A DNA stretch of 64,000 nucleotides, taken from positions 27,499,446 to 27,563,445 of the forward strand of contig NC_092640.1 of NCBI RefSeq assembly GCF_039555335.1. Direction: 5' to 3'. The position numbers and the translations under genes are program-made. Below are positions 1 through 64,000 of this stretch, piece by piece. The stretch comes from Amphiura filiformis (lineage: Eukaryota; Echinodermata; Ophiuroidea; Amphilepidida; Amphiuridae). Position 1 is the first letter of the stretch, and each line of letters starts with the position of its first letter. The notes beneath the pieces were generated by a model. That model was given only the letters and a program-made list of their open reading frames with translations, was not told where the DNA came from and did no database searches.

Positions 1-49
1 ATACATATTTAGAATGGCAAAGACTTGATAAATTCATCTGTGAGTACAA

Positions 50-375
50 ATTTGGGCCAAAATGCTAATTTTTGACCCAAAATTCCCAAAACGGTTTTTA
101 AAAACTATAGATAAAAGTATCTAGGAACTGTTTTTTTTTTTTTTTTTTAATTTTGACCAAGTTCACCAAAAATATTTGAAATTTGGGCCGCGAAAATCGG
201 GCTTTTTATGATTTTTTTGAAAATTAAGCATTTTTTACCATTTTTGGTGCAAATTTCTCAAAGTTGGTCAAAATTCAAAAAAAAAAAGAAAAAAAAAAAG
301 GTTCCTAGATATTTGTATCTAGATTTTCAAAATTAATAAAAAAAAAATGGCCCAAGAATTTTTTTGTTACGTTTA
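50..375. repeat. AT-rich foldback repeat
   Basis: The two halves are approximate inverted copies. A left segment with a run of T followed by AATTTTGACCAA is mirrored by a right segment with TTGGTCAAAATT followed by a run of A. Both carry a TATCTAGGAAC-type block beside the homopolymer. This is a small foldback, MITE-like sequence in the intron before the dehydrogenase exon. No coding capacity or clear target duplication was seen. Confidence 0.6.
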
Positions 376-436
376 ACGAAAAAGAAGTGGGATAAATCAT
401 CACGTCGAAACCTTTTGAATCTGTTTAATTTTGCAG

Positions 437-767
437 GGTGTCTCTCATAGAGCCAGGTTATGTTGTAACCAAAATGGCTAAACAGTTTGGTGACAATTGT
501 ACTGCACTATATGCAGATATAGCCAGTCAAATTCCAGGAGAAGAAGAGCGGAAGATCTTGACGGAAATGGTGACCTTTGACCCGAATCTAGTCATAGGAA
601 ATGAAATGCAAGAACCTCAAGAAATTGCACAACTTTTTCAAGATATTATCCTTTCACCAAAACCTGACTTTCGTTAACAGCCTTCTAAGACAATCAAAGG
701 ATTGGCAGCGCAAAAATATGTTGACCCGACAGGCAACTCGATCATGAATGCTTGGTTAAAGGAGTAG
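437..767 (+). CDS. Terminal exon of a short-chain dehydrogenase (RDH8/HSD17B1-like) with an in-frame TAA
   Basis: The exon starts after a TTTTGCAG acceptor, with one base of a split codon, and opens VSLIEPGYVVTKM. This matches the segment after the catalytic region in RDH8/17-beta-hydroxysteroid dehydrogenase type 1 proteins, where EPG-x-V-x-T-x-M is typical. These are NAD(P)-dependent oxidoreductases acting on retinoids or steroids. The frame runs to TAA at 675-677, but the same frame continues without shift through QPSKTIKGLAAQKYVDPTG to TAG at 765-767. That tail resembles the family C-terminus (VDPTG). The TAA stands where the family normally has Tyr, so one base change (TAC or TAT to TAA) is the simplest explanation. 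The Rossmann fold and YxxxK catalytic exons lie upstream, outside the window. It could be a recent pseudogene, a truncated functional allele or a sequencing error. Confidence 0.75.
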
Positions 768-897
768 TCACTCTCGCATCTATAGTGTAAGGCTTTGTTT
801 CTGATTCCGGCACGATAAAACGATAGAATCTATACTAACTTGATGGAAAAAAAAATCCCAATTCAAAACTAAACCACATTTGGGTAAATTTTTTTTT

Positions 898-1686
898 AAT
901 AATCTAATCTCGCACATTATGACACCACATTGAATCCAATGTGACCTAAGTTACAAGCATTTGATTGGACGTAGGTCCAGTTTTAAAAGTGACAAATTGG
1001 TCTATGTATAAGGCGAAAAGATTCCAGAAAACCCAATAAAGAGACAAACAGTTTTTTCAGTCATAAGTTATTTAAAGCAGTAAGTTTTTATTTAATTTTT
1101 TTCTTCTCTGTACTTTTCACAACTATATTTTCAGTTCTTTTGTTCGAGTTTTCTTTGGTTCCTTTTGATCTCATCAATATCTGTGCATCGTCGTTGCATG
1201 CTCCCGATCAGGCGTCTATAGACCAGTTTTAGTGTCAGTTTTAAAACTGGACCTTCGTCTAATCAAATACTTGTAACTTTACTTTAACAACCACGCAAGA
1301 ACAAGCAACTAATAACATTTATCACTGTATGGTGATTCTATAGAGTTAATATCTCATTATGCACATGCAAGATACGTAATATTTCTGGATATATTTTAAG
1401 GGCTTGGATAGCGACGTTTTGTTACATATTTTTTTGGAACAAAAGAACTGAAAATAAAATAAAAGTTGTGAAAAGCACAGAGAAAAAAAAAATGAAATAA
1501 AAACTTACTGCTTTAAATAAATTATGACTGAAGAAAATGCGTGTCTCTTTATTGGGTTTGCTGGAATCTTTTCGCCTTATATAGACCAATTTGCCACTTT
1601 AAAAACTGGACCTACGTCCAATCAAATGCTTGTAACTTAAATTAGGTCACATTGGTGGTGTCATAATGTGCGAGATTAGATTATTT
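898..1686. mobile_element. Foldback element with ~250-bp terminal inverted repeats
   Basis: The left end (AATAATCTAATCTCGCAC onward) is mirrored at the right end (GTGCGAGATTAGATTATT). The similarity continues for about 250 bp on each side and includes the blocks ACGTAGGTCCAGTTTT, CCCAATAAAGAGAC and CAGTTCTTTTGTTC. A third, partial copy of the CCAGTTTTAAAACTGGACC segment lies in the centre near 1220-1260. There is no open reading frame of note. This looks like a non-autonomous inverted-repeat transposon in the 3' flank of the dehydrogenase; its superfamily is not determined. Confidence 0.75.
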
Positions 1687-1827
1687 ATAGAAATACATAA
1701 TAGTACATGCATGATCGGATGGGCCACGAAACCCAACACTTAAAAGTTGCCAGCACATTATGTACAATACAATGTATACAAATAAGATCATTAATATTAA
1801 GCACAGAGTTTCATATATTATTATCAT

Positions 1828-2494
1828 TTAAGGGCTGGGGTATGAACGTTTGGACAGTATTTATTTTGGGACATTAGAGCACATCAGACATATCGAATTG
1901 CATTCTGAATACGAAAAATGTCATTCTGATATCAAATAATTTTGATTTTTTGAAATTTGCAATTTAATACACATTTTATGGCAAATCATTAAAATTGATA
2001 TTTTTGATATTTACCAGTACTTGAAGTAAACTTTATAAATCTGATGATTTATATTAAAGTGTATGTAGGTGGGATGAAAAGCCGACGATCAATTGAAAAT
2101 TTTGACCTTTCGTATTGAAGATATGGATTTTTTCCCAAAACACCAAAAAAAATTAGGTCTTTTTGGGAAAAAATCCATATCTTCAATATGAAAGGTCAAA
2201 ATTTTCAATTGACTGTCGGCTTTTTCTCCCTGCTACATACACTTTAAGAGTATATCATTAGATTTATATAATTTACTTCGAGGACTGTTATATATCAAAA
2301 ATTTGAAAAATATCAAATTTTTATAATTTGTCATAAAATTTGTATTATATTGTGATTTTCAAAAAAATGAAAATTATTTGGTATCAGAAAGACATGCTTC
2401 GTATTCAGAATGCAATTCGATAGGTCTGAGGTGCTCTCATGTCCCACAAAAAATACTGTCGAAACCCAATAAACGCTCATTTTAGATCCCTTAA
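1828..2494. mobile_element. TTAA-flanked palindromic MITE, copy A
   Basis: A nearly complete palindrome of about 665 bp is bounded by TTAA at 1828-1831 and 2491-2494. The left terminus reads TTAAGGGCTGGGGTATGAACG and the right ends in AGATCCCTTAA. The centre has the mirrored blocks TCAATTGAAAATTTTGACC and GGTCAAAATTTTCAATTGA around 2090-2210. The same family recurs at 32663 (split), 38146 and 46727, with diverged relatives at 3885 and 40277. TTAA target duplications with GGG termini suggest a Kolobok or piggyBac-type non-autonomous element. No transposase is present. Confidence 0.85.
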
Positions 2495-3098
2495 TAAGTT
2501 TATACAATGGATTTTTCAAGGCTTGATTCCAGAGGGGCGTAAGTTAATAATAGAAACAGCCATGCAGAAAAAAATGAACTCAAGAGTAGGGGCCTACTTT
2601 GTGTACATTCTACATGCACATGACCACGAACTTATAAAACCGTGGCACGTGAGTCATCCTATGTTGCAGGGATAGGGAGAGCTAGGGAGGGGGCAACCAT
2701 GATAGCGGGCAGCAGGTTTTCTGCAAATTTCCTATGGTATTTTATAAATTTTCAATTTTTTAAATATTGTCCTTAGATGATATCTGTCGTGAAATAAATC
2801 AATGCCGCTATAGGCTATAATAGTAGGCCTTCCCTGATTATGCGATATATACAACAATAACTACAACAACAATAACAAAACCAACAACCAATATCTAATT
2901 TGTAAAAAATAGTCATAGGCTTATATAGGCCACGCCTATTTAGACTAGTAGGCCTATTCTTGAATTATACAATAATAAAAAAAACACGGCAAAAACAATT
3001 TAAAAAACCGGCAAAAACAATCAATCACTGCAGTCAGAAAGAAAGAAACGAACAAGAAAGAAGACAGAAAAATAGAAAAAAAAGAAAAAAAATAGAAT
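2495..3098. other. Non-coding stretch
   Basis: No gene was recognised. The right part (about 2985-3098) is strongly A- and purine-rich and may be the 3' tail of the minus-strand tRNA-like SINE next to it. Confidence 0.4.
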
Positions 3099-3203
3099 TG
3101 GACCACACAGGGACTCGAACCCGTACTAGTTGACCAGCTCAAAACTATCACATAGTCGAGAGTATGAGTCTTGCGCGCCAATCGATTGAGCCACGGAGGG
3201 AGC
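3099..3203 (-). mobile_element. tRNA-derived SINE head
   Basis: On the minus strand there is a pol III A box (TGGCTCAATCGATTGG) and, about 70 bp downstream, a good B box (GGGTTCGAGTCCC). The spacing and the extra stem resemble a tRNA with a long variable arm. The acceptor and T-stem pairing is imperfect, so this is not a working tRNA gene. The purine-rich DNA at 2985-3098 would be its 3' end. It reads best as a tRNA-derived SINE or tRNA pseudogene. Confidence 0.6.
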
Positions 3204-3884
3204 TTACGAAAACTGATGGTCTCAAACTGACTATGATATTCATTAGTGCACACAGGCTGTTATGATAAACAAGCGCATTGCCCCCGCAAAGCCGGACGCA
3301 TCGATGACGAAAAAACTCGTTTTTTTGTTGCAAAAGTAGCTTCAACTTGGAATGAAAATCAAATGGTAGAGTAATCGACAGGCCGTTGAGAAATAATGTT
3401 GGTAGTTAGATGTCAAAATTAAAGTTCCACAATCAAGATATCGATAATGTAAAAAACAGTGTTTTCTCATGCAAGATTCTCGAAATTGTTCCCCCAAAAC
3501 GGGCTTTTAAAATTTAATTGGTATTTATTTGGTTCTTCCCCATGGCAACATTATTTCTTTGATCGATTTGTAGTACAATACAAAAAAGAAGAAAACAATC
3601 ACTCGGCGTGGTTTTATACGGGGCGAACATTTGAAAAAAAATACATCATGGAACGCGTTTTTGATCTTGTGAACATGGTGCGTAAAAAGGCTTTAAACGA
3701 AGGATTTTCAAATTTATTCTAAAAATTTGTATAAACACACAAAAAAAAAAATGTTAAGCTACATCCAATGCACCAACATTTCACTCGCTGCGATATTTGA
3801 TTACTGAGGAATTTCTGTTTTAGAGAACAACTTTATACGTCTTTTATATCCTATATAGTTTTTTATACGTTTCTTTGTGTAACC
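3204..3884. other. Non-coding stretch
   Basis: Only short, uninformative reading frames are present. No repeat boundary or gene could be supported. Confidence 0.35.
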
Positions 3885-4588
3885 TTTAGGGGATGGTCAC
3901 ACACAGTGTTTTTGTAGGAACCCGAGAGCACATCAGATCATCAAATTGTATTCTGAATACGAGGAATGACCTTCTGATATCAAATAAATTTGATTTTTTG
4001 AAATTCGCGATATACATTAGAGAATTAATTTGGAGAAAACCTTCTGATAATTACAAACACTCGCTGAGCAGCAAGACCGTCCTCTAAGCTTTTAATCCGA
4101 TAAGCTGATTATCTATTTGTTTTCATGAATTGGAAGACATTCTTTGATGTATTACTGAGCTCAATCATCTGAAATTACTGGAGCGTGAGCCACCCAGGCT
4201 GTGGCTCAGCATAGTATTTTATTAACAGAAGGTTTTCTCCAAATTCGTTTCCTAAATTTTAACTTGATTAAAAATATAAAGTTCTGACATTTTAGACAAA
4301 AACTGTCTTTGAAGTAAATTTTTAAAATCTAATGCCCTATGTATCTGGGATGACAAACCAACCATCAATTGAAAATTTTGACCATACGTATTGAAGATAT
4401 ACATTTTTCCACAAAAGACATAAAAATCAGCAATGTGTATGTGTTTTGGGGAAAAATGATATCTTCAATGCAAAAGTTCACATTTTTCATATCATTAGAT
4501 TTATGCTTTGATATCACATTCCTAGTATTCAAAATGCAATTTGGTGTGTCTGATGTGCTCTCATGTCTCACAAAAGATTGGTGATTAA
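3885..4588. mobile_element. Diverged TTAA-type palindromic MITE, copy B, with an internal insertion
   Basis: The ends carry the family blocks GAGAGCACATCAGA and TCTGATGTGCTCTCATGTC, and the centre carries CAATTGAAAATTTTGACCAT. The copy is much more diverged than copies A, D and E. Its left arm is interrupted by a segment bounded by the inverted pair AATTTGGAGAAAACCTTCTG (about 4028-4047) and CAGAAGGTTTTCTCCAAATT (about 4208-4227), which looks like a small second foldback insertion. Confidence 0.6.
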
Positions 4589-5560
4589 AGTGTAGATATA
4601 ATGCAATTGACCAATCAGAGGCAATGTTAGATCATGTAGATCGGCAGGTAGTGCTCAGGGGGTTAAGCAATGGATTCAATGGATTCAAGGGGTAGGGTAC
4701 CAAATTTACAAAAAGTCGGCGTCAAAAAAAATTGCGACTACCCTATTTCGGCAACAAAAAGTTATTACCCCCCACCCCCACCGATACACCTTACCCCCTA
4801 AATAGGCTCATCGTGAAATCAGTCTTGATGAATAAATCTATGGTCATCTTGTGACTCCTTACATTTTGGGCATCAAAAATTTGATGACCCCCCTATTTCT
4901 ATTTTTCTTTCAAAAATTATGACCCCAGTATATTTGGGACCACGCCCCCCCCCCTTCCGAATAAAATGTCAGACCCCTTATTATGAGCTGTGAAATTCAT
5001 TTACCTACATACGGGTTTCTTTGGAGAAGCAAACCTAATTTACAACTACAGTAACACAAAACACTGAACAAAAGACAGAGACAAAAATTATGCAATATTA
5101 TTAGGAAAGTTGTCAAACTAATGATCGAGGTATAGTGACAGAAAATCCACTCATTATCTCAGGCGCTTAACTGTGATGTTAAAATGATTTTATTTTAATT
5201 CAAATTTGCTTTTGTCCAAAAACACAATAAATTTGGTTGAATCTAATTTCGTGTAAGTTGGGACTGGCATGTTTAAACATTACAAATATGGCAAAAAATC
5301 AGTTTTGAAAAAAAAAAGACCAAACTCATTTTAAAAGTTCGTAAATTATGGCTTTAAATAGCTTTTAACTACTTTTTACTAACGTAATCGCCCTTTTTGA
5401 CCCACTCCCCCTAACAAAAGGACTTTCGTTTATGACTTCATCAAACTTTTGGGTTGTTCCCTTCAAGTTTATATTTCAAATTTTTACACACCAAGAAAAA
5501 TTAAGATTACTATACTTCCTTGTGTTGAGATTCATCATAATATATTAAAGGCCCATTCAG
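4589..5560. other. Non-coding stretch
   Basis: There is AT-rich DNA with a few C-rich runs (4770-4800, 4945-4960). No exon, RNA gene or clear transposon end was found. Confidence 0.35.
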
Positions 5561-5599
5561 TGATTTGCTCATCCGGACGATCGTAAAAATCATCAAAAT

Positions 5600-6010
5600 T
5601 CAAATTTTGGTACCTTTGTCATTGCAAGCTAAGTCCACCCGCTTGCATGAATATTAAACATTCCTCAATGATAACTTTATAAAACAACAAATTTTATTTA
5701 GGGAATGGGCTTTACCGGTGGGCTATGGGCTATGGATTTTGTTAAGTGTCATTAATTTGAGCACAAAATGGATATGGGATGGGACCTCTTTTACTATACT
5801 TGCGATTACTTGTTTTTTTCTTGGTTATTAAATACATTTTATGCCTTTTTGTTTTATTATGTTTCTTACTTTCTTACTTTGTTGTTTCTTGCTTTCTTTT
5901 TATTTACAACATATGTCATTTCTCTTTTTGGGATAAAAGGTAGCCCTGAAAAGGTCTATTTGGTTTTTCTTTGGTTCTTCTGAAGTGAGTTTACTGGCTG
6001 CCTCCTTGGC
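5600..6010 (-). mobile_element. Mariner-derived fragment with a histone-like 3' stem-loop
   Basis: This segment is homologous, in the same orientation, to 45640-45980 inside the mariner-type element at 45369-46336. On the minus strand it carries CCAAAT then a 16-nt imperfect hairpin (plus positions 5942-5957, loop TTTC) then ACC, followed by purine-rich sequence. This resembles the 3' processing signal of replication-dependent histone mRNAs. One stem pair is broken here. No histone coding sequence is adjacent. The ends of the fragment are not clear. Confidence 0.5.
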
Positions 6011-6267
6011 GAATACCGGTTTCAGCCCTGGTCCTCATTGCATCAATTGCGAAATCGGGTTCACTACTATGATCCCATCAGGCAGCAGTGATGGTATTTC
6101 CAAGAAAGTCTTTTAATTTGGTACGGGAATGTCTTTTTGCTAATAGTAATGCCGAAATTAGGACTTACTGTCAAAATAATACGAAAGAATGACAGGTAAT
6201 TGTAAATCCTCAGCTCCAAAAAGCATTCTTAAAAGGCAAAAATGGCTGTATTGAGCACAACCAAGTA

Positions 6268-6855
6268 GTGCATGAAATAATTCGCCATGCTAAGAGTAAA
6301 AATCGTACTGTTCATTTTACTTGGTTCGACCTGGAAGATGCATTTGGTTCCGTTCCACATGATCTTATCGAGTATTCTTTCAATAGATGCAATGTTCCTA
6401 ATGAAGTCAAAAAGTACATCCTCAATTTGTATGCCAACATATCTGGTAAGATTACAACCAAGCAATGGTCTTCCGTTAACTTTCAGTTTAAACGGGGCAT
6501 CTTCCAGGGCGACCCACTCTCACCAATCATTTTCATTATGTGTTTTGATCCCATAATTCAATTTCTTGAATCTGAGATGAGCCACGGATATGATATCGAC
6601 GGCACTAAAGTTATTACCACTCCTTTTGCAGATGATTTCTGCCTCATTACTGGCAATAAGCGCACTCACCAGCGTTTGATATCCAAAATCAACTCGCTTA
6701 CTGCCACGATGGGTCTGAAACTCAAACCTGCAAAATGTCGTTCTTGTCACTTGTCCGTGGCTCGTCATCCGATTTGCTTTATCAGTTGGGTGAGACTGCT
6801 ATACCTTCAGTCAAAACTGAATCCCATAAATTTTAGGGTCTCTTATCACTTTTAA
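6268..6855 (+). pseudogene. R2-like reverse transcriptase, palm region
   Basis: The palm motifs are clear: FDLEDAFGSVPH (motif A, with the catalytic Asp), FQGDPLSPIIF (motif B) and FADDFCLI (motif C, catalytic Asp pair). The frame is already open upstream of 6268, from KNGCIEH, so the listed start is not a real initiation site. After AKCRS (about 6740) the frame is lost. RT-like sequence resumes in another frame at 6893, with SDIYEYVRQML readable just before it. The fingers and N-terminal zinc fingers are missing, so this is a truncated pseudogene. Confidence 0.85.
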
Positions 6856-6892
6856 TAACAAAGAATCTGATATTTACGAGTATGTCAGACAG

Positions 6893-8010
6893 ATGTTGAC
6901 ATCGGGCCTAGACAACATCAAAAACTCCCCCATTCGTGCTGAATATAAAATTCGCATTTATGTGCAATATTTGCTTCCATCCTTGAGGTATCATCGTACT
7001 GTGAACGACATGTGCGCAACCCATCTTGAAAAGCTGGATGCCCTTGCCAACAGGTATTTAAAGACATTTTTTGGTATTCCCCACCCTGGCACCATGGCTT
7101 TCGTTCACATGCCAAAAGGTTTAGACATCAAATCTATCTCGGATTTGTACCGTGAAGCTCATTTAACAGCGCACATCTCTTCTAGAGTTAAAGGAGGTCC
7201 CCTTGTCAACCACTGTCTTGACACTCGTCTCAATAGGGAACAATCCTGGACTAGGAAAAAATCTATAACTCATGAAAGTGAATCGGTATTTAAAATTGTA
7301 AATAAATCTGTTGACACTCCTCTCAAAACTATTCAAAAAAATGCTAAAACCTATCTGAAAGATAAAGTTCAAAAAATGTGGCACTCGCATGTTAAAACTC
7401 TCCTTGTTCAAGGGCGATTTTTCGATCTTCTTGCTCTAGAAACAACATGTCACCATTGGAAGAGCATTATTTACAATCTTCCCCACGGTGTCCTGAAATT
7501 TTTGGTCAATGCCCTTGGTGACACAATGAATAATAAGACCAATCTCAAACGATGGGGCAAAGCAGCATCTGATAAATGCAGAACTTGCAGGAACCGTGAG
7601 ACCCTCCACCACGTGCTTAACCATTGCAAAACTTCCCTTGAACAAGGTCGGTTCACATGGAGACACAACAACATTCTCAATTATATTGTCAAAACCATTA
7701 AATTGGGCTTTATTAATGATGTTAGTCCTCCCCAAATTTTGTCCGACTTGGTAACCAGAGCAACTAACATTCCACCCCCACAACAATTCCTTTTGAATGT
7801 TCAACTACAAACCTGGTTCCTGATATTTGTCTTTTTGGAAAAACATTAAAAATTAGTCATCATTGAGCTCACTGTCCCTTTTGAATTCAACGTTGCTAAA
7901 GCTCATGTTCGAAAGTGCAATAAATATGCCCCCCCCCCTGGTCGCTGACATTGAAGACTCTGGTTACGAAGCTAGTCTTATTTGTTTAGAAGTAGGTTCA
8001 AGAGGACACC
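6893..8010 (+). pseudogene. R2-like RT thumb, CCHC knuckle and restriction-like endonuclease
   Basis: The frame 6893-7849 encodes the region after the palm. It includes a zinc-knuckle-like CRTCRNRETLHHVLNHC (C-x2-C-x7-H-x4-C) about 230 residues in, as in R2-type elements before the endonuclease. The endonuclease then starts with PDICLFGKT (from about 7819). A one-base slip in an A-rich run moves it to another frame, where IELTVPFEFN and AHVRKCNKYA are readable at 7860-7930. A further slip at a run of C (7930-7938) precedes LICLEVGSRG. These are hallmarks of the R2 restriction-like nuclease. At least two frameshifts make it inactive. Confidence 0.8.
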
Positions 8011-8395
8011 AGACAATATTCATCGTTTAAAAGAAATCTTGAAACGTTGCAATAACCCGACATCCTTCAAAATATTCAGGGATAATCTTTCAAAACTGGC
8101 AATTGTTTCATCTTTCAGTATTTTTCATTCAAAACAAGAGCCTTCCTGGATTTGTCCACCGTTTTTAGAAATTTAATATTTTTTTATTGTTAATCTAGGT
8201 GTCTGGTCTGTTTTAGGCTGCTCTTTTTACTCTTCTGATTGTATTTTTATATTATGCCTTTTTATACAAAGTTTTATAACATGTCTTGTATTTGTGTGTG
8301 TTTATACTTATGTCTTGCGTGCCACCATCAACATGGGGCACTGATCTAGACTTGTATATTTTTGTTTTCCTTTTTAATGAATAAAAGTGATGTAA

Positions 8396-9780
8396 GATTG
8401 ATATGAAATACAAGTGAGTATTTAAAGTTACAAAAACATGTGATACCTCACGTCAGTTAACATCTCTTTTAAATGCTGATAAATCGTGGTTTACTGCACA
8501 TTTTTATCTGTTAGAATTCAAAATATATTTAATAGAATTCTATTATCCAGACAGAGTAATGCAGCAAAATTTGACACTAGATTTTATTTCACCCGAGTTC
8601 GGCACTAAAATGTCACGTACAAACTTGGAGTTTACACACAATAAATTTACACAACCTCGCTAGCCAAGTGTCGCCAAATAATGAAGAAATCTCGTTATCA
8701 CAACTTTTTATACGCAAGGCATGAATACATTTAGATTGACATTTTATAGTTTTCACTAATAGGTCTAAAACAAAGTTAACAAGTTCTACAAGTTCGACAA
8801 TGCAAGTATTTGCATTACTGACTGTGTTTTAAAGGCTTATTCAGTGATCCCAGCGCAAGTGAAAAACAAAAAACAAACAAAAACAACAACAACAACAAAA
8901 ACCAATCAAAACAAACATGTGTATAAATTCCCTAAAAGTGAAGGGTAAATCATTAACATTTTGGCAAAAAACGAGGGAAACAGCAGTATTGACCAAGTTG
9001 AAACCCCATTCAAATACATGAAATTACAGAATGTCTTATTTTGTCTTAAATACATGGCTTTCAGCTTAACCACTAGCAGGCTATGTCAGCACATGCTCTA
9101 TGACACTAACAAAGATGCCCAAATCTATAATTTTTCGATCCATGAGCAAATCACTGAATAGGCCTTTAAATTAAATAATAAATCAGACAAATAGTAGACT
9201 TGGCAGATCAAACAAAAAGTTGGATTATATCATGCATGATAAGTCTTTTGCACGTCGGCCTATAGTCAACGCACAATAGACTGTATTTTAAGTATCAACC
9301 AAATTGAAGTTCATGGAAGTTCAGTAGTCTTTCAGTAGTTAAAAAGAGATAATTATCGAGAAAAGAGACAATGTTCAGTACAGTGTGCAATGACCTGTTA
9401 ATATCTTGTATCATTACTGGAACCTGACATGCTACATGCTAACTAGAAATAGTTGTACACTGTGGAGATTACGACTAAACTGCTGATCAACCTTTTTGAA
9501 CAGGAACTTGGACTTTTAGGATAATATCCTGAAGTCTAACTAGAATTTGGGACTCTGACGATTGACTTTGACTTGAAGTATATTAAATAATTTAATTTAG
9601 ATATTTTGAGTAATAATGTTTATCTCAGAAACTAATGGTGAATTTTCACAGTAACACAAATGTTGTCAAGTGCTTGGATTGTTACTCTGCTGAGGAATGG
9701 AACTTTGCAATGTTTGTGATGATGGTTGTTTTTTGTAATTTACGAAAAATGAAACCACCTTTTAGTATACAGGGAAAAGC
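8396..9780. other. Non-coding stretch
   Basis: No gene was recognised. There is a short (AAC)n-like run at about 8865-8905. The remainder is ordinary AT-rich sequence. Confidence 0.4.
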
Positions 9781-9891
9781 TAAAAGAAGAATTACGCATC
9801 GCACATTAGCACATTTAAACATGAATATTTTACAAATGGAAACATATTGATGCATAGGCAGATATACCAGAGTAAAACTCCGGATATACCT

Positions 9892-9962
9892 GCCTGTGCG
9901 GAGACTTGAACCCCGGACCTCTCGCTTGTCGGGCGAGAGCTCTACCACTGAGCTACACAGAC
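9892..9962 (-). tRNA. tRNA-like gene 1, formal anticodon GAC (Val)
   Basis: 71 nt on the minus strand fold into a full cloverleaf. The acceptor GTCTGTG pairs with CACAGGC with one G-U pair. The D stem is GCTC/GAGC, the anticodon stem CTCGC/GCGAG and the T stem CGGGG/CTCCG with loop TTCAAGT. The A and B boxes are good. The anticodon loop CCGACAA gives GAC, but position 33 is C where U is nearly universal, and tRNA-Val with GAC is unusual in animals. It may be a tRNA pseudogene or SINE head kept in good shape by recent duplication. Confidence 0.6.
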
Positions 9963-10313
9963 TGTCCCTGATAAACAGGACTCAAGTCTGGTACTTATGG
10001 ATATGAGCAGCCAAGGGTAAACAATACAAACAACACATTACATACCAGTGTACGAGATCAATTAATGATGCTTACCCGCCAGCCTAATATAATCATACAA
10101 ACAGAGGAAGAGGCTTACGCATCATACACTGGAACATGGAAACATTCAAACATTACAAACTAGCGCACGAGATCAAATTAATGATGCTTAATCGTTATTT
10201 TTAATAATACAGGGGAAAGAAGAATTACGCATCGCACACTAGCACATTTAAACATGAATTTACAAATGGAAACATAACATGCATATACCAGAGTAAAAAC
10301 TCCAGATATACCT

Positions 10314-10384
10314 GCCTGTGCGGGGACTTGAACCCCAGACCTCTCGCTTGTCGGGCGAGCGCTCTACCACTGAGCTACACAGAC
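10314..10384 (-). tRNA. tRNA-like gene 2, formal anticodon GAC (Val)
   Basis: This is the second copy of the sequence at 9892-9962, with the same 71-nt cloverleaf, the same CCGACAA loop with C at position 33, and an intact acceptor. The T stem is TGGGG/CCCCG. Differences from copy 1 fall in the base before the anticodon stem (G for T) and in the T stem, where pairing is kept. Confidence 0.6.
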
Positions 10385-10530
10385 TGTCCCTGATAAACAG
10401 GACTCAAGTCTGGTACTTATGTATATGAGCAGTCAAGGATAAACAATACAAACAACACATTACCTTCCAGTGTACGAGATGAATTAATGATGCTTACCCG
10501 CCAGCCTAATATAATCATACAAGTAGTAGT

Positions 10531-11732
10531 AAGAGTATGAGCGGCATGAGCCGCGAATATTCTTACTAACTAGTAGCACCCACCGAAGTAGGAGGTGTGC
10601 TCTTATAGCCAGTTGTCCTGGTCTCAAACTTGTCATCAACTCCAATATGTTTATCTATAAACCTGTCACCAACTGCAATTCCTTTACCTTTGACAAGAGT
10701 TGATCTACAGTCGTGTTCACATTGCCGGCGGAACTTGGTCGGCGCAAGTTGCTAGGAGTAGCGGTTAGTCCATACAGGACCAACGCAATATTTAGCACTA
10801 TAATCAACGCCGTCCACGCCTGACGGCGTGGACTATCGTACTAAATGGAGCGTGGTCCTCCTTGAAGGACTAGTAGCGGTAGGCGCTGCCAGGAGTAGGT
10901 GCAGTGCGAACGATGGTCAGCGTAAGTTCCGCCAGGCGTACGTCCGACGATTTACTCCTTTACATATCGCGTGGTTGATAAAGGTCACAGAAACACCGGA
11001 AGTGGTACCCAATGGCCTTTTAGTACCTTTTAGTAAAATAGCTATAACTTTGAAAGTAATTAAGTATGAACTTCATATTTGATGTGGTGAATACATGTGA
11101 CATGTATATTCAATGTTCAATTTTGATAAAAATAGTTCGTTTTACATGGTAAACCGTGGATGTTTGTCTGAACACTACTTGTGAAAGGTCTTAAAGCTAT
11201 AAATCTATAGAGGATAGAGGATCCAATGTTGCATATTGAAGAAGCACGGGCTTGTCAATAAACACCAACATGACTGGTGATGTATATGCTAGTAAACACG
11301 CTCAACACTCAGACAGCTTTTCAGAAAGAACTCTACAATAACCAATTAACCATGATGATACAATATTAGAAACCGGCTTCCAGAACGTATACAAATAATA
11401 TCCTGGTGCTTTATTGTTGTTCCCTAATTTGTTTAGGTGTTAACAGAGGAAGAGGCTTACGCTTCATAAACTTGGAACATGGTACTTAACTATGGTAATA
11501 ATAATGGTGATAATAGCTTTTACATCCGGTACGAATATCGCAGTGTGTCCCAATCAACATTACCTTATGGTTTTATTTTGTTATATACTTCCAAAAGTGC
11601 ACAATGGTGTCGCAACATTTAAAACGGAATATGTAGCACAATATGTTTCTACATAATATCATAATTATATATCACATATTCTGTGATTACAAGGAAACAG
11701 ATGATATCCTATATGCAACGAATGTCGCAATG
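10531..11732. other. Non-coding stretch with a perfect small hairpin
   Basis: No gene was seen. At 10812-10833 there is a perfect 9-bp stem GTCCACGCC/GGCGTGGAC with a 4-base loop TGAC, in a locally GC-rich patch (10720-10970) unlike its surroundings. The patch may belong to an unidentified repeat. Confidence 0.45.
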
Positions 11733-12218
11733 TACACCAGGCACAAAAAGAAACTCGTCAGTTATTCATCCTTGCTGTTCAATAACTTGATAATTTTGGA
11801 GTATTCTGAAATATACATTTTGTTAATTGGATTTTTCTTTCTCATTTGACACCCTGTTCGTGAACATTGAGCAAGAATTGACCAAGATATTCGCCTCCAA
11901 ACTCTCAAACCCTAAAATGAAAAGTTGCAATTTTAACGATTCAATTGTACCGGTTACACTGTGTGCTTTATTGATTGGCCCGTGGTGTTTGCGTGCAATA
12001 CAACGATGCGTTCCCATTGAAAATCGTTGAAAATGCAACTTTTGATTTTGGGGTTTGAGGCTTTTGAGGCGCATATCTTGGTCAACTCTTGTTCGTTTTT
12101 CACAAACAGGGTGTCAAATGAGAAAGCAAAGTCCAATTATCAGAATAATCCAAAATTATCAAGTTATTGAACAGTAAGGATGAATATAACTGACGAGTTT
12201 CTTTTTGTGCCTGGTGTA
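11733..12218. mobile_element. Foldback MITE just upstream of methyltransferase copy 1
   Basis: The left end TACACCAGGCACAAAAAG is mirrored by CTTTTTGTGCCTGGTGTA at the right. The arms share AACTCGTCAGTTAT, TTCAATAACTTGATAATTTTGG and, further in, CATTTGACACCCTGTT. The element is 486 bp. It ends about 60 bp before the ATG of copy 1, so it lies in the proximal promoter or a 5' intron. It is not seen upstream of copy 2, which suggests insertion after the duplication. The superfamily is not determined. Confidence 0.75.
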
Positions 12219-12277
12219 GTTAATTATGTCAAGTTTGTTCACAAGCAATTTGTTTGTCTATTTCGAATTTCAGCAAC

Positions 12278-15200
12278 ATGGCGTCAACAGCAGAAACAGA
12301 AAATGCCTTTCTGACAGAATGACTCAATTGGTGGGTGATAGCCATCTGTGTTTGTCTGTAGCACTAGGCGTTCAGACTGGATTGTTTGAAAAGATGGCGG
12401 AATGGGACGAACCAAAATCTTCTACAGAGATTGCTCAAGCCACGGATTCAAAAGAACGGTAAGACTGCATTGATGATAGTGTTCTTTTAGCCAGTTACCT
12501 AACACTTTGACTTACTTGCAATTTACTTATTTGAAAACGCTTTCATATATTCATTTTATGATGAAATCTAGATCTTGCAGCTGAGATTTATTCAATTGCA
12601 TAGTCTCAGCTTGCAGGTTTCTAACAATACAGTAAGCCAAAACTGTAAGGTACCAGTTGTGTTCACCCCTGTATATCCAAATAATGACAACAATTTAAGA
12701 CCTTACTTGTTGAAATTGGTTGAGAATTAAAGAAACAGTGATCTAAAACCTTATCAACGAAATCAAAAGTTGCACTTTTATGTTCTAATCAATGAAAGCA
12801 CGACGCTAGTTATAACGTGCTAATCAATGGAAGCACGGCGCCAGGTCTCTTTTTCACGAACGCTTTGTGTACAAACCAATAGGGCATGCGATGGAGCAAA
12901 CTGCAACTTTTAAATTGGCATCTTCTTTGGGCAGTCAAGTCTTTATTTCTTGAACAAATTCGAGCTAAAAGATGTAGCTATTGGATGCCTGTTCCAATTA
13001 TGACATATCATTCTGTCTTTGTTTCGGATATACAGGGGATGAACATAACCCGTACCTTAATTTTTTGGCGTACTGTATAATGGAAGTACTGATTTTCTCC
13101 TTCGAGTTCGAATATGTACTTCAAATTCTGGTCAATGGTTCAAAGCTATTTGAATAAAATCAAATTCTCATTATTTTGTTTGAATGCAGCTATGTTAGGG
13201 AGTGGCTTGGAGCAATGGTCACAGGCAAAATCGTCGAATTATCGTCAGATTCCGCAGGAGTGGATCGGTTCTTGCTACCGCCACGTCGACGTAATGCGTT
13301 AACAAAAGCAGGGGCTTCAAACAGTAGCGCTTCTTATTCACTGACTATTCCTGCTCTGGCAGAAGTATTTGGTAAAATTGTAAACTGCTTCAAGAAAGAC
13401 GGACCAAAAGGTACGATCAGATTTTACTTGTTAAGGCCAGAGTAATGGGAGAGAACATGGACCTTTTCGAGCACCATTATTTCTGAATTGTATGTCCAAA
13501 GTATATAAAACTATACATTTTTGGAAAGGAAATGAGTCAAGGAATCCCATGCTGACGTCAGATTTCGAGTTTTTGAAAAAATCACAAAAATTCACTTTTT
13601 TACTCCAATTTTTTTTGAAAACTTAGAAAAAAATCCGTTCGGAGTAAAAAAAAATCAGTAAGATTTTCATGAAGAAGAGACATGAACTTAGGGAAGGTTT
13701 TTTTATTTTTTTTAAATTCGTCTCTTTTTTTCGAAATATTGAAAAAAACATGTGAAAAAAGCAATTTTGTCACTCTATTAAGCTAAAAATTGCACATAAT
13801 GGTGCATATTTTTGTTTAAAAGTTTACCTTTTGCTTGCATATTTTTTGAATTATCTTGTCTCAAAAATCGTGCAATATTAATGCACAAAACGTCCTTATA
13901 TTTTAAAAGACTTTCACTTTCGGTAAGACTTTCACGATTGTCAAAGCTGTATCTGGTGCATGGTCTAAATATACATCTTTTTGCACCAATGAATCTATAA
14001 TGTCTGCTTTCAGTGCGCAAAAATTCAAAATAATTAAATAATCTAACAGGCATTTTGACTGCAAATTTTTGTTTTGTTTACACCACATTTGCTGGCGTTA
14101 ACAACATACCGAATGCGCCTTGACTGCGTTGGACATACGCGTCACGCGACGCGAATCGCGCGCGTAATCACAATATTTCGCATTTGCGCATTTGTGACTC
14201 ATAATTTCCCGCCAATTTGCTAAGCTGTCTTGAGCCATGTGACTTTTTAGAGTTGAAAAGATTGAAATAAATCCGAGTAAATATTAGCGAGTTGTATTTT
14301 ATCAGTTTCAAGTGAAAGAATACATCTTAGTGTTGATAAATATCAAGAAATCTCAAATTCGGGCATGGGCGAATGTGTCTTCCATTACTCTGGCCTTAAA
14401 AAGAGCACCATCACCACCACCACCACCATCATCACTACAACTACCATCACCACCAGAACCACCACCATCACCACTACAACCATCAACACCATCATCATCA
14501 GCATCAGCAGCTGCAGCAGCAGCATCATTATCACTTTTTCATCTAATTGTTGTTCATCTCCTGCTTCGTCTTTTTCTTGTTTTCCTTAATATCATCTTCT
14601 CACTTACTGCTTTTTCTTCTGCTACTGCTTCTCCTGCTACGCCCCATGTTGCAGGAAGAAAATGAGAGATTGTGGATATATATTCATTTAGCACCATTTT
14701 GTAAAAATCTGCACAAATTTGCTGTTTCGTAGCAGTAAAAGAGCTATTTATTGGCAGCTATTTATTGGCAGTTTTAATAGATTTATAAGAATTTGAAACA
14801 ATTGTGTACAATTTATTGCAATTTCCTGTGATTTATTAAAAAGAGGATTTTATTGGTCACAATTTTTGTCGCCACCCTTTTAACCTGATACCTTTGGACA
14901 CACTACTTTATTATTACTACATTATACCTGTATATCCTATCACAGGGGTATCCTATTCAGACTACAGTGATGTTTATTGGACAGCATTAGACGGATGGAC
15001 TGAAGACACATACAAGAAACACCTTCTGGCTGATATTATACCAGCAATACCAGGCATGACAAAGACACTTGGTAGGTCACACACAGTCATCCCAAGTACC
15101 CATCCCACCCCAAACACGCACGTTACCCAAACACCCATCACCACTCCACACTTGCCCGAATCTATTCCGAAAATAAATCGGCAGCACTGGGCATACGCAC

Positions 15201-17421
15201 CGTAGTACGGGTATTGTAGTTTTGCCAATGCAACAAGTAAGCCAGGGAATTCATATCATGTTGCTTCAATGTGCGAAGCTATATTCCAAGTTTAAGGTGG
15301 TACCACACCTGATAAATTGTGTGACTAATTTTGCATTTTTCTCACACAAAATAACTACATACTGGTAACACAATGTATATTATAAGGGCAAGGAATCCAA
15401 TTACTCACTGAAATTTCAGTGATTCAAGACAAGTGGTTCATTATATATGTTAAGAAATGAGGTACATTGTAGCGACACCTCTTTTCTTATCATAAATAAC
15501 GTGCCGCTTGTCTTGAGTCACTGTAATTCCAGTGTAGTACCTGGATTCCACGGCCCTATAATATACATAACATTTGTTACCAGTGTGTTATTATTTTTTG
15601 AGAAAAATGGAAAAATAGTCACAAATTTATCAAGGGGTGTAGTACCACCTTAAAGAATCTCAAACGATAAAAGAAACTTACAAATATATGAAGATATTAT
15701 CCTGCTGTCGTATTCAATTATGAAACTCTGTTGATTTGAAAACATTTAAATATCCCTGACAATGGATCTGAGCAGTTGTCATGACTTGTGTTTTAAAGTT
15801 ATGTTTATCATACCAATCATACTCTACCAAGAGCGAAGCATACTGTGGTTTATCTGGTCCTTTTAAAGGATATTTATATAATATTGAATGGCTTTGAGTG
15901 TGATACAAGAATATATTGCACGAGATAGAAAAATATTGCACGAGTCGAAGACGAGTGCAATATTTTTCTATCGAGTGCAATATATTCTTGTATCACACGA
16001 AAACAAGCCATTCAATATTATTATTATTATTTATATCAGGCTTTTGCTATGCGGTAAAATGAAAATTTAAGCTTACCTAGTCACCGGGTTTAACCAATGT
16101 GTATTGTAATGTAAGCTTACCTTTTGACCTTCTTGTTTTCTGCTCTTTGCTCTCCAAAGACAATTTCGGAATAATTATATATATGTTTATTTGTAGATGT
16201 GGATTATATACTAAGGTTATCATCATCCAGAATTGCCGCGCCGCGAATTAAGTTTGTGATTTTACTTGTTTATACAGTACGAAATCTCCTGTGAGCCGTT
16301 ACGATGTCTGTAGTGTATCGTATTGTTGTGCTGTTGTATCATGACGCGTGTTGGTGCCATAACCATGGTAACTCGCGACGCGTACGCGATACGCGTACAA
16401 TATTCAAGAAATATTGTATTGCATCCGGGTATTTTAAAAATATTGTACAATATACAGTTTTATTGTATCGCTCAAAAGCCTGATATAAATAATAATAGTA
16501 TTTACACAACAAGGTCAATCTAGTTGTGAACTAATATAGGTCAGTCAATCTACATTCAAAAAAATGATGGGCAAATATTTGACAGTTTTGGACAGATTAG
16601 GTTGAACTTGACAGTATGTTTGATTCTGTATCTTTATCATTCAAGATACCATATCATGGCTACAAATATTGAGATATCCAGACAAATGAGGTATCAAAAT
16701 TTGCATTTTAAAAACTAAAATGGATTTCTTTTTTACTATTTCAGTTTTAAAATTGGATTATTTTTTAGTTAAAGGGGGTAATTACTTTTTGGGATATGTT
16801 TATATAGGACTAACGTAAATATACTAAGAACGAACCAAATTTGTGTCCTCTTTCTCAGAATGCGGAACCAGTATTTTGGACATTGGCTGTGGCACCGGAG
16901 CAACCAGTACACTCCTTGCAGCTGCCTTTCCGAGTAGCACTGTTTTGGCAGTGGACACAAGTGGTAAAGCGCTTGAAATCTTACAATCGAAAGTTCTAAA
17001 ACATAACCTTAATAACATCACCGTAGCGAAACAAGATGCGTGTACGCTTCCTTCAGACTGGTCAGGCAAGTTTGACTTTGTCTTGGCTAATGATATGGTC
17101 CATGTTACCGCCCAGCCGGCAGACGTATTACGTTGCTGCTACGAAGTGCTGAAGACTGATGGGACATTCGCTCTGATTGGTGACTACACACATAGCTCAA
17201 TAGCTAAAAATATCCAGTTCCCATATGCACCTATGCTTTATAACTTCGGTGTTTTTAATTGCATGCCCGTATCCTTAAATGAAGATGGTATGGGATTAGG
17301 TCCAGCTTGGGGTATTGAAAAAGCGGGAGAAATGATAAGAGTGGCAGGATTTACAGAGGTGCTGTTAACGCAATGCCCGACTGATATGGACGCGATGATG
17401 TTTGTATGTAAAAAGACATAG
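12278..17421 (+). CDS. SAM-dependent methyltransferase, Rv2258c-like, copy 1 (four exons)
   Basis: Exons are 12278-12458, 13190-13410, 14946-15071 and 16859-17421 (stop TAG). All have GT/AG borders, and exons 2 and 3 have exactly the lengths of copy 2. Exons 1-2 encode the winged-helix N-terminal domain of the family (MTQLVGDSHLCLSVALG, then RYVREWLGAMVTG). Exon 4 holds the Rossmann methyltransferase core with motif I ILDIGCGTGATST, the acidic post-I VLAVDTS and FDFVLANDMVH. These proteins transfer a methyl group from S-adenosylmethionine; the substrate is unknown. Compared with copy 2, one base is missing in exon 1, so the natural ATG at 12278 reads into TGA after 14 codons. An ATG at 12319 is in the correct frame and would lose only about 15 residues. 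TTTCAG directly before CAACATGG suggests a 5' non-coding exon upstream. The gene is either functional from the second ATG or a young pseudogene. Confidence 0.85.
13440..14390. other. Intron 2 of methyltransferase copy 1, left part
   Basis: AT-rich non-coding DNA with homopolymer runs (13590-13760). No exon or clear inverted-repeat element was identified. Confidence 0.4.
14395..14545. repeat. (CAC/CAT)n microsatellite in intron 2 of copy 1
   Basis: Imperfect trinucleotide repeats of CAC, CAT and CAG run for about 140 bp. They are followed by a pyrimidine-rich stretch (TTCATCTCCTGCTTCGTC) that is homologous to DNA near 41003-41020 in intron 2 of copy 2. A related CAC-rich tract lies at 32446-32520 of copy 2, so the repeat predates the duplication. 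Confidence 0.8.
15292..15653. mobile_element. TTAA-flanked foldback MITE in intron 3 of copy 1
   Basis: The element is bounded by TTAA at 15292-15295 and 15650-15653. The left end AAGGTGGTACCACACC is mirrored by GGTGTAGTACCACCTT. The inner arms share GATAAATT and CATTTTTCTCA. It is 362 bp and has no reading frame. This is a different sequence family from the 665-bp MITEs but has the same target. A half-site of related sequence (GGGGGTACTACACCC) occurs at about 26459. Confidence 0.75.
15880..16019. repeat. 140-bp strong palindrome
   Basis: The arms AATATTGAATGGCTT and AAGCCATTCAATATT are continued by GTGTGATACAAGAATATATT and TGCACGAGATAGAAAAATAT, mirrored around a short CGAAGACG centre. The region just to the right (about 16022-16492) is bounded by another inverted pair, ATTTATATCAGGCTTTT and AAAAGCCTGATATAAAT. 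This may be one composite foldback or two nested ones. Confidence 0.75.
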
Positions 17422-17917
17422 CAGGGGCATAGCAAGAGCATCAGAGGCCCCTGGACAATGAGCAGTACGGGCCCTTTGAACCAGGGCGGGATTTACTTTA
17501 TCGGGGCCCTGGACCAGACTAAAATTTGGAGGCCCCGAACTCAAGTGCCGAGAAAGGTATGTGCACTTAAGTCAGTGGCCAAGTTTTGGTTTACGTATAA
17601 TATAGAGGGGGACCAACATATTTTGTTACGATATTACTCGGACATTTGCGCGCAAAGCACGCAAAAAAATTCAATTTCAGACTATTTTAGCCCAGATCAA
17701 CATTTTACAATTTTGCCCTATATTGGCCAAAAACAAATTTTGGGGCCCCACATTTTTGAGGCCCTGGACCCTAGCCCATCTGGCCCAATGGTAAATCCGG
17801 CCCTGCTTTCCATTATCAGCCCTTATCTAATTTTCGCTTTTGTGCTTGGGGCCCCCTGAACCCTCGGGCGCCCCATGGACTTCGTCCACCCTGTCCCCCC
17901 GTTTGCTACGCCCCATG
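17422..17917. mobile_element. MITE inserted at the stop codon of methyltransferase copy 1
   Basis: Terminal inverted repeats are CAGGGGCATAGCAA and TTGCTACGCCCCATG. The element begins on the base after TAG (17419-17421). The pentamer CATAG stands on both sides. In copy 2 the matching sequence runs uninterrupted from the stop codon into AGAGTCAT, which gives an empty site. The CATAG duplication therefore preserved the stop codon. The interior is G/C-rich with repeated GGGCCCTGGACC-type blocks. The termini resemble hAT elements, but a 5-bp duplication is short for that group. Confidence 0.8.
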
Positions 17918-18174
17918 CATAGAGTCATTGGCTGGTATACTATTGCTAACTAAATTCGATTCCTGTGCAATGCACATACCTAATTTCAGCAATCGGTATT
18001 TTTTCTCACAACAGCTAGAATTAAGATGAAGTTTATGATATAAACAGCGCGCGCCTATTGAGTGTAAATGTACAAAATGACAAATTCGGGGAGACGTGAC
18101 TCCCAATAAATACCTCCAGATGATAAGCACCCCAATTGAGCACCCCTTAATAAGTGTTAACTGCAAAGTTGGGA

Positions 18175-18441
18175 CACATGAAGATTTGAGCGCAAGAAGA
18201 TCGTAAGTTCATTTGGCCCCTCAACATGTATACATAAAGTTGCATATAGTTTCGTATAGTTTGGTAATGTTTTATACATGTTCAGGGGCCAAAACAAATC
18301 TTTCATAACCTTTGATGATGTTTTCATCCTGGAACATGTATTAAACATTATAAAACCGTAAGAAACTATACGTAACTTTAGTGTATACATGTTGAGGGGC
18401 CAAGTGGACTTACGGTCTTCTTGCGCTCAGGTCTTCACATG
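18175..18441. repeat. Foldback element, ~267 bp
   Basis: The left arm has GAGCGCAAGAAGATCGTAAG and TTGGCCCCTCAACATGTATA. The right arm has their mirror, TATACATGTTGAGGGGCCAA and CTTACGGTCTTCTTGCGCTC. The interior shows a further partial mirror (CATGTTCAGGGGCC). There is no coding capacity. Confidence 0.75.
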
Positions 18442-18496
18442 TTAAAAGTTTAACCATCACGGATTACCACGGATTAAACTTCTAATAACGTGCAAA

Positions 18497-18560
18497 AAGA
18501 AGAAAGAAAGAAAGGAAGGAAGGAAGGAAGGAAGGAAGGAAGAAAGAAAAGAAAGAAGAC
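18497..18560. repeat. (GGAA)n microsatellite
   Basis: A purine tract made of GAAA and then GGAA tetranucleotides. Confidence 0.9.
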
Positions 18561-19085
18561 CACGTATTCTACTTGATGACCCTCCATTTGTTTATCAGCT
18601 TGGAGCCCTGGTTTAATGATCATACTCGGGGTTCAGATGGCAATGAAAGCATATCCTCGATGACTGACATTGTAACACTTATCTTACTTCAAACATGCTA
18701 ATTAAAGTGCAGTGTATAGGCAATTATATTGACTACTTAATTAACAAAACTAAACACTAACCATGCTAACCCGGTTGGACGTTTTGTCCTAGTACCAGAT
18801 CTTGATGACGCCCTGTAAGATTCGTCATAAGGCAGTTTAGGTTCAATAAAATTATACGCCAAAATGATACACTCCAAATTTAACATTTAACATTTTTGTG
18901 GTATTTACAGTAGCAAGGGGCCACTAGGGTCGGGAAATGTATGAAATTTGTGTTTTCATATACAAAATAAATATTTTAAAAAAATCATAGTAAAGGCGTT
19001 ATCGCTCCTTCTCAATCATCTTCCATGAGCATGATCATGATGATGAGCGGAGGAATATAATATTATATCATATTGGGTTATATAA
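18561..19085. other. Non-coding stretch
   Basis: Nothing recognisable was seen, apart from a weak (ATGATC) cluster near 19015-19045. Confidence 0.35.
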
Positions 19086-19086
19086 G

Positions 19087-21055
19087 TTCAGTTCAGTTCA
19101 GTTCAGTTTTATTTTCATCTCAACACACATACATATAAATAACATGATATAGAAAGAAACATTTTGTAATAAATTAGTAACAATGCAATGCCAAATAATT
19201 TACAATTGAGATACCAATATTAATATTACAAAATAATATTTTAATAATGTGGTATGAGAGATGTAGATGCCACAGAAACGCAAAGCGTGCAAAGTTGTGG
19301 CACCCATTTGAAGGTTACAGACAAGTCTATACACCGATCCGAGAAGCGTTTACTGTATTTGGCCCTCTATTGACGGAACCACAGGTGTACCAGTGCGGGA
19401 GATTTAATTTGTTCAATCAATTCATGATCGTGTATTGAAAATCACTGTTGTGTACAATTCTGTATAGCATACTAAAAAGTAATGGATGGAACCCCCGACC
19501 TTGGTACACCGCAGTTTTACGTCGGGGACACCGCAGTAATGGCCTAGTCGGATTGGTGTATAGCTTAAATACAATATTCGATATTTATAAGGTTACAAAT
19601 TCTATGAATGCCATAGACAGACAACATAAAGTCCGAAAAATCAATGAAGCATAAAATGCGAACTAAAGCAGCGCATGTAAATCCATCATGCAGGAGAAAG
19701 CACTTTAAACATCATCATGTAAATATCCATTGATGAGGTTTTGTTTGAATGTTTTTTTAAATACGGTAGGAGACGGGTGAGTTTAAGGGATTGGTCAAGA
19801 TCATTCCAGAGGAGAGCACCATGTGTTTTGATGGTGTTGCTAGCAAAAACCGTATTAAATAATTGGATGTGAAAGTCTTTAGAATGTCTGGTATCGTGTG
19901 TATGGATGTCGTCATTAGTAGTAAAGAAGTTGTCGTAGAGGTCATTTGGTAGCATTTTGTAATGAAATTTATGCATAAAAATTGCTGTTTGAAATTTGAA
20001 TATGTCATGGATCTTATTGCATTTAATTGGTGGAAAAGTGGGTCAGTGTGGGCGAGCCACAAAGAATTTGTGCACGTCCTAACAACTCGTTTTTGTAGGA
20101 GAAAAAGAGAATCCAGATTGGCGTTGTTTTTATCTGCCCAGACAATTGCACAGTAAGTTAAATAGGGAAGCACAAGTGTATTATATAAGGTTTGCAAAGA
20201 GGCCTCCGGTAGAAAAGGGCGGACTTTACGTATAATACCATTATATTTTGACACAATTTTAGTGATGTGTGTAGTGTGTGATTTCCAGCTGAGGTTATCA
20301 TCAATAAGTAGGCTTAGAAATTTGGTAGTATGAACCAGATTTAATTCTGTATTATCTATTAGTACTTTTATATTGATTTCAGATTTATTATTGTATTTAT
20401 TTTTAAAAAGCATATAATTAGTTTTTTTAATGTTTAGTGAAAGTTTATTTAATTTAAACCAATTTGATATTAAAATAAGCTCAGCATTAATGATTGATTC
20501 GAGGTGATGGTGATCTTCATGCGAAAAAAGTATGTTGGTATCATCTGCGAAAAGGATAAAATGTGGGATTTTGGAACACAGGGGAAGGTCATTAATATAT
20601 AATAAGAAGAGGAGGGGGCCAAGAATTGACCCCTGTGGAACTCCGCAGGTGATATTCGTGAGAGGAGAAACTGCTTCATTAAATACCACACATTGTTTCC
20701 TATCACTGAGATAATTTCGAATCCATGTATTGGCCAGACCTCTGATACCATAATGATCGAGTTTGTTCAAGAGGATGTTGTGGTTTAAGGTATCGAATGC
20801 CTTACTGAGGTCAAGAAAAATGCCTGCAACATGATGCTTTTTATCAAGGTTTTCTGCAATTTTGCAATAAAGCTCATTAATGACCATATATGTGGATCTT
20901 TGTGGCCGGAAACCAAACTGATGAGGACTTAGAATATCATGAAGTGATATAATTACTGTAATGTTAAAAAAAGGCAACAGGGACATTAAAGTATGTAATT
21001 TAATGTTACGTGTGTGAAGGTTGTCATTCATCCAAGTAGGACTAACCACCAGTTA
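19087..21055 (-). mobile_element. Jockey/CR1-like LINE, 5'-truncated
   Basis: The element lies on the minus strand. It contains most of a reverse transcriptase (19686-21049), then about 600 bp of 3' sequence that ends at a short direct repeat, four units of GTTCA on the plus strand (19087-19109). Short tandem repeats at the 3' end are usual for CR1/L2-type LINEs. The 5' part (ORF1, endonuclease) is absent. The interval 19110-19685 contains no recognised gene. Confidence 0.8.
19686..21049 (-). pseudogene. LINE reverse transcriptase (Jockey/CR1 type), frameshifted
   Basis: RT motifs appear in order: LSPHQFGFRPQRST, FLDLSKAFDTLNH (motif A Asp), GVPQGSILGPLLFLLYIND (motif B) and FILFADDTNILF (motif C, the Asp pair). 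They are followed by the LNIKKTNYMLF and YNTLVLPYLTYCAIVW segments found after the palm in Jockey and CR1 proteins. The frame 21049-19757 is open through these. Near 19970 it shifts, and homologous C-terminal sequence continues in the neighbouring frame down to 19686 (MHKFHYKMLPNDLYDNFF). There is no endonuclease domain. The RT part is well kept, so insertion is fairly recent, but the copy cannot move by itself. Confidence 0.9.
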
Positions 21056-21472
21056 AAGGGGGTTGAGAGATTTCAGAATAGAGTGTGTTTTTTCTTAAAA
21101 GGCATTTTTTTCACATGAACACTTCAAAAATCCTAAACACAATTATAATTTTGATCACAAAAATGGTTACAGCTATTATTACTACAACAGAATTATTTAA
21201 AGAATATCATAGTTCGGCCTACGTGTTAAACAAGCCGTGGGAAGGACATTTGGCTTGTTTTCTAGTCCAAACATTTCCGTTACAAAAGGATATCACCAAC
21301 AAATATTGCCGTTCACGGAGAAGCGTACCATGGCTTTGTATGAATAAGTTCAATGGCACAAAATTGAGCAACAAATAAATATAAACTTGAGTAATACGGG
21401 TGAAGGGGGGGGTCTTCGAAAAAAATGTCCGTGGATGTGCCGCAGGCTTTCTGATAATGACTTTCTGACATA

Positions 21473-22229
21473 CAGCGAGTGAGTGACTGTATCAGGTCGT
21501 GATCTTTTTTACCTTTGACCTGATAACAGACTTGTAGACTCCTGAGAGTTTGAACCGGCCCCCAGGATCGCGAGGACGAGAAACCTCACGTGAACAACGC
21601 TTTAGCGAAATGTGGATATCTCAAATGGGCACTGGATAAAGCGAATCAACCTAAAACTCACAAAACGGGTGACGTGGGCGATAAACGGCCAAATAAAGCC
21701 CACGTAGTGCTACCCTACATCAAAGGTACCTCTGAAGCCATCAGAAGGACATTTAGCAATTACGGTGTTAGCGTGTTCTTTAAACCTACATGTACCCGCA
21801 CACTAAGAGAAATCATTGTGTCACCCAAGGACAAGACAGAAAAGAAAGACATTACAGGTTCGGTATATTACATCCCATGCCAGGGCAAAACTGTAACCGG
21901 ACAGTGCAAAGAAGCCTATATTGGTGAAACTGAACGCTCCTTAAAAACACGGTTTCAGGAACATAGGAGGCCCAGTAGTACAGCATCAGAGGTCTCAAAC
22001 CACATTCACATCGAGTCTCCTGGACATTTCGTAGACTTAGATAAAGTTCACATACTCGATAGGGACAGCGGGTGGTTCCAACGTGGAGTCAAGGAAGCAG
22101 TTCACATCAAAGCCAACCAACCATCTCTCAACAAAAACGGGGGCCGGTTCAAACTCTCAGGAGTCTACGAGTCTGTTATCAGGTCAAAGGTCAAAAAGAT
22201 CACGACCTGATACAGTCACTCACTTGCTG
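21473..22229 (+). mobile_element. Penelope-like element fragment between 91-bp inverted repeats
   Basis: The left arm 21473-21563 is an almost exact reverse complement of 22139-22229. The arms include AGTCACTCACTCGCTG-type ends and the block TGATAACAGACTTGTAGACT with its mirror. The right arm also encodes the last ~25 codons of the GIY-YIG reading frame. So the left arm is an inverted partial copy of the element's own 3' end, as in the inverted pLTR arrangements known from Penelope-like elements. The RT domain is missing. Confidence 0.8.
21590..22210 (+). CDS. Penelope-like GIY-YIG endonuclease, C-terminal part
   Basis: 206 codons are open. They begin in the linker that precedes the nuclease in Penelope-like proteins (CGYLKWALDKA, then HVVLPYIKGTSEAIRRTF). 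The GIY-YIG nuclease core follows: VYYIPC, then AYIGETERSLKTRFQEH with the conserved Tyr-Ile-Gly and Arg, then KVHILDRDSGWFQRGVKEA with the conserved Glu, and NPS/LNKNGGRF-like ends. In an intact element this domain nicks DNA to prime reverse transcription. The RT half is absent upstream, where the inverted repeat stands instead, and the apparent start is not an initiation codon with context. It is a truncated but frame-intact copy. Confidence 0.85.
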   Translation: MNNALAKCGYLKWALDKANQPKTHKTGDVGDKRPNKAHVVLPYIKGTSEAIRRTFSNYGVSVFFKPTCTRTLREIIVSPKDKTEKKDITGSVYYIPCQGKTVTGQCKEAYIGETERSLKTRFQEHRRPSSTASEVSNHIHIESPGHFVDLDKVHILDRDSGWFQRGVKEAVHIKANQPSLNKNGGRFKLSGVYESVIRSKVKKITT

Positions 22230-22385
22230 ATGAAAGATGGAGTACCATCTGAAAATTCCGAAGTAGGAATTAATTCCTTGTGTTTGGATCAAAAGTTTAA
22301 ATCAAAATCATGATTTATACCAACACAGATGAACTTTCATGAACGATAGCTTTGACATGTATATTTTTTTTATCAGCGAAGGGCA

Positions 22386-22938
22386 ATATGTGACTGGACG
22401 CGGCGAATCAGCCGTAAAGTCGGCCCCGGTCAATTTTGTTTTATTTCGTGTTTAGAAAATATATACCATAAGCTTTAAAATGGTATATCATTTGACTTCA
22501 AACGATATCCAAAAGCGGGGTTATGATTTGTTGAACTCTGTTCATTCGACAATATTGTATTTTTATTGGTTCTACATGTGTCTCTTTTTCTACATTTCTG
22601 GTAATAAATATCCAACAGTCATAATTGGCAGTCATTTCAAATCATCCCCAAGTCAACGAGGTTCAGAAATATCCTCTCATTGTTCATTGTTGATTATACA
22701 TACCTTGAACAGGATTTAGCCAAAGCAAGCAAAGACAAGAACTATTCGATAGAAATAGGTAGAAGGTTATTATCCTCTTCAGCAGTAGTATTATTGATTG
22801 ATTTAAACAGCGTTTGATAAGATACTTGTCGCAACGAATTGATACACCTATGAATAAGACCTTCATATACATTTTACACTTTAACTCAGAATACAATTTG
22901 CCGAGTTTACGGCTGATTCGCCGCGTCCACTCACATAT
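22386..22938. mobile_element. MITE with ~30-bp terminal inverted repeats
   Basis: The left end ATATGTGACTGGACGCGGCG and right end CGCCGCGTCCACTCACATAT are inverted repeats, extended by AATCAGCCGTAAA/TTTACGGCTGATT. The element is 553 bp. A related element in inverted orientation lies at about 42300-44120 (GGTTATGATTTGTTGAAC and its mirror), split there by another insertion. Short frames inside are not convincing proteins. Confidence 0.75.
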
Positions 22939-23048
22939 AGGTACGTACTCAATAGGCTGTACATTGCAAAATACAACAATATTTCATGAGTGAAATTTGC
23001 TAACAAGTATAACACACAATATTGATTTCTACACTTAGAAATAATTAT

Positions 23049-23416
23049 GAGTACCCCCCGGGTGGTGAATTCTCAAAATGGTCTGCCAAAAATCGCTTGC
23101 CCCCTCCTTTGGTGTGCCAAAAAATCGTTGCCCCCCTTACACATTTAAATTTTTTGGTGAAGCTGAATTTAAAACCTTACATTGAACGTATATTTGCATA
23201 ATTGAACGTTTTCCTACACCTTTTTATATAGGACAGATATAGAAACGATGTCCAAAATATCTGTGCCAAAAAATCCCTTGCCCCCCCCCCCCCTTCGACC
23301 TGCCAAAAATCGCTTGACCCCCCCTTTCGACCTGCCAAAATGCTTGCCCCCCTCCTTTTGGCCTGCCAAAAATCTTTACCCCCCCTCTATAACTCACCAC
23401 CCCGCGGCCGGGGATA
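23049..23416. repeat. C-rich minisatellite inside a foldback
   Basis: Degenerate repeats of a TGCCAAAAATCGCTTG plus C-run unit, about 25-40 bp each, occur between an inverted pair (TACCCCCCGGGTGGTGA on the left, TCACCACCCCGCGGCCGGGG on the right). The long C runs are prone to length error. No gene is involved; reading frames across it are artefacts of the repeat. Confidence 0.7.
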
Positions 23417-23619
23417 CACATAATTATTGCACCACCCCTAAACAGTTTCTTGTTAGTTGTTGCAAAGCAGTTGGTTCCACACTTTCTTAAAATTAAACAT
23501 TTATTTTTCCTTATACAACTGGGAAAAAAATTCGGACCCCCCCTCATTAGCTGAAAATAACATTCAGATTCCCCTCAAGCCGAGTGAAAAAAATCGAATT
23601 CACCCCTTAAATTACCCAT

Positions 23620-24400
23620 CCCCCTGCCATAAATAACGATCGCTACCTAAAATGACCTTTGCAACCAGGTCATCACGTTATCTGCGCTTGTGACAACAAG
23701 CTCCGGGAATCAGGAAAACTGCAAAATAAAATAATTCGACAATCGCGATGTGGACTTAGATATGATTGTACGGAGATTAATTAAGTTGACCCAACTTAAA
23801 TGTGGGCGTAATATGATAAAGGGAAGTCTCACGGAGACTGCGAGAGTTTGCTTATGATGTGTAAAAATTCTTCCACAAATTTCCGTACGGTCATATGTAC
23901 ACGTTGGGATATAGTAGCAGATTAATGAACGAGAACAAAGTTAAGTTCATTGTAATACTTTGCAACTGGCTTCCATCTGATTGTGAATTTTAACGCTATA
24001 GCTTCCGACTATAAATTATTTGAAATAATTCAATAAAGGTATTTAAGGTGAGTATTAATTGCATGAATACATGCTATTTATTTGCATTAATAGCTTAATT
24101 ATCATACCATAATTCGTCAAGAACAGAGACGAGGGGCCTACCATTGAAGTCACTTGTATGACCCTCTCCTCCAGACTACACCCTCTCTGTAGAGCTGTGT
24201 TACCTCCAGTAAAGAGGATGGTGGCATATTCCAAACGCCCTGAATTACTAATCAATCATGTCGTCCATGACATACGGAACTTTTCAGGTCAAAAGTTCAG
24301 CTTATCTTCTAAGTAGGGGTGTGTGCTGGTGTGGGGTGTGTGCTGGTTTTTGCTGACAAATGAGGATACACACATGACATTCTACATTTAATCCATGGAC
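23620..24400. other. Non-coding stretch
   Basis: No supported gene or repeat was seen. Confidence 0.35.
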
Positions 24401-24401
24401 C

Positions 24402-24777
24402 CAGGGCCGTCGCTAGACTGGGGATGGGTGCATAAAATTGACTGTTGTCGTCAAAACCATGTTGTCGGCAAATGTAGTGAAAGCTGTTATTGTTGGCAAA
24501 TTGCAACAGTCATATAACAAATAAAAAATTTTAATCTTTAAAATGTGTTACGAAATTGTGCTGTTGTTACGTAATAGGCCTATTGTTAATGTTATAGTAG
24601 TTATTAATTTAAAAAATATTGTCTGAAAATGTTTTGGTCCAATCCCCCCCCTCAAACTTTTTAGATTCTTGAGCGCCGCCCTGGCTTTATAAAAATTGGG
24701 TCTACAATTCACATAATATTTCCGTCGGCAAAACATGCTGTACATCCCCGAATCATATTGGTCTAGCGACGCCCCTG
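24402..24777. mobile_element. hAT-like MITE
   Basis: Terminal inverted repeats are CAGGGCCGTCGCTAGAC and GTCTAGCGACGCCCCTG. The flanks are CATGGACC on the left and CATGATGGACC on the right, which may be an 8-bp duplication altered by a 3-bp insertion. CAGGGGCG-type ends are usual for hAT MITEs. It is 376 bp and non-coding. Confidence 0.7.
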
Positions 24778-24849
24778 CATGATGGACCTCTCTGCAATGG
24801 GGGCCGTCAACCATATCGTACATTATATATACCATCCGCATAAACATTT

Positions 24850-25990
24850 TTTTCTCGGATCGACTTGGAACGCTCGGAGAATTTTACGTGGGTACATACT
24901 ACTACTACTGTGCTGAAATATCAGTAAGATCGAAGCATGTTTTGCCCAGCCAGTAGATTTTCACAAAATCCCTACTTATTTGCTATTTCTTACTGTGTAA
25001 CCAGGCCCGTACGCAGGATTTTTTTTTTGGGGGTGCTGATTTTGAAAAAGTGGACTTTTTTCCAAAGGGGGGGGATTTTGTTAAAAGTGGACTTTTCCCC
25101 CAAAATTTGGACCTTTTTTGACCAAAAAACCGTAAAAACCTGATTTTTTTGCTCGCTACGCTCGCAAATTCTTAAATTTTGGGACTTTTTGTATACTTTT
25201 GCAAATTTGGGGAGGTGCGGTCGCACCCCCGCACCCCCCCCCCCCCTGCGTGCGGGCCTGTGTGTAACTCTATATAGAGAAATCAGCAGGAACAACCTAG
25301 GAAAAGTAGGCATTCATAATGACATCATATCCAATATCTTTAGGTAGTTTATTTCATCAAATAGCAAGAAATTTCACAATGTTGGACTTGTTGCGTAGAT
25401 ATGAACTGCAAAAGTACAAACAATACATAAGATGAATTTCGAGCAGCTCTGACTTGACCAGTGGTTATAGTGTCATGTGACGTCTGACTTGCAGTAATTT
25501 TCAAGGCCGTGTGACCTGTAAGTCAACAAATGGCTAGCCGAAAATCATATGTAATTTATTTTCGGCAATGCTGCAGTTCATATCTATGCAACAATACCAA
25601 AATTGTGAAATTTGACTGAGTAGAATTGGTGAAATGCTCCATAATGCTACCCCTACCCCTTAATATAGTAACTCAAATATCATCAATATTTACCTTACAT
25701 ACATGTCTTTAGTAAAAATAATGGTAACCAATTGGAGACTGCTTGCTATTTGGTGAGGGTCCAAACAAACTACCCAAAGTATTTAATATTGGCTACGATG
25801 TCATCTGATTGATCTGAATGCCTTTTCCCAGGTTGTTTCTGCTGATTTCTGTTTTTCGCTGAAATAGCAAATAAGTAGGGTTTTGTGAAAATCAACTGCC
25901 TGGGTGAAACATGCTTCGATCTTACTGATTTTACAGCGCAATAGTAGTATGTACTCCGAGACTTCCAAGTCGATCCGAGAAAAAAAAGGG
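24850..25990. mobile_element. Foldback element, ~1.1 kb
   Basis: The left arm (about 24850-25000: TCTCGGATCGACTTGGAA, AAGATCGAAGCATG, TACTTATTTGCTATTTC) is mirrored at about 25865-25985 (TTCCAAGTCGATCCGAGA, CATGCTTCGATCTT, GAAATAGCAAATAAGTA). The core is non-coding and carries the hAT-type MITE at 25002-25260 immediately inside the left arm. Confidence 0.75.
25002..25260. mobile_element. hAT-type MITE with perfect 8-bp target duplication
   Basis: Terminal inverted repeats are CAGGCCCGTACGCAGG and CCTGCGTGCGGGCCTG. The octamer TGTGTAAC stands immediately before (24994-25001) and after (25261-25268) the element. The CAG terminus plus an 8-bp duplication is the hAT signature. It is 259 bp, non-coding, and nested in the foldback element at 24850-25990, so it is the younger of the two. 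Confidence 0.85.
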
Positions 25991-25994
25991 TTTT

Positions 25995-27885
25995 TCGCCA
26001 CACCCTAATACACATACACACAAAAATGCCGGAAAACGCCATCGCGTATGTGTGCAGGGCGTCACTGGCTCTGTCTGCCAGAGTGTACGACGTTCAATTT
26101 TTTCCCAAGTTCGAGTCCACTCTGTATGCCAGAATGTACGGTGTTTTTCCCCTAAGTCCAAACTAGAGCTAAGCGAGTGTAGGATGGGCCCACATTTTGA
26201 TACCTCGCATATATATGTATGGTTTAAATGATCATATTACCATGTAAAAGGGTGAAGACCTGAATAATTTTGATTATAGAATTATCTGAAAGTGAAAAAA
26301 CGTGTAACACAATTATTGAGAATCGAGTTATTCTCGATGTAGACTAGGTAAAGCAGTTCAAAGGCAGAGTGTACTATGTATGGCCTCTCGGCCATTGTCG
26401 GCAGAATATACACTGCACTTAACTTCTGTTTGCATTCTATAATTGAAAACATCTTAAGGGGGTACTACACCCATTGCATTTTTTTTGCATTTTTTTTGCA
26501 TTTTGTGAAGAAATTAGAAAAAGAAATTGGACAAAGTGGTATAGGGGCAAATCTTCTCTTTCAATTGGTGGCATCAGTATCAATGACGCCTACATACTTC
26601 TAATGGTATAAGCCAAAAAGTGGTACATCACTGATGTTTTAAATTCACTTCATTTTGGAATGCTTACTATCAACGGATTTCGTTAAAATTTTGGATATGT
26701 GTTGCTAACACATTAGGGAAATAATGTTGATATGTAAAATGGGAATAAGTGGTCCCTGATTTCGTTTATGACTTCATGAACTTGGTGCTCCACAACTATC
26801 AAAAAACGAACCGGTTAAAATGCTTCTATTTTCAATGTTGAGCTATATTTTGTATTTTGAACTTGCGACACTATTTCACTGAAACTTAATTAAGCCATAG
26901 GTAACAGGTTACCACAACCACACTACAGCAATGTTGAAAAAGATTGTATTTTTTTGTCACCTATACCACCATATTAGGTAGTTTTCCGTAAGCTTCATTT
27001 TTGTGATTTTGGTAACTATTTTATATTTATTTGCCAAATCTATCTCAACTAGGCAATCTAAATTGTACTCACCATTTACATCCCAAGGTATTTTAGTATA
27101 TCCACCTCACACATTTCCATTATATATCCAGTAACAGACAAAATATCAAAATTGATGCCTCATTATGACATGTATGATATCACAGACTATCACATGTATT
27201 CAAAATTGATGCCTGAATTTGACCTGAACCAATTGACCTATAACCTGACCTTTGATGACCTTATAGCCTTTTTTAATCTCTTTTCCTAACAACACATTAT
27301 AGAAGATACATACATGGTGTAGTATTAAATTGTCTATATGGAAGAGATTAGGAGTATTTAATTTATTCAGTGCTATAATCAGTGAGTACATTTCTATAGA
27401 TAGTATAACAAAGGATTTAATGTATTCTATTCATGTATTCTACTTGGACATGTTCAATAGAATAAATTATGGTTTGTTATGAAACACACATCTCAGTTAC
27501 TAGGATACAGTAAACAAAAAATATAAAGGGCTAAAATGACTTACTAAAATGGTTTAAAAACACTTTGTATGTAGATATATTTTATAAGTTCATGACATGA
27601 GGTGATGAACATATTTATGTACTTTATAAATTTACAAGAAAAAAAGAAGAGGGGTACTGATGAAAATCAGGGTATTATTCCCCATTAATATTTTGTTCAA
27701 TCAGCCACGTGTCAAGTGTAATGCATCGCCATATTTAATGACAGTGCTCTTGATCAAGAGGACATGGAGCTGATGTGGTCCTCCGTAACAATGAAGTCAA
27801 AGAAGATTACTCTTTGTTTTTGTCTATAAACTACCTAATGCTAACAGTGATATGATATTACAGTATCTGATTTCACACCACCAAA
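25995..27885. other. Non-coding stretch
   Basis: No gene was seen. An isolated TTAAGGGGGTACTACACCC motif at about 26455-26473 matches the terminus of the MITE at 15292-15653, followed by a T-rich repeat of TTTTTTTTGCA. The matching second terminus was not found. Confidence 0.4.
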
Positions 27886-28122
27886 TACAGCATGTCTCAA
27901 AAAAAATTGTGCAAGTAAAAAGCGCCCTCTTAGGCAATTAGAAAATACCGTTGTGACATGATGCTTACATTAACGTCAAGGGCGTAGTCTTAGCTCTCAA
28001 ATGCCGTTTGTTTTGTTCAATTTGCTTGTTTCAATCTCGAGATATTATTATTTAACAACGAAAGGGCAAAATCACAATTGTGCCACTTTTACTAGGGAAG
28101 AGAGCTGTACATCAATGATAGT

Positions 28123-28172
28123 TGATGCGTCTAATGCACTCCCCTTTCGGGGCTCGTGCATTAGACGCATCA
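28123..28172. repeat. Perfect 17-bp-stem hairpin
   Basis: TGATGCGTCTAATGCAC is followed by a 16-base loop, itself able to pair CCCC with GGGG, and then the exact reverse complement GTGCATTAGACGCATCA. It lies just inside the left arm of the 27888-28985 foldback. Confidence 0.85.
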
Positions 28173-28245
28173 TTCGCATCAACATCAGCGCGCGTGCATT
28201 ATTTTGTCTAATTTCTCTCCCAACAAGTAATATAAACCTATAATG

Positions 28246-28502
28246 TCCGTATGCACAAAAGAGTTAGACCGGGTCTAAAGGTAGACCTGGTCTAAGTGGA
28301 ATTTATTACCATGAGAAAGGACATTTTCCTTTATATTTGCTTAAGTTATTTTGTATTATTTTTAAAGATTGCATTAAAATCTTTAGATTGTGCTAGCTAC
28401 TCTAGGAAGGAAATAAGAGTAAAGGACCATTCCTGGTGGAACTTAATTCCAGTTAGACCAGGTCTAACTTTAGACCCCGTCTCACTCTTTTGTGCATACG
28501 GA
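28246..28502. mobile_element. Nested MITE
   Basis: The ends TCCGTATGCACAAAAGAGT and ACTCTTTTGTGCATACGGA are inverted. The inner arms share TTAGACC-GGGTCTAA-type blocks and GGACCTTTAC-like elements. It is about 257 bp and non-coding, and lies inside the larger foldback. Confidence 0.75.
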
Positions 28503-29329
28503 CCTTAGTGTCTTTTAACATGTCTTGAGTGACTAGGAGAATATTTACCATGATAAAATCATTGACGTGCACATGTATTTAAATTTACAGCAGAATGTGA
28601 AATATTTATTCTTTTATTCTGTACAAAAAGATAATCATTATTCCTGCATCATGATAAAATAGTAAAAACAGTAAAAAAAAAAATTGTATTGTGTAATTGG
28701 TGCATTCTTTTGATTTCACGAAGGAACCCTTGATAAACTTGATGTTATCACTGATTTACATGTAAAGCCCTCTTCCCTAGTAAAAGTGGCACAATTGGGA
28801 TTTTACCCTTTCGTCGTTAACTAAGCATATCTTGAGATTAAAACAAGCCAATTGAACAGAATAAACGGCATTTGAGAGCTAAGACTATGCCCTTGACGTT
28901 GATGTAAGCATCATGTCACAACGGTATTTTCTAATTGCCAAAGAGGGCGCTTTTCACTTGCACAATTTTTTTTGAGACAGGCTGTAGTATTATACGGTCG
29001 TGCGCCCTGAATACATTTCTCAGAAAAAACTATGGATGGCCTAAAGTAAGCATAAATATGAGCAGAAATTTGCATACCTTTGCCTAAATTTGGATTGGTC
29101 ATGTTTAGTAATATCAAATAATACAGATGGGAGAGATCGAGTATCTTTTGATGATTTTAGCAGTCGTTTCTATACAGAAACACTGGCATGATTTTGTAGG
29201 TAAATTAGGTAATTCCCAAACATCACAGACTTCAAGGGCGAGTCGTAAAAAGTAATGACGGTCAACTGATATTTTTCCCAGTCAGAAGGATCAGACTAGG
29301 GCTAATTTGAACCATCATAGCTGTCGCTA

Positions 29330-31000
29330 AGAACTGAGTCGCTCTGGTTTGATAACCACTGCAAAAGAGTAACCAAGAAGCTTCGCTTATTCAGGAAGTT
29401 AAAAAAAACCCAAGACCAAGTAAAGCAAAAGATACGTTTACAAAAGTTAGAAAGGAGTACAATCATCAAAGAGGTAGCCAGAAGGAGCTATGACAACAAG
29501 TTGAAGAAGAACTCTAAGCAGCAAGATATCTTGGAACACTGTTATCATCCTGTCTGGTAAATCTACCAGAGTTGATATACTAGTGCTGCAGGATGAGCGT
29601 CAAGTCTACACTACATCAAAAGACAAAGCTGACAAATTTTGCCAGACCTTTGCCGCTAAATTTCAGCTTGCCAGCACAGAAGAATCTGCTCCTGAAGGTC
29701 AGCATTCAGCAACATGCTCAATTGAAAAGCTAGCCTTCAAGGTCAAAGATGTTAGAAGCTTCTCAGGAATCTGCATCCAGATAAAGCTACTGGTCCTGAC
29801 GAAATTACAAGAGAGTTGCGAAGTTCCGTCCATCTACCTACCGCCCAATATTTCTGATCTGGATCATCAGCAAGGTCGTGGAGGCTGTTCCTCCTTAGAA
29901 ACCAACGGATCTCGGCTATACAATTTGGATTTAGGCCACACGACAGCACAGCTGACATCCTCACCATTCTTTACCAAGAGTGGTTCAACTCCCTGGACAG
30001 ACGCAACGATGTGCGTCTGATTGCCTTGGACATCGAAGGAGCATTTGACAAGGTCTGGCATAATGGTCTTTGCTCAAAACTCATGGCAAAAGGAATATCC
30101 AGTATCCAGCAAGCTGCTCGCCTAGAGTAGGAGCTACCTGACAGATCGTTCTATCAAAGTTGTCTTATCTGACCAGTCATCAAGTACTTCCTCCATCAAT
30201 GCATCAGTTTCCCAGGGGTCAATATTGGACCCACTGTTGTTCTCTGTCTTCATTGATGACCTGGGGATGAGTGTGAAAGCTATAACGCAGATGATTCCAA
30301 ATTGTTCTGTGAGACTGCATCTAGAGACAACCCTGACAATATCAAGAAAGAGAAATCCAGCCAAGTCTGATCACCAAGCCAGCTGAGAAGGAGGAGTTGG
30401 AGATTCTGAGAGTCACAGTCGACAGCAAGCTGACCTGGACAAAGTACATTTCTAACGTCTCGTCCAGAGCAGGACGGAAGCTGGGCGCTCTGAGTAGAGT
30501 AGCAAGCAAATTTGATGGCAAAAGCAGAGCAACCGTTTACAAGACTCAAGTTCGCAGTGTGATGGAATACGCCTCACTGTCTTGGATGAGTACCTGCGCC
30601 ACCACTCTAGTAGACTCTATCCAGAGAATGGCCCTTTGAATCATAGGCGTGAGCGAAGATGTAGTACAGATCGAGCTGAACATCACATCTCATCATCAAA
30701 GACGTCAAGTGGCTACAGCAACAGTCCTCTACAAAATGCACACCAGTTTGTGCCCGTCATATCTGAAGGCACTGCTACCAAATCATTTGTAGGTAGAAGA
30801 GCTACCTGCTCCAGAGCTTGTCCATGCCTTGCCATGCTCTCACAGATCAATGGAGTAGTCGGAGACATATCTGACAACGGCGCACCATCCGTCAAGGGCA
30901 GAGTGCATAAACACCTTATTTCATGTGTCTGATGCTTTACTGTACCCCTTCACTCTTTCTGTTCCAAACTGCTGTGAACCACTGATTGCCCCCTGTGGAT
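29330..31000 (+). pseudogene. Decayed LINE reverse transcriptase
   Basis: Pieces of a Jockey-like RT occur in several frames. Near 30020 is LDIEGAFDKVWHNGL (motif A). Near 30205 there is motif B-like sequence coding for FPGVNIGPTVV in one frame and PQGSILDPLLF in another. At 30397-30640 there is a late segment, SKLTWTKYISNVSSRAGRKLGALSRV and VMEYASLSW, as found after the RT palm. The 5' piece from about 29380 is lysine-rich, as in the region before RT in such ORFs. Multiple stops and shifts make it non-functional, and it is much older than the LINE at 19087-21055. Confidence 0.75.
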
Positions 31001-31497
31001 GTTTTTTTTATAGTGCCTAGGTGCTTAAATTAATTCCCCTCAAATTACTTCGCCCTTCCCTTCATTAAGTTACCTTCTTCTTCAATAAATACGCAAGTAG
31101 TTCTTTCCCCCACCTCTCTTAGGCTTCCCATTTGTTTTTATTAAGTCCCTCTTGTTTTTTTTGTTTTGTTTTTTATCTATAGAGTGATCACTGTCTATCC
31201 TCGTTTCATTTTTCTAGCCTTTCCTTCCCTCTTAACCCATTATTTCTAAATCTGGTGAAGATAGTATAACAGAGGACTTAGTTAAGGAACATTAATATTA
31301 TTTGACTTGCCAGGAGAGTTTTGTCATGTTTTTGCTGCGAACGAGGCCCTAAATATGTTTTGGCTTTTAAAATAAGAATCCCTTTAAAATGGGATGTGCT
31401 GGGAAGCCTATATGACTAGTCTCCCAATGGCGCCTGAGGAGAGTGCCATATCAGTTATAACCAATCATCATGATTTGGTATTTCAAATTTCAGCAAC

Positions 31498-34400
31498 ATG
31501 GCGTCAACAACAGAAACAGAAGATGCCTTTACTAAGAGAATGTCTCAATTGGTGGGAGACAGCCATTTGTGTTTGTCTGTAGCATTAGGCGTTCAGACTG
31601 GACTGTTTGAAAAGATGGCGGAATGGGACGAACCAAAATCTTCTGAAGAGATTGCTCAAGCCACGGAGTCAAAAGAACGGTAAGATTATTGCTGCTTAGC
31701 CAGTTAACCTTTCAACTTTTTACTTTGACTTCCTTTCAACTCATTATTCGAAAACTTTTCAGGGACGCACCATTTGAATTCCATTGGGCCTGGAAGTTGG
31801 GGGTCAAGGCAAATTGTTTTTACGCCGACGAAGGCGTCAATTTTTTTAATACTAGGTATTGTCTTGGTGTTATTTTTGTTTTAATTTTCATGCATTGTAG
31901 GTGGGGAAAGTTTTTTCAGTGATAGTGGGTAAAGGTGTTTTTTTTTTCATGTACATGTAGTGAGGGATATTTTTTCAAAAACATCCAGCCCACCCCCTGG
32001 AAGTCAAATGGTACGTCCCTATGTTCATTTTATGATGACATATATTATGATAAATTGTTTCATTAATTAACCCTAGATTAAGGTTTCTAACAAATTAATG
32101 CAAGTATCTTCTCCTGAGTTCGAATATGTACTGAATGGTCAGTGAGTTTATTTTGAATAAAAACAATTTGTTCACTTGTTAAAATGCAGCTACGTTAGGG
32201 AGTGGCTTGGAGCTATGGTCACAGGCAGTATTGTTGAATTATCAACAGATTCCTCAGGAGTGGATCGATTCTTGCTACCACCATGTCGTCGTAATGCATT
32301 AACAAGAGCAGGGGCTACAGATAGTAGCACTCATTATTCACTGGCTATTCCTGCTCTGGCGGAAGTATTTGGAAAAATTGTAAACTGCTTCAAGAAAGAC
32401 GGACCAAAAGGTATGGTCAGATTACACTTGTTTAAATGGGCACCACTACCAACACCACACCGCCCTCACCACCAACACACCATCACCATCCCCCCACTAC
32501 AACCTCCACATGCACCACCATTATCATTGGGCTATTTTAGAAAATAAATACACACCCCCCTATAGAGAAGAAACTTTTCAATAAACGAAATGGCTGGATT
32601 TCCAAGTTTGCTTTCTGAAAATATGACGGGAATTCCAGTTGCCAATGTTATCGGAGATGCAGTTAAGGGATCTGGAATGAGCGTTTTGAGCGTTTCGACG
32701 GTATTTTTTGTGGGACATGAGAGCACAACAGACATATCGAATTGCATTCTGAATACGAAGAATGTCTTTCTGATATCAAATAATTTTCATTTTTTGAAAT
32801 TCACGATATGATACAAATTTTATAACAAATTAAAAAAATTTGATATTTTTCACATTTTTGATATAACAGTCCTCGAAGTAAATTTTATAAATCTAATGAT
32901 TTATTCTTAAAGTGTATGTAGCTGGGAGGAAAAGCCGACGATCAATTGAAAATTTTGACCTTTCATATTGAAGATGTGGATTTTTTTCCCAAAAAGACCT
33001 AATTGTTTTGGTGTTTTGGGAAAAAAATTCATATCTTCAATACGAAAGGTCAAAATTTTCAATTGATCGTCGGCTTTTCATCCCACCAACATACACTTTA
33101 AGTATAAATGATCAGATTTATAAAGTTTACTTCGAGTACTGTTAAATATCAAAGATATCAATTTTTAATCATTTGCCATAATAGTACAGGAGCAGCAACC
33201 TCAAAAAAATGACTTCGTTCATCCCCCACTACATACAAGGTTTGACACCATAGGTAGTTAGTATGGACCCTCTAGATCACTGCTAGGTAGGTAGTGGACT
33301 CAAATTGTGGTATCACTTTTTTTTTACAGGTCATTTTATGTATGGACGTATAATCGCATAAAATCACAAAAAATAGGACAAAATTAAGGGGTAGGGGAGA
33401 TATAAATTCCCATAACTCAACTTTTACTCATAATAATGAATTTATTTTGGTATGAATATGTAGCTAATTGATTGTTCTAATTGCCTAGTATTATTTGAAA
33501 GCAAACCTAGGTTTCATTTGATCATGATTGGAAGTGGCCAGTCCATACACTAGTGAAAAATCAGATTTTTCACAACAATGCGTAGGGTGGGTGTTTTTGT
33601 GACATTGGCTTCAAATTTTACTATTGTGCCAATTTCTGTTTTCAAAATTAATCAAGTTTCCATTTTTTAATTTTGTTTTTAATATCAAGCATATCTAGGC
33701 AAACTTTAATGTTATGGTTCAAATATTTATGTATGTGCATGTTTGCTTGCATGTTGGTTTGTGTTTTGTGGGTTTGGGGGGGGTGGGTGGGTATGTGGGT
33801 GTGGGTGCGGGGTGTGTATAGGGTTCAGGGTTGGGGTGTTTTACATGTCTTAATATGTCACTCAGCTGAACTATATAAGTTCTATTAACAAAATTTGTTT
33901 GGTAAGTTGCCATTCATGTATTAATTTGAATATTTATATGTGCGGGGTGAGATCAACCGCTGTTTGTCAGGAAAATAGACTGAAAATGTAAAAAAATAGT
34001 TACTTTTCCACATGTAGCAGCGTGTGTAACAATATTAAGGGGTAGGGGAAATATAAACCATCATAACTCAACTTCAACTCATGATAATGAATTAATTTTG
34101 GAATTAACATGTATCTAATTGATTGTTCAAACGTGTTAGTATTATTTTAAAGCAAGGCAAACATTAATTGTCAGGTAGATAGCCATAAAATGTGAGAAAA
34201 GGTTACTTTTCTATGTATAACCATGTCAAATATGGCATTATTAAGGTGGTTCGAAAGGCAAGGTTTAGGGAAATCATGAATTCCAACATTTTTGCAAATA
34301 TCTCCAAAACCTTTCATGATACAATCTCAAGTGAGTTTGTGCTTATGTAGGGATATGTTGGCCATGTTATGAAGGTAATAAAACCGTTGCCATGGTAACC

Positions 34401-37400
34401 AAGCAGTCGCTATTGGCTTCTGACCAATCACATTCAAAGTTGGTTTTTTCCTGTTTTTTCGCAAATCACTTAATTTTTCCCAATAGAAGTATACTCACAT
34501 GTTGAGTCATGTTCCTGCACACCTCCACTGATTTTCCCGTAAAAAGTTTGTAAGTAATATGGAATTTTTGGCCAAAAAACGAAAATTTCACTTTGACCCC
34601 CCCTCCACTGGGATTTTTTTGGGGGGAAAATCAGTGGAGGTGTGCAGGAACATGACTCAACATGTGAGTATACTTCTATTGGGAAAAATGAAGTGATTTG
34701 CGAAAAAACAGGAAAAACCCAACTTTGAATGTGATTGGTCAGAAGCCAATAGCGACTGCTTGGTTACCATGGCAACGGTTTTATTACCTTCATAACATGG
34801 CCAACATATCCCTACATAAGCACAAACTCACTTGAGATTGTATCATGAAAGGTTTTGGAGATATTTGCAAAAATGTTGGAATTCATGATTTCCCTAAACC
34901 TTGCCTTAGGGGAAATAAAAACCACCATAACTCAACCTTTACTCATAATAATGAATTCAATTTGGTATCAACACGTAGCTAATTGATTGTTCTAACTTGC
35001 CAGTATTATTTTTAACAGAAAAACCATAAGATAGACATAAAATATGATAAAAATGTTAATTTTCCAATGTGTAACAGCGTAAAATTTGACAATATTAAAG
35101 GTTAGGGACGTACAAACCAACGTTGATATTCCATGTCTAACAGCGTAAAATATGACAATATTAAGGGTAGGGGACATACAAATCACCAAACTCAAGTTTT
35201 ACTGATGAAAATGAATTCATTTTGGTATCAATATGTAGCTATTTGATAGTTCTAACTTTCTAGTATTATTTTAAAAGCAAAAAAGTCATTAGTTGTCCGG
35301 TAGATAGACATAAAATGTATGAAAATGTTAATATTCAATGTCTAACAGCGTAAAATATGACAATATTAAGGGGTAAGGGGACATACAAATCACCCAAACT
35401 CAAGTTTTACTGATGAAAATTAATTCATTTTGGTATCAATATGTAGCTATTTGATTGTTCTCATTTTCTGGCATTATTTTAAAAGCAATTAAATCATTAG
35501 TTGTCAGGTAGTTAAACATACAATATGAAAAAAATGTTGATATTCCATGTCTAACAGCGTAAAATATGACAATATTAAGGGGTAGGGGACATACAAATCA
35601 CCAAAACTCAAGTTTTACTGATGAAAATGAATTCATTTTGGTATCAGTATGTAGCTATTTGATAGTTCTAACCTTCTAGTATTATTTTAAAAGCAATTAA
35701 TCCATTAGTTGTCCGGTAGATAGACATAAAATGTATGAAAATGTTAATATTCAATGTCTAACGGCGTAAAATATGACAATATTAAGGGGTAGGGGACATA
35801 CAAATCACCAAAACTCAAGTTTTACTGATGAAAATGAATTCATTTAGGTATCAATATGGTAGCTATTTGATAATTCTAACCTTTTAGTATTATTTTAAAA
35901 GCAATTAATCCATTAGTTGTCCAGTAGATAGACATAAAATGTATGAAAATGTTATGATATTCAATGTCTAACAGCGTAAAATATGACAATATTAAGGGTA
36001 AGGGGACATACAAATCACCCAAACTCAAGTTTTACTGATGAAAATGAATTCATTTTGGTATCAATATGTAGCTATTTGATAGTTCTAACTTTCTAGTATT
36101 ATTTTAAAAGCAATTAAGTCATTAGTTGTCCGGTAGATAGACATAAAATGTATGAAAATGTTAATATTCAATGTCTAACAGCGTAAAATATGACAATATT
36201 AAGGGTAAGGACATACAAATCACCCAAACTCAAGTTTTGCTGATGAAAATTAATTCATTTTGGTATCAATATGTAGCTATTTGATTGTTCTCATTTTCAG
36301 GCATTATTTTAAAAGCAATTAAACCATTAGTTGTCAGATAGTTAAACATACAATATGAAAAAAATGTTGATATTCCATGTCTAACAGCGTAAAATATGAC
36401 AATATTAAGGGGTAGGGGACATACAAATCACCAAAACTCAAGTTTTACTGATGAAAGTGAATTCATTTTGGTATCAATATGTAGCTATTTGATAGTTCTA
36501 ACTTTCTAGTATTATTTTAAAAGCAATTAAGCCATTAGTTGTCCGGTAGATAGGCATAAAATGTATGAAAATGTTAATATTCAATGTCTAACAGCGTAAA
36601 ATATGACAATATTAAGGGGTAATGAGACATACAAATCACCCAAACTCAAGTTTTACTGATGAAAATGAATTCATGTTGGTATCAATATGTAGCTATTTGA
36701 TAGTTCTAACTTTCTAGTATTATTTAAAAGCAATTAATCCATTAGTTGTCCGGTAGATAGACATAAAATGTATGAAAATGTTATGATATTCCATGTCTAA
36801 CAGCGTAAAATATGACAATATTAAGGGGTAAGGGGACATACAAATCACCAAAACACAAGTTTCACTGACGAAAATGAATTCCATTTTTGTATCAATATGT
36901 AGCTATTTGATTGTTCTCATTTTCTGGCATTATTTTAAAAGCAATTAAGTTTCCCACGAGGGGTTGAAGGTCATAATGGGGCCAATACTAAAAAAATGAT
37001 CCTATCATGTTGTAATGTTGTAATCTCAAATTGTTCCTCTCATCGCTAAGAATTAAAAAAAAAGACAATTGTCATAGTTCTACGAAGCTTAGTTCAGGGG
37101 TTATAACGTCGAATATATCAAAAATATCATAAAGGTCAAATTTTAAAAATGGTCCAATTGCACCAATTAACGTAAGAAACCTCAATCGAATACTACATTC
37201 AAATTTTGGTGCAACGATTTGTATTCCCGTGTTCCCTTCACAGTTAATAAGTTGAGTTATGGTAATATTTCCCCTACCCAGTCTTTTGCGATGAAATTTT
37301 TTTTTTTTTTTCCCCTCCCCCTTACAAGACTAGTGTGTGTCAACGGTCCCTTACGCTGCTAGATATAGAAAATGACTTCTTCTGACAGTTTCTGTGTATG

Positions 37401-40400
37401 TACCTGACAACTAATGATCGCTTTGTTTATAGAAAGTTAGAACAGCCAATCAGATACATTTTGATACCAAGATAAATTCATTTTCATGAGTAAAAGTTGA
37501 GTTATGGCAGTTATAAATCTCCCCTACCCCTTAATATTGTCATTTTACGCTGTTAGACATAGAAAATTTACCTTTTCCTCACAGTTTCTGTATATCTGCC
37601 TGACAAATAATGGTCGCTTTGCTTTAAAATAATACTAGAAAGCTAGACCAATCACTTGGATATATTTTGATACCAAGATGAATTAATTTTCATGAGTAAA
37701 TGAGTTATGGCAGTTTACATTTCCCCTACCCCATAATACTGTCATATTTATGCTGTTAGACATAGAAAACGTACCTTCTTATCACAGTTTCTGTGTAACT
37801 ACCTGACAACTAATGATTGCTTTGCTTTATAATAATACTAGACAGTTAGAACAACCAATTAGATACATTTTGATACCAAGATGAATTCATTCTCATGAGT
37901 AAATATTGAGTTATGGCAGTTTATATGTCCTCTACCCCTTAATATTGTCATATTTAAGCTGTTAGACATAGAATATTTACCTTTTCCTCACAGTTACTGT
38001 GTATCTACCTGACAACTAATGATCGCTTTGCTTTGAAATAATACTAGAAAGTTAGAACAACCACTTAAATACATTTTGATACCAAGATGAATTCATTTTC
38101 ATGAGTAAAAGTTGAGTTATGGCAGTTATAAATTTCCCCTACCCCTTAAGGGATCTAGAATGAGCGTTTATGGCGTTTCGATAGTATTTTTTGTGGGACA
38201 TGAGAGCACCTCAGACGTATCGAATTGCATTCTAAATACGAAGCATGTCTTTCTGATATCAAATAATTTTCATTTTTGAAAATCACGATATAATACAAAT
38301 TTTATGACAAATTATAAAAATTTGATATTTTTCAAATTTTGATATATAACAGTCCTCGAAGTAAATTTTATAAATCTAATGATATATTCTTAAAGTGTAT
38401 GTAGCTGGGAGGAAAAGCCGACGATCAATTGAAAATTTTGACCTTTCATATTGAAGATATGGATTTTTTCCCAAAAGACCTAATGTTTTTTGGTGTTTTG
38501 GGAAAAAAAATCCATATCTCCAATACGAAAGGTCAAAATTTTCAATTGATCGTCGGCTTTTCATCCCACCTACATACACTTTAAGTATAAATCATCAGAT
38601 TTATAAATTTGACTTCGAGTACTGTTAAATATCAAAAATATCAATTTTTAATGATTTGCCATAAAATGTGTATTACATTGCGAATTTCAAAAAGTCAAAA
38701 TTATTTGATATCAGAAGGACATCCTTCGTATTCAGAATGCAATTCGATATGTCTGATGTGCTCTAATGTCCCACAATAAATACTGTCCAAACGTTCATAC
38801 CCCACCCCTTAATATTGTCATTTTACGCTGTTAGACATAGAACATTTACCTTTTCCTCACAGTTTCTGTATATCTGCCTGACAAATAATGATTGCTTTGC
38901 TTTAAAATGATACTAGAAAGTTAGAACAATCACTTAGATACATTTTGATACCAAGATGAATTCATTTTCATGAGTAAAAGTTGAGTTATGGCAGTTTATA
39001 TTTCCCTACCCTTAATATTGTCATATTTACGCTGTTAGACATAGAAAACGTACCCTTTTCTCACAGTGTCTGTGTATCTACCTGACAACTAATGGTCGCT
39101 TTGCTTTAAAATAATACTAAAATTTAGAACAATCAATTAGATTTACATATTGAATTGAATTCAATAGAATTTAATACCAAGATGAAGTCAATATCATGAG
39201 TAAAATATTGAGTTCGGATGATTTATTTTCCCCTACCCCTTAATATTTTTCTATGTTATGCTGATATACGAGTGAAATCAGTTTTTGTTGGGTTTTTTGG
39301 GGTTTTTTCTAAACATTGTTTGTCTTTTTCCCAGTGGTTACTCACGTCCTACACATAAATATTCAAAATATTACATCAATGGAAACTTGTTGTATTGTTG
39401 TTGGATTTTGTAAATGGAAGTTGGTGCAGTGTACATGTAGTGACATATTAAGATATGTACACACACACCCCTCCCCTCACCCCCACACATACCCTATGTA
39501 CACCCAGCACCCCACACACACCTCGTCCCACAGACACCCCCAACGAACTCATACATATTATAATGCTTGGAACTGTTACAATAATGTTTCCCTTGATATG
39601 CTTAACATTAAAAACAAAACAAAACATTGAAATTTAAATTAAAAAATTAAAAATGGAAACTGAATCAATTTTGAAAATATAAAGTGGTATAGTTGTGAGA
39701 TTTGAGGCCAATGTCAAACTTTACACATATGGTTTAAAAAATTAGATTACCACTCATTTATGGACTATATACTTCCAAATATGCTCAAATGAAACCTGTT
39801 TTTGTTTAAAAATAATACTAGAAAGTTAGGAAAATCATTTAGCTACATATTGATACCAAAATGAATTCAAAATCACGAGTAAAAGTTGAGTTCTTGGAGT
39901 TTATATCTCCCCTACCCCTTAATTTTGTCCTATTTTTGTGATTTTATGCGATTATACGTCCATACATAAAATGACCTGTAAAAAAAAGTGATACCACAAT
40001 TTGAGTCCACTACCTACCTAGCAGTGATCTAGAGGGTCCATACTAATTACCTATGGTGTCAAACCTTGTATATAGTGGAGGGTGAACCAAGTCCTTATTT
40101 AGGCCCCTTGTGGGATCTTGCTCCTGGACTATAAAATGTGTATTACATTGCGAATTTCAAAAAATCAAATTATTTGATATCAAAAGGATATGCTTCGTAT
40201 TCAGAATGCAATTCGATATGTCTGATGTGCTCTAATGTCCCACAATAATACTGTCCAAACGTTCATACCCCATCCTTTAAGGGCTCGGATAGCCACATTT
40301 TCACGTGTTTTGTTGTGGGACCTGAATGCACATCAGGCATATAGAATTGCATTTTGAATAAGAGGCATATCCTTCACGATAAAATTCAAATCCTAATGCA

Positions 40401-43400
40401 AATGATAAAAAATTTATATTATAGAAATTTAACAGTCCGCGAAGTAAATTTTATAAGTGTATCTAGCTGGGATGAAAAGCCGTCAATCATAGGTAAATTT
40501 TGAACTATACGTATTGAAGATATAGATTTTCCCCAAAACACCAAAATATGTATTTTCAATTGATGGTCAGCTTTTCTTCCCAGCCATACTCTAAGTACAT
40601 TATCATAAGATTTATAGAGCTAAATATCAAAAATTAAAAATATCAAATTTTAGTAATTTGCCCTAAACTTGTATTATATCGCAAATTTCATTAAACCTAA
40701 ATTGTTTGTTATCAGAAGGACATTCCTTGTATTCAGAATACAATTCGATATGTGTGATGTGCTATCAGGTTCCACAAAAATACTGTACTATTCGATTCCT
40801 TAAGTGAATGAAAATCACGAAAATGTCCAAAATGAGCTCTCAAATAAGATTTCCGATTTTGAAATGTTTTTCTGCTAGATTTTTCGCCTTTGGATACTTT
40901 AAAAGCGATCACGACTGGATAAAAAAAGGCACGAAATCCGAACTCCTCTATTAGGGGTGTTTTCTGGAATCTCCCGTTATCACACTTTTATTTGAATTGT
41001 TCTTCATCTCCTACTTCGTCCTCCTCTTTTTCTCTTTTAATATCTGCTCATTTCGTTTGCTTGTTGCTATCGTTGCTTTTTCCTTTGCTGTTGCTTCTCT
41101 TAATCATGTACATTATCCATTGATGTGCAAAAATGTGTTTCATTCTCTCTGTATTTTAAATGCTAGAACGTATTATTGAATATTCAAAATATCTTTGATT
41201 GTGTTCATGTATTTTATGCTTGTAAATTATTCAGCGCCTTGAGATTTTAATGTAATGCGCTTTATAAGAATAAAATATTATTATTATTATCATTTATCAT
41301 CTTTGCCGTCTTAATATCATTTTGATTCTCATTTTCATTTTTCCTATGTTTTGTTTCGCCTACTTCTTTTTCTTTCACTTGTTCGTCTTTCCTTTCCCTT
41401 TATTCTCTTCTGTACTTATCTCCCCTTCTTTCTCCGCCTCTCCTGTTCGTCTTCATTTTTCTGCTTTCCCCTATTTTGGTAAAACATTATCTTTACTATT
41501 CTAATCTGTTAGCCTTTGAACACAGACGTTTTCGTTACGTTATGTTATATTTACGTTAATATTACAAGTTGTATGATATACCTGTATTTTCTTATCACAG
41601 GAGTATCCTATTCAGACTATAGTGATGTACTCTGGATAGCATTAGGCGGCTCGACGGAGGCCAAATACAAGAAACACCTTGTGGCTGATGTTTTACCAGC
41701 AGTACCAGGCATGACAGAGGCACTTGGTAGGTCACCCACACTTATGTCCCGAATAAAGCCCGAATTTGTTCCGAAAATAAATCGGCAGCACTAGGCATGC
41801 GACCATGAGTTCGGGTATTGTAGTTTTGCTAATTTTGAATCGAGAGGGAATGCTTGTGATCACATTAGGCGGAGGTGCCGTATTTAGCGTTAGATTTGGA
41901 TATTTAATTATTTTCTTTATTTTCCCCCGGGTATATTGCATCAAATTCATCAAGCATGTAAGGGATTTCCCCATCCTGTTGAAGCAATGTGCAATGCTAC
42001 TAATTCAAAGTTTAAGAAATCGCACAGATGAAATACACTTGCCACCACCTATGTAGCTATGATCACCCTGCTGACAAAAAAGTAGGATTGTGAAAAGTAA
42101 TTTGCAATTTTGAAACTCTATAGTTAATATAAACGCATTTAGGGCTAACTTTTATAACGCTGACAATATACATAGGCCCATCCGAGCAGTTGTCATGACA
42201 TATTATTACCTTCACGACCCATTATTCAAAATAGCGCACTGTGATTTGTTGAAACACGTCAAGTGAAAGACACATTGGTGGTGCTCGGTGGAAGACCTTA
42301 AATTAATACAATCAATACCTCAATTTGGTGTGACATGTATCTCATTTTGATAGCGCCAGTTGAACACCTTTTAAACCAATCAATAATCCTATTGTTAAAG
42401 AGGATAATAAGCTTCTACCGTACACACAGAAATTTTTTTACACAGGTTATGTAAAAAATATACATAACATTAGGTAGCATATGAACTCCCAAACAAATAG
42501 GTATTTTTTTACATAACCATGAATTATGTAAAAATAACATAGCAGATAAGTAAAAAAATACTATGGCTATTAAGTAAAATATTTACATAACTTTTATGTA
42601 GAATTTTTTACCTCGGCTATATAGGTATTTTACTACATAATTGTTATGTATTTTTTACACAACTTATGTAAAACATACATAACATTTATGTAGCATATGA
42701 ACCCCATAACAAATAGGTATTTTTCACACAACCTTAATTAAATTTGTAAAAAAAAACATACCAGTTAAGCAAAAAAAATACTTCATTATTAGGTAGGATT
42801 GGGGCTTTCTTTCTTTCTTTCTGTTTTATTTTATGCTGAAACATAATTCATGATAGATTTGAAGTCATCAGATCTTGGTCAACTGTCAGATTCGTTCAAC
42901 AATACAATTTCATGCATGAAGTAGTTTTATTTTGTTTTTTTTTTTTTTTTTATCAGTTCAACCCGCTATAGTGAATGTTCAATGTAATTTGTAAAGCATT
43001 TCTCTCTCGCATGTATTACATGTACGATACAATGCTATAATAATACACTAAGCCACTGAAATGCTTCAAGCCTAATTCCCATTGGTACTGTAGGACTACC
43101 TACCAAAGTCATTTCAATGCATTATCACGTCTACACCGTATTACATCGCTATCTATCTCAAAACACACATTGCTATACCATGTATACACGCAGTGTCCGG
43201 GCGCAGTATACAGAACGTACAGTATCGTACTGTAATGAATGTCGTAGCACGTAATCATGATCGCGGCAATACGTACGCTGCAATGTCAATTCCAATGTAG
43301 ATAAATCTAGTAAATGAACCCATAAATAGCCATTTTTAATGTCTCAAAGATATCCATACATGAGCTTATCGAACGAATCTCCAGTTTGGTTCCAACTTAT

Positions 43401-45339
43401 GACTTCGAAACCTACCTATTTGAATGATGTTTCAGGAGGCATGCGCTACACGATCACATACACGTCGTGTCCGCCATGATTGCTTTCGGTCGGCGCTATA
43501 TTCTTACCTGAAATAGGTAAAAACTACATAAACTCGGCAAAATATCTGGCCAATGTATGTTTTGCCTTTCGAATAGGTGCATTTTAAAATTACATAACAA
43601 CTGGTAAAACATTTTGATGAAATTTTACTTAACCTGTGTAAAAAATTGTCGAAATTATACACAACATCATTATACTTGGTATTTTTTTACATAATGAAGG
43701 TCCGATTTTTCTGTGTGTACGTCTATAGAGTTTTTCAATAGCTCTATTCTTTGTTTGCTTTGGCTAAATGGCTAAATCCTGTTCAAGCGGTGGGTTACAA
43801 AGCATTATATTTTGTCTAGGTATGTATAACCAACAATTAACAATGAGAGGACATTCCTGAACATCGTTGACTTGAGGATGATTTGAAATAACCGCTAATT
43901 ATGACTGTTTGATATTTATTACCAGTAATGTGTAAAAAGAGAACACGTAGAACCGAAAAAGGTTTACCGTTTTGTTGAAGGAGCAAAGTTCAACAAACCA
44001 TAACCCCGCTTCTGGATATCGTTTGATGTCAAATGATACATGATGTATATTTTCTAAACACGAAATAAAACAAAATTGACCGGGCCGAAGTTACGGCTCA
44101 TTCGTGGTGTACGGTCACATATGTGGGGACACCTGGACCTATTAATGCCAATACCATTGCCATTAAGTTTCATTTACAAAATGAAATTTATGTAAGTATG
44201 AGTGTCAAGCCCGGTTCCGGCACTCCTTGTATCTTGGGTACTCATGCTCGTCAGAAATTTCCCGAAATTAGAGGGTATTTTGAGGTATAACGCGATTCGC
44301 GAAACACAAAAATGGGGTCATTATTCAAACCACTTATTCTCGAAATTAAAAAAGGTGCTCTTCATTTACGAATCACTAGTATAAATCATCGTGGTTTCAT
44401 TATTCTTCATTTACCAAGCCCATGCACAAATCATCTCATTTTCAATCATCCGTTTGGCGCACATGACATCAAATCACATCAACTATACGATGCATACATT
44501 CACTGGTACCGTGTATCATACGTATCCTACGTGTTTCCGTCAGAAAGGGGTATATTAGAAATATCGTTCGCGTATTGAAGGGGCGGGCACTGTTGAAGGG
44601 TAAAACATTCATGAAATCGCTAAAAAGGGGTGTTTTTATCCTGAAAACTTCGCGAATTGAGATGCAAAACGGTGTTTTCAAAGTTCACCGACGAGCATGA
44701 GTACCTGCGGATACACGGAGTGCCGGAAAACATGGTAAAATACACTTAGAACGAACTAAATTTGTATCTACTTTCTCAGAATCCGGAGCCAGTGTTTTGG
44801 ACATTGGCTGTGGCACCGGCGCAACCAGTACACTTCTTGCAGCTGCCTTTCCGAATAGCACTGTTCTGGCAGTGGACATAAGTGATAAAGCGCTTGAAAT
44901 CATACAAGCGAAAGTTCTGAAACAGAACCTTAATAACATCACCGTAGCGAAACAAGACGCGTGTAAACTTCCATCAGACTGGGCTGGAAAGTTTGACTTT
45001 GTCTTGGCTAATGATGTGGTCCATGATAGTGCCCAGCCGGGAGACATATTACGCTGCTGCTACGATGTGCTGAAGACTGATGGTACATTCGTTATGAACG
45101 ATATCTACACCCATAGCTCAATGGCTAAGAATATCCAGTTCCCATATGCACCTCTGGTTTACAACTTCAGTGTTTTTCATTGTATGCCCGTATCCTTAAA
45201 TGAAGATGGTATGGGATTAGGTACAGCCTGGGGTATTGAAAAAGCGGAAGAAATGATAAGAGCTGCAGGGTTTACAGAGGTCCAGTTAACACGATGCCCA
45301 ACGGATATGGACGCGATGTTTGTATGTAAAAAGACCTAG
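31498..45339 (+). CDS. SAM-dependent methyltransferase, Rv2258c-like, copy 2 (four exons)
   Basis: Exons are 31498-31679, 32190-32410, 41601-41726 and 44780-45339 (TAG). They join to a 363-codon frame (362 residues), the usual length of the family. The winged-helix domain spans roughly residues 14-135 and the methyltransferase core roughly 175-362. Motif I is VLDIGCGTGATST at about 182-194, the acidic post-I is VLAVDIS, and FDFVLANDVVHD follows. The ATG has good context (CAACATGG) and follows a TTTCAG that may be an acceptor of a 5' non-coding exon. All junctions are GT/AG with phases identical to copy 1. Intron 2 is 9.2 kb because it holds a split MITE, the 6.95-kb inverted-repeat element and a second MITE. 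No break was found, so this copy is probably functional. The methyl acceptor is unknown; the family also occurs in bacteria. Confidence 0.9.
32663..33181. mobile_element. TTAA palindromic MITE, copy C, left portion
   Basis: The element begins at TTAAGGGATCTGGAATGAGCG and carries the full left arm and most of the right arm, up to TTTGCCATAA. The sequence then breaks and resumes at 40132 with TAAAATGTGTATTAC, exactly as in uninterrupted copies (38646-38666, 47236-47256). The break is due to the insertion at 33182-40131. Confidence 0.9.
34241..34908. mobile_element. Near-perfect palindromic MITE within the left arm
   Basis: The arms are almost identical: GGCAAGGTTTAGGGAAATCA at the left and TGATTTCCCTAAACCTTGCC at the right, meeting around 34590. 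It starts with TTAAGGTGGTTCG at 34241. The right terminus lacks the matching CGAACCACC and ends near GCCTTAGGGG, so it seems to be deleted. The very high arm identity suggests a young element or ongoing homogenisation. No counterpart is present in the right arm. Confidence 0.8.
35095..36950 (+). repeat. ~208-bp tandem repeat array, left arm
   Basis: Units begin ATTAAGGGGTAGGGGACATAC near 35366, 35576, 35784, 35993, 36204, 36408, 36614 and 36824, a spacing of about 205-210 bp. Each unit holds CTCAAGTTTTACTGATGAAA, GGTATCAATATGTAGCTATT and CAATGTCTAACAGCGTAAAA. More diverged single units occur at 33385 and 34028. Neighbouring units are very similar, which suggests local expansion. Confidence 0.9.
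37240..39930 (-). repeat. ~205-bp tandem repeat array, right arm (inverted)
   Basis: The same unit runs in reverse: CCCCTACCCCTTAATATTGTCA-type junctions recur near 37523, 37727, 37931, 39009, 39234 and 39914, with CGCTGTTAGACATAGAA and TTTTGATACCAAGATGAATT in each. These units differ more from each other and from the left array than the left units differ among themselves. A TTAA MITE interrupts the array at 38146-38812. Confidence 0.85.
38146..38812. mobile_element. TTAA palindromic MITE, copy D, nested in the right arm
   Basis: It is bounded by TTAA at 38146-38149 and 38809-38812. The outer sequence CCTACCCC on the left and TATTGTCATT on the right join into a normal array junction once the element is removed, so the target was the TTAA in the repeat unit. 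It is full length (667 bp) and close in sequence to copies C and E. Confidence 0.9.
40132..40280. mobile_element. TTAA palindromic MITE, copy C, right portion
   Basis: It continues the arm broken at 33181 (TAAAATGTGTATTACATTGC) and ends CATACCCCATCCTTTAA at 40277-40280. The terminal TTAA is shared with the next element. Confidence 0.85.
40277..40803. mobile_element. Diverged TTAA-type MITE, copy F, abutting copy C
   Basis: It starts TTAAGGGCTCGGATAGCC and ends CGATTCCTTAA (TTAA at 40800-40803). It keeps the family blocks (GCACATCAGGCATATAGAAT, AAGCCGTCAATC, ATTCAGAATACAATTCG) at lower identity and is shorter (about 527 bp). It sits directly beside copy C and shares its TTAA, so one of them inserted into the terminus of the other. 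Confidence 0.75.
40990..41520. other. Intron 2 of copy 2, pyrimidine-rich right end
   Basis: T/C-rich sequence (TTCATCTCCTACTTCGTC and later TTTCCCTTTATTCTC) homologous to the end of intron 2 in copy 1. There is no exon before 41601. Confidence 0.5.
42423..43717. mobile_element. TA-flanked foldback element, ~1.3 kb
   Basis: Ends CACACAGAAATTT and AAAATCGGACCTTCATTATG-type mirror with terminal TTTTTCTGTGTG. TA stands on both sides (42421-42422, 43718-43719). The interior near both ends has many short ACATAAC/GTTATGT and TAGGTATTTTT blocks. A TA duplication suggests a Tc1/mariner-type non-autonomous element. It splits an older element related to that at 22386-22938, whose pieces lie left (about 42300-42420) and right (43720-44120). 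Confidence 0.7.
44202..44745. repeat. Foldback element in intron 3 of copy 2
   Basis: CCGGCACTCCTTGTAT and GTACTCATGCTCGTC near 44217-44252 are mirrored by GACGAGCATGAGTAC and ATACACGGAGTGCCGG near 44690-44728. The element ends only some 45 bp before exon 4 and is absent from the matching position of copy 1. Confidence 0.7.
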
Positions 45340-45368
45340 AGTCATAGGTGGTTGGTAATGGTATACTA

Positions 45369-46336
45369 CAGGGTGTCCCCCAAAAAAGAGAATCCTCATT
45401 GCGCTCTAGTTTTCTTCTATTTCTGAAAAGTTGATGAAATATGTTTTGGCATGTAAAGAAATCTTTAACAGTTAGCTTTGATAAACCAAAACAATTATTT
45501 CAATCGGCTCACAACTTTTGAAGATAATGTTATTTTAAAGAAATATACCCGTTTTTCACTCTGTCCACGGAGGTGGTTTGGCTACTTCAAGATTGAAAAG
45601 GAGTACACGTACCATGCACGAGTATCAAACATTTCTCAATGAAAACTTTATAAAATAACTTTATTCAGAGAATGGCCTTTACGGGAGGGTTTATGGGCTA
45701 TAGACTTTGTTGAGTGTAGGTAAAATGGATGCGGAATGGGACTTCCTTTGCTTTACTTGCAATTACTTATTTTTTCTTGGTTATTTATGCCTTTTTGCTT
45801 TATTATGTTTCTTACTTTCTTACTTTGTTGTTTCTTGCTTTCTTTTTATTAACAACATAAGTAATTTCACTTTTTAGGATAAAAGGTAGCCCTGATAAGG
45901 GCTGTTTGGTTTGTCTTTGGTTCTTCTGAAGTGAGTAAGTGAGTTGTACTGTGCTGCTCTGCCCTCTACCTGGTTGCCTCCTTGGCAATTGCGTTGCGTA
46001 CCATTCTTGTGTGCCGGATACTTTCGAATGCAGCAGTAATACGTTTGCGAAGATCTTGGATTTGCCACACAGGAAGAAATCAAGTGGTGTGAGGTCTGGT
46101 GATCTTGCTATGCCACTCCACAGCATGACCCATCCCAACCACTCTGTTTGCTATCCGTGGACAGAGTTAAAAAGGGCATTTCTTTAAAAGTTGTGAGCCG
46201 ATTGAAATAATTGTAGTTTATTAAAGCTAACGATTAAAGGCTTCTTTACATACCAAAATATATTTGATCAACTTTTCAGAAATAGGAGAAAAAGAGGGCG
46301 CAATGAGGGTTTTTTCTTTTTTGGGGGGACACCCTG
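45369..46336 (-). mobile_element. Mariner-type element with TA duplication, internally deleted
   Basis: The ends CAGGGTGTCCCCC and GGGGGGACACCCTG are inverted and flanked by TA (45367-45368, 46337-46338). Copy 1 of the methyltransferase has the unoccupied site (GGTATACTATTG at about 17933). The minus strand encodes the end of a mariner/Tc1 transposase: RSPDLTPLDFFLCG (about 46110-46070), the usual block before the last catalytic Asp, then RKRITAAF and RMVRNAIAKEA in another frame. Most of the transposase is missing. The minus-strand 3' part carries a histone-like hairpin (45888-45903). Confidence 0.8.
45888..45903 (-). promoter_or_regulatory. Histone-like 3' stem-loop in the mariner tail
   Basis: On the minus strand AGCCCT-TATC-AGGGCT forms a perfect 6-bp stem with a 4-base loop, preceded by CCAAAC and followed by ACC and then a purine-rich GAAAGCAAGAAACAAC. 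This order (CCAAA, 6-bp stem, 4-base loop, ACC, purine-rich downstream element) is that of replication-dependent histone mRNA ends. The loop differs from the usual TTTC by one base. The related copy at 5942-5957 has the TTTC loop but a stem mismatch. Confidence 0.4.
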
Positions 46337-46726
46337 TATGACTGACTAAATCCTGCTGATACCTTATTTCAACAATCGGTATTTTGTGTATATAATGTAT
46401 ACTAAACAATAAGTGTACGGTAATTACATCACAAATTGGGGAGGAAAGTGTACATCGCAAATAAAAATTCCCTTTAAAAGGGAAGGTCTGCCTCAATGTA
46501 GAAGAGGTCTTGTAATTAGATTGGGTCACTGTGAAAGACATTTTTTGGATCAAGCTTTTTAATACATCCGTCATGTTTCATGACAGTCCACAAAAACCAT
46601 CAACGAAGAGAACATGTACACTGAAACAGCAAAAAACATTAACTCCTATAACTCCTGTTAACTCTTTAATTCATTACTCCAAACTGTACTGTCTTTTCTG
46701 CCTTTTACCCATACCGGTACTTATTA

Positions 46727-47391
46727 TTAAGGGATCTGGAATGAGCGTTTTGAGTGTTTCGACAGTATTTTTTGTGGAACATTAGAGCACATCAGACATA
46801 TCGAATTGCTTTCTGAATACGAAGAATGTCTTTCTGATATCAAATAAGTTTTATTTTTTGAAATTCACGATATAATACAAATTTTATGACAAATTATTAA
46901 AATTTGATATTTTTCACATTGATATATAACAGTCCTCGAAGTAAATTTTATAAATCTAATGACATATTCTTAAAGTGTATGTAGCTGGACGGAAAAGCCG
47001 ACGATCAATCGAAAATTTTGACCTTTCATATTGAAGATATGGATTTTTTTCCCAAAAAGACCTAATTTTTGTTGGTGTTTTGGGAAAAAAATCCATATCT
47101 TCAATACGAAAGGTCAAAATTTTCATTTGATCGTCGGCTTTTCATCCCTCCTACATACACTTTACGTATAAATCATCAGATTTATAAAGTTTACTTCGAG
47201 TACTGTTAAATAGCAAAAATATCAATTTTTAACCATTTGCCATAAAATGTGTATTATATTGCGAATTTCACAAAATCAAAATTATTTGATATCAGAAGGA
47301 CATTCTTCGTATTCAGAATGCAATTCGATATGTCTGATGTGCTCTAATGTCCCACAATAAATACTGTCCAAATTCATACCCCACCCCTTAA
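46727..47391. mobile_element. TTAA palindromic MITE, copy E
   Basis: It is bounded by TTAA at 46727-46730 and 47388-47391. Start GGGATCTGGAATGAGCG; end ATTCATACCCCACCCC. It is full length (665 bp) and close to copies C and D. It lies in the flank downstream of methyltransferase copy 2. Confidence 0.9.
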
Positions 47392-47777
47392 TATTAAGAA
47401 GAAATACACCGCAGTTTGTAGTTAATTGGCTATTATAAACTCACCTTACATGCACATTTTATTTTCAAATAATTTTATATTAATTTGCAATGTATAGTTT
47501 ACTATAGCAGATAGTGGCAAGTATATTATAAATGTATTTAATCAAAAGGACTGATTACTCACTACAATCTTCACTTTGTTAAATACTAGTAGAATACAGT
47601 TGTTATGTGCAGGCCGGTATCCATCAATTATATAGTGCTCTTGGACCATTGACACAACAGTGCATAAAGCAAAAGAAACAAAATGTTTAAACTGAATTGA
47701 ATTTTGCGACAATTATTACCCATAAACATCGTTTTTACGTATTCAAGATATCATATCATAATATTATAATATCATTT

Positions 47778-47842
47778 TATATATCATATCATATCATATC
47801 ATATCATATCATATCATATCATATCATATCATATCATATCAT
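47778..47842. repeat. (ATATC)n microsatellite
   Basis: About 12 perfect pentanucleotide units. Confidence 0.95.
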
Positions 47843-49610
47843 AATTATCTATCAACAAAAATGATACACAATTCATAAACATAGAAATATTAAAGACCCA
47901 AAGGCCAGGTATTGACACCTTTGCAAAAAAAATACAAACAATATAGCTACTACTATACAGTCTCTTCACTTATACGGGGTATAATAATTATTTAAGTGAC
48001 TGAAATAATAGACTACCGTACTAACATAATAAACAATAATAAATTTGGATGTAAATGTTTGAAGAGTTTTGCATTTTCTTGAGACATATTATGCCATAAG
48101 TTAAGTGAAAATATGTTTTCATGTTGTTGTTTTTGGTGTTTTTTTTTAAAAAATGATAATCATGTTTTTGTGTTAGCTTTTGGGATATGGACGCATGCGA
48201 AATGGATTCTGTTGCAATTAGTGGTGGTGATTTTTTAATTTGATTGGACTAATAACTTAAACTACAGCCTGAGTCATGTACAGGTGAACAGCCCTTTGAT
48301 TTAACTGACCCCCGGAACACTCATTCTCATCTCACACAAGACACATCACACCCGCAACCCATCCGATATTATGTTGAACAATCCAATTTCTCTGCTGAAA
48401 ATGCCAGATATGTTCATACAGTATAGTAACATAATTTCAGCCCGGTTTCTGATACTTCAATCTCATCATTGAGAATCAACCAGACACCTTATGGGCGTAA
48501 ACCACCAAATAACTTCTCCATTGAAAAGCATGCACGTAGAAATCAACTTTTTTAAGCGGCGTTTTCTACCAGGCGTGACAATTTTTTCACTTTTTAACGT
48601 CTTCCCTGTATTAATTAAGGACTGAAATTTCATTTAAGCTTCAATTTTGGGGAACTTTACAGATTCAGTTTTTTATTAATGCCAAAACTAGCATTAAAAC
48701 TTGTTCCGTTAGCAGTAATTCGGACAGGGCCTACTTTTCTTGTGAAATCGATTTGTATAATTTCATATCTATTTCAGTCATTAATAGGTTAGCATCTTTC
48801 ATTTAAATCAGAACATGCCAACCTCACGAAGAACATGGTCCCTAAGGACACCACATTGTCGCCAGTAGCCATATACTTTTAACCGGAACTCATCACCATT
48901 GCACCTTTCGCGCAGTGATTTGGTGTCATGCGCCCTTATGGCATAACAGACATTTTAATCGACCGCCCTCAAAATACTAGCGTTAATCAAGTTCACTTGG
49001 CATGTTCATGATATACATTGAGGGCATTGTTTGTTCCAGTGTGGAAAACAGGCGGTATAGGACACGCGACACGTGACGTTCGAGGCTGGCGAAAATACAA
49101 GGCTGACAGCCCTATTCAAAATAGCCGGTTAGTAGTTATAAATTGAAAAACAACATACTTACAGTGGGATACTTTATCGTACCCAAACGGTTTTAGAGTA
49201 AGATAATTTTGCTTTGACACCACATAACAAATTTAGAATTGTTTGCGAAGATTTCATGATTATGGATAGGCCCATACTGCAGTTACTGTCCGTTTTCCTA
49301 TACACAATACACAGTGCTCTTACCATTGACGCGTAACCTCTACAAATAGCGTATATGTTAGAAGTATGGGTAATTGCATAGTTAACGTCGCTGTGTGAAA
49401 AATAACCGGCCAATATTAAAAGTACTGTTCTAGAAAATATAGTTTGGTAACATGTCCTAAATTTTAAGCTAATGTAGGTGTTTGGAAATATTCGCACTTT
49501 GGTGTTTTAGGAAGGAATATGTAAACGACAGATAACACCAAAAGATATGAAGAAATTATTTCCAAACCGTGTTACGGCCCACAGCATACACTTAGCATGC
49601 TCAGGGAACT
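47843..49610. other. Non-coding stretch
   Basis: No exon, RNA gene or clear transposon end was recognised. Reading frames here are short and have no recognisable motifs. Confidence 0.4.
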
Positions 49611-49611
49611 T

Positions 49612-49665
49612 GCACCCAGCTCAGGATGATTGAGCTCTACAGTAAATTCGAATCCAAAGGTCCAT

Positions 49666-49764
<99 letters not shown>

Positions 49765-49952
49765 TTTGTTTATTTGTTTGTGTTAAATTCATGTCTACTG
49801 AATGATAAATTCGTTACCCCCTGTCTGTTCATGTAATACGAAAAATATCACTGGTTTGAGGTCGTATCCTTATTTCGCGTACTTTTGTACTCGGGCCGCG
49901 TTGCTTTAACTCTGAAGTTGTCAAACAGTTTCTTCACCTGATCATAGATCAT
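49612..49952 (-). pseudogene. Decayed third copy of the macrodomain-gene 3' end, split by (TTTA)n
   Basis: The piece GATTGAGCTCTACAGTAAAT at 49628 and the piece TTATTTCGCGTACTTTTGT at 49870 match adjacent parts of the gene end at 51425-51580. Between them stands a (TTTA)n microsatellite of about 105 bp (49664-49768) with 95 bp of other sequence. This is a relic, not coding. Confidence 0.75.
49664..49768. repeat. (TTTA)n microsatellite
   Basis: About 26 nearly perfect TTTA units, ending in TTTG variants. It lies inside a decayed copy of the macrodomain-gene 3' end. Confidence 0.97.
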
Positions 49953-50026
49953 GGTTGAAAGTTTCAAGCAGTCCTATTACACTGAGTACATGAACGTAGA
50001 TGTGACATTTTGTTCTCTTGTAGATC

Positions 50027-50490
50027 CTACGCGGTCAGGCATAGAATTCGAGGGAGAAGCTCCCTCTTACCAGAACAACAACAGAGGCTGTCTGGATGAT
50101 TGAGCTCAACAGTAAATTCATATCCAAAAGTCCACAATCTCCAATAACAATACCACCGACAACACCGATCCTTATTTCGCGTACTTTTGTTCTCGAGCCG
50201 CGTGGCTTTAACTCTGAAGTTATCGAACACTTTTTCACCTGGTCATAGATCTCTAAAGTTTGTCGATCATCGACAACGATATGGATGATATTCAGGATTG
50301 CTGGTTCATAGTCATACAAGGCGAAGTCATTGATGGCTTGATAGCAAATTAAAGGATACGCCATCCATAAGGAGCTTGTATGTATTGGCTAGGTACGCCG
50401 TTACCAGGTAGTGACACTTGTCTGAAACCTTCACGATTAGCTTCGTGTAACGTTGCTCGGATCATTGTCCTAACCGCGGGAATATACTTT
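50027..50490 (-). pseudogene. Second partial copy of the macrodomain-gene 3' end
   Basis: On the minus strand it parallels the codons for FRQVSLPG..., YQAINDFALYDYEPAIL and HIVVDDRQTLEIYDQV of the gene at 51316-53304. It has a one-base deletion after DQVKK that destroys the frame and a deletion around the RINPAKIYPL segment. It starts abruptly near 50490, so only the last fifth of the gene was copied. Confidence 0.85.
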
Positions 50491-50590
50491 CCCTATTGTT
50501 AATGACAATGTATTTCATTATAATTACCACGTCTATGATAAATTGTTAATGTTTAACAAATTTTAATAATGTAGTTTTCATGTATATAGA

Positions 50591-50921
50591 CTACCCAGCA
50601 AACACAAAAACGCTTTAAAACCCTAAAACAAGTTATGTTTTGGGTTTTGGTTTAGGTAAAAACGTTTTAGTAACATTAAGTGTCGGGCTATATAAAGGTC
50701 ATGAAAACGTTTTAAAATTGTATGAAAACACACTGCAAAAATATTTTCAAAATATTATGGTAAACTATATATTTGCAGTAGGTTATCAAAAATGTTTTGC
50801 AGTGTTCTGAAAACGTTTTATACCCTTTATACCATTTATATAACCCGACATATAAACGTGTTCTGACAACCTTTTATAATCTTTTACGAATGATGTCAAA
50901 AACTGTTTGTGTTTGCTGGGT
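50591..50921. mobile_element. MITE with CCCAGCAAACACA termini
   Basis: CCCAGCAAACACAAAAACG at the left and TGTTTGTGTTTGCTGGG at the right are inverted and flanked by TA. The interior has AAAACGTTTT-type blocks. Elements with these ends are common in invertebrates. Confidence 0.7.
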
Positions 50922-51390
50922 ATATATTGCTTTAACACCGTTGTCCAAGAAACGCAAAATAAATATAATCCACATGTTCAATGATCATGTCTGTAAATTT
51001 CAAGTAGTTCTATACAGGAACGTGGATATGACATTCTGTTCTCTTGTAGATCCTACACGGTCACGCATAGAATTCGAGGGAGAAGCTCCCTCAAATGTTT
51101 TGTAGTGTTCTGAAAACGTTTTATACCATTTATATACCATTTTATATAACCCGACATTTAAACGTTTTCTGACAACCTTTTATAATCTTTTACGAATTAT
51201 GTCGAAAACGGTTTGTGTTTTCTGGGTATATTGCTTTTACACCTTGTCCACGAAACGCAAAATAAATAGAATCCACATGTTCAATGATCATGTTTGTAAA
51301 TTTCAAGCAGTTCTATTACAGGAATGTGGATATGACATTTTGTTCTCTTGTAGATCCTACGCGGTCACGCATAGAATTAGAGGGAGACTG
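50791..51390. repeat. ~303-bp tandem duplication covering the MITE end and gene tail
   Basis: The unit beginning AATGTTTTGCAGTGTTCTG at 50791 recurs at 51094, with the shared end GTAGATCCTAC and CGGTCACGCATAGAATT. The second unit overlaps the last codons of the macrodomain-like reading frame, so its extreme C-terminus is made of this repeat. Confidence 0.8.
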
Positions 51391-53304
51391 CTTACCAAAA
51401 CAACAACAACAGAGGTTGTCTGGATGATTTAGTTCTACAGTAAAATCGGATCCAAAGGTACACAATCTCCAATAACAATACCACCGACAACACCGATCCT
51501 TATTTCGCGTACTTTTGTTCTCGAGCCGCGTGGCTTTAACTCTGAAGTTGTCGAACACTTTCTTCACCTGGTCATAGATCTCTAAAGTTTGACGATCATC
51601 CACAACGATATGAATGGTATTCAGAATTGCTGGTTCGTAGTCATACAAGGCGAAGTCATTGATGGCTTGATAGCAGAGTAATGGGTAGATCTTTGCTGGA
51701 TTGATACGCCATCCATAAGGTGCTTGTATGTATTGGCTTGGTACGGCGTTACCAGGTAGTGACACTTGTCTGAAGCCTTCGTGATTAGCTTCACGTAACG
51801 TTGCTTGGATCATCGTCCTTAATCTCGGGAACTTACCCGGATCACTTGATAACGTTATATTGAACATAGTCCTGGATCCAACACTGATCTTCGTCACCCC
51901 ATCAGCTATTTCAGTACCTCCCAAGTCATCCTCCTCTGGATGTGCAAAGTTGATCAATGCTTGGTTGTTATTACCAGTGTTGTGAACACGTGTCACAATG
52001 GTTGTTACTTCTCCTATCTGCAGCGGATCAAGATCAAGACGTGATACTGGGATTGATGGTAATTCAACATCCGCGACAACTCGTGGTGGTTGGCCTAAAC
52101 CAAGCGGGAAACCAAGATCAATCTCATCTGAATTGATGGTTGATTCTGAGTATATTTTGTTGTTCGTCTCTTGTACATGACTTCGTGCATAGTAATCATC
52201 TTCTTCACTTGATGTTTCACTAGATCCAGATGATGAAGTAGTCGTTTCTGATGACGTAGAGGAAGAGACTGTTTGGCTATCATAATCACTTCGGCGTCCT
52301 ATTCGAATTGTATCCTTTTCACTGTAATCACTTGGAAGTTTCAAGTGCCGATCGTGATCCGGAAGATATTCTGACATTTCGATGTACTCATGATCTGGGT
52401 CACCTGTCTTGTCTTTGTTGGTGTCTGGAAATCGATGTCTTGAAATCGCTGGGGGCACTTTAAGTAATGTATTTGGCTTTTCGGTTTGTCTAGCTGCCTC
52501 AATGTCCACGTCTATGTCAACCTGTTCATCCACCATTACATCTTTGTACAATTCAAGCTCATGTACTTCTCTAGCGTGCATATATGATGGCAGTTCATGT
52601 CTCGTTTCCGAAACTATTACACGAATAAAATGAAGGTATGTTGGTCGTTCACGATTGGCAAAGTGTTCAAATGCTTGAAACATATTCCGTATATTTGTAC
52701 CGTGTTGCAGTACCATCGGTAGCGCAGGAAAACTAAGCGATCTGATCCTATCTTGATCAGCCAATTTGAGCGCAGACATGATGGTTTCTTGAAGATGCTC
52801 GGGATTATCCGTAACATTGAGATGTAAAATCCGTTTCTGGTTTAGTTTTCCGCCATTGGTCATAACCACACCGCGAACAGCAACCAATCTGTTTTTAGAA
52901 CTCAAAGTTTTATACTGCGATTCAACTTCATCTCCAGCTTTTGTCAACAGCTGTAAAGAAGTCTCCGTAGCCTTAGGAAGAACATTGAATGATTTCTTCG
53001 TTGCTTTTTCAGACGGCTTCACACCAGACCAAAAGTTAAGTGTTGGTACCTTTAATTGTTCTCCGCCTATTCCCGGTAGTTTCACACGCAGTATTTCCCC
53101 TTTGATAAGTTCAGCCGTAGATAGTCTGGATGCTGCACCCGTTGATGGTTGCTCTTTTTCTTGCTCATCTTCTACCTGTGAGAAATCACCGAGAACTCTG
53201 TATATTCCAACAGCATCGACATCATCATTACAAATATCACCGTGAATTATTTGTACTTGAACACGCCCTGTACCTTCTGTACCGATTGGTATATGGGCAT
53301 CCAT
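51316..53304 (-). CDS. Macrodomain-like protein, 662 codons
   Basis: A single open frame of 662 residues starts MDAHIPIG (context AACATGGAT). Residues ~14-36 (VQVQIIHGDICNDDVDAV) look like the first strand and ADP-ribose-binding start of a macrodomain (GDIT-x-x-x-VDAIVN in the family). Residues ~142-235 look like its second half: VVMTNGGKL, RILHLNV, a helix with SALKLAD, then SLSFPALP and a final strand IRVIVSE. A Ser/Thr/acid-rich linker follows (~340-372). Residues ~405-590 repeat the pattern: VADVELP, then TMFNITLSS, TMIQATLREA, QVSLPG and TIHIVVDDRQTLEIYDQVKKVF. The glycine-rich binding loop (FPAIGTG in active macrodomains) is not kept in either half, so ADP-ribose binding is doubtful. 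The last ~60 residues (Cys-rich CCRWYCYW, CCCC) lie in duplicated DNA and may be spurious read-through past a splice site. The family assignment is an inference from pattern, related to PARP9/14-type macro proteins without a PARP catalytic part. Confidence 0.7.
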   Translation of the reverse strand: MDAHIPIGTEGTGRVQVQIIHGDICNDDVDAVGIYRVLGDFSQVEDEQEKEQPSTGAASRLSTAELIKGEILRVKLPGIGGEQLKVPTLNFWSGVKPSEKATKKSFNVLPKATETSLQLLTKAGDEVESQYKTLSSKNRLVAVRGVVMTNGGKLNQKRILHLNVTDNPEHLQETIMSALKLADQDRIRSLSFPALPMVLQHGTNIRNMFQAFEHFANRERPTYLHFIRVIVSETRHELPSYMHAREVHELELYKDVMVDEQVDIDVDIEAARQTEKPNTLLKVPPAISRHRFPDTNKDKTGDPDHEYIEMSEYLPDHDRHLKLPSDYSEKDTIRIGRRSDYDSQTVSSSTSSETTTSSSGSSETSSEEDDYYARSHVQETNNKIYSESTINSDEIDLGFPLGLGQPPRVVADVELPSIPVSRLDLDPLQIGEVTTIVTRVHNTGNNNQALINFAHPEEDDLGGTEIADGVTKISVGSRTMFNITLSSDPGKFPRLRTMIQATLREANHEGFRQVSLPGNAVPSQYIQAPYGWRINPAKIYPLLCYQAINDFALYDYEPAILNTIHIVVDDRQTLEIYDQVKKVFDNFRVKATRLENKSTRNKDRCCRWYCYWRLCTFGSDFTVELNHPDNLCCCCFGKQSPSNSMRDRVGSTREQNVISTFL

Positions 53305-53797
53305 GTTGCCAATATTGTAATATTACATACGCAATAATTTTAGTTCACATAATGCTTGCAGCCAAAGTCAAACTTTGAGGTTACAAAAATAAAGTTCCCA
53401 ACGAGTATTTGCTTTCGATCAGTTGACCTTAAAATTGGGCAAATATGCGTGTAATCGTGGAAAGGCAATTGTGGTACCTGCTGGTATTTGTACAATGTGA
53501 TACAAATTGGAGTGTATACAACTGAAATGTTATAATTATATTTCAATCATTATAATTTGTATAAAGTATTATACTATACTGAAATCCAGGTGTCCCATAT
53601 ACATTTTATAAGCAATAATTTACAAATGGAATCCTTTGATGGTTTCTGTGTTCAGTCATGTAAATAACATGTACATGATATAATTAGGCTTTATTGTATT
53701 GTATCATAGAGTATGGAAGACAATACCATCAGTAAGAGAGGGTAGTGGCAGGGAAGGGGTTTTAGAAACGTTATAGGGATCTGTTGTTTGATATCCT
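53305..53797. promoter_or_regulatory. Upstream region of the macrodomain-like gene
   Basis: AT-rich DNA 5' of the minus-strand ATG. No clear TATA box or non-coding exon was identified, and no other gene is seen. Confidence 0.3.
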
Positions 53798-54302
53798 CAG
53801 GGTGTCCCTGAAAGAACTGTATCGTCGGGAACTGAATTTGTTGGATATTTGAAGGCATAAACCAAACATAACTAAAAAAAACCGATGTGGTTGAGGAATA
53901 TATCAGCTATCACACATTTTTTTGAATTTTGGATATTGACCGCTCCGTTTTTGAAACAAAGTAGTTCTACGCATCTACATCATTTGCAATCCTTTCCACG
54001 GAGTCAAATATCTATCAATGACAATAAAACGCCTCATGCGCCGATGATGCGCAGTGATTAGCACTCCCAATACAGATCATCGATTGATATTTGAATCCGT
54101 GGAAAGGTTTGAAAATGAGGGAGTTTCGTAAAATTCTTATATTTCAGGAACGGTGTGGTCAATTGTAAAAATTCAAAAAGTTTTATGATAGCTGATTTTT
54201 TCTTCAACCACGTCAATTCTTTAGTAATGTTTAGTTGTGGCGTTAAAATACGCAAACAAACAATTAAGTTTCCGACGATACAGTTCTTTCAGGGACACCC
54301 TG
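53798..54302. mobile_element. Mariner-like MITE
   Basis: CAGGGTGTCCCTGAAAGAAC at the left and GTTCTTTCAGGGACACCCTG at the right are exact inverted termini, continued by TGTATCGTCGG/CCGACGATACA. The arms also share CCTTTCCACGGA and ATGATGCG-type blocks. The first 11 bases equal the termini of the mariner element at 45369-46336, so both probably used the same transposase. TA follows the right end; the left flank is not TA. Confidence 0.8.
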
Positions 54303-54973
54303 TATTATTGTGAATGCATTTGAAAACATATTATATCTTCTCTCTCAGCCGTCGTGCTAATAAATGTACAGAAATGTCAATGCAATTTTAGATTTCTCTT
54401 AAAAAAGATTGTTTTTAAGATGAAAACACAGTTTAAAACAAGCGATTCAATTTATGTCACATATTAACAATTTCAAATCAATGTAATTTTTATCGCAGGA
54501 TATTGACCTTTTCCGATGATTGATATGTAATATTATCATCACGTGTTTTTGTTATTTGTTTATGTCAAATGTAAATATCATTTTCCACCGTGAAGCTCCT
54601 CATTAAAACAGCTCAAATATAAGTATAGATATCGCGTGTTTTTAATGAGCAGATACCAAATATGGATGCACATATCAAGGGTTTCATTAACATTTCAAGG
54701 GTCTATCCCGCATATCCATATTGTACGGTTTCTGATCAATGTTTCGTTGCTTTCTTACCATTTATTTGCTCGTTTCTTTGTGTTGAAGCCAAAATATACG
54801 ATGTCGGTCAAATTCAATTTGGCAAGTCTTTCCCAAACATCAAATAATATTTGCAGTAGGGGTGGCCTTAATTTTCTAGAATATATCAATGAATACTATA
54901 GCATTGTCAGATTCTATAACTTTTCACAAAATGTGCTGTTTTGTGAAAACAAAACAGAGCAAAAAGAAACAAA

Positions 54974-55011
<38 letters not shown>

Positions 55012-55320
55012 GAGAAAACTGATGCTGAAACGTTAATGTTGGTATTTTATTTTAAATAGGCATGTACATGTACATAACATGACGTCAAAATAAGGTCGGT
55101 TTTTCTATTAAAACAAAATTCAGTCAAAAATCACACTCACAAAATCTGTGAATGTACCTTTAATATAAGTATTTCAAAAATATTTTTTATTGTCAACAAT
55201 GGATACATTTGTAAAATAGTGCAAACTAAAAATAGTTTCAAAATCACATGTATGCAAATGTGCACAATGCTATATTTATCTCATGACAATGGAAGGAAAT
55301 ATTTGCAGCTTACACCGGCA
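54303..55320. other. Non-coding stretch
   Basis: No gene was seen. A long A run at about 54978-55009 is the only distinctive feature, possibly the tail of a retroposed sequence on the plus strand, but no source was recognised. Confidence 0.4.
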
Positions 55321-55332
55321 TGACCTGTAAGG

Positions 55333-55665
55333 TAAAGCCCAAAGTTTTCCGCGTTGCAGATTTTCTGCGGAAAAAAAGCAGAATTACGATGAAAAGCAGA
55401 AAAGGCAGTTTTCATAAAAAGTGAATAAAAAACATCAAAACCCCACAAAAATGAAAATATTGAACAATATGATATAGCCTAAATATTAAAATCGGCTGCA
55501 AAATGTAACATAATAAAATAGCTTAAAATGTGGAATATACATCAGAACAAAATTGTAAAATTAAGATTTTTGCGAGCAAAGTTAATTTTTTTGAAAATTG
55601 CAAAATTTACAAAGCAGAATAAAGCAGAATTTGACATTTTGTAAAGCAGAAAATTTTGGGCTTTA
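55333..55665. mobile_element. hAT-like MITE with perfect 8-bp target duplication
   Basis: Terminal repeats TAAAGCCCAAA and TTTGGGCTTTA. The octamer CTGTAAGG is on both sides (55325-55332, 55666-55673). The interior repeats AAAGCAGAA blocks. It is 333 bp and non-coding. Confidence 0.85.
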
Positions 55666-55795
55666 CTGTAAGGTGTTTGTAATATAATGATATGCGTGGA
55701 CTCATCATAATCCTGTGCAAGTATTTGAACTATAATATGACGATGAATAATACAGCACGGCTATAGTAAACAGTAACATTAATCAAGATCGGCTC

Positions 55796-56020
55796 TTAAA
55801 GGGATATAGCACTCTTAGAAAAAACGTTTCTAAGTAGAACCTAAAATGGTCCTTGATCTGTCCTGTATGTGGAACCTTAAATGGTTCTACAAAGAAGAGA
55901 AAAGGGTTCTGGAAGGTTAGAAAGAACCATTTTAGTCTTGAAAAGGGTTCTGAAAAGGCCAGAAAGAATCATTTTGGGATTGTTTAATTTTTCAAGAACC
56001 CTTGTTCTTGATAAACACAC
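55796..56020. repeat. Short foldback of GGTTCT/AGAACC blocks
   Basis: Several copies of AGAACC and GGTTCT with AAAATGGT/ACCATTTT in alternating orientation (for example TAGAACCTAAAATGG, AGAAAGAACCATTTTAG and AAGAACCCTTG). It is probably a small palindromic repeat. Confidence 0.5.
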
Positions 56021-58180
56021 ATAATATTTATATGACCGGTAAACACACTCAAATCCGTATTTCATGTGCCAAATATTGACCTATATAGTGTAGCAGTGTT
56101 ATGTTGAGAAAATGGTTAATTTGTTTTTCAGCTTAATTCGGATGTGTTGAGCCAGTCCCCAAAATATACTTTTCTTATATTATAGCCTACATGCCCTTGC
56201 TACTCTAAAGATAATTTATGGTGAAAATCTATTTTAAAAAATAGAAGGAGAAAAAATAAATCCCGCCAACACCAATCCTTCATCCTCATATTGCCATGAT
56301 AGAGCAAGCCTGGTAATAAATGTTTAATAAACAGATTTGGAACACAATCAATCACAAACTTACTTCATGTACTTGGATCATAATAATGGGTCGCCTGGCT
56401 AACAGTAACAGTCACACATCCACGTTTCTTGCCTGTACACGGTATACAAGTATGGCTTAGAGAGTTAAAAAATCAACCCTTTAAAAAGACTTTTGAAATG
56501 CACAAAACCCTATTAATACCAATTAGGGGTGCACTAACGTTGTTTGAGGGATTGTGAACAATCGAAATATTTTGATTTTGGCGCGAGGGAAATTCCGATT
56601 AAACACAAAGTCATTAAAGCGTCACGTCGCTTTTCACTTTAAAATTTCATCTGCGTCACATTTTTTTTTTTTTTTGTGTAAACCATGACAGACATACGCT
56701 TAGGTCCTGATGGAACCAGTCTCAAGTAAAATGCTGAAGCCAAGCTGTATTACTAGAAGCTTAAAGCATTTATTGGCCTGTATGAAGCGAAAAGAAAGAA
56801 ACAGAGAAAACGACAAAGAAAAGAAAGCCCACAAATTTGTTCTCAGTATTGAGCAGAGAAATACGAAATTGGGATATAATTTCCATGCCACGATACAAAG
56901 GCTGCCTTCTTTTAAATTGAAAACAAAATGCAATTCCATTTTCCTTGTAAATGTTCGAATAGCCAATTATGGACATCCGGTTAGCGACCAATCACCCAAG
57001 CGCAATAATGCGATGTCCAAAATACGGTAACTCGCATTTGCGTCCGCGTGGTTACAAATATTGAAATATAATTGGATCGCACCCCTCTGGTGTTTATTCA
57101 TGAGGCTATGAATTATGCATGGTGTGTTTTAATGCAAATAATTATTTCAACTACGGTAATGTCAAGGTGGCGCTAAAACAATGAAATTGTGCATGTGTTC
57201 TTTGCTTTTTCCTACCCGGTTTCCTATATACAAAGCCAAATTTTAAAAAAATTAAAAAAATCAGGTCTGAATTCTTGCATGGCTGCGTATACGAAGAATA
57301 TTAATGCGTACTCGTGTAGGATGAGAATGTTTCACACGCCTACAATTCCGTACAGTGCCCAATTAGTTAAATTTGGCAAAACAGCAAAAGGTAAGGGCAG
57401 AAAAAGTCAGCATCCGAAAGTCTGCGTCTTACATCTCTGTACAAAATTTTTCGAAGACCCCGGGATCTAGATGGTGCGCAACACATAATGCGTCATGAGA
57501 ATGTAAAAGGTCGTATTTGCATTTTCCTCAATTTGCAGGAGAGAGGCATATTTGTGTTTCAAACGTGTTTTTTTTTTCTTTTTTGAATGACAGAAATTTT
57601 AATGAAAAAATAATTCAGGAGAAATTAATATATTGTCGTATCTACATATCTGATATCCCGTGAAATACAATAATGTCTTATCTGCATAGATTTTTTTGTA
57701 TTCAACACAAGTTCATGATATATCTTCAGGCTTTTTATATAGGCTAAAAGCAAAATCTTACAAAACATTGTTAAGGCGAATACAGAATGTTTAAAACAAA
57801 TGTTATCCAACTACTATAAACAAAAAATTTAATTGTCTTACTTCACTCGTACCTGTAGAATGAAAATGGCGTAACTGCACATCTGATTTCCAGTTAATGT
57901 AAGGAAGTTGTATGTGGCAGATACGACTTTCTCGCATCCATAAACAGATCAGCTTTTCGTGCAAGGAAGTCGTATCTGCGCCTAATTATCTAAATAACCT
58001 TAGAATTAATAACATAATGCACTTCATAAATATCATAATGCCTTTAGATTTACATTTTTATAATTAATGAAAAGCTCAACTTCGCCAAAATTGCATAACC
58101 GACCTTCTTCTTCCTGACATCCACAAGACGATATATCAAGTGCCGTTCATTGATTTATAGATATAGATCTTGCCTTCATG
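56021..58180. other. Non-coding stretch
   Basis: No gene was recognised. The longer frames at 56710-57030 and 57189-57470 show no recognisable motif. Confidence 0.35.
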
Positions 58181-58189
58181 TTAGCTTAG

Positions 58190-58260
58190 ATATGTCTGGA
58201 TTTCCTTGACACATTTCTTTTCTGCGGACCGCCGGGAACAGGAAAAACAACATTGATTAT
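58190..58260 (+). CDS. Candidate exon encoding a P-loop (Walker A) motif
   Basis: 71 bp between an AG (58188-58189, TTAGCTTAG) and a strong donor GTAAGG (58261) read ICLDFLDTFLFCGPPGTGKT followed by TLI. GPPGTGKT is the Walker A nucleotide-binding motif in the form used by AAA+ ATPases and superfamily 1 helicases. The codons are GC-richer than the surroundings. No neighbouring exon (Walker B, arginine finger) was found on this strand within the window, so this may be a lone exon of a gene with long introns, or a relic. The exact protein is not identifiable. Confidence 0.5.
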
Positions 58261-58319
58261 GTAAGGTATACGGTAAAGGCCGAGATGGACCTTAGTATTT
58301 AGAGGAGTTCAGTAAGTGG

Positions 58320-59340
58320 TAAACTTGTGGGTTGAGCAAGCATCAAAATAATCGGGCACCCAGGAGCCATTTACCCAATGGTCATAACATTTTGGCTCCT
58401 GGTCCACACCAAAATCATATGAACCAGGCTCTACTTTAAAAAAAAATAGAGCCTGGTAGTTAAAGCAGATTTTATATTTAATGTGTACAATTGGAATTTA
58501 AATGACTCTTAGCTCTTTAGTGGCTCCTGGTTCACTAAATAATCACAGGACCAGGAGCTCCTTGTCCAGATCTGCTTATTTTGAGGCTTGGGGTGAGGAT
58601 TTGTAAGGTGGAGTGTGTACTTGACACCTGCTCCATTATTCATGTCGATGTACTTTTAATGCCCCATATCCAGATGACAAAGCATAAGATTCAAACAATC
58701 ATGTTTAATATTTGAACTATTAGTACCGGCCACTAAAGTTGCTCATATTATATGCATAGCCTCTCACCAATATGTACACGCCATACTATCTCGCACAAAT
58801 ATTTTCCCAAGCTCTGACGACTCATCGTTATTTATTCCAAACTGTTAAACTTCAAGATGTTAAAAACCCGAAGCATCTACCTAGTATGTGCATATTTAAA
58901 ATGTTTACACACGCATCGTGCATACGTTTTATTAAGTTAAAAGATCGAACTGAAATCTTGTTAGTGAGCGGTACAACCGCACATCGATTTACTGAACGTA
59001 CTTGTATGCTCAGTAACAAGATATGAGTAAAAAAAGGAAATAGTGATTTTAGCCTGCCACGGTTTAAGCCATGTAAGTGTAGATTTATGTTAATCGAGAG
59101 ATGTTAAGTAAATTAACACGATTGACCTGCTGAGAGGTTTTAGTTGACAGTTTGGTGACAAGATCTTGATGAAGGGCTGCGGCTTCAGGGTAACAAACAC
59201 CTTGCAAGGCACTCAATTAGATTGCTCCGATCTTTTGTGTGAAAACATTACTGGTCACACCACTCCACGCCATACATAAATTCTGCCAGTCACATTTCCC
59301 CAATATGAAATTTTTTAAAAATAAAATTTTAATTTTACTT
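58320..59340. other. Non-coding stretch
   Basis: At 58360-58575 repeated CCAGGAGC and GGCTCCTGG words occur in both orientations, suggesting a small foldback. Otherwise nothing was seen. Confidence 0.4.
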
Positions 59341-59349
59341 CATTAAATT

Positions 59350-59438
59350 TTGGCGGAGGCGGGGTTCGAACTCACGGCGGCGGACTGCTTTGGATACACT
59401 ATGAACCCAGCGCCTTAGACCACTGGGCCACTTGTCTT
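59350..59438 (-). mobile_element. tRNA-like SINE head
   Basis: The minus strand has an A box (AGTGGCCCAGTGGTCTAAGG, close to that of tRNA-Leu or tRNA-Ser genes) and a B box (GAGTTCGAACCCC) about 50 bp later. The acceptor ends do not pair, and the anticodon stem is not clear, so this is a tRNA-derived SINE head or pseudogene and not a tRNA gene. Confidence 0.55.
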
Positions 59439-59439
59439 C

Positions 59440-61685
59440 TTGGAATTCATTTGAAACTTATTTGAAGATATAATCGCAACTTCAACATAGGCCTACCACG
59501 TGACAAGCAAAGGCAGAAAACGTACCATATTTTGGAATTTTATTTGCCTAAAAACATTTATGTGTATTATTAGCGCTCAATTATTGTTAACTGCGTGTTT
59601 TATACAAAAAAATCCAATAATAAACATGATAACTGGGCGTCTGTATGGACAATACATTATATCGATTTTGACACGTGCTTGTGTCTCAGTACATTTCCAT
59701 GGTCAGTAAAATACTATAGAGGAAAACCTACCATTTTCTTGTATACACGTTCGATGTTTTTATCAATTACATAAAAAATCCATTTTAGACCCCAAATGTT
59801 TTTTCAGGAAATAAAAGATTAGATTACCATAAAAACGAAACAGTAATCTTTTGCCGGGTCTAATGTAATATTCACATAGGATTTTCAACGTTTTTTCTAT
59901 CCTTATTTTTGCTCAATTAAAAAAATATTTTGGCGTATATAAAGTTGAAATAAAATTCTCTGCTTCTTAAACGACATCAAATGTGCCACAATTGGGTATC
60001 ACGAATCGTTATATATGATGTCCAGTTAATATTCATATTTTCTTTTATACAGAGGATGCTTCAGTTTTGACAGGAAAAATATTTTCTTGAAAACCCTCTC
60101 ACTCGGTTATTTTAAAAAGGTAACCACGCTTCCCTAGAATGTGCAATAAATTAGCATTAAAATTTTTCTTATTCTAACAGCAAGCGTTTCTAGAATGTAT
60201 TATGGCGAAATGTGGTGTAATTACTGGTGTTCAGTTCAAATATATAATTATGTTATCTGCAGGGAGGGCTATAAGCGAACGGAGGCTGATTTTTAGAGCT
60301 TTAATTCAGAAAAGGCATAGTACTGTTGGCAGTGACATTGGTCCATCGATGATACTGTGCCATTTTTTTGTTTGGGAGCACTATTATCTTTATAATTTAT
60401 TGTGTAGATTTACAGATCACAAATAATACTTTTCGAACTATAATTAATTATTAGTTGATAAAGGTTTCAAAAACAGGAGATGATCGACATTCTCACCCCA
60501 AACACCCCCCCCCCACATACACACACACCCCATCCTATATCCAAATGGAGATTTTGGCATCAATCGTCCCAGTGAAAATTTTTGCCTGAAATATGTTCCG
60601 TAAGTGGTAATCCCCTGTAGTGGGTACCGTTATTAATAATGTTCTTCTATGGGTCGTTTGGAAACACGTTTTTGCTTTTAATATTAAAAAGCTAGGGCAA
60701 TTGAACTTACGACTTCGGAATCAGATTATTTTGGTACATGGAATATAATGTTGGTTGTTGTTCTTGTTTTGTTTTGTTTTTGTTTTGTTTGTTTGTTTCT
60801 TCATTACAACATAGAAATAACGGGTTTTTTTTTCTCCTGCGATACGTCCGTATGAGCGGCCGTACATACCAGAAAACTAAAACAGTGTTTCTATAAATTG
60901 TAAATTAAATCAATTCAGTTGAGGTCACTGATGGAAATTCAAATGCGGACAAGCACCTCAAAGTGAGAACTGTCCTAACTACACACATTTGAATTAGGGA
61001 TTTAACTCAGAGACGTGCAGGCAATAAATGATGACAACCAACTAACACATAATAGTTAAACTTAACACGAGCCCGTAGGGCGAAATGAATTTCCGAGGCG
61101 TTCAAATCAATAAGCAATTCGATGAATCACATGTTTTAAGGCAAAATTCAAATTAGTTGTTATACATTTCCTATTTGACAATAGTTACATTTTGATGACA
61201 GTGGTGTTTTAGGACAATGGACTGTATAATGTTGACCAGGTAGATGTATGGCCGTACTAATAGAGGTCCGAAGATGACGGATGATGACACGCCGTCCATG
61301 TAGGAGGAAGGGTTGTTAAGGTGTTACTGATATTGAGGCTACCCTGACGTTGTTTTTAAACATGTTAAATAGCAAACTCACGGCTCACTATTTAGATAGG
61401 TGTAAGCTTTATAGTTTTCCAGGCAGGTTCAATATATAAGTATGGTAAGTAAGAAATCACAACATTAAATTTTTAAAGTTTGGTCACACGTTAATTACAT
61501 CTTGGTCCAACTGTAAGGGTTGACAATTCCCCAGCCGACTCATCAACACGTACCATTGTTCAATCATTTTGCTAAAGCGCTATAATACCAGATCAGGAAA
61601 ATTTATCAGGAAAAAAAAAAAAAAGCAACACAACATATATAATTAACAATGAATTGTTATTATCAGCAGTACCGGTACAATGATG
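59440..61685. other. Non-coding stretch
   Basis: No gene was seen. Simple sequence occurs at 60508-60530 (C run, CA repeats) and 60757-60800 (TTTTG and TTTG units). Confidence 0.4.
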
Positions 61686-61690
61686 TACAT

Positions 61691-62829
61691 GCTATCAGCA
61701 GTAGATAGCAATTTATACTTTCAGCAGTAGATAGCAATTCATGCTATCAGCAATTCATGTTATCAGCAATTCATGCTATCGGCAATTCATGCTATCAGTA
61801 GTATATAGCAATTAATGCTATCACTAGTAGATAGCAATTAATGCTATCAGCAGTAGATGGCAATTAATGCTATCAGCAGTGGATAGCAATTAATGCTATC
61901 AGCAGTAGATAGCAATAAATGCTATCAGCAGTAGATAGCAATAAATGCTATCAGCAGTAGATAGCAATTAATGCTATCAGCAGTAGATAGCAATTAATGC
62001 TACCAGCAGTAGATAGCAATTAATGCTATCAGCAGTAGATAGCAATTAATGCTATCAGCAGTAGATAGCAATAAATGCTATCAGCAGTAGATAGCAATAA
62101 ATGCTATCAGCAGTAGATAGCAATTAATGCTATCAGCAGTAGATAGCAATTAATGCTACCAGCAGTAGATAGCAATTAATGCTATCAGCAGTAGATAGCA
62201 ATTAATGCTATCAGCAGTAGGTAGCAATAAATGCTATCAGCAGTAGATAGCAATTAATGCTATCAGCAGTAGATAGCAATTAATGCTATCAGCAGTAGAT
62301 AGCAATTAATGCTATCAGCAGTAGATAGCAATTAATGCTATCAGCAGTAGATAGCAATAAATGCTATCAGCAGTAGATAGCAATATTTATGCTATCAGCA
62401 GTAGATAGCAATTAATGCTATCAGCAGTAGATAGCAATTAATGCTATCAGCAGTAGATAGCAATTAACGCTATCAGCAGTAGATAGCAATTAACGCTATC
62501 AGCAGTAGACAGCAATTAATGCTATCAGCAGTAGATAGCAATTAATAATATCAGCAGTAGATAGCAATTAATGCTATCAGCAGTATAAACCAATTAATAA
62601 TATCAGCAGTAGATAGCAATTAATAATATCACAGTAGATTGTAATATTCATGCTATCAGCAGTAAATAACAATTCATGATATCAGCAGCAATTCATGCTA
62701 TCAGCAGTGGATAGTATTTCATGCTATCAACAGTAGATAGCAATATGCATGCTGTCAGAGGTAGATACTATATCAATTCGTGCTATCAGCAGTAGATAGC
62801 AATTCATGATGTCATTAGCGGTAGATAGC
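61691..62829. repeat. 26-bp hairpin-forming satellite array
   Basis: About 40 units of 26 bp: GCTATC, AGCAGTA, GATAGC, then a 7-base spacer AATTAAT or AATAAAT. Each unit contains an exact 6-bp inverted repeat around a 7-base loop. In the middle there is a 156-bp (six-unit) higher-order repeat marked by the variant GCTACC at 61999 and 62155. Units at both edges are more degenerate, as expected for unequal exchange. Confidence 0.95.
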
Positions 62830-62837
62830 AATATAAA

Positions 62838-62904
62838 TACCGTACATGATATCATGTGATATAAGCAGTACTATACTGCTTATATCACATGATAGCATAC
62901 GGTA
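62838..62904. repeat. 67-bp palindrome at the array edge
   Basis: TACCGTACATGATATCATGT followed by GATATAAGCAGTA is mirrored, with three mismatches, by TACTGCTTATATC and ACATGATAGCATACGGTA. It directly follows the last satellite unit and shares the words AGCAGTA and GATAGC with it. Confidence 0.85.
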
Positions 62905-64000
62905 TACTATAATAGTATACCATAAAACTACACGAAAATATGGAGTAGGGCCTCAAGTGAATTACAATGTATTATTGTAAATAACATTTTGTGCTATACA
63001 ATACTATTTTATAGACATGTGCTTAAGTTTGTAAATTCATCTGTGTTAATTAATATGAGACTATCATCTCTTGTGTAAATTATAATGTACTGAAGATATA
63101 ATTCCTAATAAATATGAGATGTAAATAGTGTATTGAAAAATAACTTTCATAACAAAATGACGGATATAAACAATAAACAATAATAACATTGAATATGGAA
63201 ATAATGAAATATGTTTCTTTTGAAATATAAGTAGCGAAAATTGGACACCAGAAAAGTGCTTATAGCTGCTTTTTATGTACGACATTAGATTGCTGCTGCT
63301 AAGAACATAGATGAAACTAAAGATTGTCGATAAGAAAAGGGTTAAAATAACCTGTCGCCTGTGGTAAACAAACACCAAAATCCTTTAAAAAGTCATGGTT
63401 TAAGATATCTTGACATATTATTGTCTTTGAGGCTATAATCGATCATTTAACTGGGTCACAATAAGCCGAAGCTGACTTTTTGATATTCGAGGTCTTACTG
63501 TGGATATAAAACCACCATATGGAAATGCAAGACAACACTGATCCAGAAAGATGTATAGTAGTGTCTTGAAAAAGAATATTCATAACAAAATAACAAAAAA
63601 TAGCACTAAATAAAAACAACGAATTTCGTATTCATATATGTGGTGTGATCAAACAAATTCAGGCTGAAGTCGGACATGTTCAATTTTCATTTTTTTTTTG
63701 TTGGATTGTAAACAGCATTTGCAAATCTACATTTTGTGGAAAACCCATTGAGTTTGGACAACCATTTCAAAGATATGGAGCAGTTAAAGAGTTTCCAAAA
63801 CAATAGGAAACAAAAGGAAATATTTCCTTCGTTTGGCTGTATCTCAAAATCAGTATTTCCGACTTCCGACTGATTTTGCTTGATCACATCACATATCTAT
63901 TTATCTACGATTACTATCGGTAGAAATAATGTATCGACAAAAGACGTCATCCTCATAAAAATAGTAATTGCCTAGTCATATTTGACCAATTTGAGGGTTT
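62905..64000. other. Non-coding stretch to the window end
   Basis: AT-rich, with no recognisable exon or repeat boundary. The minus-strand frame at 63064-63378 is hydrophobic only because of base composition. Confidence 0.4.

What the first reader, a model, noticed from the sequence alone, without database searches (positions are those of the whole stretch)
33182..40131. Giant foldback element whose arms are opposed satellite arrays
A 6.95-kb segment has matching inverted ends, a likely TAA duplication, and an otherwise uninterrupted MITE on both sides of it. Both arms are built from the same ~208-bp repeat in opposite orientation, with no transposase frame seen. This is an apparently mobile satellite: a transposon carrying, or made of, tandem repeats. 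The Foldback element Tetris of Drosophila virilis is a known analogue, but this sequence is not one I recognise. It could seed satellite DNA elsewhere in the genome.
Basis: partly seen in the sequence, partly recalled or inferred. Interest (0 to 1): 0.85.

Follow-up and report, generated by a model that had tools for sequence, protein, structure and literature searches.

The report
Foldback transposon armed with satellite repeats
A 7-kb non-coding insertion, apparently between two exons of a gene, has two facing arms made mostly of one ~207-base tandem repeat; it looks like a jumping element that carries satellite-like arrays, but only one copy could be examined.

Summary
Window 33182-40131 (6,950 bp) is a single insertion: it interrupts a TTAA-flanked MITE, and the flanks joined without one TAA match three uninterrupted copies of that MITE in the window across the site. 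The arms are homologous and inverted over about 1.1 kb, through a non-satellite spacer as well as the repeats. Each arm carries a ~207-bp tandem unit, 14 unit matches left and 8 right, none significant elsewhere in the window. No Pfam family passed its cut-off in the 10 of 27 open frames scanned. Best reading: a non-autonomous foldback-type DNA transposon. Two additions: the arms had probably already diverged (16-24%) when it landed, whereas 186 bp near the ends differ by 1.6%; and the nine inner left units form their own clade, with signs of a four-unit higher-order repeat. The architecture is known (Tetris, Galileo, Tm1); the 3-bp TAA duplication is unlike those three. PIF/Harbinger is possible, not shown. 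No genome is held: no sure second copy, no test of spread; a weak, decayed possible relative lies at 25574-25806.

The parts
33182..40131 (.). foldback-type element, 6,950 bp
   Evidence: inverted ends, TAA duplication and empty-site match to three MITE copies
33179..33181 (.). target-site duplication TAA, left copy
40132..40134 (.). target-site duplication TAA, right copy
32667..33181 (+). host MITE, left part (TTAA at 32663-32666)
   Evidence: 92-94% identical to the three nearest copies in the window; TTAA read
40135..40276 (+). host MITE, right part (TTAA at 40277-40280)
   Evidence: TTAA read
33182..33381 (+). left terminal domain; 33225-33410 is identical to the right arm at 181 of 184 aligned bases
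39925..40131 (-). right terminal domain
33382..33507 (+). outermost left unit, profile positions 2-128 only
   Evidence: nhmmer E 8.9e-34
39795..39924 (-). outermost right unit, profile positions 2-131 only
   Evidence: nhmmer E 2.5e-33
33508..33951 (+). left spacer, non-satellite, homologous to the right spacer
   Evidence: nhmmer E 1.3e-35; 313 of 411 aligned bases identical
39342..39794 (-). right spacer
33952..34236 (+). left array, outer part: partial unit (profile 126-196) and unit L1
34247..34906 (.). nested hairpin MITE in the left array, arms 291 bp and 98% complementary
   Evidence: edges
34907..36949 (+). left array, inner part: units L2 to L11; L3-L6 and L7-L10 look like a duplicated four-unit block
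36950..37246 (.). middle domain, 297 bp, no other match in the window
37351..38149 (-). right array, inner part: units R6 to R3 (a unit fragment lies at 37247-37279)
38150..38808 (+). nested insertion of the same MITE family as the host MITE (TTAA 38146-38149 and 38809-38812)
   Evidence: TTAA read
38820..39246 (-). right array, outer part: units R2 and R1
25574..25806 (-). possible decayed relative: a terminal-domain match followed in order by a unit match
   Evidence: nhmmer 13.5 bits, E 4.8e-4, bias 14.2; best of 20 resampled windows 7.1 bits; suggestive only

Best explanation
A non-autonomous, cut-and-paste DNA transposon of the foldback kind. Shown: one insertion with a TAA duplication into a MITE; inverted homologous arms; opposed arrays of one unit; no coding match in the frames scanned. 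Inferred: an ancestral element had long terminal inverted repeats that already held at least one copy of the unit core and the spacer. The arms drifted apart. Tandem duplication (unequal exchange or slippage) multiplied the unit in each arm, most recently in the left one. A transposase made elsewhere recognised the near-identical end segments and moved the whole lopsided element into this MITE. Two MITEs also sit in the arrays; whether they came before or after the landing is open. The ends stayed alike either by gene conversion or because they must match to move.
For: Empty site in 3 of 3 uninterrupted MITE copies. Arm homology through terminal domain, outer unit, spacer and inner unit. 22 unit matches in the element, opposed by arm. 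Inner left units L3-L11 a clade at 100/99, right units R1-R6 at 92/94. Lag-4 identity of left units 96.7% against 90.0-92.5% at lags 1, 2, 3 and 5; 1,152 of 40,320 orderings reach it. Host MITE private substitutions, 14 of 643, allow at most 7.3% arm difference since landing (upper 95%); the spacer (98/411), the rest of the outer unit (18/97) and 33952-34236 (44/272) exceed it, 33225-33410 (3/184) does not. Pfam: of 10 open frames none reaches a cut-off.
Against: One copy only; repeated mobility is not shown. The monomer tree (19 of 22 matches) does not reject one clade of all left units (p-AU 0.127; without the outermost unit 0.30) or of all right units with their outermost one (0.322), so separate growth of the arms rests on L3-L11 and, less firmly, R1-R6 (92/94, not starred). 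The tree pairs L3 with L7 (65/76) and L4 with L8 (94/80) but not L5 with L9 or L6 with L10, as a clean four-unit duplication would. After the right spacer no unit remainder is found (545 of 1,000 shuffles score as high), though the left has one. Terminal domain and unit share no significant stretch, and 33 of 97 columns are invariant over 19 units, with one run of five or more across lineages (AACTCAA), so no clear transposase-binding motif stands out. The dating assumes one neutral rate for MITE and arms. 17 of the 27 open frames of 50 aa or more overlapping the element were not scanned.
Confidence: 0.8

Rival explanations
1. An assembly artefact: one satellite arm read twice in opposite orientation, or a mis-joined array.
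For: No reads are on hand; inverted arrays are hard to assemble (general knowledge).
Against: Arms differ by 16-24% of aligned bases outside the ends and have different unit numbers, different nested MITEs and largely different unit clades. The outer junctions are exact against the MITE.
Confidence: 0.04
2. The satellite came first and the ends are secondary: a pre-existing inverted satellite block was captured between two ends of a short transposon and moved once.
For: The near-identical segment covers only about 190 bp at each end; what follows is much less alike.
Against: Arm homology runs on from the end segment through the truncated outer unit and the shared spacer in the same order, as in a long inverted repeat.
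Confidence: 0.12
3. Two independent insertions or an inversion brought two arrays into opposition at this site.
For: Unit numbers and divergence differ between arms.
Against: Both outer junctions fit one insertion with a TAA duplication into one MITE.
Confidence: 0.03
4. A version of the main reading: the left array grew mostly after landing here, so that what moved was a smaller foldback element and the long left satellite arm is local.
For: Left A-type units differ by only 2-5% and units four apart by 3.3% on average, of the same order as the age of the host MITE (2.2% private substitutions).
Against: None decisive for the left arm. Right units are 7-19% apart, mostly more than the 7.3% that the same clock allows since landing, so the right array at least probably travelled; this was not tested formally.
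Confidence: 0.4

Closest known systems
Tetris of Drosophila virilis (PMC4079207; abstract and the first parts of Results and Discussion seen)
   Same: Non-coding foldback element; outer flanking domain, then ~220-bp tandem units in the arms, then a middle; the unit shares sequence with the outer flanking domain (37 bp, ~80%); unit number differs between alleles of one copy.
   Different: Tetris TSD is 8-10 bp, here 3 bp (TAA). Tetris arms reach up to 1,735 bp; here about 3.1 kb left and 2.2 kb right without nested MITEs (sums coordinates). No sequence comparison with Tetris was run.
Galileo, P superfamily, Drosophila (PMC3573991, PMC3688188; passages seen)
   Same: Long inverted ends; in subfamily F of D. 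mojavensis tandem repeats of ~210 bp whose number differs between the two ends of one copy.
   Different: 7-bp duplication; none, two or three repeats per end in F, four in Galileo G of D. buzzatii. In Galileo G the first two repeats hold transposase binding sites; no such motif stands out here.
Tm1, Mutator/Foldback elements of root-knot nematodes (PMC3169594; passages seen)
   Same: Composite inverted ends with tandem motifs in different number at the two ends.
   Different: ~14-bp motif, 1-9 units; 45 of 53 elements with 8-10 bp duplications.
Mcmar, Tc1/mariner-like element of Meloidogyne chitwoodi (mentioned in a passage of PMC3169594)
   Same: A foldback-like lengthening of the ends (355 bp, direct repeats and palindromes) outside the Mutator and P classes.
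   Different: Much shorter ends; its paper was not seen.
PIF/Harbinger (PMC4482050; passages seen)
   Same: 3-bp TWA duplication; TIR lengths of 5-1042 bp are on record.
   Different: About 93% of TIRs are under 60 bp and they usually start with A or G; here T. No transposase seen.
Helitrons/Helentrons with central satellite arrays, Pacific oyster (PMC8268682; passages seen)
   Same: Short satellite arrays carried inside a mobile element.
   Different: A short tandem array between conserved end boxes there; here two opposed arrays and a TAA duplication.

Membership tests
Foldback-type elements (architecture, not a lineage) | long inverted ends with internal tandem repeats | tested here: met
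Foldback-type elements (architecture, not a lineage) | flanked by a target-site duplication at a verified empty site | tested here: met
   by paralogous MITE copies, one insertion
Tetris / Mutator-type foldback | 8-10 bp target-site duplication | tested here: not met
   the flanks overlap by at most 4 bp (ATAA), 3 by symmetry of the ends
Galileo (P superfamily) | 7-bp target-site duplication | tested here: not met
PIF/Harbinger | TWA target-site duplication | tested here: met
   TAA, one insertion only
PIF/Harbinger | TIR usually begins with A or G | tested here: not met
   begins with T if the duplication is TAA; a tendency, not a rule
PIF/Harbinger | DDE transposase and Myb/SANT protein in an autonomous relative with the same ends | not testable with these tools
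   no genome held
Satellite DNA | long arrays of the unit elsewhere in the genome | not testable with these tools
   no significant unit match elsewhere in the 64-kb window; genome not held
Helitron/Helentron | no target-site duplication (criterion recalled) | tested here: not met
   TAA duplication present

The most novel reading that the evidence does not exclude
A foldback transposon of the PIF/Harbinger or another 3-bp-duplication class, in which one seed unit gave rise to two satellite arrays independently, one per arm, one of them already with higher-order structure, and the whole lopsided pair moved as cargo into a gene region: a mobile satellite caught soon after transposition.
Probability: 0.3. 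Interest if true: 0.68.

Novelty: new variant of a known kind. Interest (0 to 1): 0.5.

Why it matters
How new satellites start and spread is an old question. Foldback elements with satellite-like arms are one proposed source; Tetris is the worked case seen here. In this window the empty site fixes the landing, the host MITE gives a rough clock, and the two arms are two growths of one unit. If the family exists in the rest of the genome, one could order seeding, amplification and transposition directly. It would also carry the foldback architecture with satellite-length units to a class with a 3-bp duplication.

Tried and rejected
Second copy in the window: a profile of both ends finds the two ends, a weak hit at 25678-25806 (E 0.0058) and one at chance level (E 5.9); the 12-bp tips have 7 further matches, each with 2 mismatches. 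With the outer unit added the weak hit becomes 13.5 bits, E 4.8e-4, but with a bias of 14.2 bits; the best of 20 resampled windows has 7.1, the reversed window 1.2. A 1.1-kb tile there scores best of the tiles outside the element (178.9; next tile that does not overlap it 146.4; 300 resampled sequences at most 144.7; with the right arm as query 154.9). It lies in one arm of another, 1.1-kb hairpin element (24847-25986) and about 125 bp of it are missing from that element's other arm. I keep it as suggestive only.

Unit remainder beyond the right spacer: not supported. Stretches shared by terminal domain and unit, as for a common transposase site: none beyond shuffles. Coding: 10 of 27 open frames of 50 aa or more, some given one residue short, gave one hit, E 0.25, below its cut-off. 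Rfam over the window at gathering scores: two tRNAs only. Public collections: exact patterns from the terminal domain, the unit and the MITE in viral contigs and from the MITE in genome contigs gave 0 matches; these hold viral, bacterial and archaeal contigs, so the zeros say little. Six short stretches sought in paper texts: 0 papers. The organism was not identified.

Literature: searches; the lists were cut (15 of 36 and 12 of 35 shown). Seven papers were opened, none in full: PMC4079207 (sections in part), PMC12628747, PMC8268682, PMC4482050, PMC3573991, PMC3688188, PMC3169594 (passages); the rest were seen as listings. In what I saw no foldback element with satellite-length arm units and a 3-bp duplication is described; the library holds open-licence papers only. 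Sea-urchin foldback elements were sought; only the Tetris paper came up, which mentions them.
Full report
What was checked. The window holds no ambiguous bases and is about 64% A+T. No whole genome is held for it, so the evidence below is from these 64 kb and from papers.

The insertion. The segment 33182-40131 lies inside a MITE flanked by TTAA. Three uninterrupted copies of that MITE are in the window (1832-2490 on the minus strand, 46731-47391, and 38150-38808, the last inside the element). With one TAA removed, the joined flanks align with all three across the site (93.3-94.3% identity). The flanks overlap by four bases (ATAA); symmetry of the ends (TAGTACAGGAGC and TAGTCCAGGAGC) selects TAA as the duplication. 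This is a single transposon-like insertion by the sequence itself. More diverged pieces of the MITE family (40309-40786; 3903-4578) were not used.

The arms. Aligned as inverted partners: first 12 bases 11 of 12; next stretch 25 of 28 aligned bases in 42 columns; 33225-33410 181 of 184; the rest of the outermost unit 79 of 97; a spacer without satellite 313 of 411; then a unit-bearing stretch 228 of 272. Gaps are not counted in these figures. The homology is thus not only that of a shared satellite: the spacer lies at the same place in both arms. The high-identity segment stands out (3/184 differences against 18/97 in the rest of the outer unit, Fisher p 7.6e-7).

The unit. A profile iterated on its own hits finds 22 unit matches in the element, 14 on + from 33382 to 36949 and 8 on - from 37247 to 39924, and two chance-level ones elsewhere. 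By those coordinates they cover 3,789 bp, about two thirds of the roughly 5.6 kb left when the two nested MITEs are taken off. The outermost unit is cut at profile position 128 on the left and 131 on the right; the innermost left unit ends at 130. Beyond the left spacer the unit resumes at position 126, as if the spacer lay inside a unit. On the right no such remainder is detectable (545 of 1,000 shuffles score as high).

Unit history. 19 of the 22 matches went into the tree; three fragments (33952-34023, 35118-35156, 37247-37279) were left out. The nine inner left units form a clade (100/99) and the six right units another (92/94, not starred); the outer left units L1 and L2 and the two truncated outermost units fall outside the left clade. 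One clade of all left units is not rejected (p-AU 0.127), nor one of all right units with their outermost (0.322). The left array has two unit types in the order A B A A A B A A B. Units four apart are 96.7% alike on average, against 90.0-92.5% at lags 1, 2, 3 and 5; 1,152 of 40,320 orderings of the eight full units do as well, and L6 and L10 share a small insertion. This points to a duplicated four-unit block, a young higher-order repeat. Against it, the tree pairs L3 with L7 and L4 with L8 but not L5 with L9 or L6 with L10.

Relative dating. The host MITE carries 14 private substitutions in 643 columns, the copy inside the right array 8. If the arms had been identical on landing, they should differ now by at most 7.3% (upper 95%, twice the host rate). 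The spacer differs by 23.8%, the rest of the outer unit by 18.6%, 33952-34236 by 16.2%, all above that; the end segment differs by 1.6%, below it. So by this clock, which assumes one rate, the element landed with arms already unlike each other but with matched ends. Whether the matched ends reflect gene conversion or the demand of the transposase is open. The left array may have grown partly after landing.

Coding. No open frame in the element exceeds 105 aa; 10 of 27 frames of 50 aa or more were scanned and none matched a Pfam family above its cut-off. Mobility must therefore come from a transposase elsewhere (inference).

Setting. Two tandem copies of a methyltransferase-like gene lie in the window. 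Pfam Methyltransf models match 16828-17418 and 44701-45336, and HTH_65 matches 32161-32544 (the corresponding stretch of the first copy was not scanned). Three exon-like stretches correspond between the copies (76.7%, 48.5% and 82.7% protein identity). The element sits between the first two of these stretches of the second copy (about 32.1-32.4 kb and 41.6-41.8 kb); no DNA match to the first copy is seen between them at E 1e-10 on the same strand. Whether these are exons of one transcript is inference.

Comparison. Tetris has the same layout: outer flanking domain, ~220-bp units that share sequence with it, middle domain, no coding. Galileo subfamily F has ~210-bp repeats that vary independently in the two arms, and in Galileo G two of the four repeats bind the transposase domain. 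Tetris, Galileo and Tm1 make 7-10 bp duplications; this one makes TAA. A mariner-like element with foldback-like ends is also on record (Mcmar, mentioned), so the layout is known to arise in several classes. PIF/Harbinger makes TWA, but its ends usually start with A or G and are mostly under 60 bp. I therefore do not file it under any superfamily: it works like a foldback element; its lineage is open.

Verdict. A real, well-supported foldback-type insertion with satellite-like arms; a new variant of a known kind. What keeps the score at 0.5 is that only one copy could be seen.

Noticed in passing
13078-17421 and 32096-45339: Two tandem copies of a methyltransferase-like gene; the element lies between the first two exon-like stretches of the second copy.
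   Followed up: partly
24847-25986: Another hairpin element of about 1.1 kb; one arm holds about 125 bp that the other lacks, and this part and its neighbourhood resemble the terminal domain and unit of the element.
   Followed up: partly
61782-62832: A 26-bp tandem array of about 40 copies, with a 16-bp-period array next to it (61733-61798).
   Followed up: no
34247-34906: A hairpin MITE with arms 98% complementary in the left array; its left edge reads TTAAGG and its right end looks shortened.
   Followed up: partly
6193-6855, 19757-21052: Reverse transcriptase fragments (RVT_1, E 1.4e-23 and 6.4e-24).
   Followed up: no
40309-40786: A diverged stretch of the host MITE family directly downstream (about 66-68% identity).
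   Followed up: no
9891-9962 and 10313-10384: Two tRNA genes on the minus strand.
   Followed up: no
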